DNA from: Adineta ricciae | Taxonomy: Eukaryota; Rotifera; Eurotatoria; Adinetida; Adinetidae | NCBI GenBank assembly: GCA_905250025.1 | Contig: CAJNOJ010000404.1 | Coordinates: 16,983 to 80,982, forward strand | Direction of reading: 5' to 3' | DNA: 64,000 bases | Shown: piece after piece, positions 1 to 64,000 of the stretch | Position numbering within the stretch: the stretch's first letter is position 1 | Layout of the letters: each line of letters opens with the position of its first letter | Notes under the pieces: generated by a model | The model's database searches: none | Told to the model about the DNA's origin: nothing | The model's input: the letters and a program-made list of their open reading frames with translations, nothing else | Translations under genes and position numbers: made by a program

Positions 1-991
1 AATATTGTCTCTCGGAAAATCATTAAATTTGTTACAAAGCATGCATTAGATAACACAGATGAACTTGAGCAGTTGGCTAACCGATTTGTTGAAGAAGCGA
101 AAGTCGAAATGCAGCACTACAGTCCCAACGAAATTATGAATACTGATCAAGTTGGATTAGAAAAGGAATTGCATTCGAGTCGCACATTGAGCTATCAAGG
201 TGAAAAATCGACAGTGTCTGCTGTAAAATCTCAAAATGCAATTAGTCACTCTTATACTCTACAATCAACAATAAATCTAGCCGGTGAAGTAGTAGGACCT
301 ATTTATTTATGTCTCAATGAGCCTACTGGGCGGATCAGTGAAAGTGAGTTTATTTAGATTCATTTCTACTTCTTTGAGTGATACTTTTCTAGATGTTCAA
401 GCCAAAATGTTCCAACCCAGTAATGTTGTCATAACGTGTAGCAAATCTGGAAAACTAACTAAATCACTCGTTCATTACTGGAGAGATAAAGTTCTCGCTG
501 CCATTGTTCACAAAAAGTGTCTTCTTCTTTCGGACGCCTGGCTTGGACAAGGCGATGAAGAGATATACAAGAGAGTACCAGGATGTAAACGTCTTGTTAT
601 TCCGAAGAAGACCACTGATAAAATTCAACCACTCGATGTTTTCCATAACAGACAAATGAAATCAATTATACGCCATGCTTACGATCGCGTTATGCTGGAC
701 CAACTTCCGATTTCCATGAGCACGCGGAACAATATTATTCGACTAGTTTCACTAACACACAGTCAAATGTCCTCTAAAATCTTTCATGGGTTAATTCGCT
801 ATGCATGGTTTGCTAGCGGATATACCGACAAACATCCTGGAGATTTTAAAACGGTTGATCAGGTGTGCTTCGACATACATATGACTTCTTGTCAGGTCGA
901 GAACTGCAATCAATCTCCATTTATTCGTTGTAGCTGGTGCGACAAAATTCTATGCTTCAATCATTTTTTCCTAGAATACCATTTTCACTAG
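1..991 (+). CDS. DDE-superfamily transposase, pogo/Tigger-like, 5'-truncated by window edge
   Basis: The frame is open from base 1, so the N-terminus lies outside the window. Two exons (to 343, then from 393) join across a 49-bp GTGAGT...TAG intron that restores a single frame. The product from the window edge is about 313 residues. Candidate acidic residues lie in MNTDQVGL, in LLLSDAWLG and in KIQPLDVF; the last resembles the 'QPLD' block of pogo-type DDE_1 transposases. A Cys/His-rich tail ends the protein (two C-x-x-C-like pairs followed by His residues). No stop interrupts the visible reading frame, so this copy could be young. The homologous copy of the flanking DNA near 24.2 kb lacks it. 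Superfamily assignment is from motif resemblance only. Confidence 0.6.
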
Positions 992-1355
992 TGTCTCTTT
1001 ATTCGCTATGTACTAACAAATGTCAATAAATTAGCACAGTATAATTTTCTCGGAACTGAAAGCGGAGATGTGATGCACTCAAAGTGTGTAGAGATGAAGT
1101 ATCTGTATGATATGAGAGTCTATCAGTTTAAAACTTTTATTAATCTTGATAGATTATTGGCGATATACCATAAGAACAATGGAAAAAAATGAAAAATCAC
1201 TCTCTTATAGGTTTCTATGTGAATAATGATATAGTCATAACTTTTGATTACAGAACCGTGGGCACGAATCCTTTTGGGGTTTTGCTAGTCCCAATGAGGT
1301 CTACTTGTGGGCAAAGTATGGGCCTTAAAGCGGTGGGACACTTCGGGTACCTCCC
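992..1355. other. 3' flank of the transposase gene; GC-richer segment at 1255-1355
   Basis: No convincing ORF. The segment at about 1255-1355 is clearly G-rich compared with its surroundings and matches nothing else I can see in the window. It stops where homology with the inverted copy near 24.2 kb begins, so it may be the terminal part of the inserted element. No tRNA-like box B is visible. Confidence 0.35.
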
Positions 1356-1798
1356 TCGTAAGTAATATCTATTATGTTTAATTGATAGATAAATGTTGTT
1401 TAGATTTCAGTACAACTTAATTATTCTACTAAAACTAAATAAAAATTTTTTTATCCGACACGCTTAGGAATATTGATCTTATCTCATAGTGGCAATCTAT
1501 ATGAATATCATGATTTTTTCTTTTCATATTGTCATGAATAACATTTCAAAGTGACTAAATAAATTTAATTTCTTCCAGCTCTATTCTATTTTCATACCAT
1601 CGTTACTGCTTTTCTTTCCTTTGCCACTCAAGATTGCGTGTGAATAAACCAGCTATAAATGCTGATGGCTATACTCCAAGAAGCTACAGAATGTAATAAG
1701 GAAAAACTAATTTAAAAAAAACGACAGTACCATATAAAGTTCATATTGAAGAAATTAGTTTCTTTAAAAATATCTTTTAAGAAAATCTCCGTCTATTA

Positions 1799-2919
1799 AT
1801 GTCGACATTAGCAAGTCAAATTCGAGAATTATCAGGATATATGAATGGATATTGTTTAATTCCCGTGTTTGTTTTTGGTATACTTGGTAATATAGCGAAT
1901 ATAATTGTGTTTCATAAAAGTCAATTGAGAAATAAAGGCTGTTCATTATACTTTCTATGTATGTCATTTGTTCATTTAATTGTTTTATGTTTTGGTTGTC
2001 TTGTTCGAATAATCATAACATTTAGTGGATTTGATTTAACTCGTTCATCATTATTTTTTTGTAAATTCCGTATATATTTTTTAACTCTTGGAGTTTTTTT
2101 TATCTCGTTATTATTTATGTTTGATTTCAATTGATCGATGGATGATTATTTCATTAAATGCTCAAATTCGTCTCCTAAGTAATCCACATCGTACTCAACA
2201 AATAATATTAATTACTACACCATTGTGGGTCATATTTTATATCAATACGCCAATTGGTTTTCGCCAAGAATCAAACGGTTGTGTTGCGTCAGCAGATGGA
2301 TTTTATTCAACATTTTATCTCATTTCAAATATATGTTTAACAATTATACCAATAATTATAGTCATGGTATTCGTAAGTCTGATTTTATATCAAATTATCT
2401 ACAAAAAAGCAATTGATAGACGTCGACAAATAGTTCGTCCAATTGAAATTGTTGAAAGAAATATCATCAATCATCGATTTGCACAACTATCAAATCAAAA
2501 TCGTCAATTAATTCGAATAAATTTAATTCAAGTTCTATCTTTTGTTATACTTAACTGTCCAAATACAATTTATACAATGTATTCATATATAACACAAACA
2601 TATAAAAAAAGCATAGATCAAATAGTTATTGATAACTTTTTCGTTTATTTGGCATCATATTTACTTTATACTCATTGTGCCGTAAGTTGAAACAGTTTGG
2701 TTTTAAATTAGTTTCGCATAAAAGCGCTTTTACACATAAGAGTATCATATTCATAATGTTACACTTAAAATAGAGAAGGCTCTGGGCATTTTTAATAACA
2801 TAATTACATATTTTTCTTTTAAATAGGCTTCCTTTTATTTACATACGTTGGTATCAGTCAAATTTCGAACAGAATTTTGGAAAATTTTTCTTCGAATCCG
2901 ACGAACTATTCTTTTTTAG
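1799..2919 (+). pseudogene. Rhodopsin-like GPCR copy with 1-bp frameshift
   Basis: Seven-transmembrane receptor of the rhodopsin type. TM1 begins near residue 17 (CLIPVFVFG..GN), TM3 ends in SIDRW where the DRY motif is expected, and TM5-TM7 follow. Exon 1 runs to 2681 (donor GTAAGT) and exon 2 from 2827 (acceptor AAATAG) to TAG at 2917-2919; exon 2 encodes TM7 and a short basic tail. At 2094-2101 there are eight T residues where the inverted copy at 22.6-23.8 kb has seven, which shifts the frame after TM3. This may be a real null allele or a homopolymer error. Ligand unknown; peptide receptors are the likeliest class in this family. Confidence 0.8.
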
Positions 2920-2989
2920 AATCATAAAAACTAATGATTTATGGTTTTTTATTCATAACATTTAATATTGTTCTTTTTCACAAAAAATA

Positions 2990-3363
2990 AAAAAATCGGC
3001 GCAGTCTTTTCAAAACAGGCATTTCTACAGGATGTGAACACTTTGAAAAGAAAGATGACTTAAATCTATTTACACAGGCAGACAGAATTCGATGAATTGT
3101 ATTCACGAACATCTGTGTGAAACTAGTACGAAAAAATGAATAATTGTGAATAACTTTATACACAAATAAGTCCCATCGATAGAAATGAGTTCATTCAATG
3201 CAGATTCAAATTCTGCGTCGAATAAAATCACTTTTATCAACAGGACTTATTTATGTATAAAGCTATTTGCAATTCGTTATTTTTTCGTGATAGCTTCACA
3301 TTTATGTTCATATGAGTACAACTCATCGAGTTCTATCTGCCGGTGTAAACAGATTTAGACCAG
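2990..3363. repeat. Fold-back (MITE-like) element downstream of GPCR
   Basis: Two imperfect inverted arms of over 100 bp face each other; for example CACAGGCAGACAGAATTCGA near 3074 is matched in reverse complement near 3345. Each arm also contains a TTATACA-AATAAGTCC-like block. The same element follows the inverted GPCR copy at 22.07-22.57 kb, so it was present before the two copies diverged. No coding capacity. Confidence 0.7.
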
Positions 3364-3540
3364 AGACCGACGGTATTGCAAAATTTTAATACCGCCTCGT
3401 ACCGCGTACCGTCTTCTTTAGTTCCATACCGTACCATACCGTCTCGCCTGATAATTATCTGATACTGTACCGTACCGTTACCGCGCAGGTTCTGAGCATA
3501 CCGTCTCGCGAAACACCGTACCGCCGACAAAAAATTTTCG
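3364..3540. repeat. Degenerate TACCG-rich tract
   Basis: Irregular reiteration of TACCG, CCGTACC and ACCGTC units with AT-rich spacers. Unlike the flanks, it is rich in CG dinucleotides. Probably a degenerate short tandem repeat or the end of an unrecognised element. It begins exactly where homology with the 22-kb arm ends. Confidence 0.5.
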
Positions 3541-3688
3541 AATTTTTTTCAGAGTGATTCTAACTTGTTCCCTTTCATATATGTCATATAAGTTCCTTTT
3601 TCGAAGAACATCGATAGGAAAGTATTAATATACATAGATTTATAATTATAAACATAGGCGTAAAAAGTATTTCAAGAATGCATGATAT

Positions 3689-3779
3689 NCCAGCAGCTGG
3701 CCTCCCTCCCCACCCCCACAAACCAAACACCCCCCCAAAAAACCACGAAAACGAGAAACGGGGGGGGGGGGGGGGGGGC
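3689..3779. other. Contig join with C-rich stretch and long G homopolymer
   Basis: A single N is followed by C-rich low-complexity sequence and a run of about 19 G. A similar run of about 18 C follows the N gap at 15083-15164. This composition is atypical for the window and is best read as unreliable sequence at contig ends. Confidence 0.7.
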
Positions 3780-3786
3780 TGTTTTA

Positions 3787-4160
3787 CAACCACCGACCAC
3801 GATTTTAAAACTAGTTCCACATAAAACTCCAGAAGTTCTATCGATTTCAATCATAAAAATTTTTCACCCACCTAGGGTGTGAGGGTGTGGGTGAAAATTT
3901 TTTTACGATTGGATCCGATAAAGCTTGTGGAGTTTGATCTGGAACCAGTGTTAAAATCGCGGTCGCTGATTATAGAACGAATCCGCCCCGATTTTTCTCA
4001 GGTTTCTTAGGTGCTCTGGGTGGAGAAACCGTTTTTTCGGAAATATTATTTTTGGAACCGGTAGAGCTCATAAAGTTGTACTTGGAACCAGTGTTGGTTT
4101 GATTGGCGCCTACGCTGAAACGAATCCACTCCAGAAAATGTCGAATCCCGCCCGACGGTA
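3787..4160. repeat. Fold-back repeat with telomere-like apex, plus an additional related arm
   Basis: Two arms (about 3787-3875 and 3887-3985) are imperfect reverse complements and meet at a G-rich apex containing GGGTGTGAGGGTGTGGG (3875-3893). The right arm carries a GGAACCAGTGTT core. A third copy of that arm follows at 4065-4160, and the same arm occurs again at 15245-15345. The left arm, with its C-rich end, recurs at about 7110-7215. No ORF of note. I do not recognise this family. Confidence 0.65.
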
Positions 4161-4544
4161 TCCTACGCCGTGCATTAACACAATTTTTCCTAATTTAATG
4201 ATAGTAAACTCCAATAGTCCGTAAATAAAGATGTAAACAACATAAAAACATTTGATATCCATAGATCTATGTGCGTTCAAACTACACTAAAATTTTTAAA
4301 TACCCATAGTTGTTACGTCACATCATACAGGCTCTAATACATTCTTTAATTAAATCAAAAACTCTAGGAACACCTCTTCAATTCTCCAAGCCGCAGTAAA
4401 GAGAATATCTCTAGTGTTATCAAACAACACAGCATCCTAATGATGAAAGATGGACAGACTCTCGAAAGAGATTCCGAACTGACTTTGTCACCGCCCACTA
4501 TCCTACGCTTCTTTATTCTTATATACGTCCCCGCTTCTAAAACA
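4161..4544. other. Non-coding spacer, nothing recognised
   Basis: AT-rich sequence with no supported ORF, RNA gene or repeat. It separates two different fold-back elements. Confidence 0.6.
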
Positions 4545-5250
4545 TGCAGTGCACGACAAAAGTTTAAGCGAATATATTTTTTCCTTTTTTTTAATACAGC
4601 GAAGTACTTCTGTCAGATCTATAAAATAGCTTTAGGAGCTTGTGATGTCTACTATGCGATCCTATATAAATCAAGGCTCCATAGACGATGTAAGGTAGAA
4701 ATACTGTTACAGAGCACAATGCATTGGTTTTCATATACTAAAATACTTTCTCGGCTACATTTTCTCGAACTGCAATCTTGCAGAGCATAAAACTCTGAGC
4801 CAAATAAGAGGTCGCCGCATTTTCTACCACCTTCTCTGGAAAAGTTGTAGAAACTACAATAATCGAAAAAAGGCTCGTTTTCGGTCATTTCGAGTATTCT
4901 TTTGAAAATAATTTCAATTTTGCGCCTTTTGTGATGCTAATAACTTTTTGAGAGAAGGTGGTTGAAAATGCGGCGACCTCTTAGTCTGCACAGAATTATA
5001 TGCTCTTCAAGACTGCAGTGCGAGAAAATATAGCCGCGAAAGTCTTTTAGTACATGAAAACTACTGCATTCGGCTCTGTAACAGTATTTCTACCTTACAT
5101 CGTCTATGGAACCTTGATTTATATAGGATCACAGACTAGACATCACAAGCTTCTAAAACTATTTTATAGATCTGACAGAAGTCCTTCGCTGCATTAAAAA
5201 ACATGAAAAAATATATTCGCTCAAACTTCTATCCTCCACTGTACACTGCC
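4545..5250. repeat. Long inverted-repeat element (about 300-bp arms)
   Basis: Arms at about 4545-4855 and 4930-5250 are imperfect reverse complements around an 80-bp centre. Examples are GAGGTCGCCGCATTTTCTAC on the left against GAAAATGCGGCGACCTC on the right, and an AGCGAATATAT block near each outer end. It resembles a non-autonomous DNA transposon (MITE/fold-back). I could not identify target-site duplications. The small ORF beginning at 5203 overlaps the right arm and extends into a Thr/Asn/Ser-rich stretch to 5415; I regard it as unsupported. Confidence 0.75.
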
Positions 5251-5466
5251 TTCCACTTTTCCACTACTCCAGCTGCGCCCACCGAACGAAATGTATCCTT
5301 AAAGCTTAGCCTCCCACCGCATTACCATTTACTCATTCCTACCACTTACACCGCTTCATTTCCAAACAAAACATTCCCCAACAGCACCAACATTTCTTCC
5401 AACAGTTCTTCATAGATACTGCGTATACGAATTCTCACAGAAAATCTACATTAATCACCACTACAC

Positions 5467-6287
5467 ATGGCAAATCCATGCATTCTCATCGCACTCGCCG
5501 TCGTCGCAACACTAGTTATAGTAACCGTCGTAACCGTACCAACAGTTGTCATACTAACGCGTACAACACAACGTAAGTAAATTTTAAATTCAGCCGTCTC
5601 TCTAAACCATATAACCTGTTTACAGCGCCCACCAGTACAAAAAACCTACGGGTTAACGGCACTATTCCCACAACCAACTTCACCACCACGACTTCCACCA
5701 CGAGTATTACGTCGACCACCACAACTACCACAAGCCCATGGAGCAACGCAACGATGAATGGTACAACGACTTCAACCACGAGTACTACATCTGCCACCAC
5801 AACTACCACAAGCCCATGGGGCAACGCAACAATGAATGGTACAACGACGTCAACCACGAGTACCACATCGACTAGCACAAGTACCACAAGCCCATGGAGC
5901 AACGCAACGATGAATGGTACAACAACTTCAACGACGAGTACTACATCTGCCACCACAACTACCACAAGCCCATGGAGCAACGCAACGATGAATGGTACAA
6001 CAACTTCAACGACGAGTACTACATCGACTAGCACAACTACCACAAGCCCATGGGGCAACGCAACGATGAATGGTACAACAACTTCAACGACGAGTACTAC
6101 GTCGACGATCACAACTACCGCGAATCCCGGTGGGAACGGAGCCATGAATGGTACAACGACTTCAGCCACGAGTACTACGTCGACGATCACAAGTACCACA
6201 AGCCCTTGGGGCAACGGAATGGTGAATAGTACAACAACGGTATCTACTTCAAGTACCAGCGGAACTACATCGAGCACGACATTTTGA
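5467..6287 (+). CDS. Mucin-like Thr/Ser-rich repeat protein with N-terminal membrane anchor
   Basis: Exon 1 (5467-5572) encodes a 35-residue start that is hydrophobic over residues 5-31, a signal anchor or uncleaved signal. A 53-bp intron (GTAAGT...TTACAG, phase 1) leads to exon 2 from 5626, in frame with the long repeat ORF. From about 5690 the protein is built of 26-residue units (78 bp) of the pattern NATMNGTTTSTTSTTS followed by a Thr-rich spacer and SPW(S/G). About six full units and degenerate ends are visible. Each unit has N-x-T sequons and dense Thr/Ser, so heavy N- and O-glycosylation is expected. Likely an extracellular coat or mucin-like protein. The splice structure is inferred from consensus sites and frame. 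Confidence 0.65.
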
Positions 6288-6640
6288 GTATGAGATGGGG
6301 TTTGGATTTTAGTTTTCAGTATTAGACTTTGTTGTGTTTCGATGCTGTAGCGGTATAGGTTGCGGTTTTGGTGTGTAGAGATTTTGTGTGATGTTAAGAG
6401 AATTTCTTTTTTATGGTGGTGTACTGTTTGGGTTGTTGATATTCTGAGAATAAAGCGGTATGATATAGATGTGCTTTTTGAGCTGTTTGGCGTCGGGGGG
6501 GACGCATATATGCGTAGTCAAACTTTGCAGCTACTATCGTGATGGTAATAGTATTTAGGCTTTATCGAATAGATTCCTCTGTGTTTTGGTTGTTTTAGTA
6601 ATACCGCGGCGGCATTGTTCCGTATAGCTATGCGTGCGTT
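6288..6640. other. 3' flank of mucin-like gene, nothing recognised
   Basis: G/T-rich plus strand without a supported ORF. A short CT/CG-rich patch at about 6630-6662 precedes the transposase remnant. Confidence 0.5.
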
Positions 6641-7042
6641 ATGTGCGCGCTCTCTCTCGCGTTGGGACCTTGCTGCATCGCGTATTTTGGTTGGAATGAA
6701 GCGATTCAACTAGTGATCGAAAGAGACGCGGGACGTAAAAATTCCACCGGTCGTCCGTCTACTGGAGATGATCCCATAGCTCTTCGTGCACATAATTTTC
6801 CATTTCGAGTTCTATCAACAACAAGAGGGAAAATTGCACGGAAACCTTATGTATTTTATGATCATACATGGAGACCAGAGAAAAAACATGTAAGATATCT
6901 TGGACACGCATTCGACCTTTTCTTGAACGAATTCGCGGATGTGTATTGCTACTCGGATAACATTTGTTCGAGGTGGAACTCGGTGAGTTCGATATATTCC
7001 AAAGAACAACATATTCCGTGGAATATCCTTCCATATCCGTAA
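6641..7042 (+). pseudogene. PiggyBac-type transposase C-terminal remnant with lost zinc ligands
   Basis: The translated ORF contains LRAHNFPFRVLSTTRGKI, then KPYVFYDHTWRPEKKHVRYL and LFLNEFADVYCYSDN. The spacing resembles the Cys-rich zinc-binding tail of piggyBac-type transposases, in which several positions now filled by Tyr, Phe or His would be Cys. No catalytic core is present upstream in this frame. I read it as a mutated terminal fragment. The family assignment is inferred by resemblance and remains uncertain. Confidence 0.4.
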
Positions 7043-7109
7043 AAATTACAAAAGAAACCTTTAGAAAAGATGAAAATTTTGAGAAAAACGCGCATGGATT
7101 GGTTGTTTC

Positions 7110-7215
7110 ACTTCTGGTTACTATTTCAACACCTATTCCAGATACAACCCGACGAGCTCTATTGATTCCAATTATAAAAAGATTTTCACTTACCCACAGC
7201 CTCACACCCACCCTG
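7110..7215. repeat. Half copy of the fold-back repeat ending in telomere-like CACACCCACCC
   Basis: About 7110-7190 aligns by eye with the left arm at 3808-3874 (shared CTATTGATT / ATAAAAA / TTTTCAC blocks). It ends in CCTCACACCCACCC, the complement of a GGGTGTGAGG motif like that at 3875-3893. An F-box pseudogene begins within about 10 bp. Confidence 0.55.
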
Positions 7216-7221
7216 ACCCTT

Positions 7222-7967
7222 TTGCCGACTCATGAATGTAATCAAGATTGATAATAAATGTATGCAATTGGCTTTAGCCACCATCATGCAGATAAAGACA
7301 ATCGTCAAAATTGTTTAGTTTCATACGTAAATGGTAGTGACACTCGACGAAAAACACTGAAGTGAAGACGCAGGACTGAACAACGTTGGTATAAATGAGT
7401 AAAACTGGCTCACACCCAACTCCAAGTATTTCAGATTTGTAAACAAAGCAAAAATATTGACATAATTATCAATTAATACATAATCGATGAACATTACTCC
7501 CAGATGTGTAATTTGGTGCTGAAATGTTTGCACCAAGGAAGACTTCTCTAAAGAGTACCATACATGGACAAGATTATTGTACATTTCGAAAATTCTGTTG
7601 GATTAGAATACATACCACGAAAGATATGAGAAGCCCTATATTCAGTTCAAAATTGACGAGTGTGAGTTTGTATAAGTTAGTATAGGGTAAAACATTCAAC
7701 GTATTCATGAATTTTCGGTAATATATGACAACAAAATCGATCAAGTATTGTCTCTGATTTCGATTTATCCTTTTCTTCGGATGATATCTTCTCGAAATCA
7801 ATAGCACGAGTAAAATCAATACTGCATAAAACATTATCGAGTCGTTGATTGATGCCAACAAGTGAATATAACAAATCGATGTTGCCAAGCTTCTTGAAAA
7901 TAAGTGGCAAAATCTCATTCGGTAAGTCAATAAGACTAACATCAGAATTCTTCATGCTCCTCGTCAC
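7222..7967 (-). pseudogene. F-box/LRR-type gene, broken
   Basis: The reverse-strand start encodes an F-box: LIDLPNEILPLIFKKLGNID then LLYSLVGINQRLDNVL, residues about 12-48. Downstream frames carry the C-terminal leucine-rich part (NLYKLTLVNFELNIGL; FQHQITHLGVMFIDYV; NNFDDCLYLHDGG; SQLHTFIINLDYIHES). These pieces lie in different frames, with an apparent deletion after FTLY near 7677 and an in-frame TAA after DGG near 7274, so the gene is non-functional. F-box proteins normally recruit substrates to SCF ubiquitin ligases; this type is abundant in bdelloids. Its 3' end is cut at the telomere-like repeat at 7215. Confidence 0.7.
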
Positions 7968-7990
7968 TTATAATTTTCCAAACAATCGAA

Positions 7991-7993
<3 letters not shown>

Positions 7994-8034
<41 letters not shown>
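7994..8034. repeat. (AT)n microsatellite
   Basis: Uninterrupted AT dinucleotide run of about 40 bp. Confidence 0.95.
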
Positions 8035-8036
<2 letters not shown>

Positions 8037-8170
8037 AGAGACGTTTTTAATATGAGGGGTCAAACAGACAAGCTATAAATCAAGGGGAATTAAGGAACAT
8101 TATTGTCTATTTCACATAGTAATGTGAATTGTATTGGTGTAATTCAGTTTTATTTCGTTCTATTTGTTTC

Positions 8171-8607
8171 AGCTCTTATTACAATGAATTCAAGAAGTGA
8201 ATCTATAGCCATGCGATTGATTAATTTAGAATTAATAATTCATCTACTCAAAAAGAAAAAAGAAATGTCTACACATAAATATGAGATATGATCACATTTT
8301 GAATAGTGATGTAAGATGAACGTGTGAATGAAAATGAATACCATTCATTACTCTAATATTATATTTATTTATTTATTTACACNTCAATTTCTTTCAGCTC
8401 TTATTACAATGAATTCCAGAAGTGAATCTATAGCCATGCGATTGATTAATTTAGAATTAATAATTCATCTACTCAAAAAGAAAAAAGAAATGTCTACACA
8501 TAAATATGAGATATGATCACATTTTGAATAGTGATGTAAGATGAACGTGTGAATGAAAATGAATACCATTCATTACTCTAATATTATATTTATTTATTTA
8601 TTTACAC
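8171..8607. repeat. 212-bp direct duplication flanking an N; exon-like ORF in each copy
   Basis: 8171-8382 and 8396-8607 are almost identical; one mismatch noticed near the start. The N at 8383 sits between them, so this is probably the same sequence at the ends of two overlapping contigs. Each copy begins after TTTCAG (possible splice acceptor) and holds a 39-codon frame ending MSTHKYEI then TGA, which could be a terminal exon of an unidentified gene. No homology recognised. Confidence 0.7.
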
Positions 8608-8757
8608 TACAGTGATGTAATCAAAAACTATAGTTCTCGACTAACATAAAGCTTTATATTATATTAAATAATTTTTCCTGTTTCTTTTCAATTTCTTTTT
8701 GATCATCAGTGAGACAATTTCAATTGATAATGCAAACCAAATCAGATATATTCAATA

Positions 8758-9780
8758 ATGGATCAGATGTATAATCAATTTTTACAATTACATTTTCAAC
8801 TACACGATCAACAACTGTGTATTCATGACATACCGCAAATCGATTCAATTTTGCGTCTTTTATGCTAATAAAAATCGACATGAACAATGGATATCGAAGT
8901 GGTAATTATAAGGTAAAAGGTGCCTTTGTAGACATCACACATGTTTGTGAACAAACAGCTCGTCAATATGAACACAATGCAATTCCAATGAGAGTTGTAA
9001 AACCTGGTAGAAAGCCAGATCGACTAGATCCTTCATTTATGTACATGCAAATTATCAAAGAATTCGATGACGACTATTACTACGAGACATTTGTGAACAA
9101 TGAAATCGATCGGAAAGAAAGTGAAGGCAACTGGAGTATGAATATCGTAAGGAAATAGTCATTTGGTCGTATACGACTTAGTGATTTCTATGCAGCACTT
9201 TGAATTGTGCTCTGCCGGTGATGAATGGTGAGGTGCTTACATTGATGGGTTTATTCATCGGTGATCTTCATCGACAAATCGAACAACTGCACTCACAACA
9301 GTATGGAGATGTCTCTGTTGCTGGAACGTTCACAGTTTATCGTGGTCAAAATTTGAAGAAGAATGAAAGACTTCGAAGAATTGGTGAGATCGAAGGGTGG
9401 ACTCATAGCATTCAATCATTTCTTGTCCACTAATAGAAAAGACAACATTTCTTTACTTTTTGCGCCAATAAAGGGAAACATCAATGATATAATGAACATT
9501 TTATCTGTAATAGAAATTGATTCCAAACAATCAACAATACCATTTGCTTCGGTTCGCCATCTCAGTTAATTTGTAGAAAAAGATGGCATACTCTTTTCTA
9601 TACATACCATCTTCATCTTTCGCATAGTGGACGTTTAACCTAAGAATGCAAATGAGCAAATATACGAGGTAGAGTTAACGTTCACGAGCAATAATGATGA
9701 AGTTTTACGTGTTCTCACCGAACAAATTCTTGAAGAAAACTCTCCAAATACAGACGGATGGTGATACTGCCGAACATATC
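8758..9780 (+). pseudogene. ADP-ribosyltransferase (ART) family gene, heavily decayed
   Basis: Fragments in shifting frames match the layout of bdelloid ART proteins. These are an N-terminal region (IHDIPQIDSI; KVKGAFVDITHVCEQ; DQSFMY-like LDPSFMYMQIIKE) and the catalytic part with GDLHRQIEQLHSQQYGD, FTVYRGQNL (Arg motif) and AFNHFLSTN (Ser-Thr motif), followed by LLFA and FASVRHLS. Visible lesions include a frameshift near 8850, adjacent TAG TGA stops near 9180, another frameshift near 9365, and TAA after RHLS. The family transfers ADP-ribose from NAD to protein targets. This copy cannot encode a product. Confidence 0.7.
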
Positions 9781-10093
9781 TGTAGAGTTTCACTTCACTC
9801 AAAGACCGAATCAAGTAGATAAAGCATTGATATTCTCATAAGAAATCTCCAGCAATTGTACAATTCAGAATTTTTATGAATATTAATCTGACACTACGCT
9901 ATGCTCAACAGAATCTGTTACACAGCACATTTTCCCGTCATTCTATACGATGGTGCTTGATTCACATTCATACGTCAAGGTATCGATTTAGCAAGTAATT
10001 CAAATAGAATTCTGCTTGACATGTACAGCCATGTGATAGTTTCCATCAAACTAAAAGGTAAGGTGAATAGAACTCTATCCAAATTCTGCTGTN

Positions 10094-10270
10094 CGACACT
10101 TTGAAACCAACCGATTGTAGAGCGTCACACATTCCATTTGCATCGTTCACTGTATTATTTAATTTGGAATTTCTATGATAAAGACTGTTACCGATTACTA
10201 ACGCTGTTTTGCGACATTCAGCAGAAGATCCATGTGGATTGTTCTCAGTCTGGTGACGAGTTCCGAACAT
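10094..10270 (-). pseudogene. Caspase/metacaspase-like (C14) domain N-terminal fragment
   Basis: From an ATG at 10270 the reverse strand reads about 58 residues including RKTALVIGNSLYHRNSKLNN and NDANGMCDALQSVGFKV. That matches the beta-strand 1 and 'ND(A)..(L)..LGF' region at the start of C14 p20-like domains. The catalytic His and Cys would lie further on, but the sequence stops at the contig join (N at 10093). Whether the gene is truncated in the genome or only in the assembly is undecided. The larger ORF extending upstream to 10417 has no recognisable content. Confidence 0.55.
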
Positions 10271-10498
10271 GTTTTCTACCGTAAGGCTACACGAAGAAAC
10301 AAAAACAGAAGAAAAGTGATGTGCTAGATATGTTGAGATTGTATGTCGAAAGCGAAAAATAAAAGAAAGCAATATTGATCTCGTTGTTATTATGAGAAGG
10401 TGCTGCGGTGAATTCAACTGAGAAGTATATTATTTTTTGTGAATAATAGAAGCTGTCTGTTTTAATCAGTTTGATTCTGCTGTAAGAAAGCGTATAAA

Positions 10499-13400
10499 TA
10501 AAGAAATCTCAACGGCGAACACCGTAGCATCATTCCTCGTACAATAAAGAGTCAGTTTCCTATTTTGATGTCCTATATATATATATGTCGATTCTGATCT
10601 GACTACGCACTTCTAGCAAAAGAAAGTGTGATAAAAATGGTTAGGGATTTTAGAATCTCAAAGAAATATTGTGTTGGATTTTGACTGTGAATAATTTGTA
10701 TTTACAGACTATGCTAATGCTGTCCATAGTGTCAGAACGACTACCTTATCGGGATGAAGTTCTGTCTAAAAGTGACAAATAGCCTCATCATAGATTCTAA
10801 GTATGTCGATGTTTCTCTGATGAATACTAATCTAATACAGTCGATTTCATTGGGTAATTTCGATCTTGAGTTTAGAACGAAAATTTTCAAGTATTTGTCA
10901 ATCTATAATCTTTGTTGATCTTTCTCTCTCAATCGATCGAAAACAGATCAGATTAACGAACAAAAGAAGAAATTTGATCGTAAGATTATTCATCTATTTC
11001 TGATAACAAAACGATCTTTGTTGATGACTTGACTTCACAAACATGTCTGTTACTGTTTGACCCTCTACACAAATTCGTATGAAATGCATTGATTAAACTG
11101 AATGAACACTCATCAATTCGAATGTTATTTCGAATAGATTCTTTTCAAACTAATCTGTGAGAACCATCAAATAATATGAAGAAAACAACAACAAAGTGAA
11201 CCTTTGTAATTTTCTTTGCTTTAAGATATTTATTCCAACTTCAACACTTTTCAAGTGAAAAACAAAGAGACATGACCATTCTTTGAAGTTGTAATATTGA
11301 CAAAAACAATGTAATATGATTTGGAGATGTTGTATTTAGTAAATACATAATAACTTGATGTTTTTGAGTTCAAATCATGAAAAAACATCATGTTGATTCT
11401 CACTGTAATTTCATATGGCGTTGGATGATAATATCTACATCCTGTCATCATTTTATGTACATCGTATCATCTTATGAATATGTCAATGAGAGAAGAAAGA
11501 AGATAATTGAGTAGAATCGATATTTGATTTAAATTAAAAATGATTTACATGAAAAATGAAAGAGAAAAGGAAATCACGTAGATTGAATTTTGAAAAGAAT
11601 GTCATTATTTGAAACAAGTTGTCCAATTTGACAACGAATATTGATGATTTGACCTTGACAAGGTGATCGAATGATTAATTCCATTTTCATTGCTTCAAGA
11701 ATAAGAATTGGAGTATCAACATTGACCAATTGGTTTGTTTCGATTAAAATTTTCCAAACATTTCCACAAACATCTGCACGAATCGTTTTTATATTTTCAT
11801 TTTCTTCATCTTCTTCTTCTATTTCTTGTGGAATTTCTGTTGAAATTGTTGTTTGAGTTTGATCTTGTTCATAATTTTTCCAAAGAGAAATTTCTTTGTT
11901 AAAAGCTTCGTCTCTTTTGTGAAGAAATAAATCGATGCTTTGTTTTTCTTTCTGAAGAAATTCATCATATTGATTTAAATCAAAAAAGTTGTCTTCAATG
12001 ATTTTGATTTGTAATTTTCCATGTCGAAAATCTTCTCTTTGAATTTCTAATTGATTTTCATCAACAGGATAAAATCTGATTTGGTCAAAAAATCTGAAAA
12101 GCCAAGGTTTTTGATCTTTGAACATTTGATTTTGACAGAAAGTATTAAAAATAGGTAAAGTTCTTCCAATAAGTTGATAACCACCAGGTGAATCCATTCC
12201 ATAAATACATAAATAAACTCCACCAATGCCAACAGTTCCCTCGGGAGTAAACGTTCTTGCTGGATTATATTTCGAAGTAACTAAACGATGTCTTGGATCA
12301 ATTGGAATTGCACATGGAGCACCAAGATAAACATCACCCAGTCCGAGAATAAGATAAGAAGAATTAAAAACGATTTGTCGAACATCTTCTGTTGATTGAA
12401 GTCCATTAATTCGTTGAATAAAATCAANTAAAGAAATCTCAACGGCGAACACCGTAGCATAATTCCTCGTACAATAAAGAGTCAGTTTCCTATTTTGATG
12501 TCCTATATATATATATTGACTGTGAATAATTTGTATTTACAGACGACGCTAATGCTGTCCATAGTGTCAGAACGACTACCTTATCGGGATGAAATTCTAT
12601 ATAAAAGTGACAAATAGCCTCATCATAGATCCTAGATATGTCGATGTTTCTCTGATGAATACTAATCTAATACAGTCGATTGCATTGGGTAATTTCGATG
12701 TTGAGTTTATAAAACTCGTTGTCATCACGTCAAGAATTCAACAAGAGAAATTCAGATAGACTAAATTATCGACAAAGAAAGTTTGAAAAAAACGAAATAT
12801 TTCAAGTATTTGTCAATCTAATATTTGTTGACCTCTCTCTTTCATTCGATCGAAAACAGATCAGATTAACGAGCAAACGAAGACATTTGATCGTAAGATT
12901 ATTCGTCTATTTCTGACACAACAAAACGATCTTTCTTGATGACTTGACTCGACAAACGTGTCCATTAATGTCTGACTATTTAGCCAAATTCATATGAAAT
13001 GCTTTGATTAAACTGGACACTCATCAATTCGAATGATTTCAACAGAGAAAGAGACATTGTATTTCTTGTTGAAACTTCCACAAATCGATTCATAAAACTA
13101 CAAGTATATGGTTACCTCCACCGATGAACGAGTAAAAATCCACTATAGAACGAAAAGTGTATGACAATTAGAGTTATTTCTGAGCATTCTCAATCAAATG
13201 TTTTTCTTATGTACATATTGATTTGAGGAAGTATACGAGAAATAACATTATTATGATCTCTTCTTAATAAATTCACTTGCAATGCGTTGATTACAATATC
13301 GTTTTGAAAATGTTGGAAAGACTTTCCTGTCTACAATTCATTTATGCGTATCGTTCGAGCGAATATTTAAGAGAATATTTATCCTTTGATAAAAACTCAA

Positions 13401-14668
13401 CAAATCTAACCATTTTTTCGAATAGATTTTTTTTCAAACTAATCTGCGAGAACCATCAAATAATACAAGAAAACAACAACAAAGTAAACTTTTGTAATTT
13501 TCTTTGCTTTAAAATATTCACTCCAACTACAACACCTTCCAAGTGAAAAAAGGCACATCGTCATTCTTTGGAGGTGCCATGTTGACATTGATAAATGTCG
13601 AATCATGAAAAGACATCATGTTGATTCTCACTGTAATCTCATTGAAGGTTTTCCTATTCAATGCATATGACGTTGGATGATAATATCTACATCCTGTCAC
13701 CATGTTATGTACATCGTATCATCTTACGAATATGTCAATGAGAGAAGAAAGAAGATAATTGAGTAGAATCGATATTTAATTTAAATTAAAATGATTTACA
13801 TAAAAAATGAAAGAGAAAAGGAAATCATGTCGATTGAATTTTGAAAAGAATATCATTATTAGAGACAAGTTGTCCAATTTGACAATGAATATTGATGATT
13901 TGACCTTGAAAAGGTGATCGAATGATTAATTCCATTTTCATTGCTTCAAGAATCAGAATTGGAGTATCAACATTGACGAATTGATTTGTTTCGATTAAAA
14001 TTTTCCAAACATTTCCACAAATATCTGCACGAATCGTTTTAATATTTTCATTTTCTTCTTCTATTTCTTGTAGAATTTCTGTTGAAATTGTTGTTTCAAT
14101 TTGATTTTGTTCATAATTTTTCCAAAGAGAAATTTCTTTGTTAAAAGCTTCGTCTCTTTTATGAAGAAATAAATCGATACTTTGTTTTTCTTTTTGAAGA
14201 AATTCATCATATTGATTTAAATAAAAAAAGTTGTCTTCAATGATTTTAATTTGTAATTTTCCATGTCGAAAATCTTCTCTTTGAATTTCTAATTGATTTT
14301 CATCAACAGGATAAAATCGGATTTGGTCAAAAAATCTGAAAAGCCAAGGTTTTTGATCTTTGAACATTTGATTTTGACAGAAAGTGTTGAAAATGGGTAA
14401 AGTTCTTCCAATAAGTTGATAACCACCAGGTGAATCCATTCCATAAATACATAAATAAACTCCACCAATACCAACAGTTCCCTCGGGAGTAAACGTTCTT
14501 GCTGGATTATATTTCGAAGTAACTAAACGATGTCTTGGATCAATTGGAATTGCACATGGAGCACCAAGATAAACATCACCCAGTCCGAGAATAAGATAAG
14601 AAGAATTAAAAACGATTTGTCGAACATCTTCTGTTGATTGAAGTCCATTAATTCGTTGAATAAAATCA
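10499..14668. repeat. Direct repeat of about 1.9-2.2 kb: urea carboxylase 3' end plus flank
   Basis: 10499-12426 and 12428-14668 share the same succession: TAAAGAAATCTCAACGGCG motif, TATATA run, a block beginning TGACTGTGAATAATTTG, an AT-rich flank, then the C-terminal coding region of urea carboxylase on the minus strand. The second copy carries about 300 bp extra near 13.05-13.4 kb. The first copy stops inside the gene exactly at the N at 12427, where the far flank of the second begins. Two haplotype contigs placed in series explain this as well as a true tandem duplication does. The roughly 1-kb flanks hold no supported gene. Confidence 0.8.
11574..12426 (-). pseudogene. Urea carboxylase C-terminal fragment, copy A
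   Basis: About 283 residues remain, covering the end of the carboxyltransferase region ([40 protein letters not shown]) and the biotinyl domain with [10 protein letters not shown], whose Lys is the biotin attachment site. It is truncated at its 5' side by the contig join at 12427; the first residues of the longest ORF there come from the neighbouring contig. The fragment ends with a normal stop, so the 3' end is intact. It cannot act alone, lacking biotin carboxylase. It may be the missing tail of the N-terminal copies at 25.8 or 48.5 kb. Confidence 0.85.
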
Positions 14669-15082
14669 ACATTATTTGGTAAATAAGGCGCATGGTGTCG
14701 AACAGTTTGTTGGTAACGTTGAACAGCGTTGAGTGTTGTTGAATCTTGAAAAGTCAAAGGTAAATAAAGAATTCGTGATTGAATTCGTAAATTTGTTTGA
14801 TTTGAAAATAAATTTTGTTCAATTTCAATTAATTTCTCGATTAAAAGTTGTTGATGAAGAATTTTTCCATCGAAATGAATTTGAAGTGAAGAAACGCCAG
14901 GAGAAATTTCTTGAATTCCTTGGATTTTCTCTTTTTCAAGTTGTTCCATAAGAAAATGAATTCGAAATCGATGATGTAAATCTAAATTCATTGATCCATA
15001 TTCAATGAGAATGTAATGATCACCTGCTTGTCGATAAACAACACGTGGTTGTGTTGATGTTTCTTTGAGTTCTTTGAGAATA
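13825..15082 (-). pseudogene. Urea carboxylase C-terminal fragment, copy B
   Basis: About 418 residues remain, starting at ILKELKETSTQPRVVYR next to the N gap and running through the KipI-like part ([48 protein letters not shown]) to the biotinyl domain ([10 protein letters not shown]). It overlaps by about 75 residues with the C-terminal end of the copy at 25.8-28.4 kb, so the two together would cover a full gene. It differs from copy A by a few substitutions and a small deletion in an acidic linker before the biotinyl domain. 5'-truncated by the gap at 15083-15164. Confidence 0.85.
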
Positions 15083-15182
15083 NNNNNNNNNNNNNNNNNN
15101 NNNNNNNNNNNNNNNNNNNNNNNNNNNNNNNNNNNNNNNNNNNNNNNNNNNNNNNNNNNNNNNNCCCCCCCCCCCCCCCCCC
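15083..15182. other. Assembly gap (82 N) and C homopolymer
   Basis: N run followed by about 18 C. The gene interrupted here (urea carboxylase, copy B) does not continue on the other side. Confidence 0.95.
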
Positions 15183-15345
15183 GGTTTTTTTCTAGTTTCG
15201 GGTTTTGTAGGGTGTTTTTTAGATTTTGAGGGTGAAGAAAGAGCTCATCGAGTTGTACTTGGAACCAGTGTTGGTTTGATTGGAGCCTACGCTGAAACGA
15301 ATCCACTCCAGAAAATGTCGAATCCTGCCCGAAGGTCTCCTACGG
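15183..15345. repeat. Fold-back family arm, second locus
   Basis: 15242-15345 matches 4062-4160 closely (shared CTTGGAACCAGTGTTGG and CGCTGAAACGAATCCACTCC). Both loci start a contig next to a G or C homopolymer. Confidence 0.75.
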
Positions 15346-16475
15346 TAACTCACGCTACTATCTACCAGTAGTTTTTAATACGGTCTTGACTCCTGCTGGA
15401 CTATGCGACCCAATGATGTACGGTGTAGTTTACAAATGAGAAATACTGCATATTTATGAGTGGATTTTAAGGAGAATGTATTATTTATATAAGATGTATC
15501 AAATGTAAATAATGAGAATAGTAAAGAAAAGAGTTACTTACCTTAGATGGCAGTTATATAATTATGAGGGTATTAGCATATATATGATGTCAAAAAAGAA
15601 TAAAAATCACGACTACTTGTATTTGTGAAACCTTTTAGTGCATCTTGGTTTTAAGTAATTAGTAAGGCGTATATGAAACACAGTGAATGATGTACATAGG
15701 AGAGAAAAAAAAGTCTACGCGCTTTCCGCGACAAAGGTTTTATTTGAGAAGGCCGTCGAGCGCTCTGTACTGTTACAGGCTCTTGAAACCTTTCGCTAGT
15801 TTCTAAAGAGGAGAAAGGAAGTTTATTTTGTGTAATGGTAGGTTTTTTTAGAAATTTCTTTTTTTACGAAGAGTTTAGAACACGCTCATCAATAACAAAT
15901 AACATTCATCGAAGGCAACTCGCTCGACTCTTAAGCGCATTATCGAGTGTTTTTAACTGAAAATTTCAATTTCGAGGAGTAGTGTAGAAATCGTCAATTC
16001 GATTCGAGTTTTAAATCTTTCAGTTTAGAATTCGAACACTCGAGTTTTAAACTTTTAAATCTATAATTCGAAGGTTCGAGGTATCCGCTTCCCAACTCGT
16101 CAGTGATTAATCGTAAATCGTTGAATGACTAATTATTAACTATTATGTAACAGTTAATTAGATATTTACCAAGCAATTACTTATTATCAATCAACCGACT
16201 ATCAAGTAATTGGCATAAGACTATTAAATACGACATAATCATTGCACCCACACCCACCCTCACACCCAAATTTTTGATATTTTATGATTTTTGAAAATTT
16301 CAGCTAAACTTATGTGCTCAATATCTCCACGAAAGAACTATATTTTAAGCTGAAATTTTTACCATAAACATAACTCATTGATACCTACCATATAATATAT
16401 ATTTCAATCGATTTTGAAGACATGTGTGATTTTGTGGGAGAAACCCCATGGAAATACCCATGTATGATGTTTTGA
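15346..16475. other. Non-coding, degenerate TTCGA-rich tract and telomere-like motif
   Basis: No supported gene. About 15.95-16.09 kb is rich in TTCGA/TCGAG words, and 16.1-16.23 kb in TAATTA-like words. At 16246-16268 lies CACCCACACCCACCCTCACA, a telomere-like C-rich motif like those at 3.88 and 7.2 kb. Confidence 0.5.
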
Positions 16476-16736
16476 TTATTTATTGAATAGATCATATGAT
16501 TTTTCAGTTTTGATCGAATGTAAAATTGGCTTCAACCATTTATAAGTTATTAGATAATGGAAAACATATTCATTTGACTTATTTTCATTTGCAGCAAGTG
16601 CGAATAAATATGGAATAAAGAGAAGTTCTTTTTTAGTTAAGAAAACAACTTTCTCACGTGTATCAAAATGAAATATGTAAATAAGTTCTTCATTGATTGC
16701 AGGATATTCATCAGCATTCGCCATTGCTCTTCTCAA
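16476..16736 (-). CDS. Hypothetical protein or exon
   Basis: 86-residue ORF with FHFDTREKVVFLTKKELLFI, two Tyr/Leu-rich stretches and a C-terminal KTEKSYDLFNK. I do not recognise a domain. The reading frame starts at an internal-looking Met, so it may be one exon of a larger gene or a remnant. Flanks to 17808 contain nothing else supportable. Confidence 0.25.
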   Translation of the reverse strand: MRRAMANADEYPAINEELIYIFHFDTREKVVFLTKKELLFIPYLFALAANENKSNEYVFHYLITYKWLKPILHSIKTEKSYDLFNK

Positions 16737-17808
16737 TTTATTAAATGACCGTTTGCTGAAGGAGATTCAGAGTAAAAACCTAAAGGAATAAATCGTGTTT
16801 TCCTATCTTATCTTTGTTATCATTTGGTATAAAGGTAAGGAAAAAAACCATGAAGAAGTTACATCACCAAAATGCTGATATTTACCTACAGTGTTCGTCA
16901 TTGATCAATTTACCTTTATAATATTTTTCTCAAAATCAAAAAAGTTCGAACACATACGATATTCATTATCGGAGTATCAAGATAAATAATGAGTGCTTTG
17001 ATACGATGATCATGTCATTTACTAAGCGTTGGAATAGGGATGAGAGTGTGAGGGAGAGTCTGAGGATAGAAAATGAGGAAAAATTAAACATAATAAATCC
17101 TTTCGTCTTGTCCGCAATATAATCGATTCAAAGATAATTGAGCTGTTCACAAATATATGTTCAGTTGATTGCGGGAAATTTATCTGAACAAATCATAAAA
17201 TTTGAGTAGGACTCAAGCCTACATCTTCCGAGAACTGATCGGATATTTTACTATTCAAACTATCTAATATTCACTTTAGTCGGTTAATGACTACATATCA
17301 GAGCATCAATTAAATCGAAATGGGTAGATCAGTACATAGATGATCGAATGACTATATATGACCTAACTCCAAATGAATTATATTGTGGACACATTGATAA
17401 GATTTATAATACTTGATTCTTCCTCATTTCTTATCTTCAAACGTACCCTGATTCACCTCTCATCGTACGCTATCCTCAAGATGAGAGAGAGAAAGAGAAA
17501 CAAAGAAGGAAAATGTCATTGCTTATAATAGATGACCAGTTTTGAGAGATCTGCATTGTGGTGTGGTTGGAATGTTTATTCATATCAAGGACACTGTAGT
17601 ATCAACATTATATTATACGATGTTAACATGCGCGTCATAAACGAGTGAGTTGATTTTCTCTATGATAGGAAAGAAAAAGAAACGTAAAAGTGATGTGTAC
17701 ATAACACATAAAACAATTTTTTCTGTCACATGGTTTGTTTTCTTTCTTCATATGTCGATGGTCATAGAGTGCTACAAAAATACACTCAGATTTATTTTTA
17801 TAGATCAA
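16737..17808. other. Intergenic, upstream region of the sulfotransferase gene
   Basis: No supported gene or repeat. A splice-acceptor-like TTTTTATAG lies about five bases before the sulfotransferase ATG, so a 5' non-coding exon or trans-splicing site is possible. Confidence 0.4.
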
Positions 17809-18585
17809 ATGGCGACTGCGATTTTACGACAACGACATGAAAACAATAAACGTGACAAAACCGATGTGGAATTACGTGTTATTGGAGCTGGGTTACCACG
17901 TACGGGAACGTTATCATTGAAAACTGCACTTGAAATTCTCGGTTTTGGTCCTTGTCATCATATGGTTGATTTGATGAGAGAACCTGACCGAATAATTGGA
18001 TTTATTCAAGCATATGATGGTGAAAATGTTGATTTTCGTCAATTGTTGAAAGGTTATCGGTCAACTGTCGATGCACCAACAGTTGATTTCTACAAAGAAA
18101 TTCAACAAGCGTATCCAAACGCAAAAATTATCCTTTCGGTACGAGATAGTAATGAAAAATGGTTCGAAAGTTTCCAAAATACAATTGGTTTAATAACGTG
18201 CAGCCGTTTTTATCGCTTTGCAGTTTATCCTTTACGGTTTTTACGTTTACAAAGTCAAATGGGAGAGAAAACGACTCAAAAATGGATTCGCGATTACGGT
18301 TCAATTGATTCAAAAATGCACGAAAAACATAATCAACGAGTAATCAATGAAAACAAACGAGGCGATGTCCTTGTCTATAATGTTAAAGAAGGATGGGAGC
18401 CTTTATGTCGATTTTTGGAAGTTGACGTACCGGAAAATATTCCTTTTCCTAATGTCAATGACACAAAGGAGTTTCAACGAAGGATAACATTGGCGAAAAT
18501 TCTCGGTTTATGTTTGTGGGCTGGTATTGGTTTTGTTTTTACTGGATTTTCTTATTTCTTTTTAAGAAAAACATATTTGATTTGA
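17809..18585 (+). CDS. Sulfotransferase-family P-loop protein with C-terminal membrane segment
   Basis: The 258-residue product starts MATAILRQRHENNKRDKTD. Near residue 28, VIGAGLPRTGTLSLKTAL is the P-loop-like PAPS-binding motif. It is followed by LEILGFGPCHHMVDL, and by KIILSVRDSNEKWFES, typical of the strand-serine segment of this family (Sulfotransfer_4-like). The C-terminus has a hydrophobic span (ILGLCLWAGIGFVFTGFSYF) that would anchor it to a membrane. The ORF is open 53 codons further upstream, but I chose 17809 because an acceptor-like TATAG lies just before it and the upstream residues are unlike the family. Substrate unknown. Confidence 0.75.
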   Translation: MATAILRQRHENNKRDKTDVELRVIGAGLPRTGTLSLKTALEILGFGPCHHMVDLMREPDRIIGFIQAYDGENVDFRQLLKGYRSTVDAPTVDFYKEIQQAYPNAKIILSVRDSNEKWFESFQNTIGLITCSRFYRFAVYPLRFLRLQSQMGEKTTQKWIRDYGSIDSKMHEKHNQRVINENKRGDVLVYNVKEGWEPLCRFLEVDVPENIPFPNVNDTKEFQRRITLAKILGLCLWAGIGFVFTGFSYFFLRKTYLI

Positions 18586-20213
18586 AAATACTTAACTGAT
18601 CATCTGAATATATATCTCTAATTGAACATCAAATTCAAACTAATGAGAAGCATTAATTTACACGCATATTATGTCTATCACGATCTGCAATAGAGTGATA
18701 TGCCTCTATATAATTTCAAGCAAACCGTAATATGTTGGCTAGGTGAAAATTACAGTGAAACGAGAATCTATTTTGACTTTTATCTACACTTCAACACTCT
18801 TACAGATTGCGTTTTATAAAATTCATATCTAGAGGAATCAATACATTCATGTTCACGTCTATATGATCATCACATTTCACCCAATAATGAATCGCTTAGT
18901 ATTATCGAAATTTTGAAAACGATCCGAAAACTGGCAGATATGACATGATATACGAGATTTATCTCATAAGTCGATAGAAATGTATGTCCATGGAAAATAT
19001 TCCGAGCGAAAGTGTATCCATAAAGCAATTTCACTCGTTTCTTTTTTCCGTATGAAAAATGATACGATCTATTGATTATGTACAGATAGATATAAATATA
19101 TGTTCTTGATATCTCTAAAGATAATTTATTCAGTAGAAAGAAGCGTAGAACGTTTTATACAAGGTTTATCGCCAGAAATCAATGAAGTTAGGTTAAGCTG
19201 CATCTTTTCCCACTCGTTCATGTTGATCACCAGTGTTTTGGAGAAGAACCATGAATTCTTCACAAGCTTTATCCACAACCATAGCCAACAATAAAACTGA
19301 TATAATTCGACCAATCATCGTAATTGGAGTAAGTTATAACGCGTAGAACACAAAATATCCAAATCGAAAATCAAATATGTTTATGATTCGCTTTTCGTCA
19401 AACATTTATATAAGCTACATTTCATTCCTATTCTCTAATTACCATTGACGTTAATAAACATTGCATATAAAATTATACAATCATCCCTCCAAGAATGTCC
19501 CACCCCTTTTTTTTCTTAGAGAAATATCGGATATTTGCACATTGGACCACGTTATATTTACGTCTTTCCCATTCCTACGTGTATGTCATGACTTAGTAAT
19601 CGTGGGATTGTTTTTCTCCTTTGTATTGCTATACAGACAAATATGATAGTATACAAAGATATTTTTGTAGAAGAGATTTAAATCATCATTACACAGGTGA
19701 AATTATACAAAACAAAATCAAACATGTTTATACAATGAAATTATCTTGTAAATTATTCATTGTTCGTATATCTGTTAATGATGCTTTTAATCTTGATTCA
19801 TTTGTCTCCAAATCGGATGAATCCAATGGAAAACATTGGTTTCTACAAATTAACAAATGAATGTGTTGACGATTGGAGTTTTATCGATGACTATGAAGAT
19901 AAATTGCGGATTACAATAATTCTCGTGAACAACGTTGATTAATTGAAATAATTGACAAGATCAAAGATGATTGACTCTTATGAACTTCGATATTATTCCT
20001 GAAAGTTCATCGTGAATATTTGAAAATGAATCGAATCGCAATCTATCAGAGTCAATGTTTATTTATACAAAAAACATCGTCAACCGCGCCATACACTACA
20101 AATAGTAAAGATGATTTTAGCCAATAATTGCGTTTATATAAATAAAAATAGGGAAGTTTCTATTATTCTATTCATATTTGTCTCTTCTAACTAAATGATG
20201 AAATATAAATTGC
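18586..20213. other. Intergenic, nothing recognised
   Basis: Several short ORFs (for example 19100-19294 and 19621-19942) show no domain or splice logic I can support. Confidence 0.5.
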
Positions 20214-21711
20214 TCAGCATAATGGTTTGACATTGCTGGGGAATGTGCCGCCGACATTTCCACCAGGAAAATAATTCCCAACGACGTACATTTTACCTCC
20301 ATCTTGTGATAAAGCTCTGCCAATACCTAATTCAGTCGAACCTTTCCAGATGACTTGTGTAAAATGTCCCGTACTCATTGTAAATCCGGGATTTGTCCAA
20401 TTGTAATATTGAATTTCACTGTACCAAGCTGTAACTGGCACGGAACCTGAACAAAACACACACACAAATAGAAAAGGTGAAAAGTACAATTGTGTGAAAT
20501 AAAGTACCTTTTTGATACAATGGTTTGCCTCCGGATGACGCAAACAGATTTTCTCCCATCCATTGTCCGTTGAATTTCTTACCACTATGCTGAAATATAT
20601 TCCTTGCTGCTAAATCTTCTGCAGTTGCTTGAGCGATATTATTGAGTGATGCATTTAACCTGACAGGACCCACACAATGCATTCGACGATACACATTATG
20701 TTGTTCTAATGCTTGTTGTCGATAAGTTTCGATCGATATTGGTGGATAATCAGGTTTTGGTTCTGAAACATTATAAACGAATAGCGAGAACTTTAAACAG
20801 CAGATGTTTTTTATCCAAATGACTTACTAACACACGATCCACTTGTCCAATCAGCAGCATATCCACTTCCATATTGTGCAGTTTGAGTCCAACAGTATTT
20901 TTGTGTTTCACTGAATACATAACCTAAGCAGGATGGAGTGATATCACATTTCTTCATACAATCTTCAGCTGTGTTCACCCAAAATCCGGTACTCCAATCA
21001 CCATTGTAAAGAGTATTTTTCAACTTTTCTTTGCAGACCTTTTCTTTCGCAGCAGGACCTATTTAGAATCGAAATTAAAACAAGAATTATACATACACCA
21101 CTCTCATGAGACTGTTTGTCCCAATATAGGATATGGTTTTTGCAGAGTACTTACCAATACAAGATCCACCAACATAAGATGCATCGCGCGTTTTCCAGCC
21201 AATGGAATTTTGAACTGAACAAGTCTTTGAACTGGCTTGATATGCCCAGCCATAGCAGTTGTCATCTACCTCACATCGATTCATGCAATCGTCTTGACTC
21301 ACGACGTTATCTATCGACTTTGTAGAGCTACTCGTATAATATGTACCTGGTACAGCCGATGTACATTTTTTCGCGGCAGTATTAGCTCCTATTGTACAAA
21401 GAATATCTCTATGAAATGATGACAAGATTGTTAAGAAATGAGTCGACTCAGATTATATTGAGAAATGCATATGAATAGCAAAGATTCAATTATTTACTTT
21501 CATTGAAATAAAAACGATTACTGTAATTGTCTTCATCATCACTATCGAATCCAATTTTTCGAAGAGATGCCTGTCGAAGGAGGGAACGTAGTAAATCTCG
21601 AGTGTCATCGGCATCATCATCATCATCGATAGCACGTCGAGGATGGTAACGAGCACCATTCGATGCTACTACCACCAATGCAAACACCAGCAGTGCGCAC
21701 AAGGACCGCAT
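20214..21711 (-). CDS. Secreted PAN-PAN-CAP domain protein, five exons
   Basis: Exons on the minus strand are 21711-21498, 21388-21155, 21058-20828, 20762-20508 and 20446-20214. All introns have GT-AG ends and phase 1, giving 388 residues. Exon 1 holds a signal peptide (MRSLCALLVFALVVVASNG) and an Asp-rich linker. Exons 2 and 3 each encode a PAN/apple-like module with regular Cys (QDDCMNRCEVDDNCYGWAYQ; AEDCMKKCDITPSCLGYVF). Exons 4 and 5 encode a CAP/SCP domain: HNVYRRMH, MGENLFASSGG and the CAP signature GHFTQVIWKGSTELGIG. The family's His/Glu tetrad (HN.., GEN, GHF, TELG) appears present. CAP proteins are extracellular; the PAN modules suggest carbohydrate or protein binding. One-module-per-exon structure supports the model. 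Confidence 0.85.
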
Positions 21712-22069
21712 TATTTATAAGATCGATATACTTGGCGAGAGTATTATTGATAGATAAATGGACGAAAAAATGTTGTGCATAACTGTTTCTACATACTTCA
21801 CTATATAAGGATGGGAACTAATCATACAATAATTGGACATACGAGCACTTACCTTTCTCTTTTGGCCTTGATTGACTGGATGAAAGAAAAAAGTGACAGT
21901 ACGAGGGGAAAAACATGATATTAATGAAGGATAGTTTTTGTAGATACCTTTCATTTAATGATTACTGACCTATAGAAAAATATTTTGAATAAAATCTTAC
22001 CATGCACGATAATCACGTGGATACATGTTCGTTTCATCTCGACGCATCCTTCGTTGTGTAGAAGGAAAG
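21712..22069. other. Upstream region of the CAP gene
   Basis: Intergenic. The complement has CTTATAAATA immediately before the CAP ATG, a possible TATA-like element. No other feature seen. Confidence 0.35.
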
Positions 22070-22570
22070 AAAAAACAAAAAAACGGGCATTTGTAAATTA
22101 CGCGAACAGCTCGAAAGAAACGATGGTCTAAATCTGTTTACACAGGCAGATAGAACTCGATGAGTTGTACTCATGAACATATATGTGAAGCTATCACGAA
22201 AAAATAACGAATTGCAAATAACTTTATACATAAATAAGTCTTATCGTTAAAGTGACTTCATTCGATGTCATTTGATCATAAGGTTTTGTATGAGTTTTCG
22301 TTTTCTTATGCTAATTTCATACTGATCTCTAAACACAAGTGTCGCCATTTCATGTAGAATCAAATTCTGCATCGGATGAATTCATTTCTATCTTGTGTAT
22401 AAAGTTATTCGCAATTGTTCATTTTTTTCCTGCTAGTTTCACATAGATGTTCGTGAATACAATTCATCGAGTTCTGTCTGCCTGTGTAAATAGATTTAAG
22501 TCATCTTTCTGTTCGAAGTGTTCACATTTTGTAGAAATACCTGTCTTGAAAAAGCTGCGCTGATTTTTTT
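22070..22570. repeat. Fold-back (MITE-like) element, second copy
   Basis: Same element as at 2990-3363 and more complete. Arms at about 22080-22215 and 22415-22560 are imperfect reverse complements (CTAAATCTGTTTACACAGGC against CCTGTGTAAATAGATTTAAG). The central about 200 bp is partly absent from the first copy. Non-coding. Confidence 0.75.
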
Positions 22571-24200
22571 ATTTTTTGTGAAAATAACAATATTAAATGT
22601 ATGAATAAAAAAAACAATAAATCATTAGTTTTTATGATTCTAAAAAAGAATAGTTCGTCGGATTCGAAGAAAAATTTTCCAAAATTCTGTTCGAAATTTG
22701 ACTGATACCAATGTGTATAAATAAAAGGAGGCCTATTTAAAAGAAAAAAAATGTGATTATGTTATTAAAAATGCCCATAGACTTCTCTATTTTAAGTGTA
22801 ACATTATGAATATGATACTCTTATATGTAAAAGTGCTTTTATGCAAAACTAATTTATAAACAAACCGTTTCAACTTACGGCACAATGAGTATAAAGTAAA
22901 TATGATGCCAAATAGACGAAAAAGCTATCAATAGCTATTCGGTCTATACTCTTTTTATATGTTTGTGTTATATATGAATACATTGTATAAATTGTATTTG
23001 GACAGTTAAATATAATAAAAGATAGAACTTGAATTAAATTTATTCGAATTAATTGACGATTTTTATTTGATAGTTGTGCAAATCGATGATTTATGATATT
23101 TCTTTCAACAATTTCAATTGGACGAACTATTTGTTGACGTCTATCAATTGCTCGTTTGTAGATAATTCGATATAAAATCAGAGTTACAAATACCATGACT
23201 ATAATTATTGGTATTATTGTTAAACATATATTTGAAATGAGATAAAATGTTGAATAAAATCCATCTGATGATGCAACACAACCATTTGATTCTTGACGAA
23301 AACCAATTGGTGTATTAATATAAAATATAATCCACAATGGTGTAGTAATTAATATTATTTGTTGAGTTCGATGTGGATTACTTAGAAGACGAATTTGAGC
23401 ATTTAACGAAATAATCATCCATCGATCAATTGAAATCAAACATAAATAATAACGAGATAAAAAAATTCCAAGAGTTAAAAAATATATACGAAATTTACAA
23501 AAAAATAATGATGAATGAGTTAAATCAAATCCACTAAATGTTATGATTATTCGAACAAGACAACCAAAACATAAAACAATTAAATGAACAAATGACATAC
23601 TTACAAAATATAATGAACAACCTTTATTTTTCAATTGACTTTTATAAAAAACAATTATATTTGCTATATTACCAAATATACCAAAAACAAACACGGGAAT
23701 TAGACAATATCCATTCATATATCCTGATAATTCTCGAATTTGACTTGCTAATGTCGACATTAATACACGAATATTTTCTTAAAAGATATTTTTAAAGAAA
23801 CTAATCTCTTCCTATGAACTCTATAAGATATTGTCGTTTTTTTAATTAGATTTTTTATTACTACATTCTGTAGCTCCTTGGAGCAGAGCTATCAGGATTC
23901 ATAGCTGTTTTATTCATACAATCATGAGTGGTAATGGAAAGAAAAGTAGTAGTGATGATATGAAAATAGAATAGAAATGAAAGAAATTAAATTTATTTAG
24001 TAACTTTGAAATGTTATTCATGACAGTTCGAAAAGAAAGCATCACGATGTTCATATAGATTGTCACCATGAGATAACATCAATATTCCTAAGCGTGTCGG
24101 ATAAAGAATTTTTATTTAGTTTTAGTAGAATAATTAAGTTGTACTGAAATCCAAATAACATTTATCTATCAATTAAATATGATAGATATTACGTAGTGTG
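22127..24200. repeat. Inverted large repeat, arm 2 (partner 1356-3363)
   Basis: Reverse-complement match to the first arm, including about 430 bp upstream of the GPCR and the element downstream. Beyond about 24200 the two diverge abruptly: arm 1 continues into the transposase unit, arm 2 into unrelated AT-rich sequence. Confidence 0.75.
22640..23760 (-). CDS. Rhodopsin-like G-protein-coupled receptor, intact copy
   Basis: Exon 1 (23760-22879, 294 codons) and exon 2 (22732-22640, 30 codons plus TAG) join in phase 0 across a GTAAGT...AAATAG intron, giving 324 residues. Seven hydrophobic segments follow an NYLT-less short N-terminus: TM1 CLIPVFVFGIFGNIANIIVF, TM2 with LYFVSMSFVHLIVL, TM3 ending SIDRW (variant DRY), Cys in ESNGCVAS of loop 2 as expected for the conserved disulfide, TM6 with FNCPNT, and TM7 across the intron (YTHCA then ASFYLYTLVSVKF). 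The third intracellular loop is basic. Probably a peptide-type receptor of a family expanded in rotifers; ligand unknown. The copy at 1.8 kb is the same gene with a frameshift. Confidence 0.85.
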
Positions 24201-24387
24201 TAAAGATTTCTTTCACAATTTCATAACAATATACTCGTTCTAGAACAATAACAAGATGCAACTGTTTCCTCCAAACAATTAGTTAATAGTTATGTTTCAT
24301 TAGTTTTCTTTCGTCTCAAGATTGGATTTATTTGTTTTTTATATTAACTATCAATTGACGCTGATGTTTCCAATTACATGTTTGGTA

Positions 24388-24850
24388 TTAAGTTTCGTTC
24401 GTTTTCCTTATTTTGTGCAGTTCATTTCTCGTTAAGACAAGATTCAGAAAATATTTCAAAGTGTCCATGATGACGAAAAATATTTTCTTCTCACAATGAG
24501 CATTGGTCCAATCATGTACACATAAACATTCAAATATTTTGTTCGATGTTCCATTACATTGATCTAAATAAATACAATATTAATCATTATTCTTTTCTCA
24601 ATCGTATACTCGAATAAAGGTTTATCATAATTAAAACATATTTGTCTCAAATATTTTGTCAATCATTTTGACACTGTAAACCATCAAACCTCTGTTAACG
24701 TCGACGGGAACAATCGTTCACGGTAGTATTGTCTTTGAAACAGATGTCTTGATTCTGATATGGATTGATCGTGTCACAAGGTCGAGTAGTATTCTTTTAA
24801 TAAAGATCAGTCCAATGGTGACTAGCACTTATTGAAGCAATGAAGTTCAT
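24388..24850 (-). pseudogene. EGF-like exon and Cys-rich remnant
   Basis: On the minus strand, after an acceptor TTATTTAG at about 24564, a frame reads QCNGTSNKIFECLCVHDWTN then AHCEKK, an EGF-like half module (C-x-C...W....C). A hydrophobic stretch and stop follow at 24388. Further upstream (about 24690-24800) a frame reads CDTINPYQNQDICFKDNTTV followed by a Cys, with stops around it. The pieces suggest the tail of an extracellular multidomain protein, perhaps the NHL-type gene next to it. They do not form one gene I can support. Confidence 0.3.
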
Positions 24851-25089
24851 GTTTGATGAGTTCGCTGAAACAATCAAATAGACCGTTAATTGCATGAGTA
24901 TTATTACTCTTCACTACTATAACAACACACTCTTACACGATCACATTTAAAAATCTCAATATGAGTCTAATCACAGTGTCATTCATTAAAGACTGGTAAA
25001 TGGTTATTTTCTCTCCCGAGAAAATCGTTTCGAGAATCGCGCGTTCAATCTTTGTGTAGAAATACGTTTGTTATTGAGTTCTACGTGAC

Positions 25090-25320
25090 TAAATCTCACA
25101 CGATGATCTCATGAATCTGCTAGGAAAATGTTTCCAGCACTGTCGAAACTCAGAGACCACGATACAGCCAATTTATTGGTTGTGGAACCAAATATAATCG
25201 AACAGCCAGCTATCCATCGAAGGTCGTTTGTGCTTGAACTGACAATTCGATCGTTATCAGCATCCATCATATTTAGGACAATCCAAAAGTGGTGAGAGAG
25301 GTACATTATCGCATTAAGCA
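25090..25320 (-). pseudogene. NHL-repeat protein fragment
   Basis: The reverse strand reads MDADNDRIVSSSTNDLRWIA and later LSFDSAGNIFLADS, then TGA, then DHRVRF in the same frame. This is the N-x-R-(I/V)...D.AGN(I/L)(F/Y)(V/L)AD...HR(V/I) rhythm of NHL beta-propeller repeats. The stop inside the final repeat and the absence of further repeats indicate a remnant. Bdelloid genomes carry many such proteins. Confidence 0.5.
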
Positions 25321-25827
25321 GAAGTCTAGAAAATTTTCTTTTCTTTTAATCTCATTAGATAGTTTGCCTCTCTCTAATTTTCTACGCTATTTGGTAAGTT
25401 CTTGCCTTCGAATTAATTCTGTTGGACTTCCATGATGTATTAGTTGACTTTATGGTATACAGAGCCAACTCAATCGATGTTGACTCAAATTTCGATGCTG
25501 CTGATGCTGATCGAGAAGTTTCATTCTTGAAAATCTAAAACTTTTAAATCGTTTACTACGTAGTCATACGCACAGAGTATTTGTTAGTATTCAATCTATG
25601 TACAAACTCTTACAAAAAGAACACAATATTCAGAAGATCTTTGTGAACTAAATATCTTACCCAGGAATTTCTTGGCGGATCTTAGGAATAATCAAGTGGC
25701 TTTTGATGATGATCATCTTTCAATAATGATCCTCTCGCTGGTAGCATTGGCTGTGACAAATTCTTGGAACGACGACAAGCTTTAAATAATACGATTTTCA
25801 TTATGAATAAAGAACTTCTATTGGGAC
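25321..25827. other. Spacer between NHL remnant and truncated urea carboxylase
   Basis: No supported gene. The sequence directly joins the urea carboxylase frame at about 25834 without any N, so the junction is part of a contiguous assembly. Confidence 0.5.
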
Positions 25828-28428
25828 TTATTCATGAAGAATTTTTCCATCGAAATGAATTTGAAGTGAAGAAACGCCAGGAGAAATTTCTTGAATTCCT
25901 TGGATTTTCTCTTTCTCAAGTTGTTCCATAAGGAAATGAATTCGAAATCGATGATGTAAATCTAAATTCATTGATCCATATTCAATGAGAATGTAATGAT
26001 CACCTGCTTGTCGATAAACAACACGTGGTTGTGTTGATGTTTCTTTGAGTTCTTTGAGAATACACTGAAATGATTGTAAAGACGGAGGAGGAGAAGGAGC
26101 AGGGGAAGATAAAGTAGAAATGAAATGATTTTGTTGTTTTTCTAAAGTTAAAGCTTGATCAAATGAAATTGAATAAAATTGAATTTGATCATTTGGTTTT
26201 AATTGACCAATTTTCCAAAGATCTGCTTGAATAATTGTAAATGGACAAACAAAACCACCTAAACTTGGTCCATCTTGAGTTAAAATGACAGGTGAATCAC
26301 CAGTAAAATTGATACTTCCAATAGCATATTGACAATCATGAATATTTGAAGGATGAAGACCTGCATCACCACCTGATTGTCGTGTCCAAATTGGTTTTGG
26401 TCCAATTAAACGAATTCCCAACCGATTCGAATTATGATGAACTTTCCATGTTGATTGAAGAAATTCGTGAATAAATTCCGAAGAAAAGAAATCAGGTGAA
26501 CCATGTGGGCCATGAAGAACAGCAATTGACCATTTTTCTTGCTTTTGTCTATTGGGATAAACAGGAATGAATTCCATGGGCAAATTCAATGGAATTTCAT
26601 TGGAAATCGGTGAATTGAGAAAAAGAAAATCACCTGATTGTAAAATTCGACCAGCAAATCCACCAAATTGCCCAAGAACAAATGTTGATTGACTACCGAG
26701 ATATGAAGGAACATCGAAACCACCTCGAACGGCCAAATATGTTCGACAACCATCGATAAGTTTTCCAAATTCTAAAATTTGTCCTTTTTCAACAAAGATT
26801 TGTTTCCAAAGTGGAATTGATTTGTTATCAAGAGTAATTTTCATCGTTGCACCTGTAATTGCAATTGTTGTTGATTGATGAAAACGAATTTGAGGACCAT
26901 GAAGAGTAATTTCAAGTGCAGAAGTCGTTTCTTTATTTCCAATTAAACGATTTGCAATTCGAAAAGCAAAATGATCCATTGGACCTGATGGAGGAATTCC
27001 CACATTCCAAAATCCAATTCGACCTGGATAATCTTGAATTGTTGTAAATGTTCCACTTTGAAGAATTTCAATTCCTTTTGGTTCATAATGAAATACTTTG
27101 GTTAAAAACTGAAGCGAAAGATTTTGTTCATTAAGAAAGAAATTCGATGAAATTAATTGACGAAGAAAATGTAAATTTGTTTCAATTCCATAAAGATGAA
27201 TTTGTTGAAGAACAAAAGAAAGTTTTTCAATTGTTTCTTGTCGATTTTGTCCATGAACAATAATTTTTGCCAATAACGAATCATAAAATGAACAAATTTC
27301 AATTCCATTACAAATCCACGTATCAATTCGAATATTTTTTGTTGTTTGAGGAAATTTAATTTCATAAATTTTTCCTGTCGAAGGACAAAAATCATTTAAA
27401 GGATTTTCTGAACAAAGTCGAACTTCAATTGCACAACCAATTGGTTTTGGAAAATCTTTTAATTGTTCAATTTGTTCATTAGATGATAATTTGATCATCC
27501 ATTCAACTAAATCAATTCCATAAATCATTTCTGTTATTGGATGTTCAACTTGTAATCGACAATTAACTTCAAGAAAATAAAATTTCTTTGATTTTTCATC
27601 TAAAATGAATTCAACTGTTCCAACTGATCGATATTTCACAAGTGACGCAAGTTGAACAGCTGCATTACTCATTGCACATCGAATTTCATCAGAAAGATTT
27701 GTTGCAGGTGATTCTTCAACTATTTTTTGATTTCTTCTTTGTAAAGAACAATCACGTTCAACAAATGAACGAACAAAACCTTTTCCATCACCAAAGATTT
27801 GAATTTCAATATGTCGACCATGTTCAACATATTTTTCCACATAAAGACCATCATTTTGTAAATATTTTTGTGCTGATCGTTGAACTGTTTCATAAACATT
27901 TTCTAAATCTTTTTCATTCCAACATTGACACATTCCTTTACCACCTGAACCTGCTGTACTTTTTAACATTATAGGATATTCAATACGTAAAGCTTGTCGT
28001 TTTGCATCTTCAATATCATTTAAAAGTTCACTTCGAGGTAAAACTGGAATTTTTGCTTCACAAGCCAATTCATATGAAATGTGTTTTAAACCAAATTGAT
28101 AAATTTGTTCACTTGTTGGTCCAATAAAACAAATTCCTTCTTTTTCACATTGACGAGCAAATTCAGCATTTTCAGATAAAAATCCATAACCAGGAAAGAT
28201 TCCATCGACTTTCTCTTCTTTTGCTATGTCAATTATTAATTGACTTTGTAAATAAATTTCACTTGATGGAAATCCTTTTAATTCAATTGATCGATCAGCG
28301 ACACGAACATGAACAGAATTTCGATCAGCTTCTGAATAAATTGCAACACTTTCAATGCCCATTCGACGTAATGTTCGAGCCACTCGAACGGCTATTTCAC
28401 CACGATTAGCGATCAGAACTGATTTCAT
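25828..28428 (-). pseudogene. Urea carboxylase, 3'-truncated (biotin carboxylase plus part of carboxyltransferase)
   Basis: From ATG at 28428 (MKSVLIANRGEIAVRVARTL) the frame gives about 866 residues. Domains are biotin carboxylase (residues about 1-445; Gly-rich ATP-grasp loop GSGGKGM, EVNCRLQVEHPITE), KipA-like (GIEILQSGTFTTIQDYPGRI, GPPSGPMDHFAF-like; about 470-760), and the start of KipI-like (ILKELKETSTQPRVVYR to SLQIHFDGKILH). The remaining KipI part and the biotin-carrying domain are missing: homology to copy B ends at about 25834 and two codons later the frame stops. The enzyme makes allophanate from urea, ATP and bicarbonate, and needs biotin on the missing domain, so this copy should be inactive alone. 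No introns. Divergent from allophanate hydrolase. Confidence 0.85.
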
Positions 28429-29068
28429 TTGCAAATCTTTCTTTAAAAAGAAAAAAAAACCAAAGAATTTCTTAAATTATTTGACAAATCTTTTCTTTTA
28501 TAAGTGAAGACAGTGTGACATGTCTGTGTGATTTAAACGAATGTTATCTTATCTAAAGTTACATATAAATAGACCAAAAAAAGAATCAGTTATCATCAAA
28601 AGAATGTCACCTGGTCGAAATAAACTCAAATAAATGTCATTTTATTTTAAGAATAAAAGAAATATTTTGAATTTATTTAATCTATCAGAATTTCCTTTTT
28701 ATATTTAAGATAAATATTTTGGACTTTCATCTTAAATCTTTCGTTTCTTTTATCGAACAAAGATCATTTGTGTATAACATGTAAAGAATGTTCATTTTAA
28801 AAGTCCAAATTTCGATTTGAAATCAACTGAATAGTTTTATCTCATACGAATGATCATATTGACACCGCGTGATCATCATTCGATATCGAAAGAATTCTTT
28901 ATTCTCTTTCTTTTTTCTTTCTATTTGATGATAAAAGTACATCATGTTTGTTTATCTATGAAAAGACTTATTATCTTGTAAAAGTACATTTGACATTCAA
29001 ATCTAAAAAGAAATATAAAATATCGTCTCTATTGACTTTAAATTTTATCTACAAGATTCAAATTCTCA
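28429..29068. promoter_or_regulatory. Shared divergent intergenic region between urea carboxylase and allophanate hydrolase
   Basis: About 640 bp, AT-rich, with both genes reading outward. Its partner (49738-50419) aligns over most of its length, including GATCATATTGACACCGCGTG and GTGTATAACATGT stretches that look conserved. Co-regulation of the two enzymes is an inference from the head-to-head layout. No specific operator was identified. Confidence 0.45.
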
Positions 29069-30948
29069 ATGCCAACGATTGGTGAACTTCATGAAGTTTA
29101 TTCGAATAATCCAAATGGTCTTTTGCAGACGATCAATTCAATTTATGATCGAATTGAAAAAGAAGGTTTAAAACCCATTTGGATTTCAATTGTTCCACGA
29201 GAAAAAGTTTTAAAACGAGTTGAAGAATTGTTATCAATTTCTCAAGATGATCGTGATGCTTATCCATTATTTGGAATTCCATTTGCAGTGAAAGATAATA
29301 TTGATGTAATTGATTTGAAGACAACAGCAGCATGTTCATCATTTGCTGATGAAAAAGCAACGAAAAGTGCATTTGTTGTTTGTAAACTTGAAGAAGCAGG
29401 TGCAATTGTAATCGGAAAAACCAATATGGATCAATTTGCAACAGGTTTAGTCGGAATTCGTTCGCCATTTGGAATTTGTTCGAGTGTTTTTCATAAAAAT
29501 TTCATCTCAGGTGGTTCAAGTTCAGGTTCAGCAGTTAGCGTTGGTAATGGTTTAGTAAGTAAAAGAATCAAAGTGAAGAATTGTAAAGAAAAACCCAAGA
29601 TATTTTGAAGGTGACATTTGCATTGGGAACAGATACAGCTGGATCAGGTCGAGTTCCAGCAATGTTCAATAATGTTATTGGAATGAAACCAACACGTGGT
29701 TTATTAAGTTGTTCCGGTGTTGTTCCAGCATGTCGAAGTGTTGATTGTGTTTCAATTTTTGCTGAAACATGTAAAGATGCATCAATAATCTTGTCAGTTG
29801 CTCATGGCTATGATGAAAATGATCCATATTCTCGTCAATTATCATTTTGTTCATCACCATGGATTATTTCATCGAAATTTCGTTGTGGTGTTCCAACAAA
29901 ATCAACTCGTCAATTCTTTGGTGATACAGAAAATGGTGAATTATTTGAAAAAGTAATTAAAACTGTGGAAACTGAATTGAATGGGGAAATCATTGAATTT
30001 GATTTGACTTCATTTGTGAAAGTTGCCAATTTGCTTTATAAAGGACCTTGGGTTGCTGAACGTTATGCTTCTGTTGGTAAATTTATTGATGAACATCAAT
30101 CTGATATTGATCCAACTGTTTTCTCAATTATTTCCAAATCGAAATCTTATTCTGCAGTTGATGTTTTCAATTCGATGTATGAAATTGAAAAATTGAAGAA
30201 AGAAACAAAAGAATTGTGGAAGAATTTTGATGTGATGTTAGTTCCAACTGCACCTCGAACTTTTACAATTGATCAAATTCAACAATCACCAATTGAACTC
30301 AATACTCAACTCGGCTTTTATACAAATTTTGTAAATTTACTTGATTTAACAGCAATTGCATTACCTGCTGGTCTTCGTCAAGATCATTTACCTTTTGGTG
30401 TGACTTTTATTTCTCATTCGTTTACTGATCAAGCACTTCTTCTTCTTGCTGATCGACTTCATCGTTGTCTTTCAACATTTATTGGTTGTTCAACTACACA
30501 TCTTTTATCTAATACACAAAAATTATCAATGAAAGAAAACGATGAACAATGGAATTGTTTTCTCATTGGTGTTGTTGGTGCTCATCTCTCCGATTTACCA
30601 TTGAATTATCAACTCATCGAAAGAAATGCAAGATTTGTTCGCAAATGTCGAACTCATCAAGAATATCGTCTTTATGCACTTTCAAATACGAATCCGTGTA
30701 AGCCGGGATTGATTCGAGTCAATGGAAGTCAAGGATCAGGAATTGAAATCGAAATTTGGGCAATTCCAAATGAATATTTGGCAAGTTTTGTCAATTTAAT
30801 TTCATCACCACTTACGATTGGAAATATTCTTCTTGATGATGGACAATCGGTGAAAGGTTTTCTTGTAGAATCATCTGGTATCGAGACGGCAAAAGATATC
30901 ACTCATTTCGGAGGATGGAAAGCTTATCTTAACGCTTCAGAAGGATAA
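29069..30948 (+). CDS. Allophanate hydrolase (amidase-signature family), copy 1
   Basis: Hydrolyses allophanate to ammonia and CO2, the second step of urea amidolyase. Exon 1 (29069-29554) and exon 2 (29611-30948) join in phase 0 across a 56-bp GTAAGT...TTGAAG intron, giving 607 residues, the usual length for the stand-alone enzyme. The amidase triad is visible with standard spacing: Lys75 in AVKDNID, Ser150 in GGSSSGS, nucleophile Ser174 in GTDTAGSGR. The intron lies between the two Ser. The C-terminal domain (about 450-607; [30 protein letters not shown]) matches the family's accessory domain. Head-to-head with urea carboxylase; in fungi both are one protein. Not a metazoan family, so horizontal acquisition followed by intron gain is likely. 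Confidence 0.9.
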
Positions 30949-31202
30949 TTTTGATTGAATCCGATTCCGCTTTTTTCTTTGATTATGTAATCGATATTTA
31001 TCTTTATCAATAAATTATTTATCAATTAGAAAAAGAAAACATTCTTCTCATCTTAAAATAATTATTCAGTGGATAAGAACATACACAACCTTTGTGTAAC
31101 ATTGGCAACGAGTAGTGTTTTATTCAGTGTGAAAATGTAAGCAGAAACTTTTGTTTTTATTAAAAGAGATTTTTGTATTTTGAAAAAGTCAAAACTTATC
31201 AA

Positions 31203-32241
31203 TCACGCTTTATTTTCTTCATCTTTTTTTCTTCCAACTTCGAGAAGCATATTCGTGATACCATAATTGATAACTTCATCGATATCTTCGTCGTCTTTGA
31301 CAATAATAATTCCAGCATAATCAATTCCACCAATAGGTACTTTCGATCCATTCTTCAAAATGAACGTATCTTTTGTTCTCGGAATGACATGTAAATAATT
31401 CTTTGTCATCACCACATTATACGACGTTTTCAATGGATTGAATTCTTTTCCTTCTTTGAAACTGAACATCTCATCTAAAAGTTGAATAAATTGATTCATC
31501 AGATATTCCGCTAAGTGATCAATTTGTTCCGGCGGACGAATAGAAATGACAAAATGTGCCCAAGGCACTTGACTGATTTGACAAGCCTGAGAATAATTCT
31601 GTTCTTCTTGGAGGAAAAAATCGATTGGTGGATCGTTTTGTAAAACTGGAAAGAATTGAATATGTTTGTGTTTCTGACTTGCACCGGAATCTTCACCACA
31701 ATTGAAAAACACGAGCAATTTTGTTGTTCTATAATTTCGAATGATTTGATAACATAAGGATAGTTCATCAGCTGATAACGGATCGGACTGATTGGCGAAT
31801 TCTTAGGAGAAAAAAAAAATGCAAAAATCGACCCATCAAAGATTCCATCGACATACCATGAGGAGCAACGAGAAATTGATTTTTCGTCGAAGGAAATTTA
31901 TTGAGTACCACAGCATAGGTTGTCTCATTCGATCCATAATTCGGAATGTCACAAACGTGAACACATTTATCGTAAGGAGGAGCAAATGGATCTTTGTCAG
32001 TTTTGTCTACATCTCCTTTCAATGGTTTTTGTTTATGACTAAGAACAGATCGTAGGTGATACTAAATAAGATGAAAGTCGATGTTTTTAAGTAAACTTCG
32101 ACGAAAAAGTTATACCGGACAGCCATCAACTGAATGTTCGATAGTTTTTCCAAGTTCAAGAACGACATCACCTGTTTTCACTGCGTTTTCAAACGTGTCT
32201 GAAACGAGATTATCGATGTTTGTCAACGGATTCGATGCCAT
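31203..32241 (-). CDS. Ap4A phosphorylase / ATP adenylyltransferase, copy 1
   Basis: Three exons on the minus strand: 32241-32116, 32061-31857 and 31801-31203, with GT-AG introns of 54-55 bp. The product is 309 residues, close to the roughly 320 of fungal Apa1/Apa2. It starts MASNPLTNIDNLVSDTFENA. Exon 2 has KDPFAPPYDKCVHVCDIPNY and NKFPSTKNQFLVAPH. Exon 3 has NCGEDSGASQKHKHIQFFPV, the G-A-S-Q-x-H-x-H-x-Q core of the HIT-like family. It cleaves diadenosine tetraphosphate with phosphate to ATP and ADP. The family is typical of fungi, protists and bacteria and unusual in animals; introns show it is a resident eukaryotic gene. Confidence 0.85.
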
Positions 32242-32369
32242 TCTTCTAAAATAATATATAAAATGCGTTCTGTCTTGAATTCTTTTCTATGTTGGTTTCC
32301 TGTTCGATTAGAAAAAAATCCAGTAAACAAAAAGAAAACGAGATGTCGCAACGAGAAAGTCTTTATTAG

Positions 32370-33101
32370 TTAATCTGTTGTATATTCTTCGTATTCATGT
32401 TTAAAACCAAGTAGCTGACCGATCAGAGCACCGATTCTTGTGATGATTTTCATTATTGATAAAGGAAGCGTCGTTAGATAAGTTTCCGCATTGTCAAAAA
32501 GTACGAATATTTGCCAAATAGACACAGATTCATCGCGTATGACGCCGCCGAAATTTTCGAAAAATGCACGTCGAAGTCCATTGTATCGATTTGCTGGTTC
32601 AACACGAATGAGAACAGTCAAATCTTCTTTGTTGTCATTCATCCAAAATGTATGTGGCACACCTGGTTGAATAATAAGAGGCTTTGGACATGTGTGAACA
32701 TCACATGAGATGATTTCATCGCCTAGTTGGTACCCCAACTGACCTTGAAGAAGTGTAAAATATTCGATTTGGCGGAGATGAATATGAAGTGGCGGTGTGC
32801 AAGGTCGGGAGAGAGGAGCGACTTCGAGATCGCCACATAGACCATGAGCATAAAGCGTGTTTTCGAATTCAAAATATGAAGATTCGGACTGTTGAAGAAA
32901 ATGATAAGTTTCTGTGTTATTTTTTAACGAAGTTGAAATATGTGAGAAACCTTTTGTGCGTGTTCGGATGAGCTAAAAATAGAAATAACAATTTTGACAC
33001 ATTCGACTGGAAATCAAATCTACTTGAGATGCCAAAAAGCGATAATAAACAACCCATGCGATAAAACTAACCAAAACAAACGATTTCAACCACCAATGCA
33101 T
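32370..33101 (-). CDS. Membrane-anchored cupin-domain protein, copy 1
   Basis: Exon 1 (33101-33024, 26 codons) encodes a hydrophobic start, MHWWLKSFVLVSFIAWVVYY, then a 51-bp intron and exon 2 (32972-32370). Product 226 residues. The middle has a cupin core: PPLHIHLRQIEYFTLLQGQL, YQLGDEI and IIQPGVPHTFWM, giving the H-x-H...E...H metal-ligand pattern of cupin motifs 1 and 2. A C-terminal hydrophobic helix (LTTLPLSIMKIITRIGALIG) precedes an acidic tail. It sits between Ap4A phosphorylase and the dead monooxygenase. Substrate unknown. Confidence 0.75.
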
Positions 33102-33573
33102 ATTTTCTTATATGTATTGAAGACGAATATGTATAACGATCATCACCGAAACGAACACGTGTGTTAATTTACGCGCGGTCGATCGAAGAAAACAAAAAAT
33201 GTGTCATACAAAAAATAGTATAGTACAGGCAAAATCGAAATATTCAATAAAAGATTGAGATTCTCTCTATGTGAATCGTTTATTAGCATGAGAATTTATA
33301 TCTCGAAATATATTTAGCAGATTATCGCTCTTTTTATGTAATCCGCGTGTTATTGAGTATGAATGTTCATAATTGATACGATAAGCCAATGATATTTTGA
33401 AAGTATATCTCATACGGTTCTCATATGACATACGATTCAATCATTTCCGTGTGGTTCACGACATATTTGGCTTAGTACGGTTATATTTTCTTTGTATATA
33501 GGGCAAAGATATAATATATTGATCTAGAGTGTAGTGGTTGACATATTCAATTAAAAGTGTATAAACAAGTTAC
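33102..33573. other. Intergenic, nothing recognised
   Basis: AT-rich spacer between the cupin gene (reading left) and the monooxygenase remnant (reading right). The partner spacer in the second block is shorter. Confidence 0.5.
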
Positions 33574-34330
33574 AATGACAACAACACTTCGGGTGATGTT
33601 TTATTTGCCGACTGCATCGGAACTTGATTATCAACGAGTTAAAGACGTACCAGATTATATAATTCCAGTAAAAGAGTTCTTGTGAGTCTCAGTAAACAAC
33701 AAGAAATTTCATTATAAGACTACTTAACATTTTTTGTGTTTTCAAATTTTAGAATGTTTGACCTCATATTATCGGAGAAAGGCACTACTTCGTTTCAATG
33801 ATGCATTCGGTTCGTTATTCGCTGAAATAATTTCATACATCCCACTGTCTTCCTATTTAAACACTCGTCCATTCGTGTAGACTATTTTCACAATCATTCG
33901 CATTGTCTGTTTACATTTCAGTTCGTCAACGATATAAAATTACCTTTAAATTTCTCAAAAAATTCTACATTCTCCAATTGGGTAACGTTTGTCGGTATTG
34001 ATTTTGTTTACTATTAGCTATATCGAATGGCACACAGTAGGACGAATCGAGATGTGAAATTTAGAAGTGAACTTCTTTTGGGCGACTCATTATTCGTCTG
34101 AAAATTTCGACTTCTCCACTGCTCGTCAGCAGGGCTTTCTGCAGTACGTTTTTGATTGGATACCTTACCTTTCATCTTTACATGAATTGATTATTTCAAT
34201 TTTGTATTCATATACAAATCATACTTCGATTACGAAATCAGCAGTATCCAGAAATCAAGTATCCGATTGAATTTTACCATCTGAAGATCTCACTAAGATT
34301 GAAAATAGACATTTTTGTGTACTTATTATT
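33574..34330 (+). pseudogene. Alkylglycerol monooxygenase-like (fatty acid hydroxylase superfamily) remnant, copy 1
   Basis: Start MTTTLRVMFYLPTASELDYQ and KDVPDYIIP resemble the N-terminus of AGMO/TMEM195-type proteins. After a GTGAGT...TTTTAG intron the frame is broken, and YYRRKALLRFNDAFGSLFAE appears in a shifted frame. At 34067 a frame reads NFFWATHYSSENFDFSTARQ and GFLQYVFDWI, the region of a His box, but the second His pair seems deleted. Later YPEIKYPIEFYH is out of frame. AGMO is a tetrahydrobiopterin-dependent ether-lipid enzyme in membranes. This copy is dead. Confidence 0.6.
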
Positions 34331-34861
34331 TGGATTTATTCAATATTATGCTGTACTTCAAGATTCGAAAGTGAATTTATTGTCAATGATTTCGATTTTT
34401 GATAGATTTCATCTTTTAGAACTATTCGGTGATTTTGTTTACTTTAACGACTTTTCGTACGATATTTGATAGTCGGTAAGATTAATGTTAATTAGTATTT
34501 GATTCGTCAGCAGAGTTTCGTCGATAAAAAAATCTGTTGTTCATCTGGAACGAACTCGACTTCTTTATATTGTATTTTTATCGCAATTCTCGCGAAAAAA
34601 GTCGATTTTGTTTCTTCCAAACAATTCTTTTCTCTCAACCCTCGCTTATTCTGTTCTCTATTTCCATTCTTTTGGACCCTCGATAAACACACCATAATAA
34701 ACTTTTCTCTCGTTTTGTCATATCTCAAAGTGCGCATAGGACAACATCTCGAGAACATTCTTTTAAATAAACGTACGTGAAAAGTAAAATAGCAGTGTCA
34801 GCGAGTACTAAACAAACCTGATAAGCATATGGTTCTTTCCACTTCATCAAAGATTTTCCTG
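34331..34861. other. DHFR upstream region
   Basis: No supported gene; the ORF at 34499-34780 shows no recognisable domain. Conserved in part with 55.0-55.48 kb. Confidence 0.4.
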
Positions 34862-35467
34862 ATGGATCGATTTCTGAATATTATGATGGCGATGGATGCC
34901 AAGAATGGAATGGGAATCAATAATACATTGCCATGGAAATTAAACGAAGATGAACGATGGTTTTTGAGCATATCAACAACGACGAAAGATCCGTTAAAAC
35001 GAAATGCTGTAATTATTGGTCGATTGACCTACGAATCATTTTGCAAATATTTAACGAAAAGTTTTGTTCATTGGCATTTTATTGTGATAACCTCGAATTC
35101 TTTAGAATCGATCAAAGCGAATTATGAGCAAAGTCATCTCGATGCTGTCAGATCGTTTGACGAAGCTGTTCGAATGGCACGTGGATTTCTTGACGATCCA
35201 GAGAAAGGTATTGAATCCGTGTTTGTGCTCGGGGGTGTCCAACCGTACGAACAAGCTATGGCTTCGGATCTGGTTCATCGTATCTATTTAACAAGAATCT
35301 TTGCTGAATATTCATGTGATACGTATTGGTCAAACTTAAATTTGAGCCAATTTCGACGAATTCAACGATCGAAAGATGAGATTCTTGCAGAGCTCGATGA
35401 TCAAATTATAGAAGAAAATGGTGTTACTTATCAATTTCAAGTTTATGAATTTGATGGGAAACAATAA
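34862..35467 (+). CDS. Dihydrofolate reductase, copy 1
   Basis: Reduces dihydrofolate to tetrahydrofolate with NADPH. The 201-residue product from MDRFLNIMMAMDAKNGMGIN has NGMGINNTLPWKLNEDE (substrate and cofactor loop, with the LPW motif), STTTKDPLKRNAVIIGRLTY (the TTT...N.VI.G..T block of animal enzymes), VITSNS and SVFVLGGVQPYEQAM (the GG cofactor motif). The usual length for animal DHFR is about 190. The longer upstream start at 34829 adds residues unlike the family, so I use 34862; copy 2 supports the same Met. Single exon. Confidence 0.9.
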   Translation: MDRFLNIMMAMDAKNGMGINNTLPWKLNEDERWFLSISTTTKDPLKRNAVIIGRLTYESFCKYLTKSFVHWHFIVITSNSLESIKANYEQSHLDAVRSFDEAVRMARGFLDDPEKGIESVFVLGGVQPYEQAMASDLVHRIYLTRIFAEYSCDTYWSNLNLSQFRRIQRSKDEILAELDDQIIEENGVTYQFQVYEFDGKQ

Positions 35468-37118
35468 ATGATTTTGTCGAAAAAGTGAACAGAAATCTGT
35501 CTCCATTTCATAGATAATTAAAACCTGCGTAAGATGGTGGAGAGAATAATAATTAACACTGTGAAGCAAATTCTTCCCCAGTCTACTATTTTTTCTACAT
35601 ACATTTTGCAACGATTCAAGATCTGAATGATGCGGGTTCTTTTTTTATATTGATACAATTGATCTTAAATTGAACGGAATATATGAAATCAGTACACTTA
35701 AACCAAATTATTTATTTGAACATATTCGTATTCGTATATCATCAGGGTAATCTAATGTTTTTTATTCGATTGTATGCTCTATCTCTTATTTGTTAATATA
35801 ATTATTATTTTCCTTAATACAGAGAGCGAATGTGACGATAGACGACTTTGATCTTCATTTTGTTGATCGTCAGTATGAGAGGTGTAGAAAGAAAGGTAAA
35901 GTTGGGCTACGTTTGTTATGATCGACTTTATTCTATATATGATATGTAATACAACGTAACTGTATTAGTACTTTCCATGTGTGCGAACGTTCTCGTATTT
36001 CTCTACAGTCTCACCTGTCGCTTTTCATTGTAAGCACTTCTGAGTGTGACAAAAACTAGGGCATAAACCAAAATCAACATTCTCAACACAACTCGTCAGA
36101 TGAAGTACAGTGAAGTAAGTAGTGTGTTGGTATTTCAGTCGTAATTTATTGGTACTTCAAATACTATCTGAAGTAGATGAAGTCTCGCTTTTCCTCCTTT
36201 GGTTCGGATACATGTAAATAACACTTATTTCAAGGTGATTGACCTCTGCACAAAAGTAGCTTTAAATTTCTTTGGATGAGAGTGCACATATATAATTGTG
36301 ACATATTCTTCGATCTCATTTAAACTACATGCATTCACTAGCCGATTGCCATGACTTTGCTTGCATTTATGACATCAGATCCCACTGCTGTGCTGTTGAC
36401 AAATGTTAAACCTAATAACAAATAGTAACATTTGTATATGTCGTCTGAAAAAGTTGCGAATATCATACTATATGGCCACTTTGCTGTGGTAAAAGTTTAG
36501 CTGGAGTAATCTGAATATCCTTTCATGATTTTGTTCTTATAACAAGACGTTCGATATACACTCACAAAGTATAATCAAAGAGCTATCGAAGAACATGTAT
36601 CAATAATCAGTCAAAGGTCCAGAAGTGTATTATACTACTATTTTAGACTATCCTTACCATGAACACTGAAGAATAATATTGAACAGGAGAGTATAGCTAT
36701 CATATACACTGCTGCAGCAAAAGTCATAAATTCATATCTAAAAGAGAATGAGAAAAAAGTTGACAGTAAATCTATGTACTAAGAAAGTGAGTGCAAATAT
36801 TACCCTAGTTTGGTTGAGTTAAATTATAGGGTATTCGTTTTGCTTTTTTATTTTTCATGAAAGAAATAATCATTATTTCATTAAATGCGCTTCCTTTCAA
36901 GTAAATCATGAGAAATAAAGAGCACATTTGATTTTACATGTGCAGACTTCTACTTTTATTAGACACCATAGGAGGGTTTATATTAAGCGCGGAAAGTTAG
37001 AATAGCAATTTTTTCTTGTAAAATAATTTGATGTATTCTCAACAAGGAGTTTATTCTCTACAAGACAAAGAATTGTTCGATCGAGACAATGAAAACCTTC
37101 CTGTGATTCATATTAAAT
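35468..37118. other. Long non-coding interval
   Basis: No supported gene. Parts (36.2-36.85 kb) align with 56.48-57.02 kb in the second block, so they belong to the duplicated segment. Nothing RNA-like was recognised. Confidence 0.5.
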
Positions 37119-37283
37119 TCAATGACCAGTTGCTAACCAAATTGTATTTCCTGTATTCACCGATTTCTTCAATAATTCATCATTGATCATAAACTCTGGT
37201 CCACTCCCACTTTCATCAACGTACTTCCCTCTGACAGCACAACCACACATACAAGTGCAAAATGCATTTTCGTTGTAACAATC
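37119..37283 (-). pseudogene. Cys-rich small-protein gene, exon-2 remnant
   Basis: The minus strand reads DCYNENAFCTCMCGCAVRGK, then YVDESGSGPEFMINDELLKK, ending WLATGH and TGA. It is clearly the second exon of the gene intact at 42.8-43.4 kb. Exon 1 is absent upstream, although about 300 bp of the gene's 5' flank is still recognisable at 37.43-37.74 kb. A partial, probably dead copy. Confidence 0.65.
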
Positions 37284-38811
37284 CAGTGAAGTTCAAACCC
37301 ATCGCATATCATTACCTTAAATGAAAAAAACAATTGTGTTACCCTTAAAGGATTCATTTCAAGCGGTTAACTTATGAACTTCGACATCTGAAGAACTCAA
37401 TCTTTGAATCATTGAAAGACGATCCATGATCTAGGCTTTTCAAACAAACAATTTCTAACAACGACGTCGTGTCATTTGACTATGTTTCACCGACGATGGT
37501 CGATGCTTAAATAATATTTTCTCACAAGATGTTTTGTCAGGAATTGTTTAAGTACTCTTCTGGCGTTAAATAATACTAATGCCGTTTGTTTAAAAATGAA
37601 AAAATAAAAATGACCAGATTTTATGTACTGAAAGAATTTTACAACAGTGGTCATTGACAAACAAAAAGAATGTTTCGAAACTATGCGGCAACATTTGCTC
37701 TACTTACGATGAGCTCCATGAACGTATCTACTACTTCGTTACATTCATCTACATTTTGATTAATATAAAGTTGAGAAAGGATTGTTTATTTATGATAGGT
37801 ATAACCATTTGCTCTTCAATTTATACGAAATCATCGATCATTGATCTCGTCATTGGTGAAAACTTAAGGATTCGAAAAGAAATAAACAATTTTGTATTCG
37901 TTGCAGGGACAAGAAAAGAGATGTTGCGTTTTGTGTCAAGATTTGACTAGGCTTCATCAGAAGAAAACGCACTTGTACGAAGAATAGAAAAATGAGGGTC
38001 TAGATGCGAACCATTAGTTTTGTTATCATTTCTTCTTTCTTTTACTATATAAGAGGATAAAAGAAGAAGAGCTAATTTGATTTGTTTCTCAATTTTTGAG
38101 GAATACTTCACCTTATTCTTCATGTAGTAAATAATCTAGAACCGACAATAGATTCCCTAATTGCAAATTGATGTGTCTACAAAACATTGATTCCCGCGTT
38201 TATGAAGATTCGTCACAAAATCGTGCATGGCACTTTATGTTGACTTCGACATCGATTTTCTCTCCTATTCAGTTCGAGCAGAATGAGAATGTCAGTTTGA
38301 AAGTATACGTCCAAGCTCTCAAGCTGAGAGAAAAGACCTTGACATGTACAACTCAAAAATAAAACATTCGATGAAATACATTCAGCTATACGAAAGTGAT
38401 TATAGTGCCTCTCATCTCGTCTCATTACTGAAATCAAAATGAATTTTACAATAATATATTTAGACTACAACAAAATTCGGATAGTACGTAGTTTATTCGA
38501 TATTTTACTTAAGTTTGATATGAAACAAAATTCTGAATATATTTATTTTTTCTTGTTGTATTTTTATTCTAAATATTTGAAATGAATTTTATTTTACATA
38601 GTATTAACACACGAAAACTTTGTTCTCACCATCATTGAAATATTTATAGTTTGATATCGAATATCCAATAGCGTCACGAACTTTATTTATTATTTATTAT
38701 ATCGATGAATAATCATATTTAATACTTAACTCAATATTATCTTTTTGCTTAAATCCAGTCTCATAAATACGAAAGACAAAACGAAATATTTGTTCAGAAA
38801 GTTACTCGAAG
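37284..38811. other. Non-coding interval upstream of the tandem protease
   Basis: Contains the 5' flank of the Cys-rich gene remnant. Short ORFs (37654-37950, 38168-38362) have no recognisable domain, and most of the second is missing from the partner region at 57.2 kb. AT-rich 38.45-38.8 kb is the likely protease promoter side. Confidence 0.45.
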
Positions 38812-41800
38812 ATGAACATTCTTTTATTATTATTTCTTTTTGGAAATATATTTTCAATCAAAGCAAAAGAATTTTCGTGTAATACAAATCGATCATGTGG
38901 TTGTGGAAAAAGAAATGTTGAATATGGTGTAGAATCTAAACCATCCAGTTGGTCAATGATTGTATCGGTTCAATATGATTATTCACATGTTTGTGAAGGA
39001 TCGATTTTATCTGATTCATTTATTTTAACATCAGCGAATTGTGTTCGACGATTTTTAAGAGATGTTAAACACAGAAAAGTGAGTGTTCTTGTTGAAATAT
39101 CTGAAAAATTTCAACGAATAACAATCGATAATATAATAATTCATCCAAATTGGACAAATTCATTCGATCGATATGAAAACGATATTGCTTTACTTCATTT
39201 ATCTCGATCATTACCATCGACAAGTCGATCATGTCTTTCGAGTCAAAATCCATCGGTTGATAGAAGTCTGATCATTGTTCAATGGAATCCAAATAATTCA
39301 CATGTTTTACGACAAAGATTTGTTTCATTTGCTGAACGTAATTATACAAATTGTAATAATTCAAATCAACAATTCTGCGTAAATTTAAGAAACGTCACCG
39401 AAAGTAAAGAAAATTGATCCGAAAATGAAAAAGAATTGTTTAAAATTTTTATTTAGATACTTGTTATGGTATGCTTACTGAAATCATCTCATCAGAAAGT
39501 CGAAAGAGTATTTGAGTAGTGGCTGTATAGTGAAGGGATTTTTCTTCTTTTTACCACTCTTTAATCACATTTTCTATGTTATTAGACATATTTTACAGTC
39601 CAATATTTCAATGGTTTGATGATCATTGGAAACAAGTTGGTATTTCATCATTTCCATCGACTAGCTGCAAAATAAATTCGATTTTGAGCTTTACTCGAAT
39701 TGCTCATTATCGGCAATGGATTGAAGAAAATTTAAAAATGAATAACAAAATACTAAGAACAAACGAAAATTCTCCAACGATCATATACCGATGTGGACGT
39801 CGGGGCAACACATGTGGTTGTGGTTCTGTAAATGCTGAATTTGTTGAGGAAAACGGACATCAAGCCAAACCTCTTAGTTGGCCAATGATTGTTTCAATTC
39901 GTTTAAATGAGAAACATTTATGCAGTGGTTCGATATTAAATGATTCGTTTATCTTAACATCTGCTTCATGCATTGCAAATATATCTATAATTGGTCTAAC
40001 TATTGTAGCTGGTGTTCACAATCTTTCTTCAGAAAATGTCGGAATTCTTCGAAAAGTTGATCGAGTATTTGTTCATCCAGGTTATGTAGGAATATTCAAT
40101 GATTACATCAATGATATTTCTATTTTACATATATCGAAACCGTTTGATTTAGACGATAATACATTAATTAAACAAACATGTTTAGCAGAAAAAGTTTCTC
40201 CGGCATCGCCATCATATTTCTATCCATATGCGAACGATAAATTAGCATTGATCGGATGGGGAACAATGAATTGCGACAAGAAAAATGAAGATAACTCTCT
40301 TCAACAAATTGCAGTGTATACAGGAAGGCCTTCTAACAAAAATTGCTATGTATTAGAAGAACATACATCTGCGCAATTTTGTGCTGGACTTGTGAATCAA
40401 ACTTCAGGTTAAGATTCACTTTTCGACAATGAAAACATAACTTACGACATTTTAAAATTCTTTTTAGTTTCTTGTGTTGGTATGTTCAAGAATATTTGAT
40501 TATAAATTTTACTTTTAGAAATTTAGCCGATCCGGGAAGTCCAATATTTCAATGGGAATATGATCGTTGGGTACAAGTTGGAATTGCTTCATATGTGATC
40601 GATTGTCTACCATTCAGAAACTTACCACTTTATACAAGAACTATTGAATATAACGAATGGATTTCTTCAATTGTAAATGATTGTCCAACGCAACCCATTG
40701 AAACAACAACGAAACTTCCGATCAGATATTCATGTGATTCTACAGTGTCATGCGGTTGTAGCTCTTCTCCAGTTAGTTTAACTCCAGCACGTATTATTGG
40801 TGGAGAGAATGCAATTGAATCAAGTTGGTCAATGATTGTTTCATTGAAATTAAACGGAGATGATAGACACATGTGTGGTGCAAGTATTTTATCTAATTCA
40901 TATATTCTTACAGCAGCTCATTGTATTGCGCATGATCCACCGTTTTCTTCGATGAATTTAACAATGGTAGATAATGCTACAATTGCTGTTGGAATGACAA
41001 ATATTTCCGATCCAAGTCAAATCATACGTTCAGTCGATAAATTTTATGTTCATCCAGAATATATTGGTGAACGAGATGGATATCGTCATGATATAGCTGT
41101 TTTACATTTAAATCAATCATTGAGTATTGGTGTTGATAATCCCTTATTAAGAAAAACATGTATTCATCGTGTTGATCCACCATTAATAAGTCATGAGTAC
41201 ATTAAAAATGGTACTCGACTGAGTGTTATTGGATGGGGAACTACAGTACCCGGTGAAGATGAAAGTCCGATAATTCTTCAACAAACAGAAGTTTTTGCAA
41301 TGGATAATGATGATTTCGTATGTACAGATGCAATGGATGATCCACATACACAATTTTGTGCAGGATTATATGAGGGTGGAAAAGGTAAAGAAGATCTTTC
41401 TGCTTCTATTAAATTATGATTGTTGTCTTTAGATTCTTGTCAAGGTGATTCAGGTGGACCCATATTTCGCTGGACAGGAAAATATTGGGAACAAGTTGGT
41501 ATTGTTTCACACGGACGTGGTTGTGCTGTTGCTGGTAGTCCGGGTATTTATACAAGATTATCATATTATTATGATTGGATTAATGATATTCTTAAAACAA
41601 ATGATGAATATATAGAACCCGAGATAATTTCAACAAATAAATCTTCTACGGTAACAATCATTCATTCTTCTGTTACAACTACTTCTACAATATTTAGAAC
41701 ATCAAACCATAGTACTTACGATATATCGTCAACAACAACAACAGACAATAAAAGAAATATTGCGTACAGATTTGAAATAAATCTTTTTCTTTTCGTCATA

Positions 41801-41818
41801 TTTTCGTTTTTATTTTAA
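38812..41818 (+). CDS. Three-domain trypsin-like protease (polyserase-like), two domains catalytically degenerate, copy 1
   Basis: Six exons (38812-39403, 39457-39468, 39586-40407, 40468-40479, 40527-41384, 41433-41818), all phase 1, give 893 residues. A signal peptide ([18 protein letters not shown]) precedes three chymotrypsin-fold domains. Domain 1 has TSANC (His lost), NDIALLH (Asp kept) and [11 protein letters not shown] where GDSGG is expected. Domain 2 has TSASC, NDISILH and [11 protein letters not shown] (Ser lost). Domain 3 has [22 protein letters not shown] and [12 protein letters not shown], a full triad with Asp189, so cleavage after Arg/Lys is expected. A Thr/Ser-rich stalk and short hydrophobic end ([14 protein letters not shown]) suggest a GPI anchor. 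Two 12-nt microexons encode the vestigial Ser-site motif of domains 1 and 2. Confidence 0.8.
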
Positions 41819-42820
41819 TTTAAAATAAAAAAGAAAACTTCAATCTTGAGGATGAGGACGCGAGCAGGATTGATATATGACTATGCTATACGTACATACT
41901 TATGATCCTTCAACTTTTTGTGCATATCGTCTTCGTCTCAGTTGAAATAATGAATCATACAAACACAAAAAGAAACTTAAAATAAAATATATTATTGCAA
42001 TATCATGCTGGTACATCAACGTATAACAAAGCAGTGATGTTAGTTAATTGAAGTTTGTTATTCTTGTGTCAAAGAAAGCAGGCAGTACTATGTCTATAGT
42101 GACATCATCTATAATAATATCTGCAACAACTGCCACTCAGAAGTCGGATAAATTGCACAGGGAATATCTAGTCTAAGGCACAGTGGATAAATATGAACCG
42201 AGTAAATATATATATATCACTTTGTTTGTTTGCAATGCGTTAGCAAGTGGGTGTGCGATCCTTCATATCCAAACTAATTGTAGTTGAGAATTAATGTAGT
42301 GAGTATCTATATGAAATATAAGAAATGCAAAAGCACGAAAAATGTATGACACTCACCGTATTTATTTTCAACACATCATCGATTTTATAGATGCAAATTT
42401 GAATGCTGTGACTGTCTGTAAGAAAAAGCCCAGCCAGTCAAAAGAATCCACAAATGAGAAATATATTACCGTATTCGCTCGTAAAATTTATCAGCAATAT
42501 GTCGTACTCCCTCATCTCCGAGTTCATATCTGGCAAAATTTAAATCAGTAAGTGTTTGCATAGAGTAGAGTTAATTTTTTACTGAGATGCCATGCGTCCA
42601 CAATGTGAATATTGAGCGATATTACCTTTACTCCGCATAATCTCTAAGCCACATTTCTAACTTCTCACTTTTAGATTCCTCAAACTAAGTCAGTATTTGC
42701 AAATGAGCAGCATCTACACACATTCCTCAACTTCTGTTTGTGTCAATACAGTTTATTTCTATAAGACAAAAGAACTGTTCGAACGAGACAATGAAAACCT
42801 TCCTGTGATTCGTATTAAGT
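41819..42820. other. Non-coding interval
   Basis: 3' flank of the protease gene, then AT-rich sequence without supported genes. From about 42.58 kb it aligns with the 3' flank of the Cys-rich gene copy at 62.2 kb. Confidence 0.5.
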
Positions 42821-43374
42821 TCAATGACCAGTTGCTAACCAAATTGTATTTCCTGTATTCACCGATTTCTTCAATAATTCATCATTGATCATAAACCCTG
42901 GTCCACCTTCACTTTCATCAACATACTTCCCTCTAAGAACACAACCACACATACAAGTGCAAAACCCATTTTCGTTGTAACAGCCCGGCATACTCCAGAC
43001 AGATCGTGTACACGTACTCTAAACACAGTTGAATCAGAAGAGTTAGTTGAGACAATCTTGTATAGACTGAAGAACATTTTCGAACAAATCGTTCTGGACT
43101 ATTGGCGGTTGCAAGATGATTTTCCAATATAGCGTCTCTCCTCAGGTGGTGGAAAGTCCGCTGGTAATTCAAATAACGAATTACCATTTTTTTTCTGGTT
43201 CAGTGTAATCTCATTTACTTTGAGTATCTTCTAAAGAAACTTTCTTTTTGAACTTACAATATGCCTGTAAAGAAGACATCCATTTCGTGGAATTACTAAA
43301 CTTGTCGTCGTTCCATTGGACCATGTTCCAACAAATTTATCGGTCGGAGTACAAACACTGCAACAGCCACCCAT
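42821..43374 (-). CDS. Small Cys-rich protein with N-terminal MGGCCS acylation motif
   Basis: Exon 1 (43374-43258, 39 codons) and exon 2 (43018-42821) join in phase 0 across a GTAAGT...TGTTTAG intron to give 104 residues. It begins MGGCCSVCTPTDKFVGTWSN. Gly2 with Ser6 fits the N-myristoylation pattern, and Cys4/Cys5 could be palmitoylated, so the inner face of a membrane is a plausible location. Exon 2 has CTRSVWSMPGCYNENGFC followed by TCMCGC and a conserved GPGFMINDELLKKSVNTGN ending WLATGH. The same splice sites and lengths hold in the copy at 62.4-62.96 kb, the best support for the model. I do not recognise the family; lineage-restricted origin is possible. Confidence 0.65.
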
Positions 43375-44443
43375 GTGAAAGACTCAAGCGAAAAGACAAA
43401 AATAAATGACGAAGCACTATGTTCTACCGACGATTGTCGATGCTTAAATAGCCTTTTCTCGCAAGATGTTTTGTGACAAATGTTTCGGGTACTCTTCTGA
43501 CGTCAAACAACACTATTGCCGTTCGTTTCTTTTTTCTGTTTGTTTAAGAAGGAAACAAATAAAAATCACCAGATTTTATGTACTGAAAGAATTTTACAAG
43601 AATTGTCATTGTCAAACAAAGGGAATGTTTCGAAACCACGCGGCAACATTTGCTCTACTTACGATGAGCTTCATGCGTGTATCTACTGCTTCATTACATC
43701 TATCTACACGGTGAATCCATGAAGACCCAACTACTTTTTGGAAGATTTTTTTCGTCTGAAATATTCGATCTTTTTGAGAAAAAAAGGTCCTATCTGCGAA
43801 AGACCCCGAGTTTTTTTACTGTTTTTCAAGTGCATCTACAGCGTTTTTCGTATTTAGAAAAATGGCCGAAAATCGTCCCGAACTCTGTTAGAAGCCCTTT
43901 TTCGAAATTTTTTAGTACTTATAAATATCAAACAAGTCTAAAAACATGGTTTTTGGTAATAATTAGACTCGTCTTATTGAAAGTCATATGCGATGAGCCA
44001 TATTTTCTATGTATATAATAACAGTCCTGTTTAGGCCATGCCAAAAGTAATGATGCCACCTTCCATAGTATTGTATATAAGACTGATGGTAATTTTTCTC
44101 TCATATATTCTGATAGAGCAAGTTTCGCTCAATCGTTCTACATATTTCATAAATCTTAAAATGTATAGAAATTTTTTAAAATATTGAATGATTTCAAGTC
44201 GCCTGGACTTTCTTCGAAATCTTACTATGGAGATGCGAACGAGCTTACCGTGTATGTGTAAAAAACAAACAAAGTACGTGCATATTTGACACATACATGT
44301 GGCTGGCTATGAAATCAGTCGAAAAGAAAAGAAAAGAAAAGAAACGAAAAAAGATAAGATCAGAAGCAACATGTTCTAGACGGCACATCATAGTGCTTGC
44401 GGCGCAGATCATAAGAAAATCATGATCACTCATCGCTCTTCAA
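43375..44443. other. Upstream region of the Cys-rich gene and mariner 5' flank
   Basis: 43.4-43.72 kb is shared with 37.43-37.74 and 63.0-63.29 kb. The small ORFs there are shadows of this conserved flank. An (AAAAG)n stretch lies near 44321-44345. No other gene supported. Confidence 0.5.
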
Positions 44444-44879
44444 ATGGATAAAGAACACTTTCGTTTCTATATTAAAGTGCGTACTGCACTTCATATTCAG
44501 CTAACAGGTATTCATAAAGAATTACATGCTGTCTTTGGTGATCAAGCTCCCCTTCTCAGGACTGTTCAAAGGTCGAGAAGAAGTTGAAGATGAAGAAAGA
44601 TCTGGAAGACCCGTAACAGAGACAACATCCGAAAATGTCGACTGGATCAGTGATCTTATCAATGATGATCCGTATCTTACATTTGACGAGATCGAACAAC
44701 AAACGAGTTTAAGTCATGATACTGTGCAACAGATCATTTCTGACCGTTTACACGTCACTCGATGCAACCCGTTGTGCTCTAATTATCCTGTGAATGATGC
44801 TATCCAATTAAGATGTTGTATAGACGGATTTTTTAGAGCTTTCGACGAGCTATCTGCTGGTAAAAAAAAATTTTCATAG
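44444..44879 (+). pseudogene. Mariner-type transposase N-terminal (HTH) remnant, copy 1
   Basis: ATG at 44444 opens MDKEHFRFYIKVRTALHIQL, then THIHKEL-like GIHKELHAVFGDQAP, the first helix-turn-helix of mariner transposases. After a frameshift the frame from 44526 continues REEVEDEERSGRPVTETTSE and IEQQTSLSHDTVQQIISDRL, the second HTH. A 23-bp deletion relative to the copy at 63.9 kb, between AAGGT direct repeats, causes the shift. The catalytic DDD domain is missing. Confidence 0.65.
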
Positions 44880-45204
44880 CACCTCTTATTCGTACAAAAA
44901 AGTCAAAATACAAACGTAACGCCGTGACATTTTTCGTAACGTTGTGACACGTTTTTTGTTTAATTTCATATTAGCTTTATGTCTAACTAAAACTCACTCC
45001 AACATACCGTCTGTATGCTCAAAAAACGCACCTCACTTCTATTATTTTAATAGATTACGTAAGCATCTGAGAAAGTATCTTTCAACTTGATGAAATTGCA
45101 ACGGTATTGCTATGATAGGCTACATTTGCGATGTAAAAAAGATCTTTCTCATTAATCCTGATTATTATTTATTAACGATACTTCTGTCAATAATTAGAAA
45201 TTCT

Positions 45205-45312
45205 GAAGTATAATGAGAGGCTCTTGGCCACTAGAAATCAGGGGCATATCGCCTCAAAACTAGTGTTTCTCCAGCTCGGGATGAAGGCCCGACCTCTTTT
45301 GAGCTGGATGTA
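45205..45312. other. GC-rich segment able to form two consecutive hairpins
   Basis: CACTAG...GGGGC-ATATC-GCCTC...CTAGTG forms a nested stem, followed by CAGCTC-GGG...CCC...GAGCTG. It stands out against AT-rich flanks inside the transposon, downstream of the transposase gene. It could be a structured RNA, a terminator-like 3' end or a transposon end-binding site. Confidence 0.3.
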
Positions 45313-45529
45313 TTTTTTTTTCTTTTTCTATGTGCCTATATAATAAAATTTGTTCTACTATTTTTTTCTCATTTCTACAAGTGTTTTAAACGAAACGCTA
45401 GATTAGAGATGAAACTTTCTTTACTTATATCGATTCTATATACATATGTACAAAAACTAATTAAAAAAACAATCGACATGTAATGCTATAGTCTATAAAC
45501 ATAAATTCAATTAATATTTTACAATTCGT

Positions 45530-47219
45530 TTACGAGAAGCCATAGAATAATAACTCTAGTTCATCTTTATCAACCACCACAACTGAATGCATTTTTAATG
45601 TTTCTGGAATTGATTTTACTGTTTTGAAAATATTTTCAAGTTGAACTTTCGAACAATCGATTGCATCTGCTGTAATTCCAATCAAAATTATTTTTTTAGT
45701 TTGCTTCTTTGCAATTTTAACAAAATACTCGGTCGCTCGACACACTTCTCCTACCAAAACAGCTGACCATACAAGACGCTTTGCACTCCCTCCAATACCA
45801 TCAACGACACCTTTACCATGAGAAGTAGCAAAAAAATTCCAACTTAGACTGATGTTATATTTATTAGCAATTCGTGTTAGATTTCGAAAATGGAAACGTT
45901 GCTTAAATTGAGATGCAGCACCAACAAAAAAAAACAATTGATTTCTTTTACATTTGGAAGTGTTGTTGCAATGTGATTCAAAATGATTGCTAAATCAGCA
46001 TCAACAACAAATTTATCATGCGTTAGATCTAAAATGATGATAAAGCAAATGAAAAATTTTCATTCTTAGACCAGACAAAAGCCGTGAATATACTCAACGA
46101 TTTACTATTCCAATGAGCATTTTGAACTTCATCTTGCTCTTTCATATTGAAATTTTCTGAAAAATCGACTTGTAGTACAATCTTTTCATCAGTTACATCA
46201 GCCTTCAACTTTTCGAAATAATTCGACTGTTCTCGTTTTATATACGCGTGATACAAAAACTGTTCAAGTTTTGATTTCAACAACAAAGCTGCTTCACCAA
46301 CACTTCCTGCAAACTCTCTCTTCTCGGCACGACCATTTTCATTCGCCCATTGTGACCAAGTAATTTGAACACCTCCATGAGAAATATTTTCCAAAATATT
46401 CTCGTCAAAAAATTCTTCACAAAGACCACAACTACTAAACATGCATTCTTCATTATTGTTACTACAAACCAAACAATTAACAAAATTGTCCAACGATGTA
46501 CAATATTTTCCATCAACATATTTATCAAGAGATTTCAAAAGCAGACAAATGTTTTCGTGATACAAACGTAAACAATTTCGATGTGCCAAAGCAGCTTTCA
46601 AAACAACAAAAGATGGTCGCAAAGCAGCAAAAGATGAACGGCTCAAGCTAATGTTAGCATTTTCCTCTTTGAATAACTCGTCATTTTCACGTAAACTATT
46701 GAATAAAATGCGTTTTTGATAAGTAACTTTGCTTCCATCACTCTCTTTAATAACAATAGAATCTTTCTTACCTGGAAATTGATATGAAACATCATCTCAT
46801 AGATGAAAATTGTGAACGGCATTTTTCAATTGAACAGCAAATCGAAGGTTTATTTGTTGATGTGTGGATTTAGGAAGTAAACCAAATTTTTCAGTAAGAT
46901 GTTGAATGATAATTTTCTTTTTCTGGCCGCATTTTGGAAGAGATGAGTTGAATTTTTTTATTGATTTGCCAAATGATTGACGACTTTTAAACGATGATGA
47001 GGACGGATTATTGAGCCAATGCTTGTTTTTATTTTCACGACATTTTTGTTGACGAATTTTGTTGTTGTTGCGAAATTTGGCCAAGCTAGCTCCAGTTAAT
47101 TTTGCTTTTTTTGATTGGTATCGATGACGAGACTTTGCTTTGACTTCTTCACGTTTTACTTTATTTTGTTTTAATTTTTCTCGATATTTTTTCATTCTTT
47201 CAGCATTTGTCATAGCCAT
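45530..47219 (-). pseudogene. DDE-like transposase of the 44.9-47.9 kb element, broken
   Basis: The minus strand opens MAMTNAERMKKYREKLKQNK, a basic coiled start. One reading frame continues, past an in-frame TGA at 46797-46799, through PGKKDSIVIKESDGSK to SSCGLCEEFF (a Cys-rich segment) and VLQVDFSENFNMKEQDEVQN (first acidic block). A frameshift follows near 46030, then IILDLTHDKFVVDADLAIIL, another shift at a poly-T, and GAASQFKQRFHFRNLT with WNFFATSHGKGVVDGIGG. These blocks recur in uncharacterised transposon proteins of cnidarians and arthropods as I recall them. At least one stop and two frameshifts make it non-functional. Confidence 0.6.
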
Positions 47220-47944
47220 GATAGAGTTAAGAAAGTAAGAAAAATATTGATGTTAATTTGGGATAAATTGTATTTTAAGATAAGAATGTGTAATAAAATA
47301 GTTAAAGTTTCTCTAATTAGTCCGTTCCGTATAAGGTGAAATTGACTGAATTCTGTTTTCTTTCTCTATTTATATATCTCTTATAGACCAATCATAATAA
47401 CGAGAGGAAAGGAAAAAATAGTTAGTGGTCTAATTTTCAAAGTTTGTTAGCCGTCTATATCATTCAAATCAATCGTTCAACGTGTTTCATTTTCCTTCTG
47501 GACGATACTGCTGCCGACACAAAGTATAGAAAGTATTATCCTATACAGTACTTCATGCTGAAGCTACATAGATTATCATAATATAAACAAATAAAAAAGA
47601 TTTATATCTCAAATAAAAAAATCGAAGAAAGAGTTTGAAGATTATTTGTCATCGAATGCATAAAATAAAGGTTGAAAACCAGCTAAAATCTCGTTTCGTG
47701 TATATTCCATGCCAGTAATGTTGAAAAATAAAACATCCGAAAAGCATTCCAGCCATGGCTTAAAAAATTAAGTTTCTGTCACAGCGTTACGTTTATCTTT
47801 TTTTGAACTATTATTTTCAACAAGAAAAGTAGTTCATTCGAATCACCGTAAAGAGTTAACAATAGTTCACTAGTTCGTTTACCAGTATTTTCTAATCGGT
47901 TGCTGTAAATTTTTAAATTCGATCTTTTCGTAACGCCGTGACAG

Positions 47945-48510
47945 TGCAGTTGATCAAATACTGTTTCAATGATATCTTGACTTCAAGAAAAGACCAGAAG
48001 TCGGTTCTTTTGCGATAATAAAGGTCTCACTTCGTATGTTAAAAAACATTGACTAACTGAACTATACAACTCATTCTCTATGTGTTTGATGAATTTCAAA
48101 GTGTAAGACAAAAATGTGCTATTAATGACGTAATGAATAGGACTTCTTATATGTGCATGTCAAGATCAAGAATCATACTCTTTTCAAAAATAAAGTACAT
48201 TTTCTGACACTTTCGAACATGTTCTAAAACATGGTATATGTGCTCTCTTTCAAAACTTTGAATAAAATACTTAATGGCCGAAGTAGCGCGTTGCGTGGAC
48301 AAGCCCTACTATAAACCAAAGTTCTAGTTTTTGTTCTGTTCATTTATTTTCGAAGTTTGGACAAGCAGTAGAATCTTCATTTAAATTATAACTCGAATTA
48401 GGCAGCTTATGCCAACACACACATCTATGTTTATTTCAATTAAATTTTCTTCTCAAACCAAATAAATCGAATAAAAAAAGCAAAAGTATTGAATATGAAT
48501 ATTTGATATA
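47945..48510. other. Spacer up to assembly gap
   Basis: No supported gene. The N run at 48511-48525 follows and the second gene block begins on its far side in mid-gene. Confidence 0.6.
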
Positions 48511-48525
48511 NNNNNNNNNNNNNNN

Positions 48526-49737
48526 AGAAAGTTTTTCAATTGTTTCTTGTCGATTTTGTCCATGAACAATAATTTTTGCCAATAACGAATCATAAAATGA
48601 ACAAATTTCAATTCCATTACAAATCCACGTATCAATTCGAATATCTTCGGTTGTTTGAGGAAATTCAATTTCATAAATCTTTCCTGTCGAAGGACAAAAA
48701 TCATTTAAAGGATTTTCTGAACAAAGTCGAACTTCAATTGCACAACCAATTGGTTTTGGAAAATCTTCTAATTGTTCAATTCGTTCATTATGTGATAATT
48801 TGATCATCCATTCGACTAAATCGATTCCATAAATCATTTCTGTTACTGGATGTTCAACTTGTAATCGACAATTGACTTCAAGAAAATAAAATTTCTTCGA
48901 TTTTTCATCCAAAATGAATTCAACTGTTCCAACTGATCGATATTTCACAAGTGAGGCAAGTTGAACAGCTGCATTGCTCATTGCACATCGAATTTCATCG
49001 GAAAGATTTGCTGCAGGTGTTTCTTCAACTATTTTTTGATTTCTTCGTTGTAAAGAACAATCACGTTCAGCAAATGAACGAACAAAACCTTTTCCATCAC
49101 CAAAGATTTGAATTTCAATATGTCGACCATATTCAACATATTTCTCCACATAAAGACCATCATTTTGTAAATATTTTTGTGCTGATCGTTGAACTGTTTC
49201 ATAAACATTTTCTAAATCTTCTTCATTCCAACATCGACACATTCCTTTGCCACCTGAACCTGCTGTACTTTTCAACATTACAGGATATTCAATACGTAAA
49301 GCTTGTCGTTTTGCATCTTCAATATCATTTAAAAGTTCACTTCGAGGTAAAACTGGAATCTTTGCTTCACAAGCCAATTCATATGAAATGTGTTTTAAAC
49401 CAAATTGATAAATTTGTTCACTTGTTGGTCCAATGAAACAAATTCCTTCTTTTTCACATTGACGAGCAAATTCGGCATTTTCAGATAAAAATCCATAACC
49501 AGGAAAGATTCCATCGACTTTCTCTTGTTTTGCTATTTCAATTATTAATTGACTTTGTAAATAAACTTCACTTGATGGAAATCCTTTTAATTCAACTGAC
49601 CGATCAGCGACACGAACATGAACAGAATTTCGATCAGCTTCTGAATAAATTGCAACACTTTCAATGTCCATTCGACGTAATGTTCGAGCCACTCGAACGA
49701 CTATTTCACCACGATTGGCGATCAGAACTGATTTCAT
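48526..49737 (-). CDS. Urea carboxylase, biotin carboxylase part, copy 2 (cut by gap)
   Basis: From ATG at 49737 (MKSVLIANRGEIVVRVARTL) about 404 residues of the biotin carboxylase domain are open, with GSGGKGM and EVNCRLQVEHPVTE. They stop at the N run at the equivalent of position 27.2 kb in copy 1. The truncation is therefore an assembly limit, and the true gene may be complete. Relative to copy 1 there are occasional substitutions (for example HNERIEQLED against SNEQIEQLKD). No in-frame stop. Confidence 0.85.
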
Positions 49738-50419
49738 TTTCGAATCTTTCTTAAAAACAAATGAAGAATTTATTAAATTAGTCGAAAAATCTTTTCTTTT
49801 ATAAGTGAAGACACTGTGACATGTCTGTCTGTCTGATATAAACGAATGTCATCTTATCTAAGTAACACGTAAATAGACAAAAGAGAACTCTCTTAAAATG
49901 AAAAGAACGTGACCTTGTCGAAATAAACTCAAATAAATGTCATTCTATTTTAAGAATAGAAGAAAAAGTGATTTGATAAACAAATGAAACATCTCGAAGT
50001 TCTATATATATATATATTCACTGGAAATTTGTTTATCTATCAGAATTTTCTTTATATTTGAGATAAATATGTTGGACTTTGATCGTAAATCTTTCTTTTC
50101 TTTTCTTTAACAAAGATCATTTGTGTATAACATGTGCACAATGTTCATTTTAGAAGTCCAAATTTCGATATTAAACAAATTGAATAGTTTTATCTCACAC
50201 GAATGATCATATTGACACCGCGTGATCATCAGTCGATATCGAAAGAATTCTTTATTCTCTTTCTCTTTCTTTCTATTTGATGATAAAAGTGCATCACGTC
50301 TGTTTATCTGAAAGGACTTATTATCTTGTGAAAGGTGCATCTGACATTCAAATTTAGAAAGAAGTATAAAATATCGTCTATATTGATTTTAAATTTTATC
50401 TACTAGATTCAAATTGTCA
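49738..50419. promoter_or_regulatory. Shared divergent intergenic region, copy 2
   Basis: Matches 28429-29068 with indels; it has an added TATATATATATA run near 50007. The conserved stretches between the two copies mark candidate control sequences for urea carboxylase and allophanate hydrolase. Confidence 0.45.
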
Positions 50420-51855
50420 ATGCCAACGATCGGTGAACTCCATGAGGTTTATTCGAATGATCCAAATGGTCTTTCGCAGACGATCAATTCGATTTATGAC
50501 CGAATTGAAAATGAAGGTTTAAAACCTATTTGGATTTCGATTGTTCCACGAGAAAAAGCTTTGCAACGAGTTGAAGAATTATTATCAATTTGTCAAGATG
50601 ATCGCGGTGCCTATCCATTATTTGGAATTCCATTTGCAGTCAAAGATAATATTGATGTAATTGATTTGAAGACAACAGCGGCATGTTCATCATTTGCTGA
50701 TGAGAAAGCAACAAAAAGTGCATTTGTTGTTTGTAAACTTGAAGAAGCAGGTGCAATTGTGATTGGAAAAACCAATATGGATCAATTTGCAACAGGTTTA
50801 GTTGGAACTCGTTCACCATTTGGAATTTGTTCAAGTGTTTTTGATAAAAATTTCATCTCAGGCGGTTCAAGTTCAGGTTCAGCAGTTAGTGTTGGTAATG
50901 GTTTAGTAAGTAAAAGAAAAAAAGTAAAGAATTGTAAAGAAAAACCAAGATATTTTGAAGGTGACATTTGCATTGGGAACAGATACAGCTGGATCAGGTC
51001 GAGTTCCAGCAATGTTCAATAATGTTATTGGAATGAAACCAACACGTGGTTTATTAAGTTGTTCCGGTGTTGTTCCAGCATGTCGAAGTGTTGATTGTGT
51101 TTCAATTTTTGCTGAAACATGTAAAGATGCATCAATAATNGATGTTAGTTCCAACTGCACCTCGAACGTTTACAATTGATCAAATTCAACAATCGCCAAT
51201 TGAACATAATACTCAACTCGGCTTTTATACAAATTTTGTAAATTTACTTGATTTAACAGCAATTGCATTACCTGCTGGTCTTCGTCAAGATCATTTACCT
51301 TTTGGTGTCACTTTTATTTCTCATTCTTTCACTGATCAAGCACTTCTTCTTCTTGCTGATCGACTTCATCGTTGTCTTTCAACATTTATTGGTTATTCAA
51401 CTACACATCTGTTATCTAATACACAAAAATTATCAATGAAAGAAAATGATGAACAATGGAATTGTTTTCTCATTGGTGTTGTTGGTGCTCATCTCTCCGA
51501 TTTACCATTGAATTATCAACTCATCGAAAGAAATGCAAGATTCGTTCGCAAATGTCGAACTCATCAAGAATATCGTCTTTATGCACTTTCAAATACGAAT
51601 CCGTGTAAACCGGGATTGATTCGAGTCACTGGAAGTCGAGGACCGGGAATTGAAATCGAAATTTGGGCAATTCCAAATGAACATTTGGCAAGTTTTGTCA
51701 ATTTAATTCCATCACCACTTACGATTGGAAATATTCTTCTTGATGATGGGCAATCGGTGAAAGGTTTTCTTGTAGAACCATCTGGTACCGAGACGGCAAA
51801 AGATATCACTCAGTTTGGAGGATGGAAAGCTTATCTTAACGCTTCAGAAGGATAA
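50420..51855 (+). CDS. Allophanate hydrolase, copy 2, with internal assembly gap
   Basis: Same exon structure as copy 1 (exon 1 to 50905, 55-bp intron, exon 2 from 50961). The catalytic Lys, cis-Ser and nucleophile Ser blocks are present ([23 protein letters not shown]). At the N at 51140 about 440 bp of coding sequence found in copy 1 (equivalent to about 29790-30233) is missing and the frame changes. Because the break coincides with an N, it is most likely collapsed assembly and not mutation. The C-terminal domain is intact to the stop. A TTG six bases upstream of the ATG is not needed. Confidence 0.85.
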
Positions 51856-52104
51856 TTTTGATTTCATCCGATTCCGTTGTTTTCTTTGATTATGTAATCG
51901 ATCTTTATCTTTATCAATAAATTATTTATCAATTAGAAAACAACACTCTTTTCATCTTGAAATAATTCAATGGATAAGAAGTATACACAATCTTTGTGTA
52001 ACATTGGCAACGATCAGTGTTTTGTTCAGTGTGAAAATTTAAACAGAAACTTTTGTTTTTATCAGAAGAGATTTTTGTATTTTGAAAAAGTCAAAACTTG
52101 TCAA

Positions 52105-53139
52105 TCACGCTTTATTTTCTTCATCTTTTTTTCTTCCAACTTCGAGAAGCATATTCGTAATACCATAATTGATAACTTCATCGATATCTTCGTCGTCTTT
52201 GACAATAATAATTCCAGCATAATCAATTCCACCAATAGGTACTTTTGATCCATTCTTCAAAATGAACGTATCTTTTGTTCTCGGAATTATATGTAAATAA
52301 TTCTTTGTCATCACCACATTGTACGACGTTTTCAATGGATTGAATTCTTTTCCTTCTTTGAAACTGAACATTTCATCTAAAAGTTGAATAAATTGATTCA
52401 TCAGATATTCCGCTAAGTGATCAATTTGTTCCGGCGGACGAATAGAGATAACAAAATGTGCCCAAGGTACTTGACTGATTTGACAAGCCTGAGAATAATT
52501 CTGTTCTTCTTGGAGGAAAACATCGATGGGTGGATCGTTTGGTAAAACTGGGAAGAATTGAATATGTTTGTGTTTCTGACTCGCACCGGAATCTTCACCA
52601 CAATTGAAAAACACGAGCAATTTTGTTGTTCTATAATTTCGAATGATTTGATAACATAAGGATAATTCATCAGCTGATAACGGATCGGACTGATTGGCGA
52701 ATTCTTAGAAGGAAAAGTGCAAAAATTGACCCATCAAAGATTTCATCGACATACCATGAGGAGCAACGAGAAATTGATTTTTTGTTGAAGGAAATTTATT
52801 GAGTACCACAGCATAGGTTGTCTTATTGGATCCATAATTCGGAATGTCACAAACGTGAACGCATTTATCGTAAGGGGGAGCAAATGGATCTTTGTCAGTT
52901 TTGCCTACATCTCCTTTTAATGGTTTTTGTTTATGACTAAGAACAGATCGTAGATGATACTAAATACGATGAAAGTCGATGTTTTTACGTAAACTTCGAG
53001 GAAAAAGTTATACCGGACAGCCATCAACTGAATGTTCGATAGTTTTTCCAAGTTCAAGAACGACATCACCTGTTTTCACTGCGTTTTCAAACGTGTCTGA
53101 AACGAGATGATCGATGTTCGTCAACGGATTCGATGCCAT
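52105..53139 (-). CDS. Ap4A phosphorylase / ATP adenylyltransferase, copy 2
   Basis: Exons 53139-53014, 52959-52755 and 52703-52105 match copy 1 in length exactly, giving 309 residues. The GASQKHKHIQFFPV core is unchanged. Substitutions are few (for example PNDPPIDVF against QNDPPIDFF). Both copies are intact, so both could be expressed. Confidence 0.85.
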
Positions 53140-53269
53140 TCTTCTAAAATAATGTACAAAATACGTTCTGCCTTGAATTCTTTTCTGTGTTGGTTTCCTG
53201 TTCGATTAGAAAAAAATCCAGTAAACAAAAAGAAAACGAGATGTCGCAACGAGCGAAAGTCTTTATTAG

Positions 53270-54001
53270 TTAATCTGTTGTATATTCTTCGTATTCATGT
53301 TTAAAACCAAGTAGCTGACCGATCAGAGCACCGATTTTCGTGATGTTTTTCATTATCGATAAAGGAAGTGTTGTTAGATAAGTCTCCGCATTGTCAAAAA
53401 GTACGAATATTTGCCAAATAGACAGAGATTCATCGCGTATGACACCGCCGAAATTTTCGAAAAATGCACGTCGAAGTCCATTGTATCGATTTGCTGGTTC
53501 AACACGAATGAGAACAGTCAAATCTTCTTTGTTATCATCCATCCAAAATGTATGTGGCACACCTGGTTGAATAATAAGTGGCTTTGGACATGTGTGAACA
53601 TCACATGAAGAGATTTCATCGCCTAGTTGATATCCTAACTGGCCTTGAAGAAGTGTAAAATATTCGATTTGACGGAGATGAATATGAAGTGGTGGTGTGC
53701 AAGGTCGGGAGAGAGGAGCGACTTCGAGATTGCCACATAGGCCATGAGCATAAAGCGTGTTTTCGAATTCAAAATATGAAGATTCGGACTGTTGAAGAAA
53801 ATGATATGTTTCTGTGTTGCTTTTTAACGAAGTTGAAATATGTGAGGAGCCTTTTGTACGTGTTCGGATGAGCTAAAAATAGAAATATCAATTTTGACAC
53901 ATTCGATTGGAAATCAAATCTACTTGAGATGTCAAAAAGCGATAATAAACAACCCAGCCGATAAAACTAACCAAAACAAACGATTTCAACCACCAATGCA
54001 T
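53270..54001 (-). CDS. Membrane-anchored cupin-domain protein, copy 2
   Basis: Exons 54001-53924 and 53872-53270 reproduce copy 1 (226 residues). The cupin ligands (HIHLRQIEYF, PGVPHTFW) and the N-terminal hydrophobic exon are kept. There is no internal stop, although the region upstream of MPHTFWMDDN lacks a Met in exon 2. Confidence 0.75.
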
Positions 54002-54420
54002 ATTTTCTTATATGTAATGAAGGCGAATATGTGAAACGATCATCACCGAAACGAACACGTGTATTTATTTACGGTCGATCGAAAGAAAAAAAAAAGTGTC
54101 ATACAAAGAATAGTACAGGCAAAATCGAAATATTCAATAAAAGGTGGAGATTCTCTCTATATGACATTCGTTTATTAGCATGAGAATTTATATCACAAAA
54201 TATATCTAACAGGTTATCGCTTTTTGTTGTGTATGGATGTTTATAATTGATAAGGCAAGCGAGTGATATTTTGAAAGTATATCTCATACGATTCTCATAT
54301 GACATACGATTGAATCATTTCCACGTGGTTCACGAAATATTTAGCTTAGTACGAAGACATAATGTATTGATTTAGAGTGTAATGGTCGACATACTCAATC
54401 AAAATTGTAAACGAGTTACA

Positions 54421-54960
54421 ATGACAACAACACTTCGGCCGATGTTTTATTTAGTGACACCATCGGGAATTTGATTATTAATGAGTTAAAGATGTACCAG
54501 ATTATATGATTTTAGTAAGAGAGTTCTTGTGAGTCAAATTTTGAATAAATAACAAGAGATTTCATCAAGACTACTCAACTTATCATTCGTCTGAAAATTT
54601 CAGGTTCGCTACTGCTCTTCGACAAGGCTTTCTTCAATGTGTTTTTGATTGGATGCTTTATCTTCCATGCACCTTCAAATGAATTTATTATTTCAATTTT
54701 GGATTCATACAGAAATCATTATAAATCTCGGCCTATTTGAAGTCATATTCAACATTTCAAGTCATCATGGAAGAAATCCATATTGTATCGATAAAAATTA
54801 CGGGACGATGCTGATTATCTGCAAACTCAAAAGATGGAAAAACAAATTGTCGTTGATTTTGCAAAGGCCCACCATGGCAACCTGGTTTACTTCGATTAGA
54901 AAATCATCAGTATCCACAGATCAAGCATCGGATTGAATTGTACCCTCCGCAGATCCCACT
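54421..54960 (+). pseudogene. Alkylglycerol monooxygenase-like remnant, copy 2
   Basis: The start MTTTLRPMFYLV survives but stops soon after. Later fragments in different frames read LRQGFLQCVFDWM-like, LQMNLLFQFWIHTEI and SSHHGRNPYCIDKNYG. The last is the His-box region (HH-x-x-HHGRNPYCIDKNYG in the family) with part of it missing. YPQIKHRIELYPPQ follows. It retains different pieces from copy 1, so the lesions are partly independent. Confidence 0.65.
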
Positions 54961-55481
54961 AAGGATTGCAAATAGACATTTTTGTGCATTTATTATTTGT
55001 ATTTATTGAATATCATCTTGTACTTCAAGATTCGAAAGTGAATTTATTGTCAATGATTTCGATTTTTGATAAATTTCGTCTATTAGAACTATTCGGTGAT
55101 TTTGTTTACTTTAACGACTTTTCGTACGATATTTGATAGCCGGTAAGATTAATGTTAATTAGTATTTGATTCGTCAGAAGAGTTTCGTCGATAAAAAAAT
55201 CTGTTGTTTATCTCGAACGAACTCGACTTCTTTATATTGTATTTTTATCACAATTCTTGCGAACAAAGTCAATTTTTTTCTTCCAAACAAATCTTTTCCT
55301 TTAACCCTCGTTCATTCTCTCCTTCATTTCACACTCTTTTGGGCCCTCGATAAGCACACCCTTTAATAAACTATTCTCTTAAATAATCGTACGTGAAAAG
55401 TAAAATAGCAGTGTCAGCGAGTGCTGTAAACAAACCTGATAAGCACACGGTTCTTTGCACTTTTCATCAAAGATTTTCCTG
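54961..55481. other. DHFR upstream region, copy 2
   Basis: Aligns with 34.33-34.86 kb. Nothing else supported. Confidence 0.45.
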
Positions 55482-56087
55482 ATGCATCGATTTCTGAATA
55501 TTATGATGGCGATGGACGTCAATAATGGAATGGGAATGAATAATAAATTACCATGGAAATTGAACGAAGATGAACGATGGTTTTTGAGCATATCAACAAC
55601 GACGAAAGATCCGCTAAAACGAAATGCTGTAATTATTGGTCGATTGACCTTCGAATCGTTTTGCAAATATTTAACGAAAAATTTTATTCATTGGCATTTT
55701 ATTGTGATAACCTCGAATTCTTTAGAATCGATCAAAGCGAATTATGAGCAAAGTCATATCGATGTTGTTAGATCGTTTGACGAAGCTGTTCGAATGGCAC
55801 GTGGATTTCTTGACAATTCAGAGAAGGGTATTGAATCCGTGTTTGTATTTGGAGGTGTCCACCCGTACGAGCAAGCCATGGCTTCGGGACTAGTTTATCG
55901 TGTCTATTTAACAAGAATCTTTGCTGAATATCCATGCGATACGTATTGGTCAAGTTTAGATTTAAGCCAATTTCGACGAATTCAACGATCAAAAAATGAG
56001 ATTCTTGCAGAACTCGATGATCAAATTATAGGAGAAAATGGTGTTACTTATCAATTTCAAGTTTATGAATTTGATGAGAAACAATAA
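55482..56087 (+). CDS. Dihydrofolate reductase, copy 2
   Basis: The 201-residue copy from MHRFLNIMMAMDVNNGMGMN keeps LPWKLNEDE, the TTT...NAVIIGRLT block and SVFVFGGVHPYEQAMA. Differences from copy 1 are scattered and conservative, so both copies look functional. Confidence 0.9.
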   Translation: MHRFLNIMMAMDVNNGMGMNNKLPWKLNEDERWFLSISTTTKDPLKRNAVIIGRLTFESFCKYLTKNFIHWHFIVITSNSLESIKANYEQSHIDVVRSFDEAVRMARGFLDNSEKGIESVFVFGGVHPYEQAMASGLVYRVYLTRIFAEYPCDTYWSSLDLSQFRRIQRSKNEILAELDDQIIGENGVTYQFQVYEFDEKQ

Positions 56088-57027
56088 ATGATTTTGTCGA
56101 AAAAGTGAACAGAAATTTGTCTTCATTTCATAGATAATTAAAACCTGCGTAAGATGGCGGAGAAAATAATAATCAACATGGTGTACTTAAATCAACTTAT
56201 TTATTTGAACATATTCGTATTCGTATATCATCAGGATAATCTAATGTTGTTCTATCTTTTATTTGTTCATATAATTATTATTGTCCTTAATACAGAGAGT
56301 GAATGTGACGATAGAAGACTTTGATCTTTATTTTGTTGATCGTCAGTATTGTTTGTATTAGAGCTGCAGAAAGAAAGGTAATGTTGAGCTACGTTTGTTA
56401 TGATCAACTTTATTCTAAAAAAGTAAGTTTCAGATGAATTGAAAAGCTTTGAGAATAGAAAATAGGCTGTGTGTAAACTGCTGGAACATGCAAATAACAC
56501 CTATTTCAAGGTGATTGACCTTCGCACAAAAGTAGTTTTAAATCTCTTTGGATCAGAGTACACATACATGTACTGCTGTGCTGTTGATAAATGTAAAACC
56601 TAAGAACAAATAGTAACGTTTGTACACGTCTTCTGAATAAGTTGCGAATATCATATTAAATGGCCACTTCGCTGTCGTAAAAGTTTAGCTTGAGCAACCT
56701 GAATATCCTTTCATGATTTTGTCCTTATAACAAGACGTTCGATATACACTCACAAAGTGTAATCAAAGAGCTATATGGAAGATCATGTGTCAATAGTCTG
56801 TCAAAAGTCCAGAAGTGTATACTACTATTTTACACTATCCGTACCATGAAAGCTGAAGAATAATATTGAACAGGAGAGTATAACTATCATATACATTGCT
56901 GCAGCAAAAGTTATAAATTCATATCTAAAAGAGAATACGAAAAAACTTGACGATAAATCTACATACTGAGAAAGTGAGTGCAAATATTACCCTATAGTCT
57001 GGTTGAGTTTAATTATAGGGTATTCGT
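56088..57027. other. Non-coding interval, shortened relative to copy 1
   Basis: Corresponds to 35.47-37.08 kb but is about 0.7 kb shorter. No gene supported. Confidence 0.5.
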
Positions 57028-57160
57028 TTTTCCTGTATTCACCGATTTCTTCAATAATTCATCATAAATCATAAATCCTGGTCCATCTTCGCTTTCATCA
57101 ACATACTTGCCTCTGAGAGGACAACCACACATACAAGTGTAAAGTTCATTTTCGTTGTAA
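57028..57160 (-). pseudogene. Cys-rich small-protein gene, decayed exon-2 remnant
   Basis: The minus strand reads YYNENELYTCMCGCPLRGKY then VDESEDGPGFMIYDELLKKS. Two Cys present in the intact genes are Tyr here, and the end is cut. It occupies the same place in the block as the remnant at 37.1 kb. Confidence 0.55.
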
Positions 57161-57753
57161 TAATCCGGTGAAGTTCAAACTCATCGCATACCATTACCGT
57201 AAAGGAAAAACAATTTTCATTGTCAAACAAAGAGAATGTTTCGAAACTATAGCTCTCAAGCTGAAAGAAAAGACTTTGAGATCTACAACTCAGAAATAAA
57301 ACATTCTACGGAATACATTCAGCTATACGAAAATGATTATAGTGCCTCTCATCTCGTTTCATTACTGAAATCAAAAGGAATTTTACAATAGTACATTTAG
57401 ACTTCAATAAAATTCGCATAGTACCTAGTTTATTCGATGTTTTACTTAAGTTTAATATGAAACAAAATTCTGAATATATTTATTTTTCCTTGTTGTGTTT
57501 TTATTCTAAATATTTGAAATGGGTTTTATTTTACATAGTATTAACACCCGAAAACTTTGTTCTCACCGTCATTGAAATATTTAGTATATTATTTGATATC
57601 AAATATCCGATAGCGTCACTAACTTTATTTATTATTTATTATATCGATGAATAATCATATGTAATACTTAACTCAATATTATTTTTTTGGTTGAATCCAG
57701 CCTTATAAATATGAAAGACAAAACGAAACATTCGTTCAGAAAGCTACTCGAAG
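57161..57753. other. Protease upstream region, copy 2
   Basis: AT-rich. From about 57.25 kb it aligns with 38.3-38.8 kb. No other feature. Confidence 0.5.
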
Positions 57754-60750
57754 ATGAACATTCTTTTATTAATATTTCTTTTTGGAAATATATTTTCAAT
57801 CAAAGCAAAAGAATTTTCGTGTAATACAAATCGATCGTGTGGTTGTGGAAAAAGAAATGTTGAATATAGTGCAGAATCTAAACCATCCAGTTGGCCAATG
57901 ATTGTGTCGGTTCAGTATGATTATTCACATGTTTGTGAAGGATCGATTTTAGCTGATTCATTTATTTTAACATCGGCGAATTGTGTTCGACGATTTTTAA
58001 GAGATGTTAAACATAGAAAAGTAAGTATTCTTGTTGAAATATCTGAAGAATTCCAACGAATAACAATTGATAATGTAATAATTCATCCAAATTGGAATGG
58101 ATATGAAAACGATATTGCTTTACTTCATTTATCTCGATCATTACCATCAACAAGTCGAACATGTCTTTCGAGTCAAAATCCATCGGTTGGTGATACAAGT
58201 TTGGTCATTGTTCAATGGAATTCAAATAATCCACATATTTTACGACAAAGATTTGTTTCATTTACTGAACATAATTATACAAATTGTAATAATTCAAATC
58301 AACAGTTCTGCGTACATTTAAGAACTATCACTGAAAGTAAAGAAAATTTATCCGAAAATGAAAAAGAATTGTTTAAAATTTTTATTTAGATACTTGTTAT
58401 GGTACGCTTATTGAAATCATCTTATCAGCGAGTCGAAAGAGCATTTGAGTAGTGGCAGTACAGTGAAGGGATTTTCTTCTTTTTCTTCCCACTCTCTAAT
58501 CACATTTTCTATGTTATTAGACATACTCTACAGTCCAGTATTTCAATGGTTTGATGATCATTGGGAACAAGTTGGCATTTCATCATTTCCATCGATTACC
58601 TGCAAAACGAATTCGATTCTAAGCTCTACTCGAATTGCTTATTATCGACAATGGATTGAAGAAAATTTAAAAACGAATAACAAAATGCTAAGAAGAAACG
58701 AAAATTCTCCAACGATCACATACCGATGTGGCCGTCGGGAAAACACATGTGGTTGTGGTTCTGTAAATGCTGAATTTATTGAGGAAAACGGACATCCAGC
58801 CAAACCTCTTAGTTGGCCAATGATTGTTTCAATTCGTCTAAACAGGAAACATTTATGCAGTGGTTCGATATTAAATGATTCGTTCATCTTAACATCTGCT
58901 TCATGTATTGCAAATATATCTATAATTGGCCTAACTATTATAGCTGGTGTTCACAATCTTTCTTCAGAAAATTTCGGAATTCTTCGAAAAGTTGATCGAG
59001 TATTTGTTCATCCAGGTTATCTGGGAATATTCAATGATTACATCAATGATATTTCTATTTTACATATATCGGAACCGTTTGATTTAGACGATAATACATT
59101 AATTAAACAAACATGTTTAGTAGAAAAAATTTCTCCGACATCGCCATCATATTTCTATCCATATACGGACGATAAATTAGCATTGATCGGATGGGGAACA
59201 ATGAATTGCGACAAGAAAAATGAAAATAACTCTCTTCAACAAATTTTAGTGTATACAGGAAGGCCTTCTAACAAAAATTGCTATATATTAGAAGAACATA
59301 CATCTGCGCAATTTTGTGCTGGACTTGCGAATCAAACTTCAGGTTAACATTCTCTTTTCGACAATGAAAACATAACTTACGACATTTTTAAATTCTTTTT
59401 AGTTTCTTGTGTTGGTATGTTCAAAAATATTTGATTATAAATTTTACTTTTAGAAATTTAGCCGATCCGGGGAGTCCAATATTTCAATGGGACTATGATC
59501 GTTGGGTACAAGTTGGAATTGCTTCATATGTGATCGATTGTTTACCATTCAGAAACTTACCACTTTACACAAGAACTATTGAATATAACGAATGGATTTC
59601 TTCAATTGTAAATGATTGTCCAACACAACCGATTGAAACAATGACGAAACTTCCGATAACATATTCATGTGATTCGACACTGTCATGTGGTTGTAGCTCT
59701 TCTCCTGTTAGTTTGACTCCAGTACGTATTATTGGTGGAGAGAATGCAATTGAATCAAGTTGGTCAATGATTGTTTCATTGAGATTAAACGGAAATGATG
59801 AACACATGTGTGGTGCAAGTATTTTATCTAATTCATATATTCTAACAGCAGCTCATTGTATTATGCATGATCCACTGCTTTCTTCGATGAATTTAACAAT
59901 GGTAGATAATGCAACAATTGCTGTTGGAATGACAAATATTTCCGATCCAAGTCAAATTATACGTTCAGTTGATAAATTTTATGTTCATCCAGAATATATT
60001 GGTAGACGAGATGGATATCGTCATGATATAGCTGTTTTACATTTAAATCAATCATTGAGTATTGGTGTCGATAATCCCTTATTAAGAAAAACATGTATTC
60101 ATCGTGTTGATCCGCCATTAATAAGTCATGAGTATATTAAAAATGGTACTCGACTGAGTGTTATTGGATGGGGAACTACAGTATCGGGTGAAGATAAAAG
60201 TCCGATAATTCTTCAACAAACAGAAGTTTTTGCAATGGATAATGATGATCTCATATGTACAGATGCAATGGATGATCCACATACACAATTTTGTGCAGGA
60301 TTATATGAGGGTGGAAAAGGTAAGGAAGATCTTTCTGCTTCTATGAAATCATGATTGTTGTCTTTAGATTCTTGTCAAGGTGATTCAGGTGGACCCATAT
60401 TTCACTGGACAGGAAAATATTGGGAACAAGTTGGTATTGTTTCACACGGGCGTGGTTGTGCTGTTGCTGGTAGTCCGGGTATTTATACAAGATTATCATA
60501 TTATTATGATTGGATTAATGATATTCTTAAAACAAATGATGAATATATAGAACCAGAGATAATTTCAACAAATAAATCTTCTACGGTAACAATTATTTAT
60601 TCTTCTGTTACAACCACTTCTACAATATTTATAACATCAAATCATAGTATTTACGATACATCGTCAACAACAACAGACAATAAAAGAAATAGTGCGTACA
60701 GATTTGAAATAAATCTTTTTCTTTGCGTCATATTTTTATTTTTATTTTAA
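57754..60750 (+). CDS. Three-domain trypsin-like protease, two domains catalytically degenerate, copy 2
   Basis: Exons 57754-58336, 58390-58401, 58521-59342, 59403-59414, 59462-60319 and 60368-60750 give 889 residues, with the same phases and the same two 12-nt microexons as copy 1. Domain 1 again has TSANC and no Ser-site, domain 2 TSASC and ADPGSP, domain 3 TAAHC, HDIAVLH and [10 protein letters not shown]. The first domain is slightly shorter through small in-frame indels (for example NWNGYEND against [12 protein letters not shown]). In-frame indels and open frames in both copies argue that the degenerate domains are still maintained. Confidence 0.8.
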
Positions 60751-60981
60751 TTTAAAATAAAAAAAAGAAAACTGCAATCTTGAGGGTGAGGACGCGAGCA
60801 GGATTGATATATGACTATCCTATACGTACATTCTTATGATCCTTCAACTTTTTGTGCATATCATCTTCGTCTCAATTGAAATAATGAATCATTAAAATGT
60901 ATTATTATTGCAAGATCATGCTGATACATCAACGTATAACAAAGCAGTGATTTTAGTTACCTGTGCTGCAGAAATACACGA

Positions 60982-61338
60982 TTGATCGTCAGAAATATGG
61001 TCTACTGTTCATCAAATGTATCATGTTCACGATGGGCGTACGTCATCCTTATTATTCAATGGACATATACTATAGTTACCGGTGGATACCATGTCAATCA
61101 TTATTTAAACGCTACTAAATACTATGACGTATCAACCGATAGTTGGACAGTCGCTATCATAAGGAGTCTTAGAAAAATTCTGCAGATTTTTGCAATAATT
61201 GAAAAAGGTTCTGCCAATGTTGCTCGATATCGAATTCGATTGAAATCGCAATATCACAAAACTGTAGAAAACTTCGCTTCACTCGAACGTCTCGTTCGAG
61301 CTATTGCGTATTCACTTAAAACAATTATATATAAATGA
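60982..61338 (+). pseudogene. Kelch-repeat fragment
   Basis: The ORF contains VTGGYHVNHYLNATKYYDVS then TDSWT, a single kelch blade (GG...Y...W). The sequence around it does not continue the pattern. Absent from the equivalent place in copy 1. Probably a fragment of a kelch-motif gene; function none. Confidence 0.4.
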
Positions 61339-62415
61339 GGAGCAAGAAGAATAAAGAAAATTGATGGGCGACGGATACTATGAGTGTCTAATTGGACTAA
61401 TCCTTTATTTACTATTTTAAATGAACTAATGTATTGACCTTTGTGGTACTAACTTATACCGTAAAGTATCAGTCGGATGCATAATTAATTTGACTATTAC
61501 TCAGTTGCAAATAGCATAAAGTCATTTGCGTCATAAATTCTCCATAACAGATACGTCAAATCTTTTGGATAAAGCCTTCTTGTCTATCTTCGGTTATATA
61601 TTCGTTTGTTAATGCCATCGGCGTAACGAATTTTCGAAGTAAAAGGAGAATATGGTCTATTTCGTATACGAAATCGGCTCACAAAAGTAGTAGCAAATGT
61701 ATTCAAATTACTGATTTGTAAACACATAAAGATGTGATGTTCGAACAAAAATATTTATCATTTGAATACTTCGAACGGGCAGAAATTAATGGAAATTCTT
61801 CAGTCGTTCATATTGTTGAGACAAATGTTGCGACCTTTGACGGTAACCGCTCCACACAAATCTAGTAGTTCATTGAAATATTTATAAGAAAATTTAAAGT
61901 ACTAAAAGGTGAGATATTTGATTACTGATAGAAGAGGAAAAATACCCTCAATAAATTGAAAACGAAATCATGATCAGTAGTGTAATGCAATTTATGTCTT
62001 CTGATAATACTATGACTGAATAAAAAAGAAGTTAGGGGCCAAGAAATGAATATAATAATTTGAGATGATGTACGAGATTAATCGACCTGGGTTTTAGCAA
62101 AGTTGCAGTATTGTTATTGTTTGGAGAAAAAGAATGACTTACAGAGAAGATTTATTTACTTGGTATCGATGATCGGTACTAAGAAGTCGATTAAATCTTC
62201 GACAAATATTTTATTGAGATGCCATGCGTCCACAATGTGAATATTGAGCGATATTACCTTTTTCCGCATAATCACTAACCTACATTTCTGATTGCGAATG
62301 AGCAGCATCTACGCACATTCCTCAACTTATATTTGTGTCAATAAAGTTTATTTCTATAAGACAAAAGAACGGTTCGAAAAAGACAACAAAAACCTTTCTG
62401 TGATTCGTATTAAAT
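61339..62415. other. Non-coding interval
   Basis: No supported gene. The last about 200 bp is 3' flank shared with 42.58-42.82 kb. Confidence 0.5.
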
Positions 62416-62957
62416 TCAATGACCAGTTGCTAACCAAATTGCATTTCCTGTATTCGCCGATTTCTTCAATAATTCATCATTGATCATAAACCCTGGTCCA
62501 CCCTCACTTTCATCAACATACTTTCCTCTAAGAACACAACCACACATACAAGTGCAAAACCCATTTTCGTTGTAACAGCCCGGCATGCTCCAAACTGATC
62601 GTGTGCACGTACCCTAAACACAATTGAGCCAGATGAGACAATCTTGTATAGACTGAAGAGCGTTTTCGAACAAATCGCTCCGAAATATTGGCGGTTGCAA
62701 CATGATTTTCTAGTAGCGTCTCTTCTCATATTGTGGAAAGTTTGCTGGTAATTCAAATAACTAATTACCAATTATTTCGGCTCAGTGTGATCTCATTCAT
62801 TTTGAGTATCGTCTAAAGAAACTTTCTTTTTTGAACTTACAATATGTCTATAAAGAAGACATCCATTTCGAGGAATTTCTAAACGTGTCGTCGTTCCATT
62901 GGACCATGTTCCAACAAATTTATCGGTCGGAGTACAAACACTGCAACAGCCACCCAT
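62416..62957 (-). CDS. Small Cys-rich protein with MGGCCS start, second intact copy
   Basis: Exon 1 (62957-62841) and exon 2 (62613-62416) have the same lengths and splice sites as at 42.8-43.4 kb. The product is 104 residues with the MGGCCSVCTPTDKFVGTWSN start and GTCTRSVWSMPGCYNENGF leading to TCMCGC. The intron is about 12 bp shorter. Coding differences are few and intron differences many, including loss of frame, which supports selection on the spliced product. Confidence 0.65.
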
Positions 62958-63804
62958 GTGGAAGACCCAAGCGAAAAGACAAAAATAAATGACGAAGCAC
63001 TGCGTTCTACTGACGATGGTTGATGCTTAAATAGCCTTTTCTCGCAAGATGTTTTGTGAAAAATGTTTCGGGTACTCTTCTGACGTCAAACAACACTATT
63101 GCCGTTTTTTTCTTTTTTTCTGTTTGTTTAACAAGGAATCAAATAAAAATCACCAGATTTTATGTACTGAAAGAATTTTACAAAAATTGTCATTGTCAAA
63201 CAAAGAGAATGTTTCGAAACCACGCGGCAACATTTGCTCTACTTACGATGAGCTTCATGAGTGTATCTACTCGGTGGATCCATGGAGACCCAACTACTTT
63301 TTGGAAGGTTTTTTTCGTCTGAAATATTCGATCTTTGTTAGAAGCGCTTTTTCGAAATTTTTTAGTACTTATAAATATCAAATAAGTCTAAAAACATGTT
63401 TTTTGGTAATAATTAGACTCCTCTTATTGAAAGTCATGTGGTGAGCCATATTTTCTATGTATATATATATAATAACAGTCCTATTTAGAGCATACCAAAA
63501 GTAATGACGTCACCTTCATAGTATTGCATATAAGGCCGATAGAAATCTTTAAAAATATTGAATGATTTCAAGTCGCCTGGACTTTCTTCGAAATTTTACT
63601 ATGGAGATGCGAAAGAGCTTACCACGTATGCGTAAAAAACAAACAAAGGACGCGCATGTTTGACACATACACGTGACTGGCTATGAAATTAGTCGACAAG
63701 AAAAAAGATAAGATCAGTAGCAACATGTTCTAGATGACACATCATAGTGCCTGCGACGTAGACCATGAGAGAATCACGACCACTCATCGCGCTCTTCAAA
63801 CGGA
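62958..63804. other. Upstream region of the Cys-rich gene, copy 2
   Basis: Shares 43.4-44.44 kb with deletions (about 0.25 kb missing near 63.34 kb). No other gene supported. Confidence 0.5.
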
Positions 63805-64000
63805 TAAAGAACACTTTCGTTTCTATATTAAAGTGCGCACTGCACTTCATATTCAGCCAACAGGCATTCATAACGAATTACATACTGTCTTTGGTGGTCA
63901 AGCCCCCTTCTCAGGACTGTTCAAAGGTGGTCGAAATCGTTTCATGAAGGTCGAGAAAAAGTTGAAGATGAAGAAAGATATGTAGGAGGACAGCATCCGA
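63805..64000 (+). pseudogene. Mariner-type transposase HTH remnant, copy 2 (window edge)
   Basis: Reads DKEHFRFYIKVRTALHIQPT from a lost start (ACG where copy 1 has ATG). A 1-base loss in a C run then shifts frame before the second HTH. It keeps the 23 bp missing from copy 1. Runs off the window. Confidence 0.6.

Follow-up and report, generated by a model that had tools for sequence, protein, structure and literature searches.

The window, a 64,000-nucleotide stretch of the genome of the bdelloid rotifer Adineta ricciae, carries a urea carboxylase (UC) gene on the minus strand and an allophanate hydrolase (AH) gene on the plus strand, placed head to head at one locus. The pair comprises the following features:

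25828..28428, minus strand: UC-N, the N-terminal 866 amino acids of UC (biotin carboxylase, CT_A_B and the start of CT_C_D), ending in GKILHE-stop
28429..29068, between the genes: divergent intergenic region, 640 bp from ATG to ATG, a putative promoter region
29069..29554, plus strand: AH exon 1, with Lys75 and GGSSSGS from residue 148
29555..29610, plus strand: AH intron, 56 bp, GTAAGT...AAG
29611..30948, plus strand: AH exon 2, with Ser174 and the C-terminal AH_C domain

Layout of the pair and the allophanate hydrolase

A previous sequence-only reading described two unfused, head-to-head genes, and both points are confirmed by the opposite strands and the 640 bp that separate the two ATGs. 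UC starts at the ATG at 28428, not at a TTG. The intergenic region could act as a common regulatory region of both genes. The hallmark of the fungal-type DUR1,2, AH and UC in a single polypeptide, is not found in the rotifer pair.

The AH gene is complete, encoding 607 amino acids with Amidase and AH_C domains and a single GT-AG intron. The spliced protein scores 747 bits against the AtzF family model TIGR02713 (cut-off 511), which places it in this family. K75 and S174 are both present, and we take their catalytic roles to be those of the amidase-signature family. The intron had been described as lying between catalytic residues; it does so, between the GGSSSGS region and Ser174, and a second AH copy keeps a 55-bp intron at the same position.

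Interrupted urea carboxylase and second copies

The UC open reading frame covers only positions 2-863 of the 1201 positions of TIGR02712, the family model of urea carboxylase (EC 6.3.4.6), and its score of 1230 bits falls short of the 1303.85 set as cut-off. CT_C_D is represented by 3-58 of its 202 positions, and the biotin carrier domain is wholly absent. The pair had been called a complete module, a claim that fails for 25828-30948, where UC has no biotin domain. The missing part is found outside that interval, on the strand of the stub and at a distance of 10.7 kb, with its 5´ side cut by an N gap. Further pieces of both genes are present in the window:

11577..12427, minus strand: UC-C´, second UC C-terminus (profile positions 926-1200), truncated at 12428 by a gap of 1 N
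13828..15082, minus strand: UC-C, the C-terminal part missing from the stub, comprising CT_C_D and the biotin domain, with the biotin Lys encoded at 13936-13938
14848..15082, minus strand: 235-bp stretch common to UC-C and the stub, matching 25828-26062 at 98.3%
15083..15164, no strand: scaffold gap of 82 N beside UC-C
48526..49737, minus strand: UC-N´, second UC N-terminus of 404 codons, truncated by a gap of 15 N (48511-48525)
50420..51139, plus strand: 5´ part of AH´ (exon 1, intron at 50906-50960, start of exon 2), truncated at 51140 by a gap of 1 N
51141..51855, plus strand: 3´ part of AH´ exon 2, with about 444 bp (29790-30233 of the first copy) absent at the gap

In total, at least two N-terminal and at least two C-terminal UC pieces were detected by profile search, together with two copies of AH. 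UC-N and UC-C overlap in frame over 229 bp with two synonymous differences, after which the sequences diverge, and in the alignment with the Kluyveromyces lactis enzyme UC-C resumes in frame where UC-N stops. Their joining yields a protein of 1207 amino acids, scoring 1692.5 bits over positions 2-1200 of TIGR02712, well over the cut-off, with a join that crosses contigs; no gapless stretch carries the whole UC. From these two contigs and their overlap we infer a full-length UC, and an intact, unfused UC is likely to exist in at least one haplotype. Since the overlapping pieces differ at two sites, they may come from different haplotypes.

Contigs of two homologous copies alternate along the scaffold at its N gaps, which would explain why the UC open reading frame appears as a stub. 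Across three scaffolds with 15 N gaps, 7 gaps (six distinct overlaps) have on one side 209-235 bp that recur in another contig, at its end or in a stretch of it, so that overlaps of this size represent an assembly signature. A tandem duplication was rejected as the default explanation because a copy boundary touches a gap at six of the seven N gaps of the scaffold, and the same pattern is seen in C220. Likewise, a deletion in AH´ was not accepted, as the missing part falls exactly at the 1-N gap. In scaffolded bdelloid assemblies, homologous copies placed end to end at N gaps can mimic tandem duplications, deletions and split genes.

The synthesis of UC as two polypeptides assembling in trans (biotin carboxylase plus CT_A_B, and CT_C_D plus the biotin domain) could be suggested by the presence of complementary halves on one scaffold. 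However, the break lies within CT_C_D, and UC-C extends directly up to the gap of 82 N. The coding sequences of the two halves also overlap by 229 bp, and N gaps interrupt the second copies at other points, leaving this arrangement a very slim chance.

The stub end at 25828 is located inside a gapless 33-kb contig (15165-48510), so one haplotype may be truly broken there; the join at 25827/25828 would then be a real rearrangement in a haplotype other than the one with the complete UC, and otherwise a misjoin. No hidden 3´ exon was seen beyond 25828 in three frames, inspected by eye to 23.7 kb, and the UC profile gave no match just downstream. An open reading frame at 25112-25345 was discarded as a continuation of UC, no domain being found in it. 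Elsewhere in the genome, C220 carries two degenerate UC copies, both without residues ~302-583 and with stops, and on C641 a UC fragment of 225 bp lies at the end of a contig, joined to unrelated sequence, so that breakage of UC copies may occur in this genome. The UC copies of C220 and of the contig analysed here (C404) have no flanking genes in common in the 19 kb examined.

These broken copies, and the UC-N stop inside a gapless contig, would also be expected if UC were a pseudogene in every haplotype and AH alone survived, serving another source of allophanate. We regard this as unlikely, given the in-frame overlap of the N- and C-terminal parts and the conservation of the C-terminal pair (dS 0.107, dN/dS 0.13 over 280 codons), in which the biotin Lys is intact in both copies. 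Both UC and AH copies are under purifying selection (dN/dS 0.11-0.29), with values of dS 0.077 and dN/dS 0.29 for the UC-N pair (404 codons), 0.229 and 0.11 for AH exon 1 (162 codons), and 0.083 and 0.22 for the 3´ part of AH exon 2 (237 codons). Such dS values are in keeping with homologous copies in bdelloids, for which a mean KS of 0.135 is given in A. ricciae, versus 1.27 for ohnologs (PMC5916493).

Probable horizontal origin and relatives

The animal nature of the genome is indicated by an encoded N6_N4 methyltransferase fused to a chromodomain, an architecture described for bdelloid N4CMT (PMC8885841). The pair had been placed among animal genes, and the gapless contig 15165-48510 indeed also encodes a rhodopsin-type GPCR and trypsins. 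Bacterial contamination of the assembly could be invoked because bacteria supply most of the closest proteins sampled, but its probability is negligible in view of these neighbours, the conserved AH intron and a GC content (0.32 in UC, 0.34 in AH) equal to that of the window (0.33). Horizontal acquisition and domestication of UC and AH, as originally suggested, appears well supported by the animal genome, the conserved intron, the host-like GC, the two copies with low dN/dS and the microbial relatives among the collections searched. The bdelloid spliced leader, in a version that may be incorrect, had no exact match in the genome, and a 17-base part of it was absent from the window at up to two mismatches; these negatives carry little weight.

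Among the prokaryote genomes, plasmids and PDB entries searched, the nearest relatives are bacterial for AH, and bacterial and yeast for UC. The description of both enzymes as non-animal is too strong, since UC and AH are reported from the whitefly Bemisia tabaci and UC from Hydra; microbial genes of this kind in an animal are thus not new. In B. tabaci, horizontally acquired DUR1,2 and AH are described as bacterial, assigned to Enterobacteriales and Bacteroidetes, and 5 of 10 acquired genes carry GT-AG introns (PMC4607527). Both animals may hold UC and AH activities of bacterial origin, although in the whitefly a single gene, DUR1,2, combines the two activities and AH also exists as a gene of its own, in contrast to the two unfused divergent neighbours of the rotifer. 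Unfused UC is also described in green algae, as short fungal UC and in Hydra; of four green algae, three have an amidase gene close to that of UC (PMC3073912). By description, these eukaryotic UCs resemble the rotifer UC in being unfused, and in the model of that work their source was UC2, the other group of bacterial UCs. No earlier report of bdelloid UC/AH genes was found in the literature searched.

Bacterial atzF-uca loci, as on plasmids of Pantoea and Niveispirillum, encode the same two enzymes, unfused and adjacent. Their UCs share 50% (Pantoea) and 52% (Niveispirillum) identity with the N-terminal 866 amino acids of the rotifer UC, and both carry Asn at the substrate switch discussed below. 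However, the genes lie on the same strand with AH 5´ of UC in all 13 bacterial loci of this Asn type, whereas the rotifer pair is divergent, and the AHs of these loci are not the closest to the rotifer AH. The K. lactis enzyme KlUA (3va7/5i8i), a fungal urea amidolyase DUR1,2, shares the UC domain order, the switch Asn and 48.7% identity over the N part, but is a fused AH-UC protein, and its AH is only 38.7% identical.

Phylogenies had been proposed as a check. With bacterial and yeast sequences, they identify the AH, on its sequence, as bacterial-type and appear to place UC on the urea-type side, without separating a bacterial from a fungal UC source. The best tree sets the rotifer UC beside yeast without support (48/67); positions with the Niveispirillum-like pair (p 0.17) or with a UC1-like set plus yeast (p 0.12) are not rejected. 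For AH, a clade with yeast is rejected (p 0.016), as are positions inside three sets of AHs that accompany a UC of the Asn type (p 0.007, 0.008 and 0.005; sets named after seeing the tree), while a position just outside the other clade is not (p 0.163). The rotifer UC and AH are long branches of unusual composition.

A mosaic origin is a tentative proposal: a urea-type UC from one microbe and an AH from a different bacterial lineage, one tied to the degradation of guanidine and cyanuric acid, might have reached the same unstable region and become a co-regulated head-to-head pair. Discordant trees are not claimed as proof of two donors, as several alternative placements of UC and AH are not rejected. 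If true, two separate gene acquisitions would have been combined by an animal into a functional catabolic pair; the pair offers a test case of whether bdelloids assemble pathways from separate transfers.

Substrate and proposed pathway

At the position that we take to be the urea/guanidine switch, the rotifer UC has Asn, N707 (INFTGD; codon 26308-26310), aligned with N1330 of KlUA. In favour of this position, 36 distinct bacterial rows divide there into 13 with Asn and 23 with Asp, and the gene context of three annotated loci agrees; one of the 13 Asn rows, from Pantoea, is annotated beside urtABCD. Asn, rather than Asp, is described as the urea type, and many bacterial 'urea carboxylases' as preferring guanidine (PMC12186494). 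N707 thus predicts urea, not guanidine, as the substrate. A guanidine carboxylase would agree with that bacterial preference, with the grouping of the rotifer AH with AHs linked to the guanidine type, and with a tree placing UC on the Asp side, which is not rejected (p 0.47). The switch residue and the best tree, in which UC falls with the Asn types and all 23 Asp rows are separated from it (100/100), make this improbable.

The probable reading is a horizontally acquired, chromosomally integrated two-enzyme pathway of urea degradation, present in two homologous copies, with a stub produced by interleaved contigs and a complete UC in at least one haplotype. UC, biotinylated at Lys1171 presumably by the host's own ligase, would convert urea, ATP and bicarbonate into allophanate, and AH would hydrolyse allophanate to ammonia and CO2, allowing nitrogen salvage. 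To our knowledge, animals are generally unable to draw nitrogen from urea. If both enzymes are functional, the bdelloid would recover nitrogen from urea, as a second animal lineage beside whiteflies. Separately, C42 gives weak matches to urease alpha (46 and 38 bits), which could mean a redundant urease.

The urea carboxylase and allophanate hydrolase genes

The sequence-only reading had described two head-to-head genes, for urea carboxylase (UC) and allophanate hydrolase (AH), and the pair is real: UC lies on the minus strand and AH on the plus strand, with start codons at 28428 and 29069. The AH gene is whole; its spliced product has 607 amino acids and scores 747 bits in a profile search with the AH model TIGR02713 (cut-off 511). 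The claim of a complete module did not hold for the coordinates given. The UC ORF at 25828-28428, the stub, is a fragment that aligns with positions 2-863 of the 1201 of the UC model TIGR02712 and scores under the cut-off; in a domain search, most of CT_C_D is missing from it, as is the biotin carrier domain. Given how biotin carboxylases work, the stub by itself could not be an active enzyme.

Searching the genome with the UC model, which scored the best candidates only, revealed at least three more UC pieces in the window, each of them minus-strand. The last 229 bases of the stub before divergence are also present, with two silent differences, at the 5′ edge of the piece at 13828-15082. Past this overlap the stub meets a stop and the other piece carries UC on in frame. 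Joined there, the two encode 1207 amino acids covering model positions 2-1200, with a score of 1692.5 bits, above the cut-off. A complete UC is likely to exist.

UC and AH features in the window
25828-28428, minus strand: UC N-terminal 866 residues, ORF with ATG at 28428
29069-30948, plus strand: AH gene, spliced ORF with ATG at 29069
29555-29610, plus strand: AH intron, 56 bp, GTAAGT...AAG
48526-49737, minus strand: UC piece, model positions 2-403
13828-15082, minus strand: UC piece, model positions 786-1200, biotin domain included
11577-12427, minus strand: UC piece, model positions 926-1200

The families and residues point to an ATP- and biotin-dependent carboxylation of urea by UC, after which AH would hydrolyse allophanate. 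The switch residue between urea and guanidine, which we take to align with N1330 of the K. lactis urea amidolyase, is Asn (N707) in the window UC. Asn versus Asp has been described as telling urea from guanidine carboxylases (PMC12186494). Among 36 distinct bacterial UC rows (two repeats of the same loci and match positions lacking a retrieved locus left out, 10 of the 12 loci of one search removed by a length and score filter), 13 carry Asn and 23 Asp. The split agrees with gene context in all three annotated loci, with urtABCD in the Asn-type Pantoea locus and UAAP1/UAAP2 in the Asp-type Asticcacaulis and Cupriavidus loci. Since N707 is Asn and the split follows this context, urea is the predicted substrate.

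Second copies and scaffold structure

With the divergence listed below, the UC pieces, two from the N-terminal side and two from the C-terminal side, fit a single complete gene present as two homologous copies. No stops were found in the AH copies across exon 1 and the 3′ part of exon 2, a short 5′ part being left out. An apparent deletion in the second AH copy is the gap at 51140.

Divergence between copies
UC N-terminal: dS 0.077, dN/dS 0.29 (404 codons)
UC C-terminal: dS 0.107, dN/dS 0.13 (280 codons)
AH exon 1: dS 0.229, dN/dS 0.11 (162 codons)
AH exon 2, 3′ part: dS 0.083, dN/dS 0.22 (237 codons)

All seven N runs of the scaffold (C404) are inside the window (3689, 8383, 10093, 12428, 15083-15164, 48511-48525 and 51140), and a repeated-copy boundary touches the gap at every one except 3689. 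Homologous copies likewise stand in tandem, with 1-N gaps, on contig C220 of the same genome. Across three scaffolds, 7 of 15 gaps (six distinct overlaps) have a near-identical 209-235-bp partner elsewhere for one side. Breaks across scaffold Ns in bdelloid assemblies have been treated as possible scaffolding errors (Nowell et al. 2018, PMC5916493). The contig from 15165 to 48510 has no gaps and contains the stub end at 25828; the left portion of this contig is matched, in inverted orientation, by a homologous stretch at the scaffold's left end (C404:169-7086). The break would thus be a misjoin, or else one haplotype would carry a real rearrangement.

Left of the stub, homologous stretches lie in inverted orientation (89-94%), 15267-22134 with C404:169-7086 and 1359-3204 with 22366-24195, which suggests either a haplotype with an inversion or scaffolding that misplaced an inverted copy. 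A 224-bp direct repeat (98.7%) at 8159-8382 and 8384-8607, exactly either side of a 1-N gap, appears to be a contig overlap that the assembly left unmerged.

Origin of the pair

Horizontal acquisition of the UC/AH pair, as first proposed, is likely, and the trees, whose eukaryotic sampling is one yeast, support a bacterial origin for AH. In the AH tree (23 rows), the window AH groups with AH linked to Asp-type UC and with rhizobial, Pseudomonas and Granulibacter AH (9 rows, 99/98), and placement beside yeast AH is rejected (p 0.016). Placement inside three sets of Asn-type-UC-linked AH, named post hoc from the tree, is also rejected (p 0.005-0.008); a position just outside its own clade is not (p 0.163). 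In the UC tree (38 rows), the window UC sits on a long branch within the Asn side, joined by 14 other rows, yeast among them (100/100). The UC origin would be either bacterial or fungal, because the position beside yeast in the best tree is unsupported (48/67) and alternatives are not rejected: on the Asp side (p 0.47), with a Niveispirillum-like pair (p 0.17), or with a UC1-like set plus yeast (p 0.12). The two genes may thus have had one donor or two.

The head-to-head arrangement is unlike that of the bacterial pairs, which are same-strand in both orders seen: AH is directly 5′ of UC in 13/13 Asn-type loci and 3′ of it in 4/23 Asp-type rows, with none within the stretch retrieved for the remaining 19.

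DUR1,2 and AH of bacterial origin have been described in whitefly (PMC4607527), and UC in fungi, algae and Hydra (PMC3073912). The main texts of three bdelloid gene-transfer and genome papers (PMC3499245, PMC4632278, PMC5916493) hold no word starting with urea, allophanate, amidolyase or urease, and, among the papers listed for bdelloids or rotifers with these enzymes (20 of 72 in one search), no title or abstract opening describes UC or AH in bdelloids.

Related sequences and genomic surroundings

The genome searched comprises 130.5 Mb in 1033 contigs. Outside C404 it yielded no AH: among 23 matches (E ≤ 0.001), five belong to the pair of copies there, and the other 18, at 125 bits or less, are taken for general amidases. 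C220 holds at least two further UC-like copies, both degenerate (104840-112206), with ~55% protein identity to the window UC, ~95% alike in DNA, with stops and a common loss of residues ~302-583; no AH occurs within the 19 kb read around them. On C641, a 225-bp UC fragment (8192-8416), 99.6% identical to window 26155-26379, sits between a 1-N gap and a C-rich tract that we take to be telomere-like. On C42 (291583-291851), the N-terminal domain of urease alpha has two short matches (46 and 38 bits); a urease may be present as well.

One gene of this genome encodes an N6_N4 DNA methyltransferase with an in-frame chromodomain fusion (424 bits against solved DNA cytosine-N4 methyltransferases). 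That architecture has been described in bdelloid rotifers (PMC8885841) and identifies the genome as bdelloid. The UC/AH flanks contain rhodopsin-type GPCRs, trypsins, a caspase domain, a CAP domain and a Tc5-type transposase. A putative bdelloid spliced-leader sequence had no exact genome match.

Neighbouring features
296-988, plus strand: Tc5-type transposase pieces
17641-18582, plus strand: Sulfotransferase_4 family protein
34793-35464, plus strand: dihydrofolate reductase domain

An Ap4A phosphorylase-type protein (ATP_transf and Ap4A_phos_N; 31206-31802, minus strand) adjoins AH and was possibly also acquired. Tandem repeats of ~78 bp (78-88% alike) underlie ORFs on both strands at 5685-6238. 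The motif GGGTGTGGGTG, presumably telomere-like, occurs at 3883-3893 (plus) and 16245-16255 (minus), two matches against 0.13 expected.
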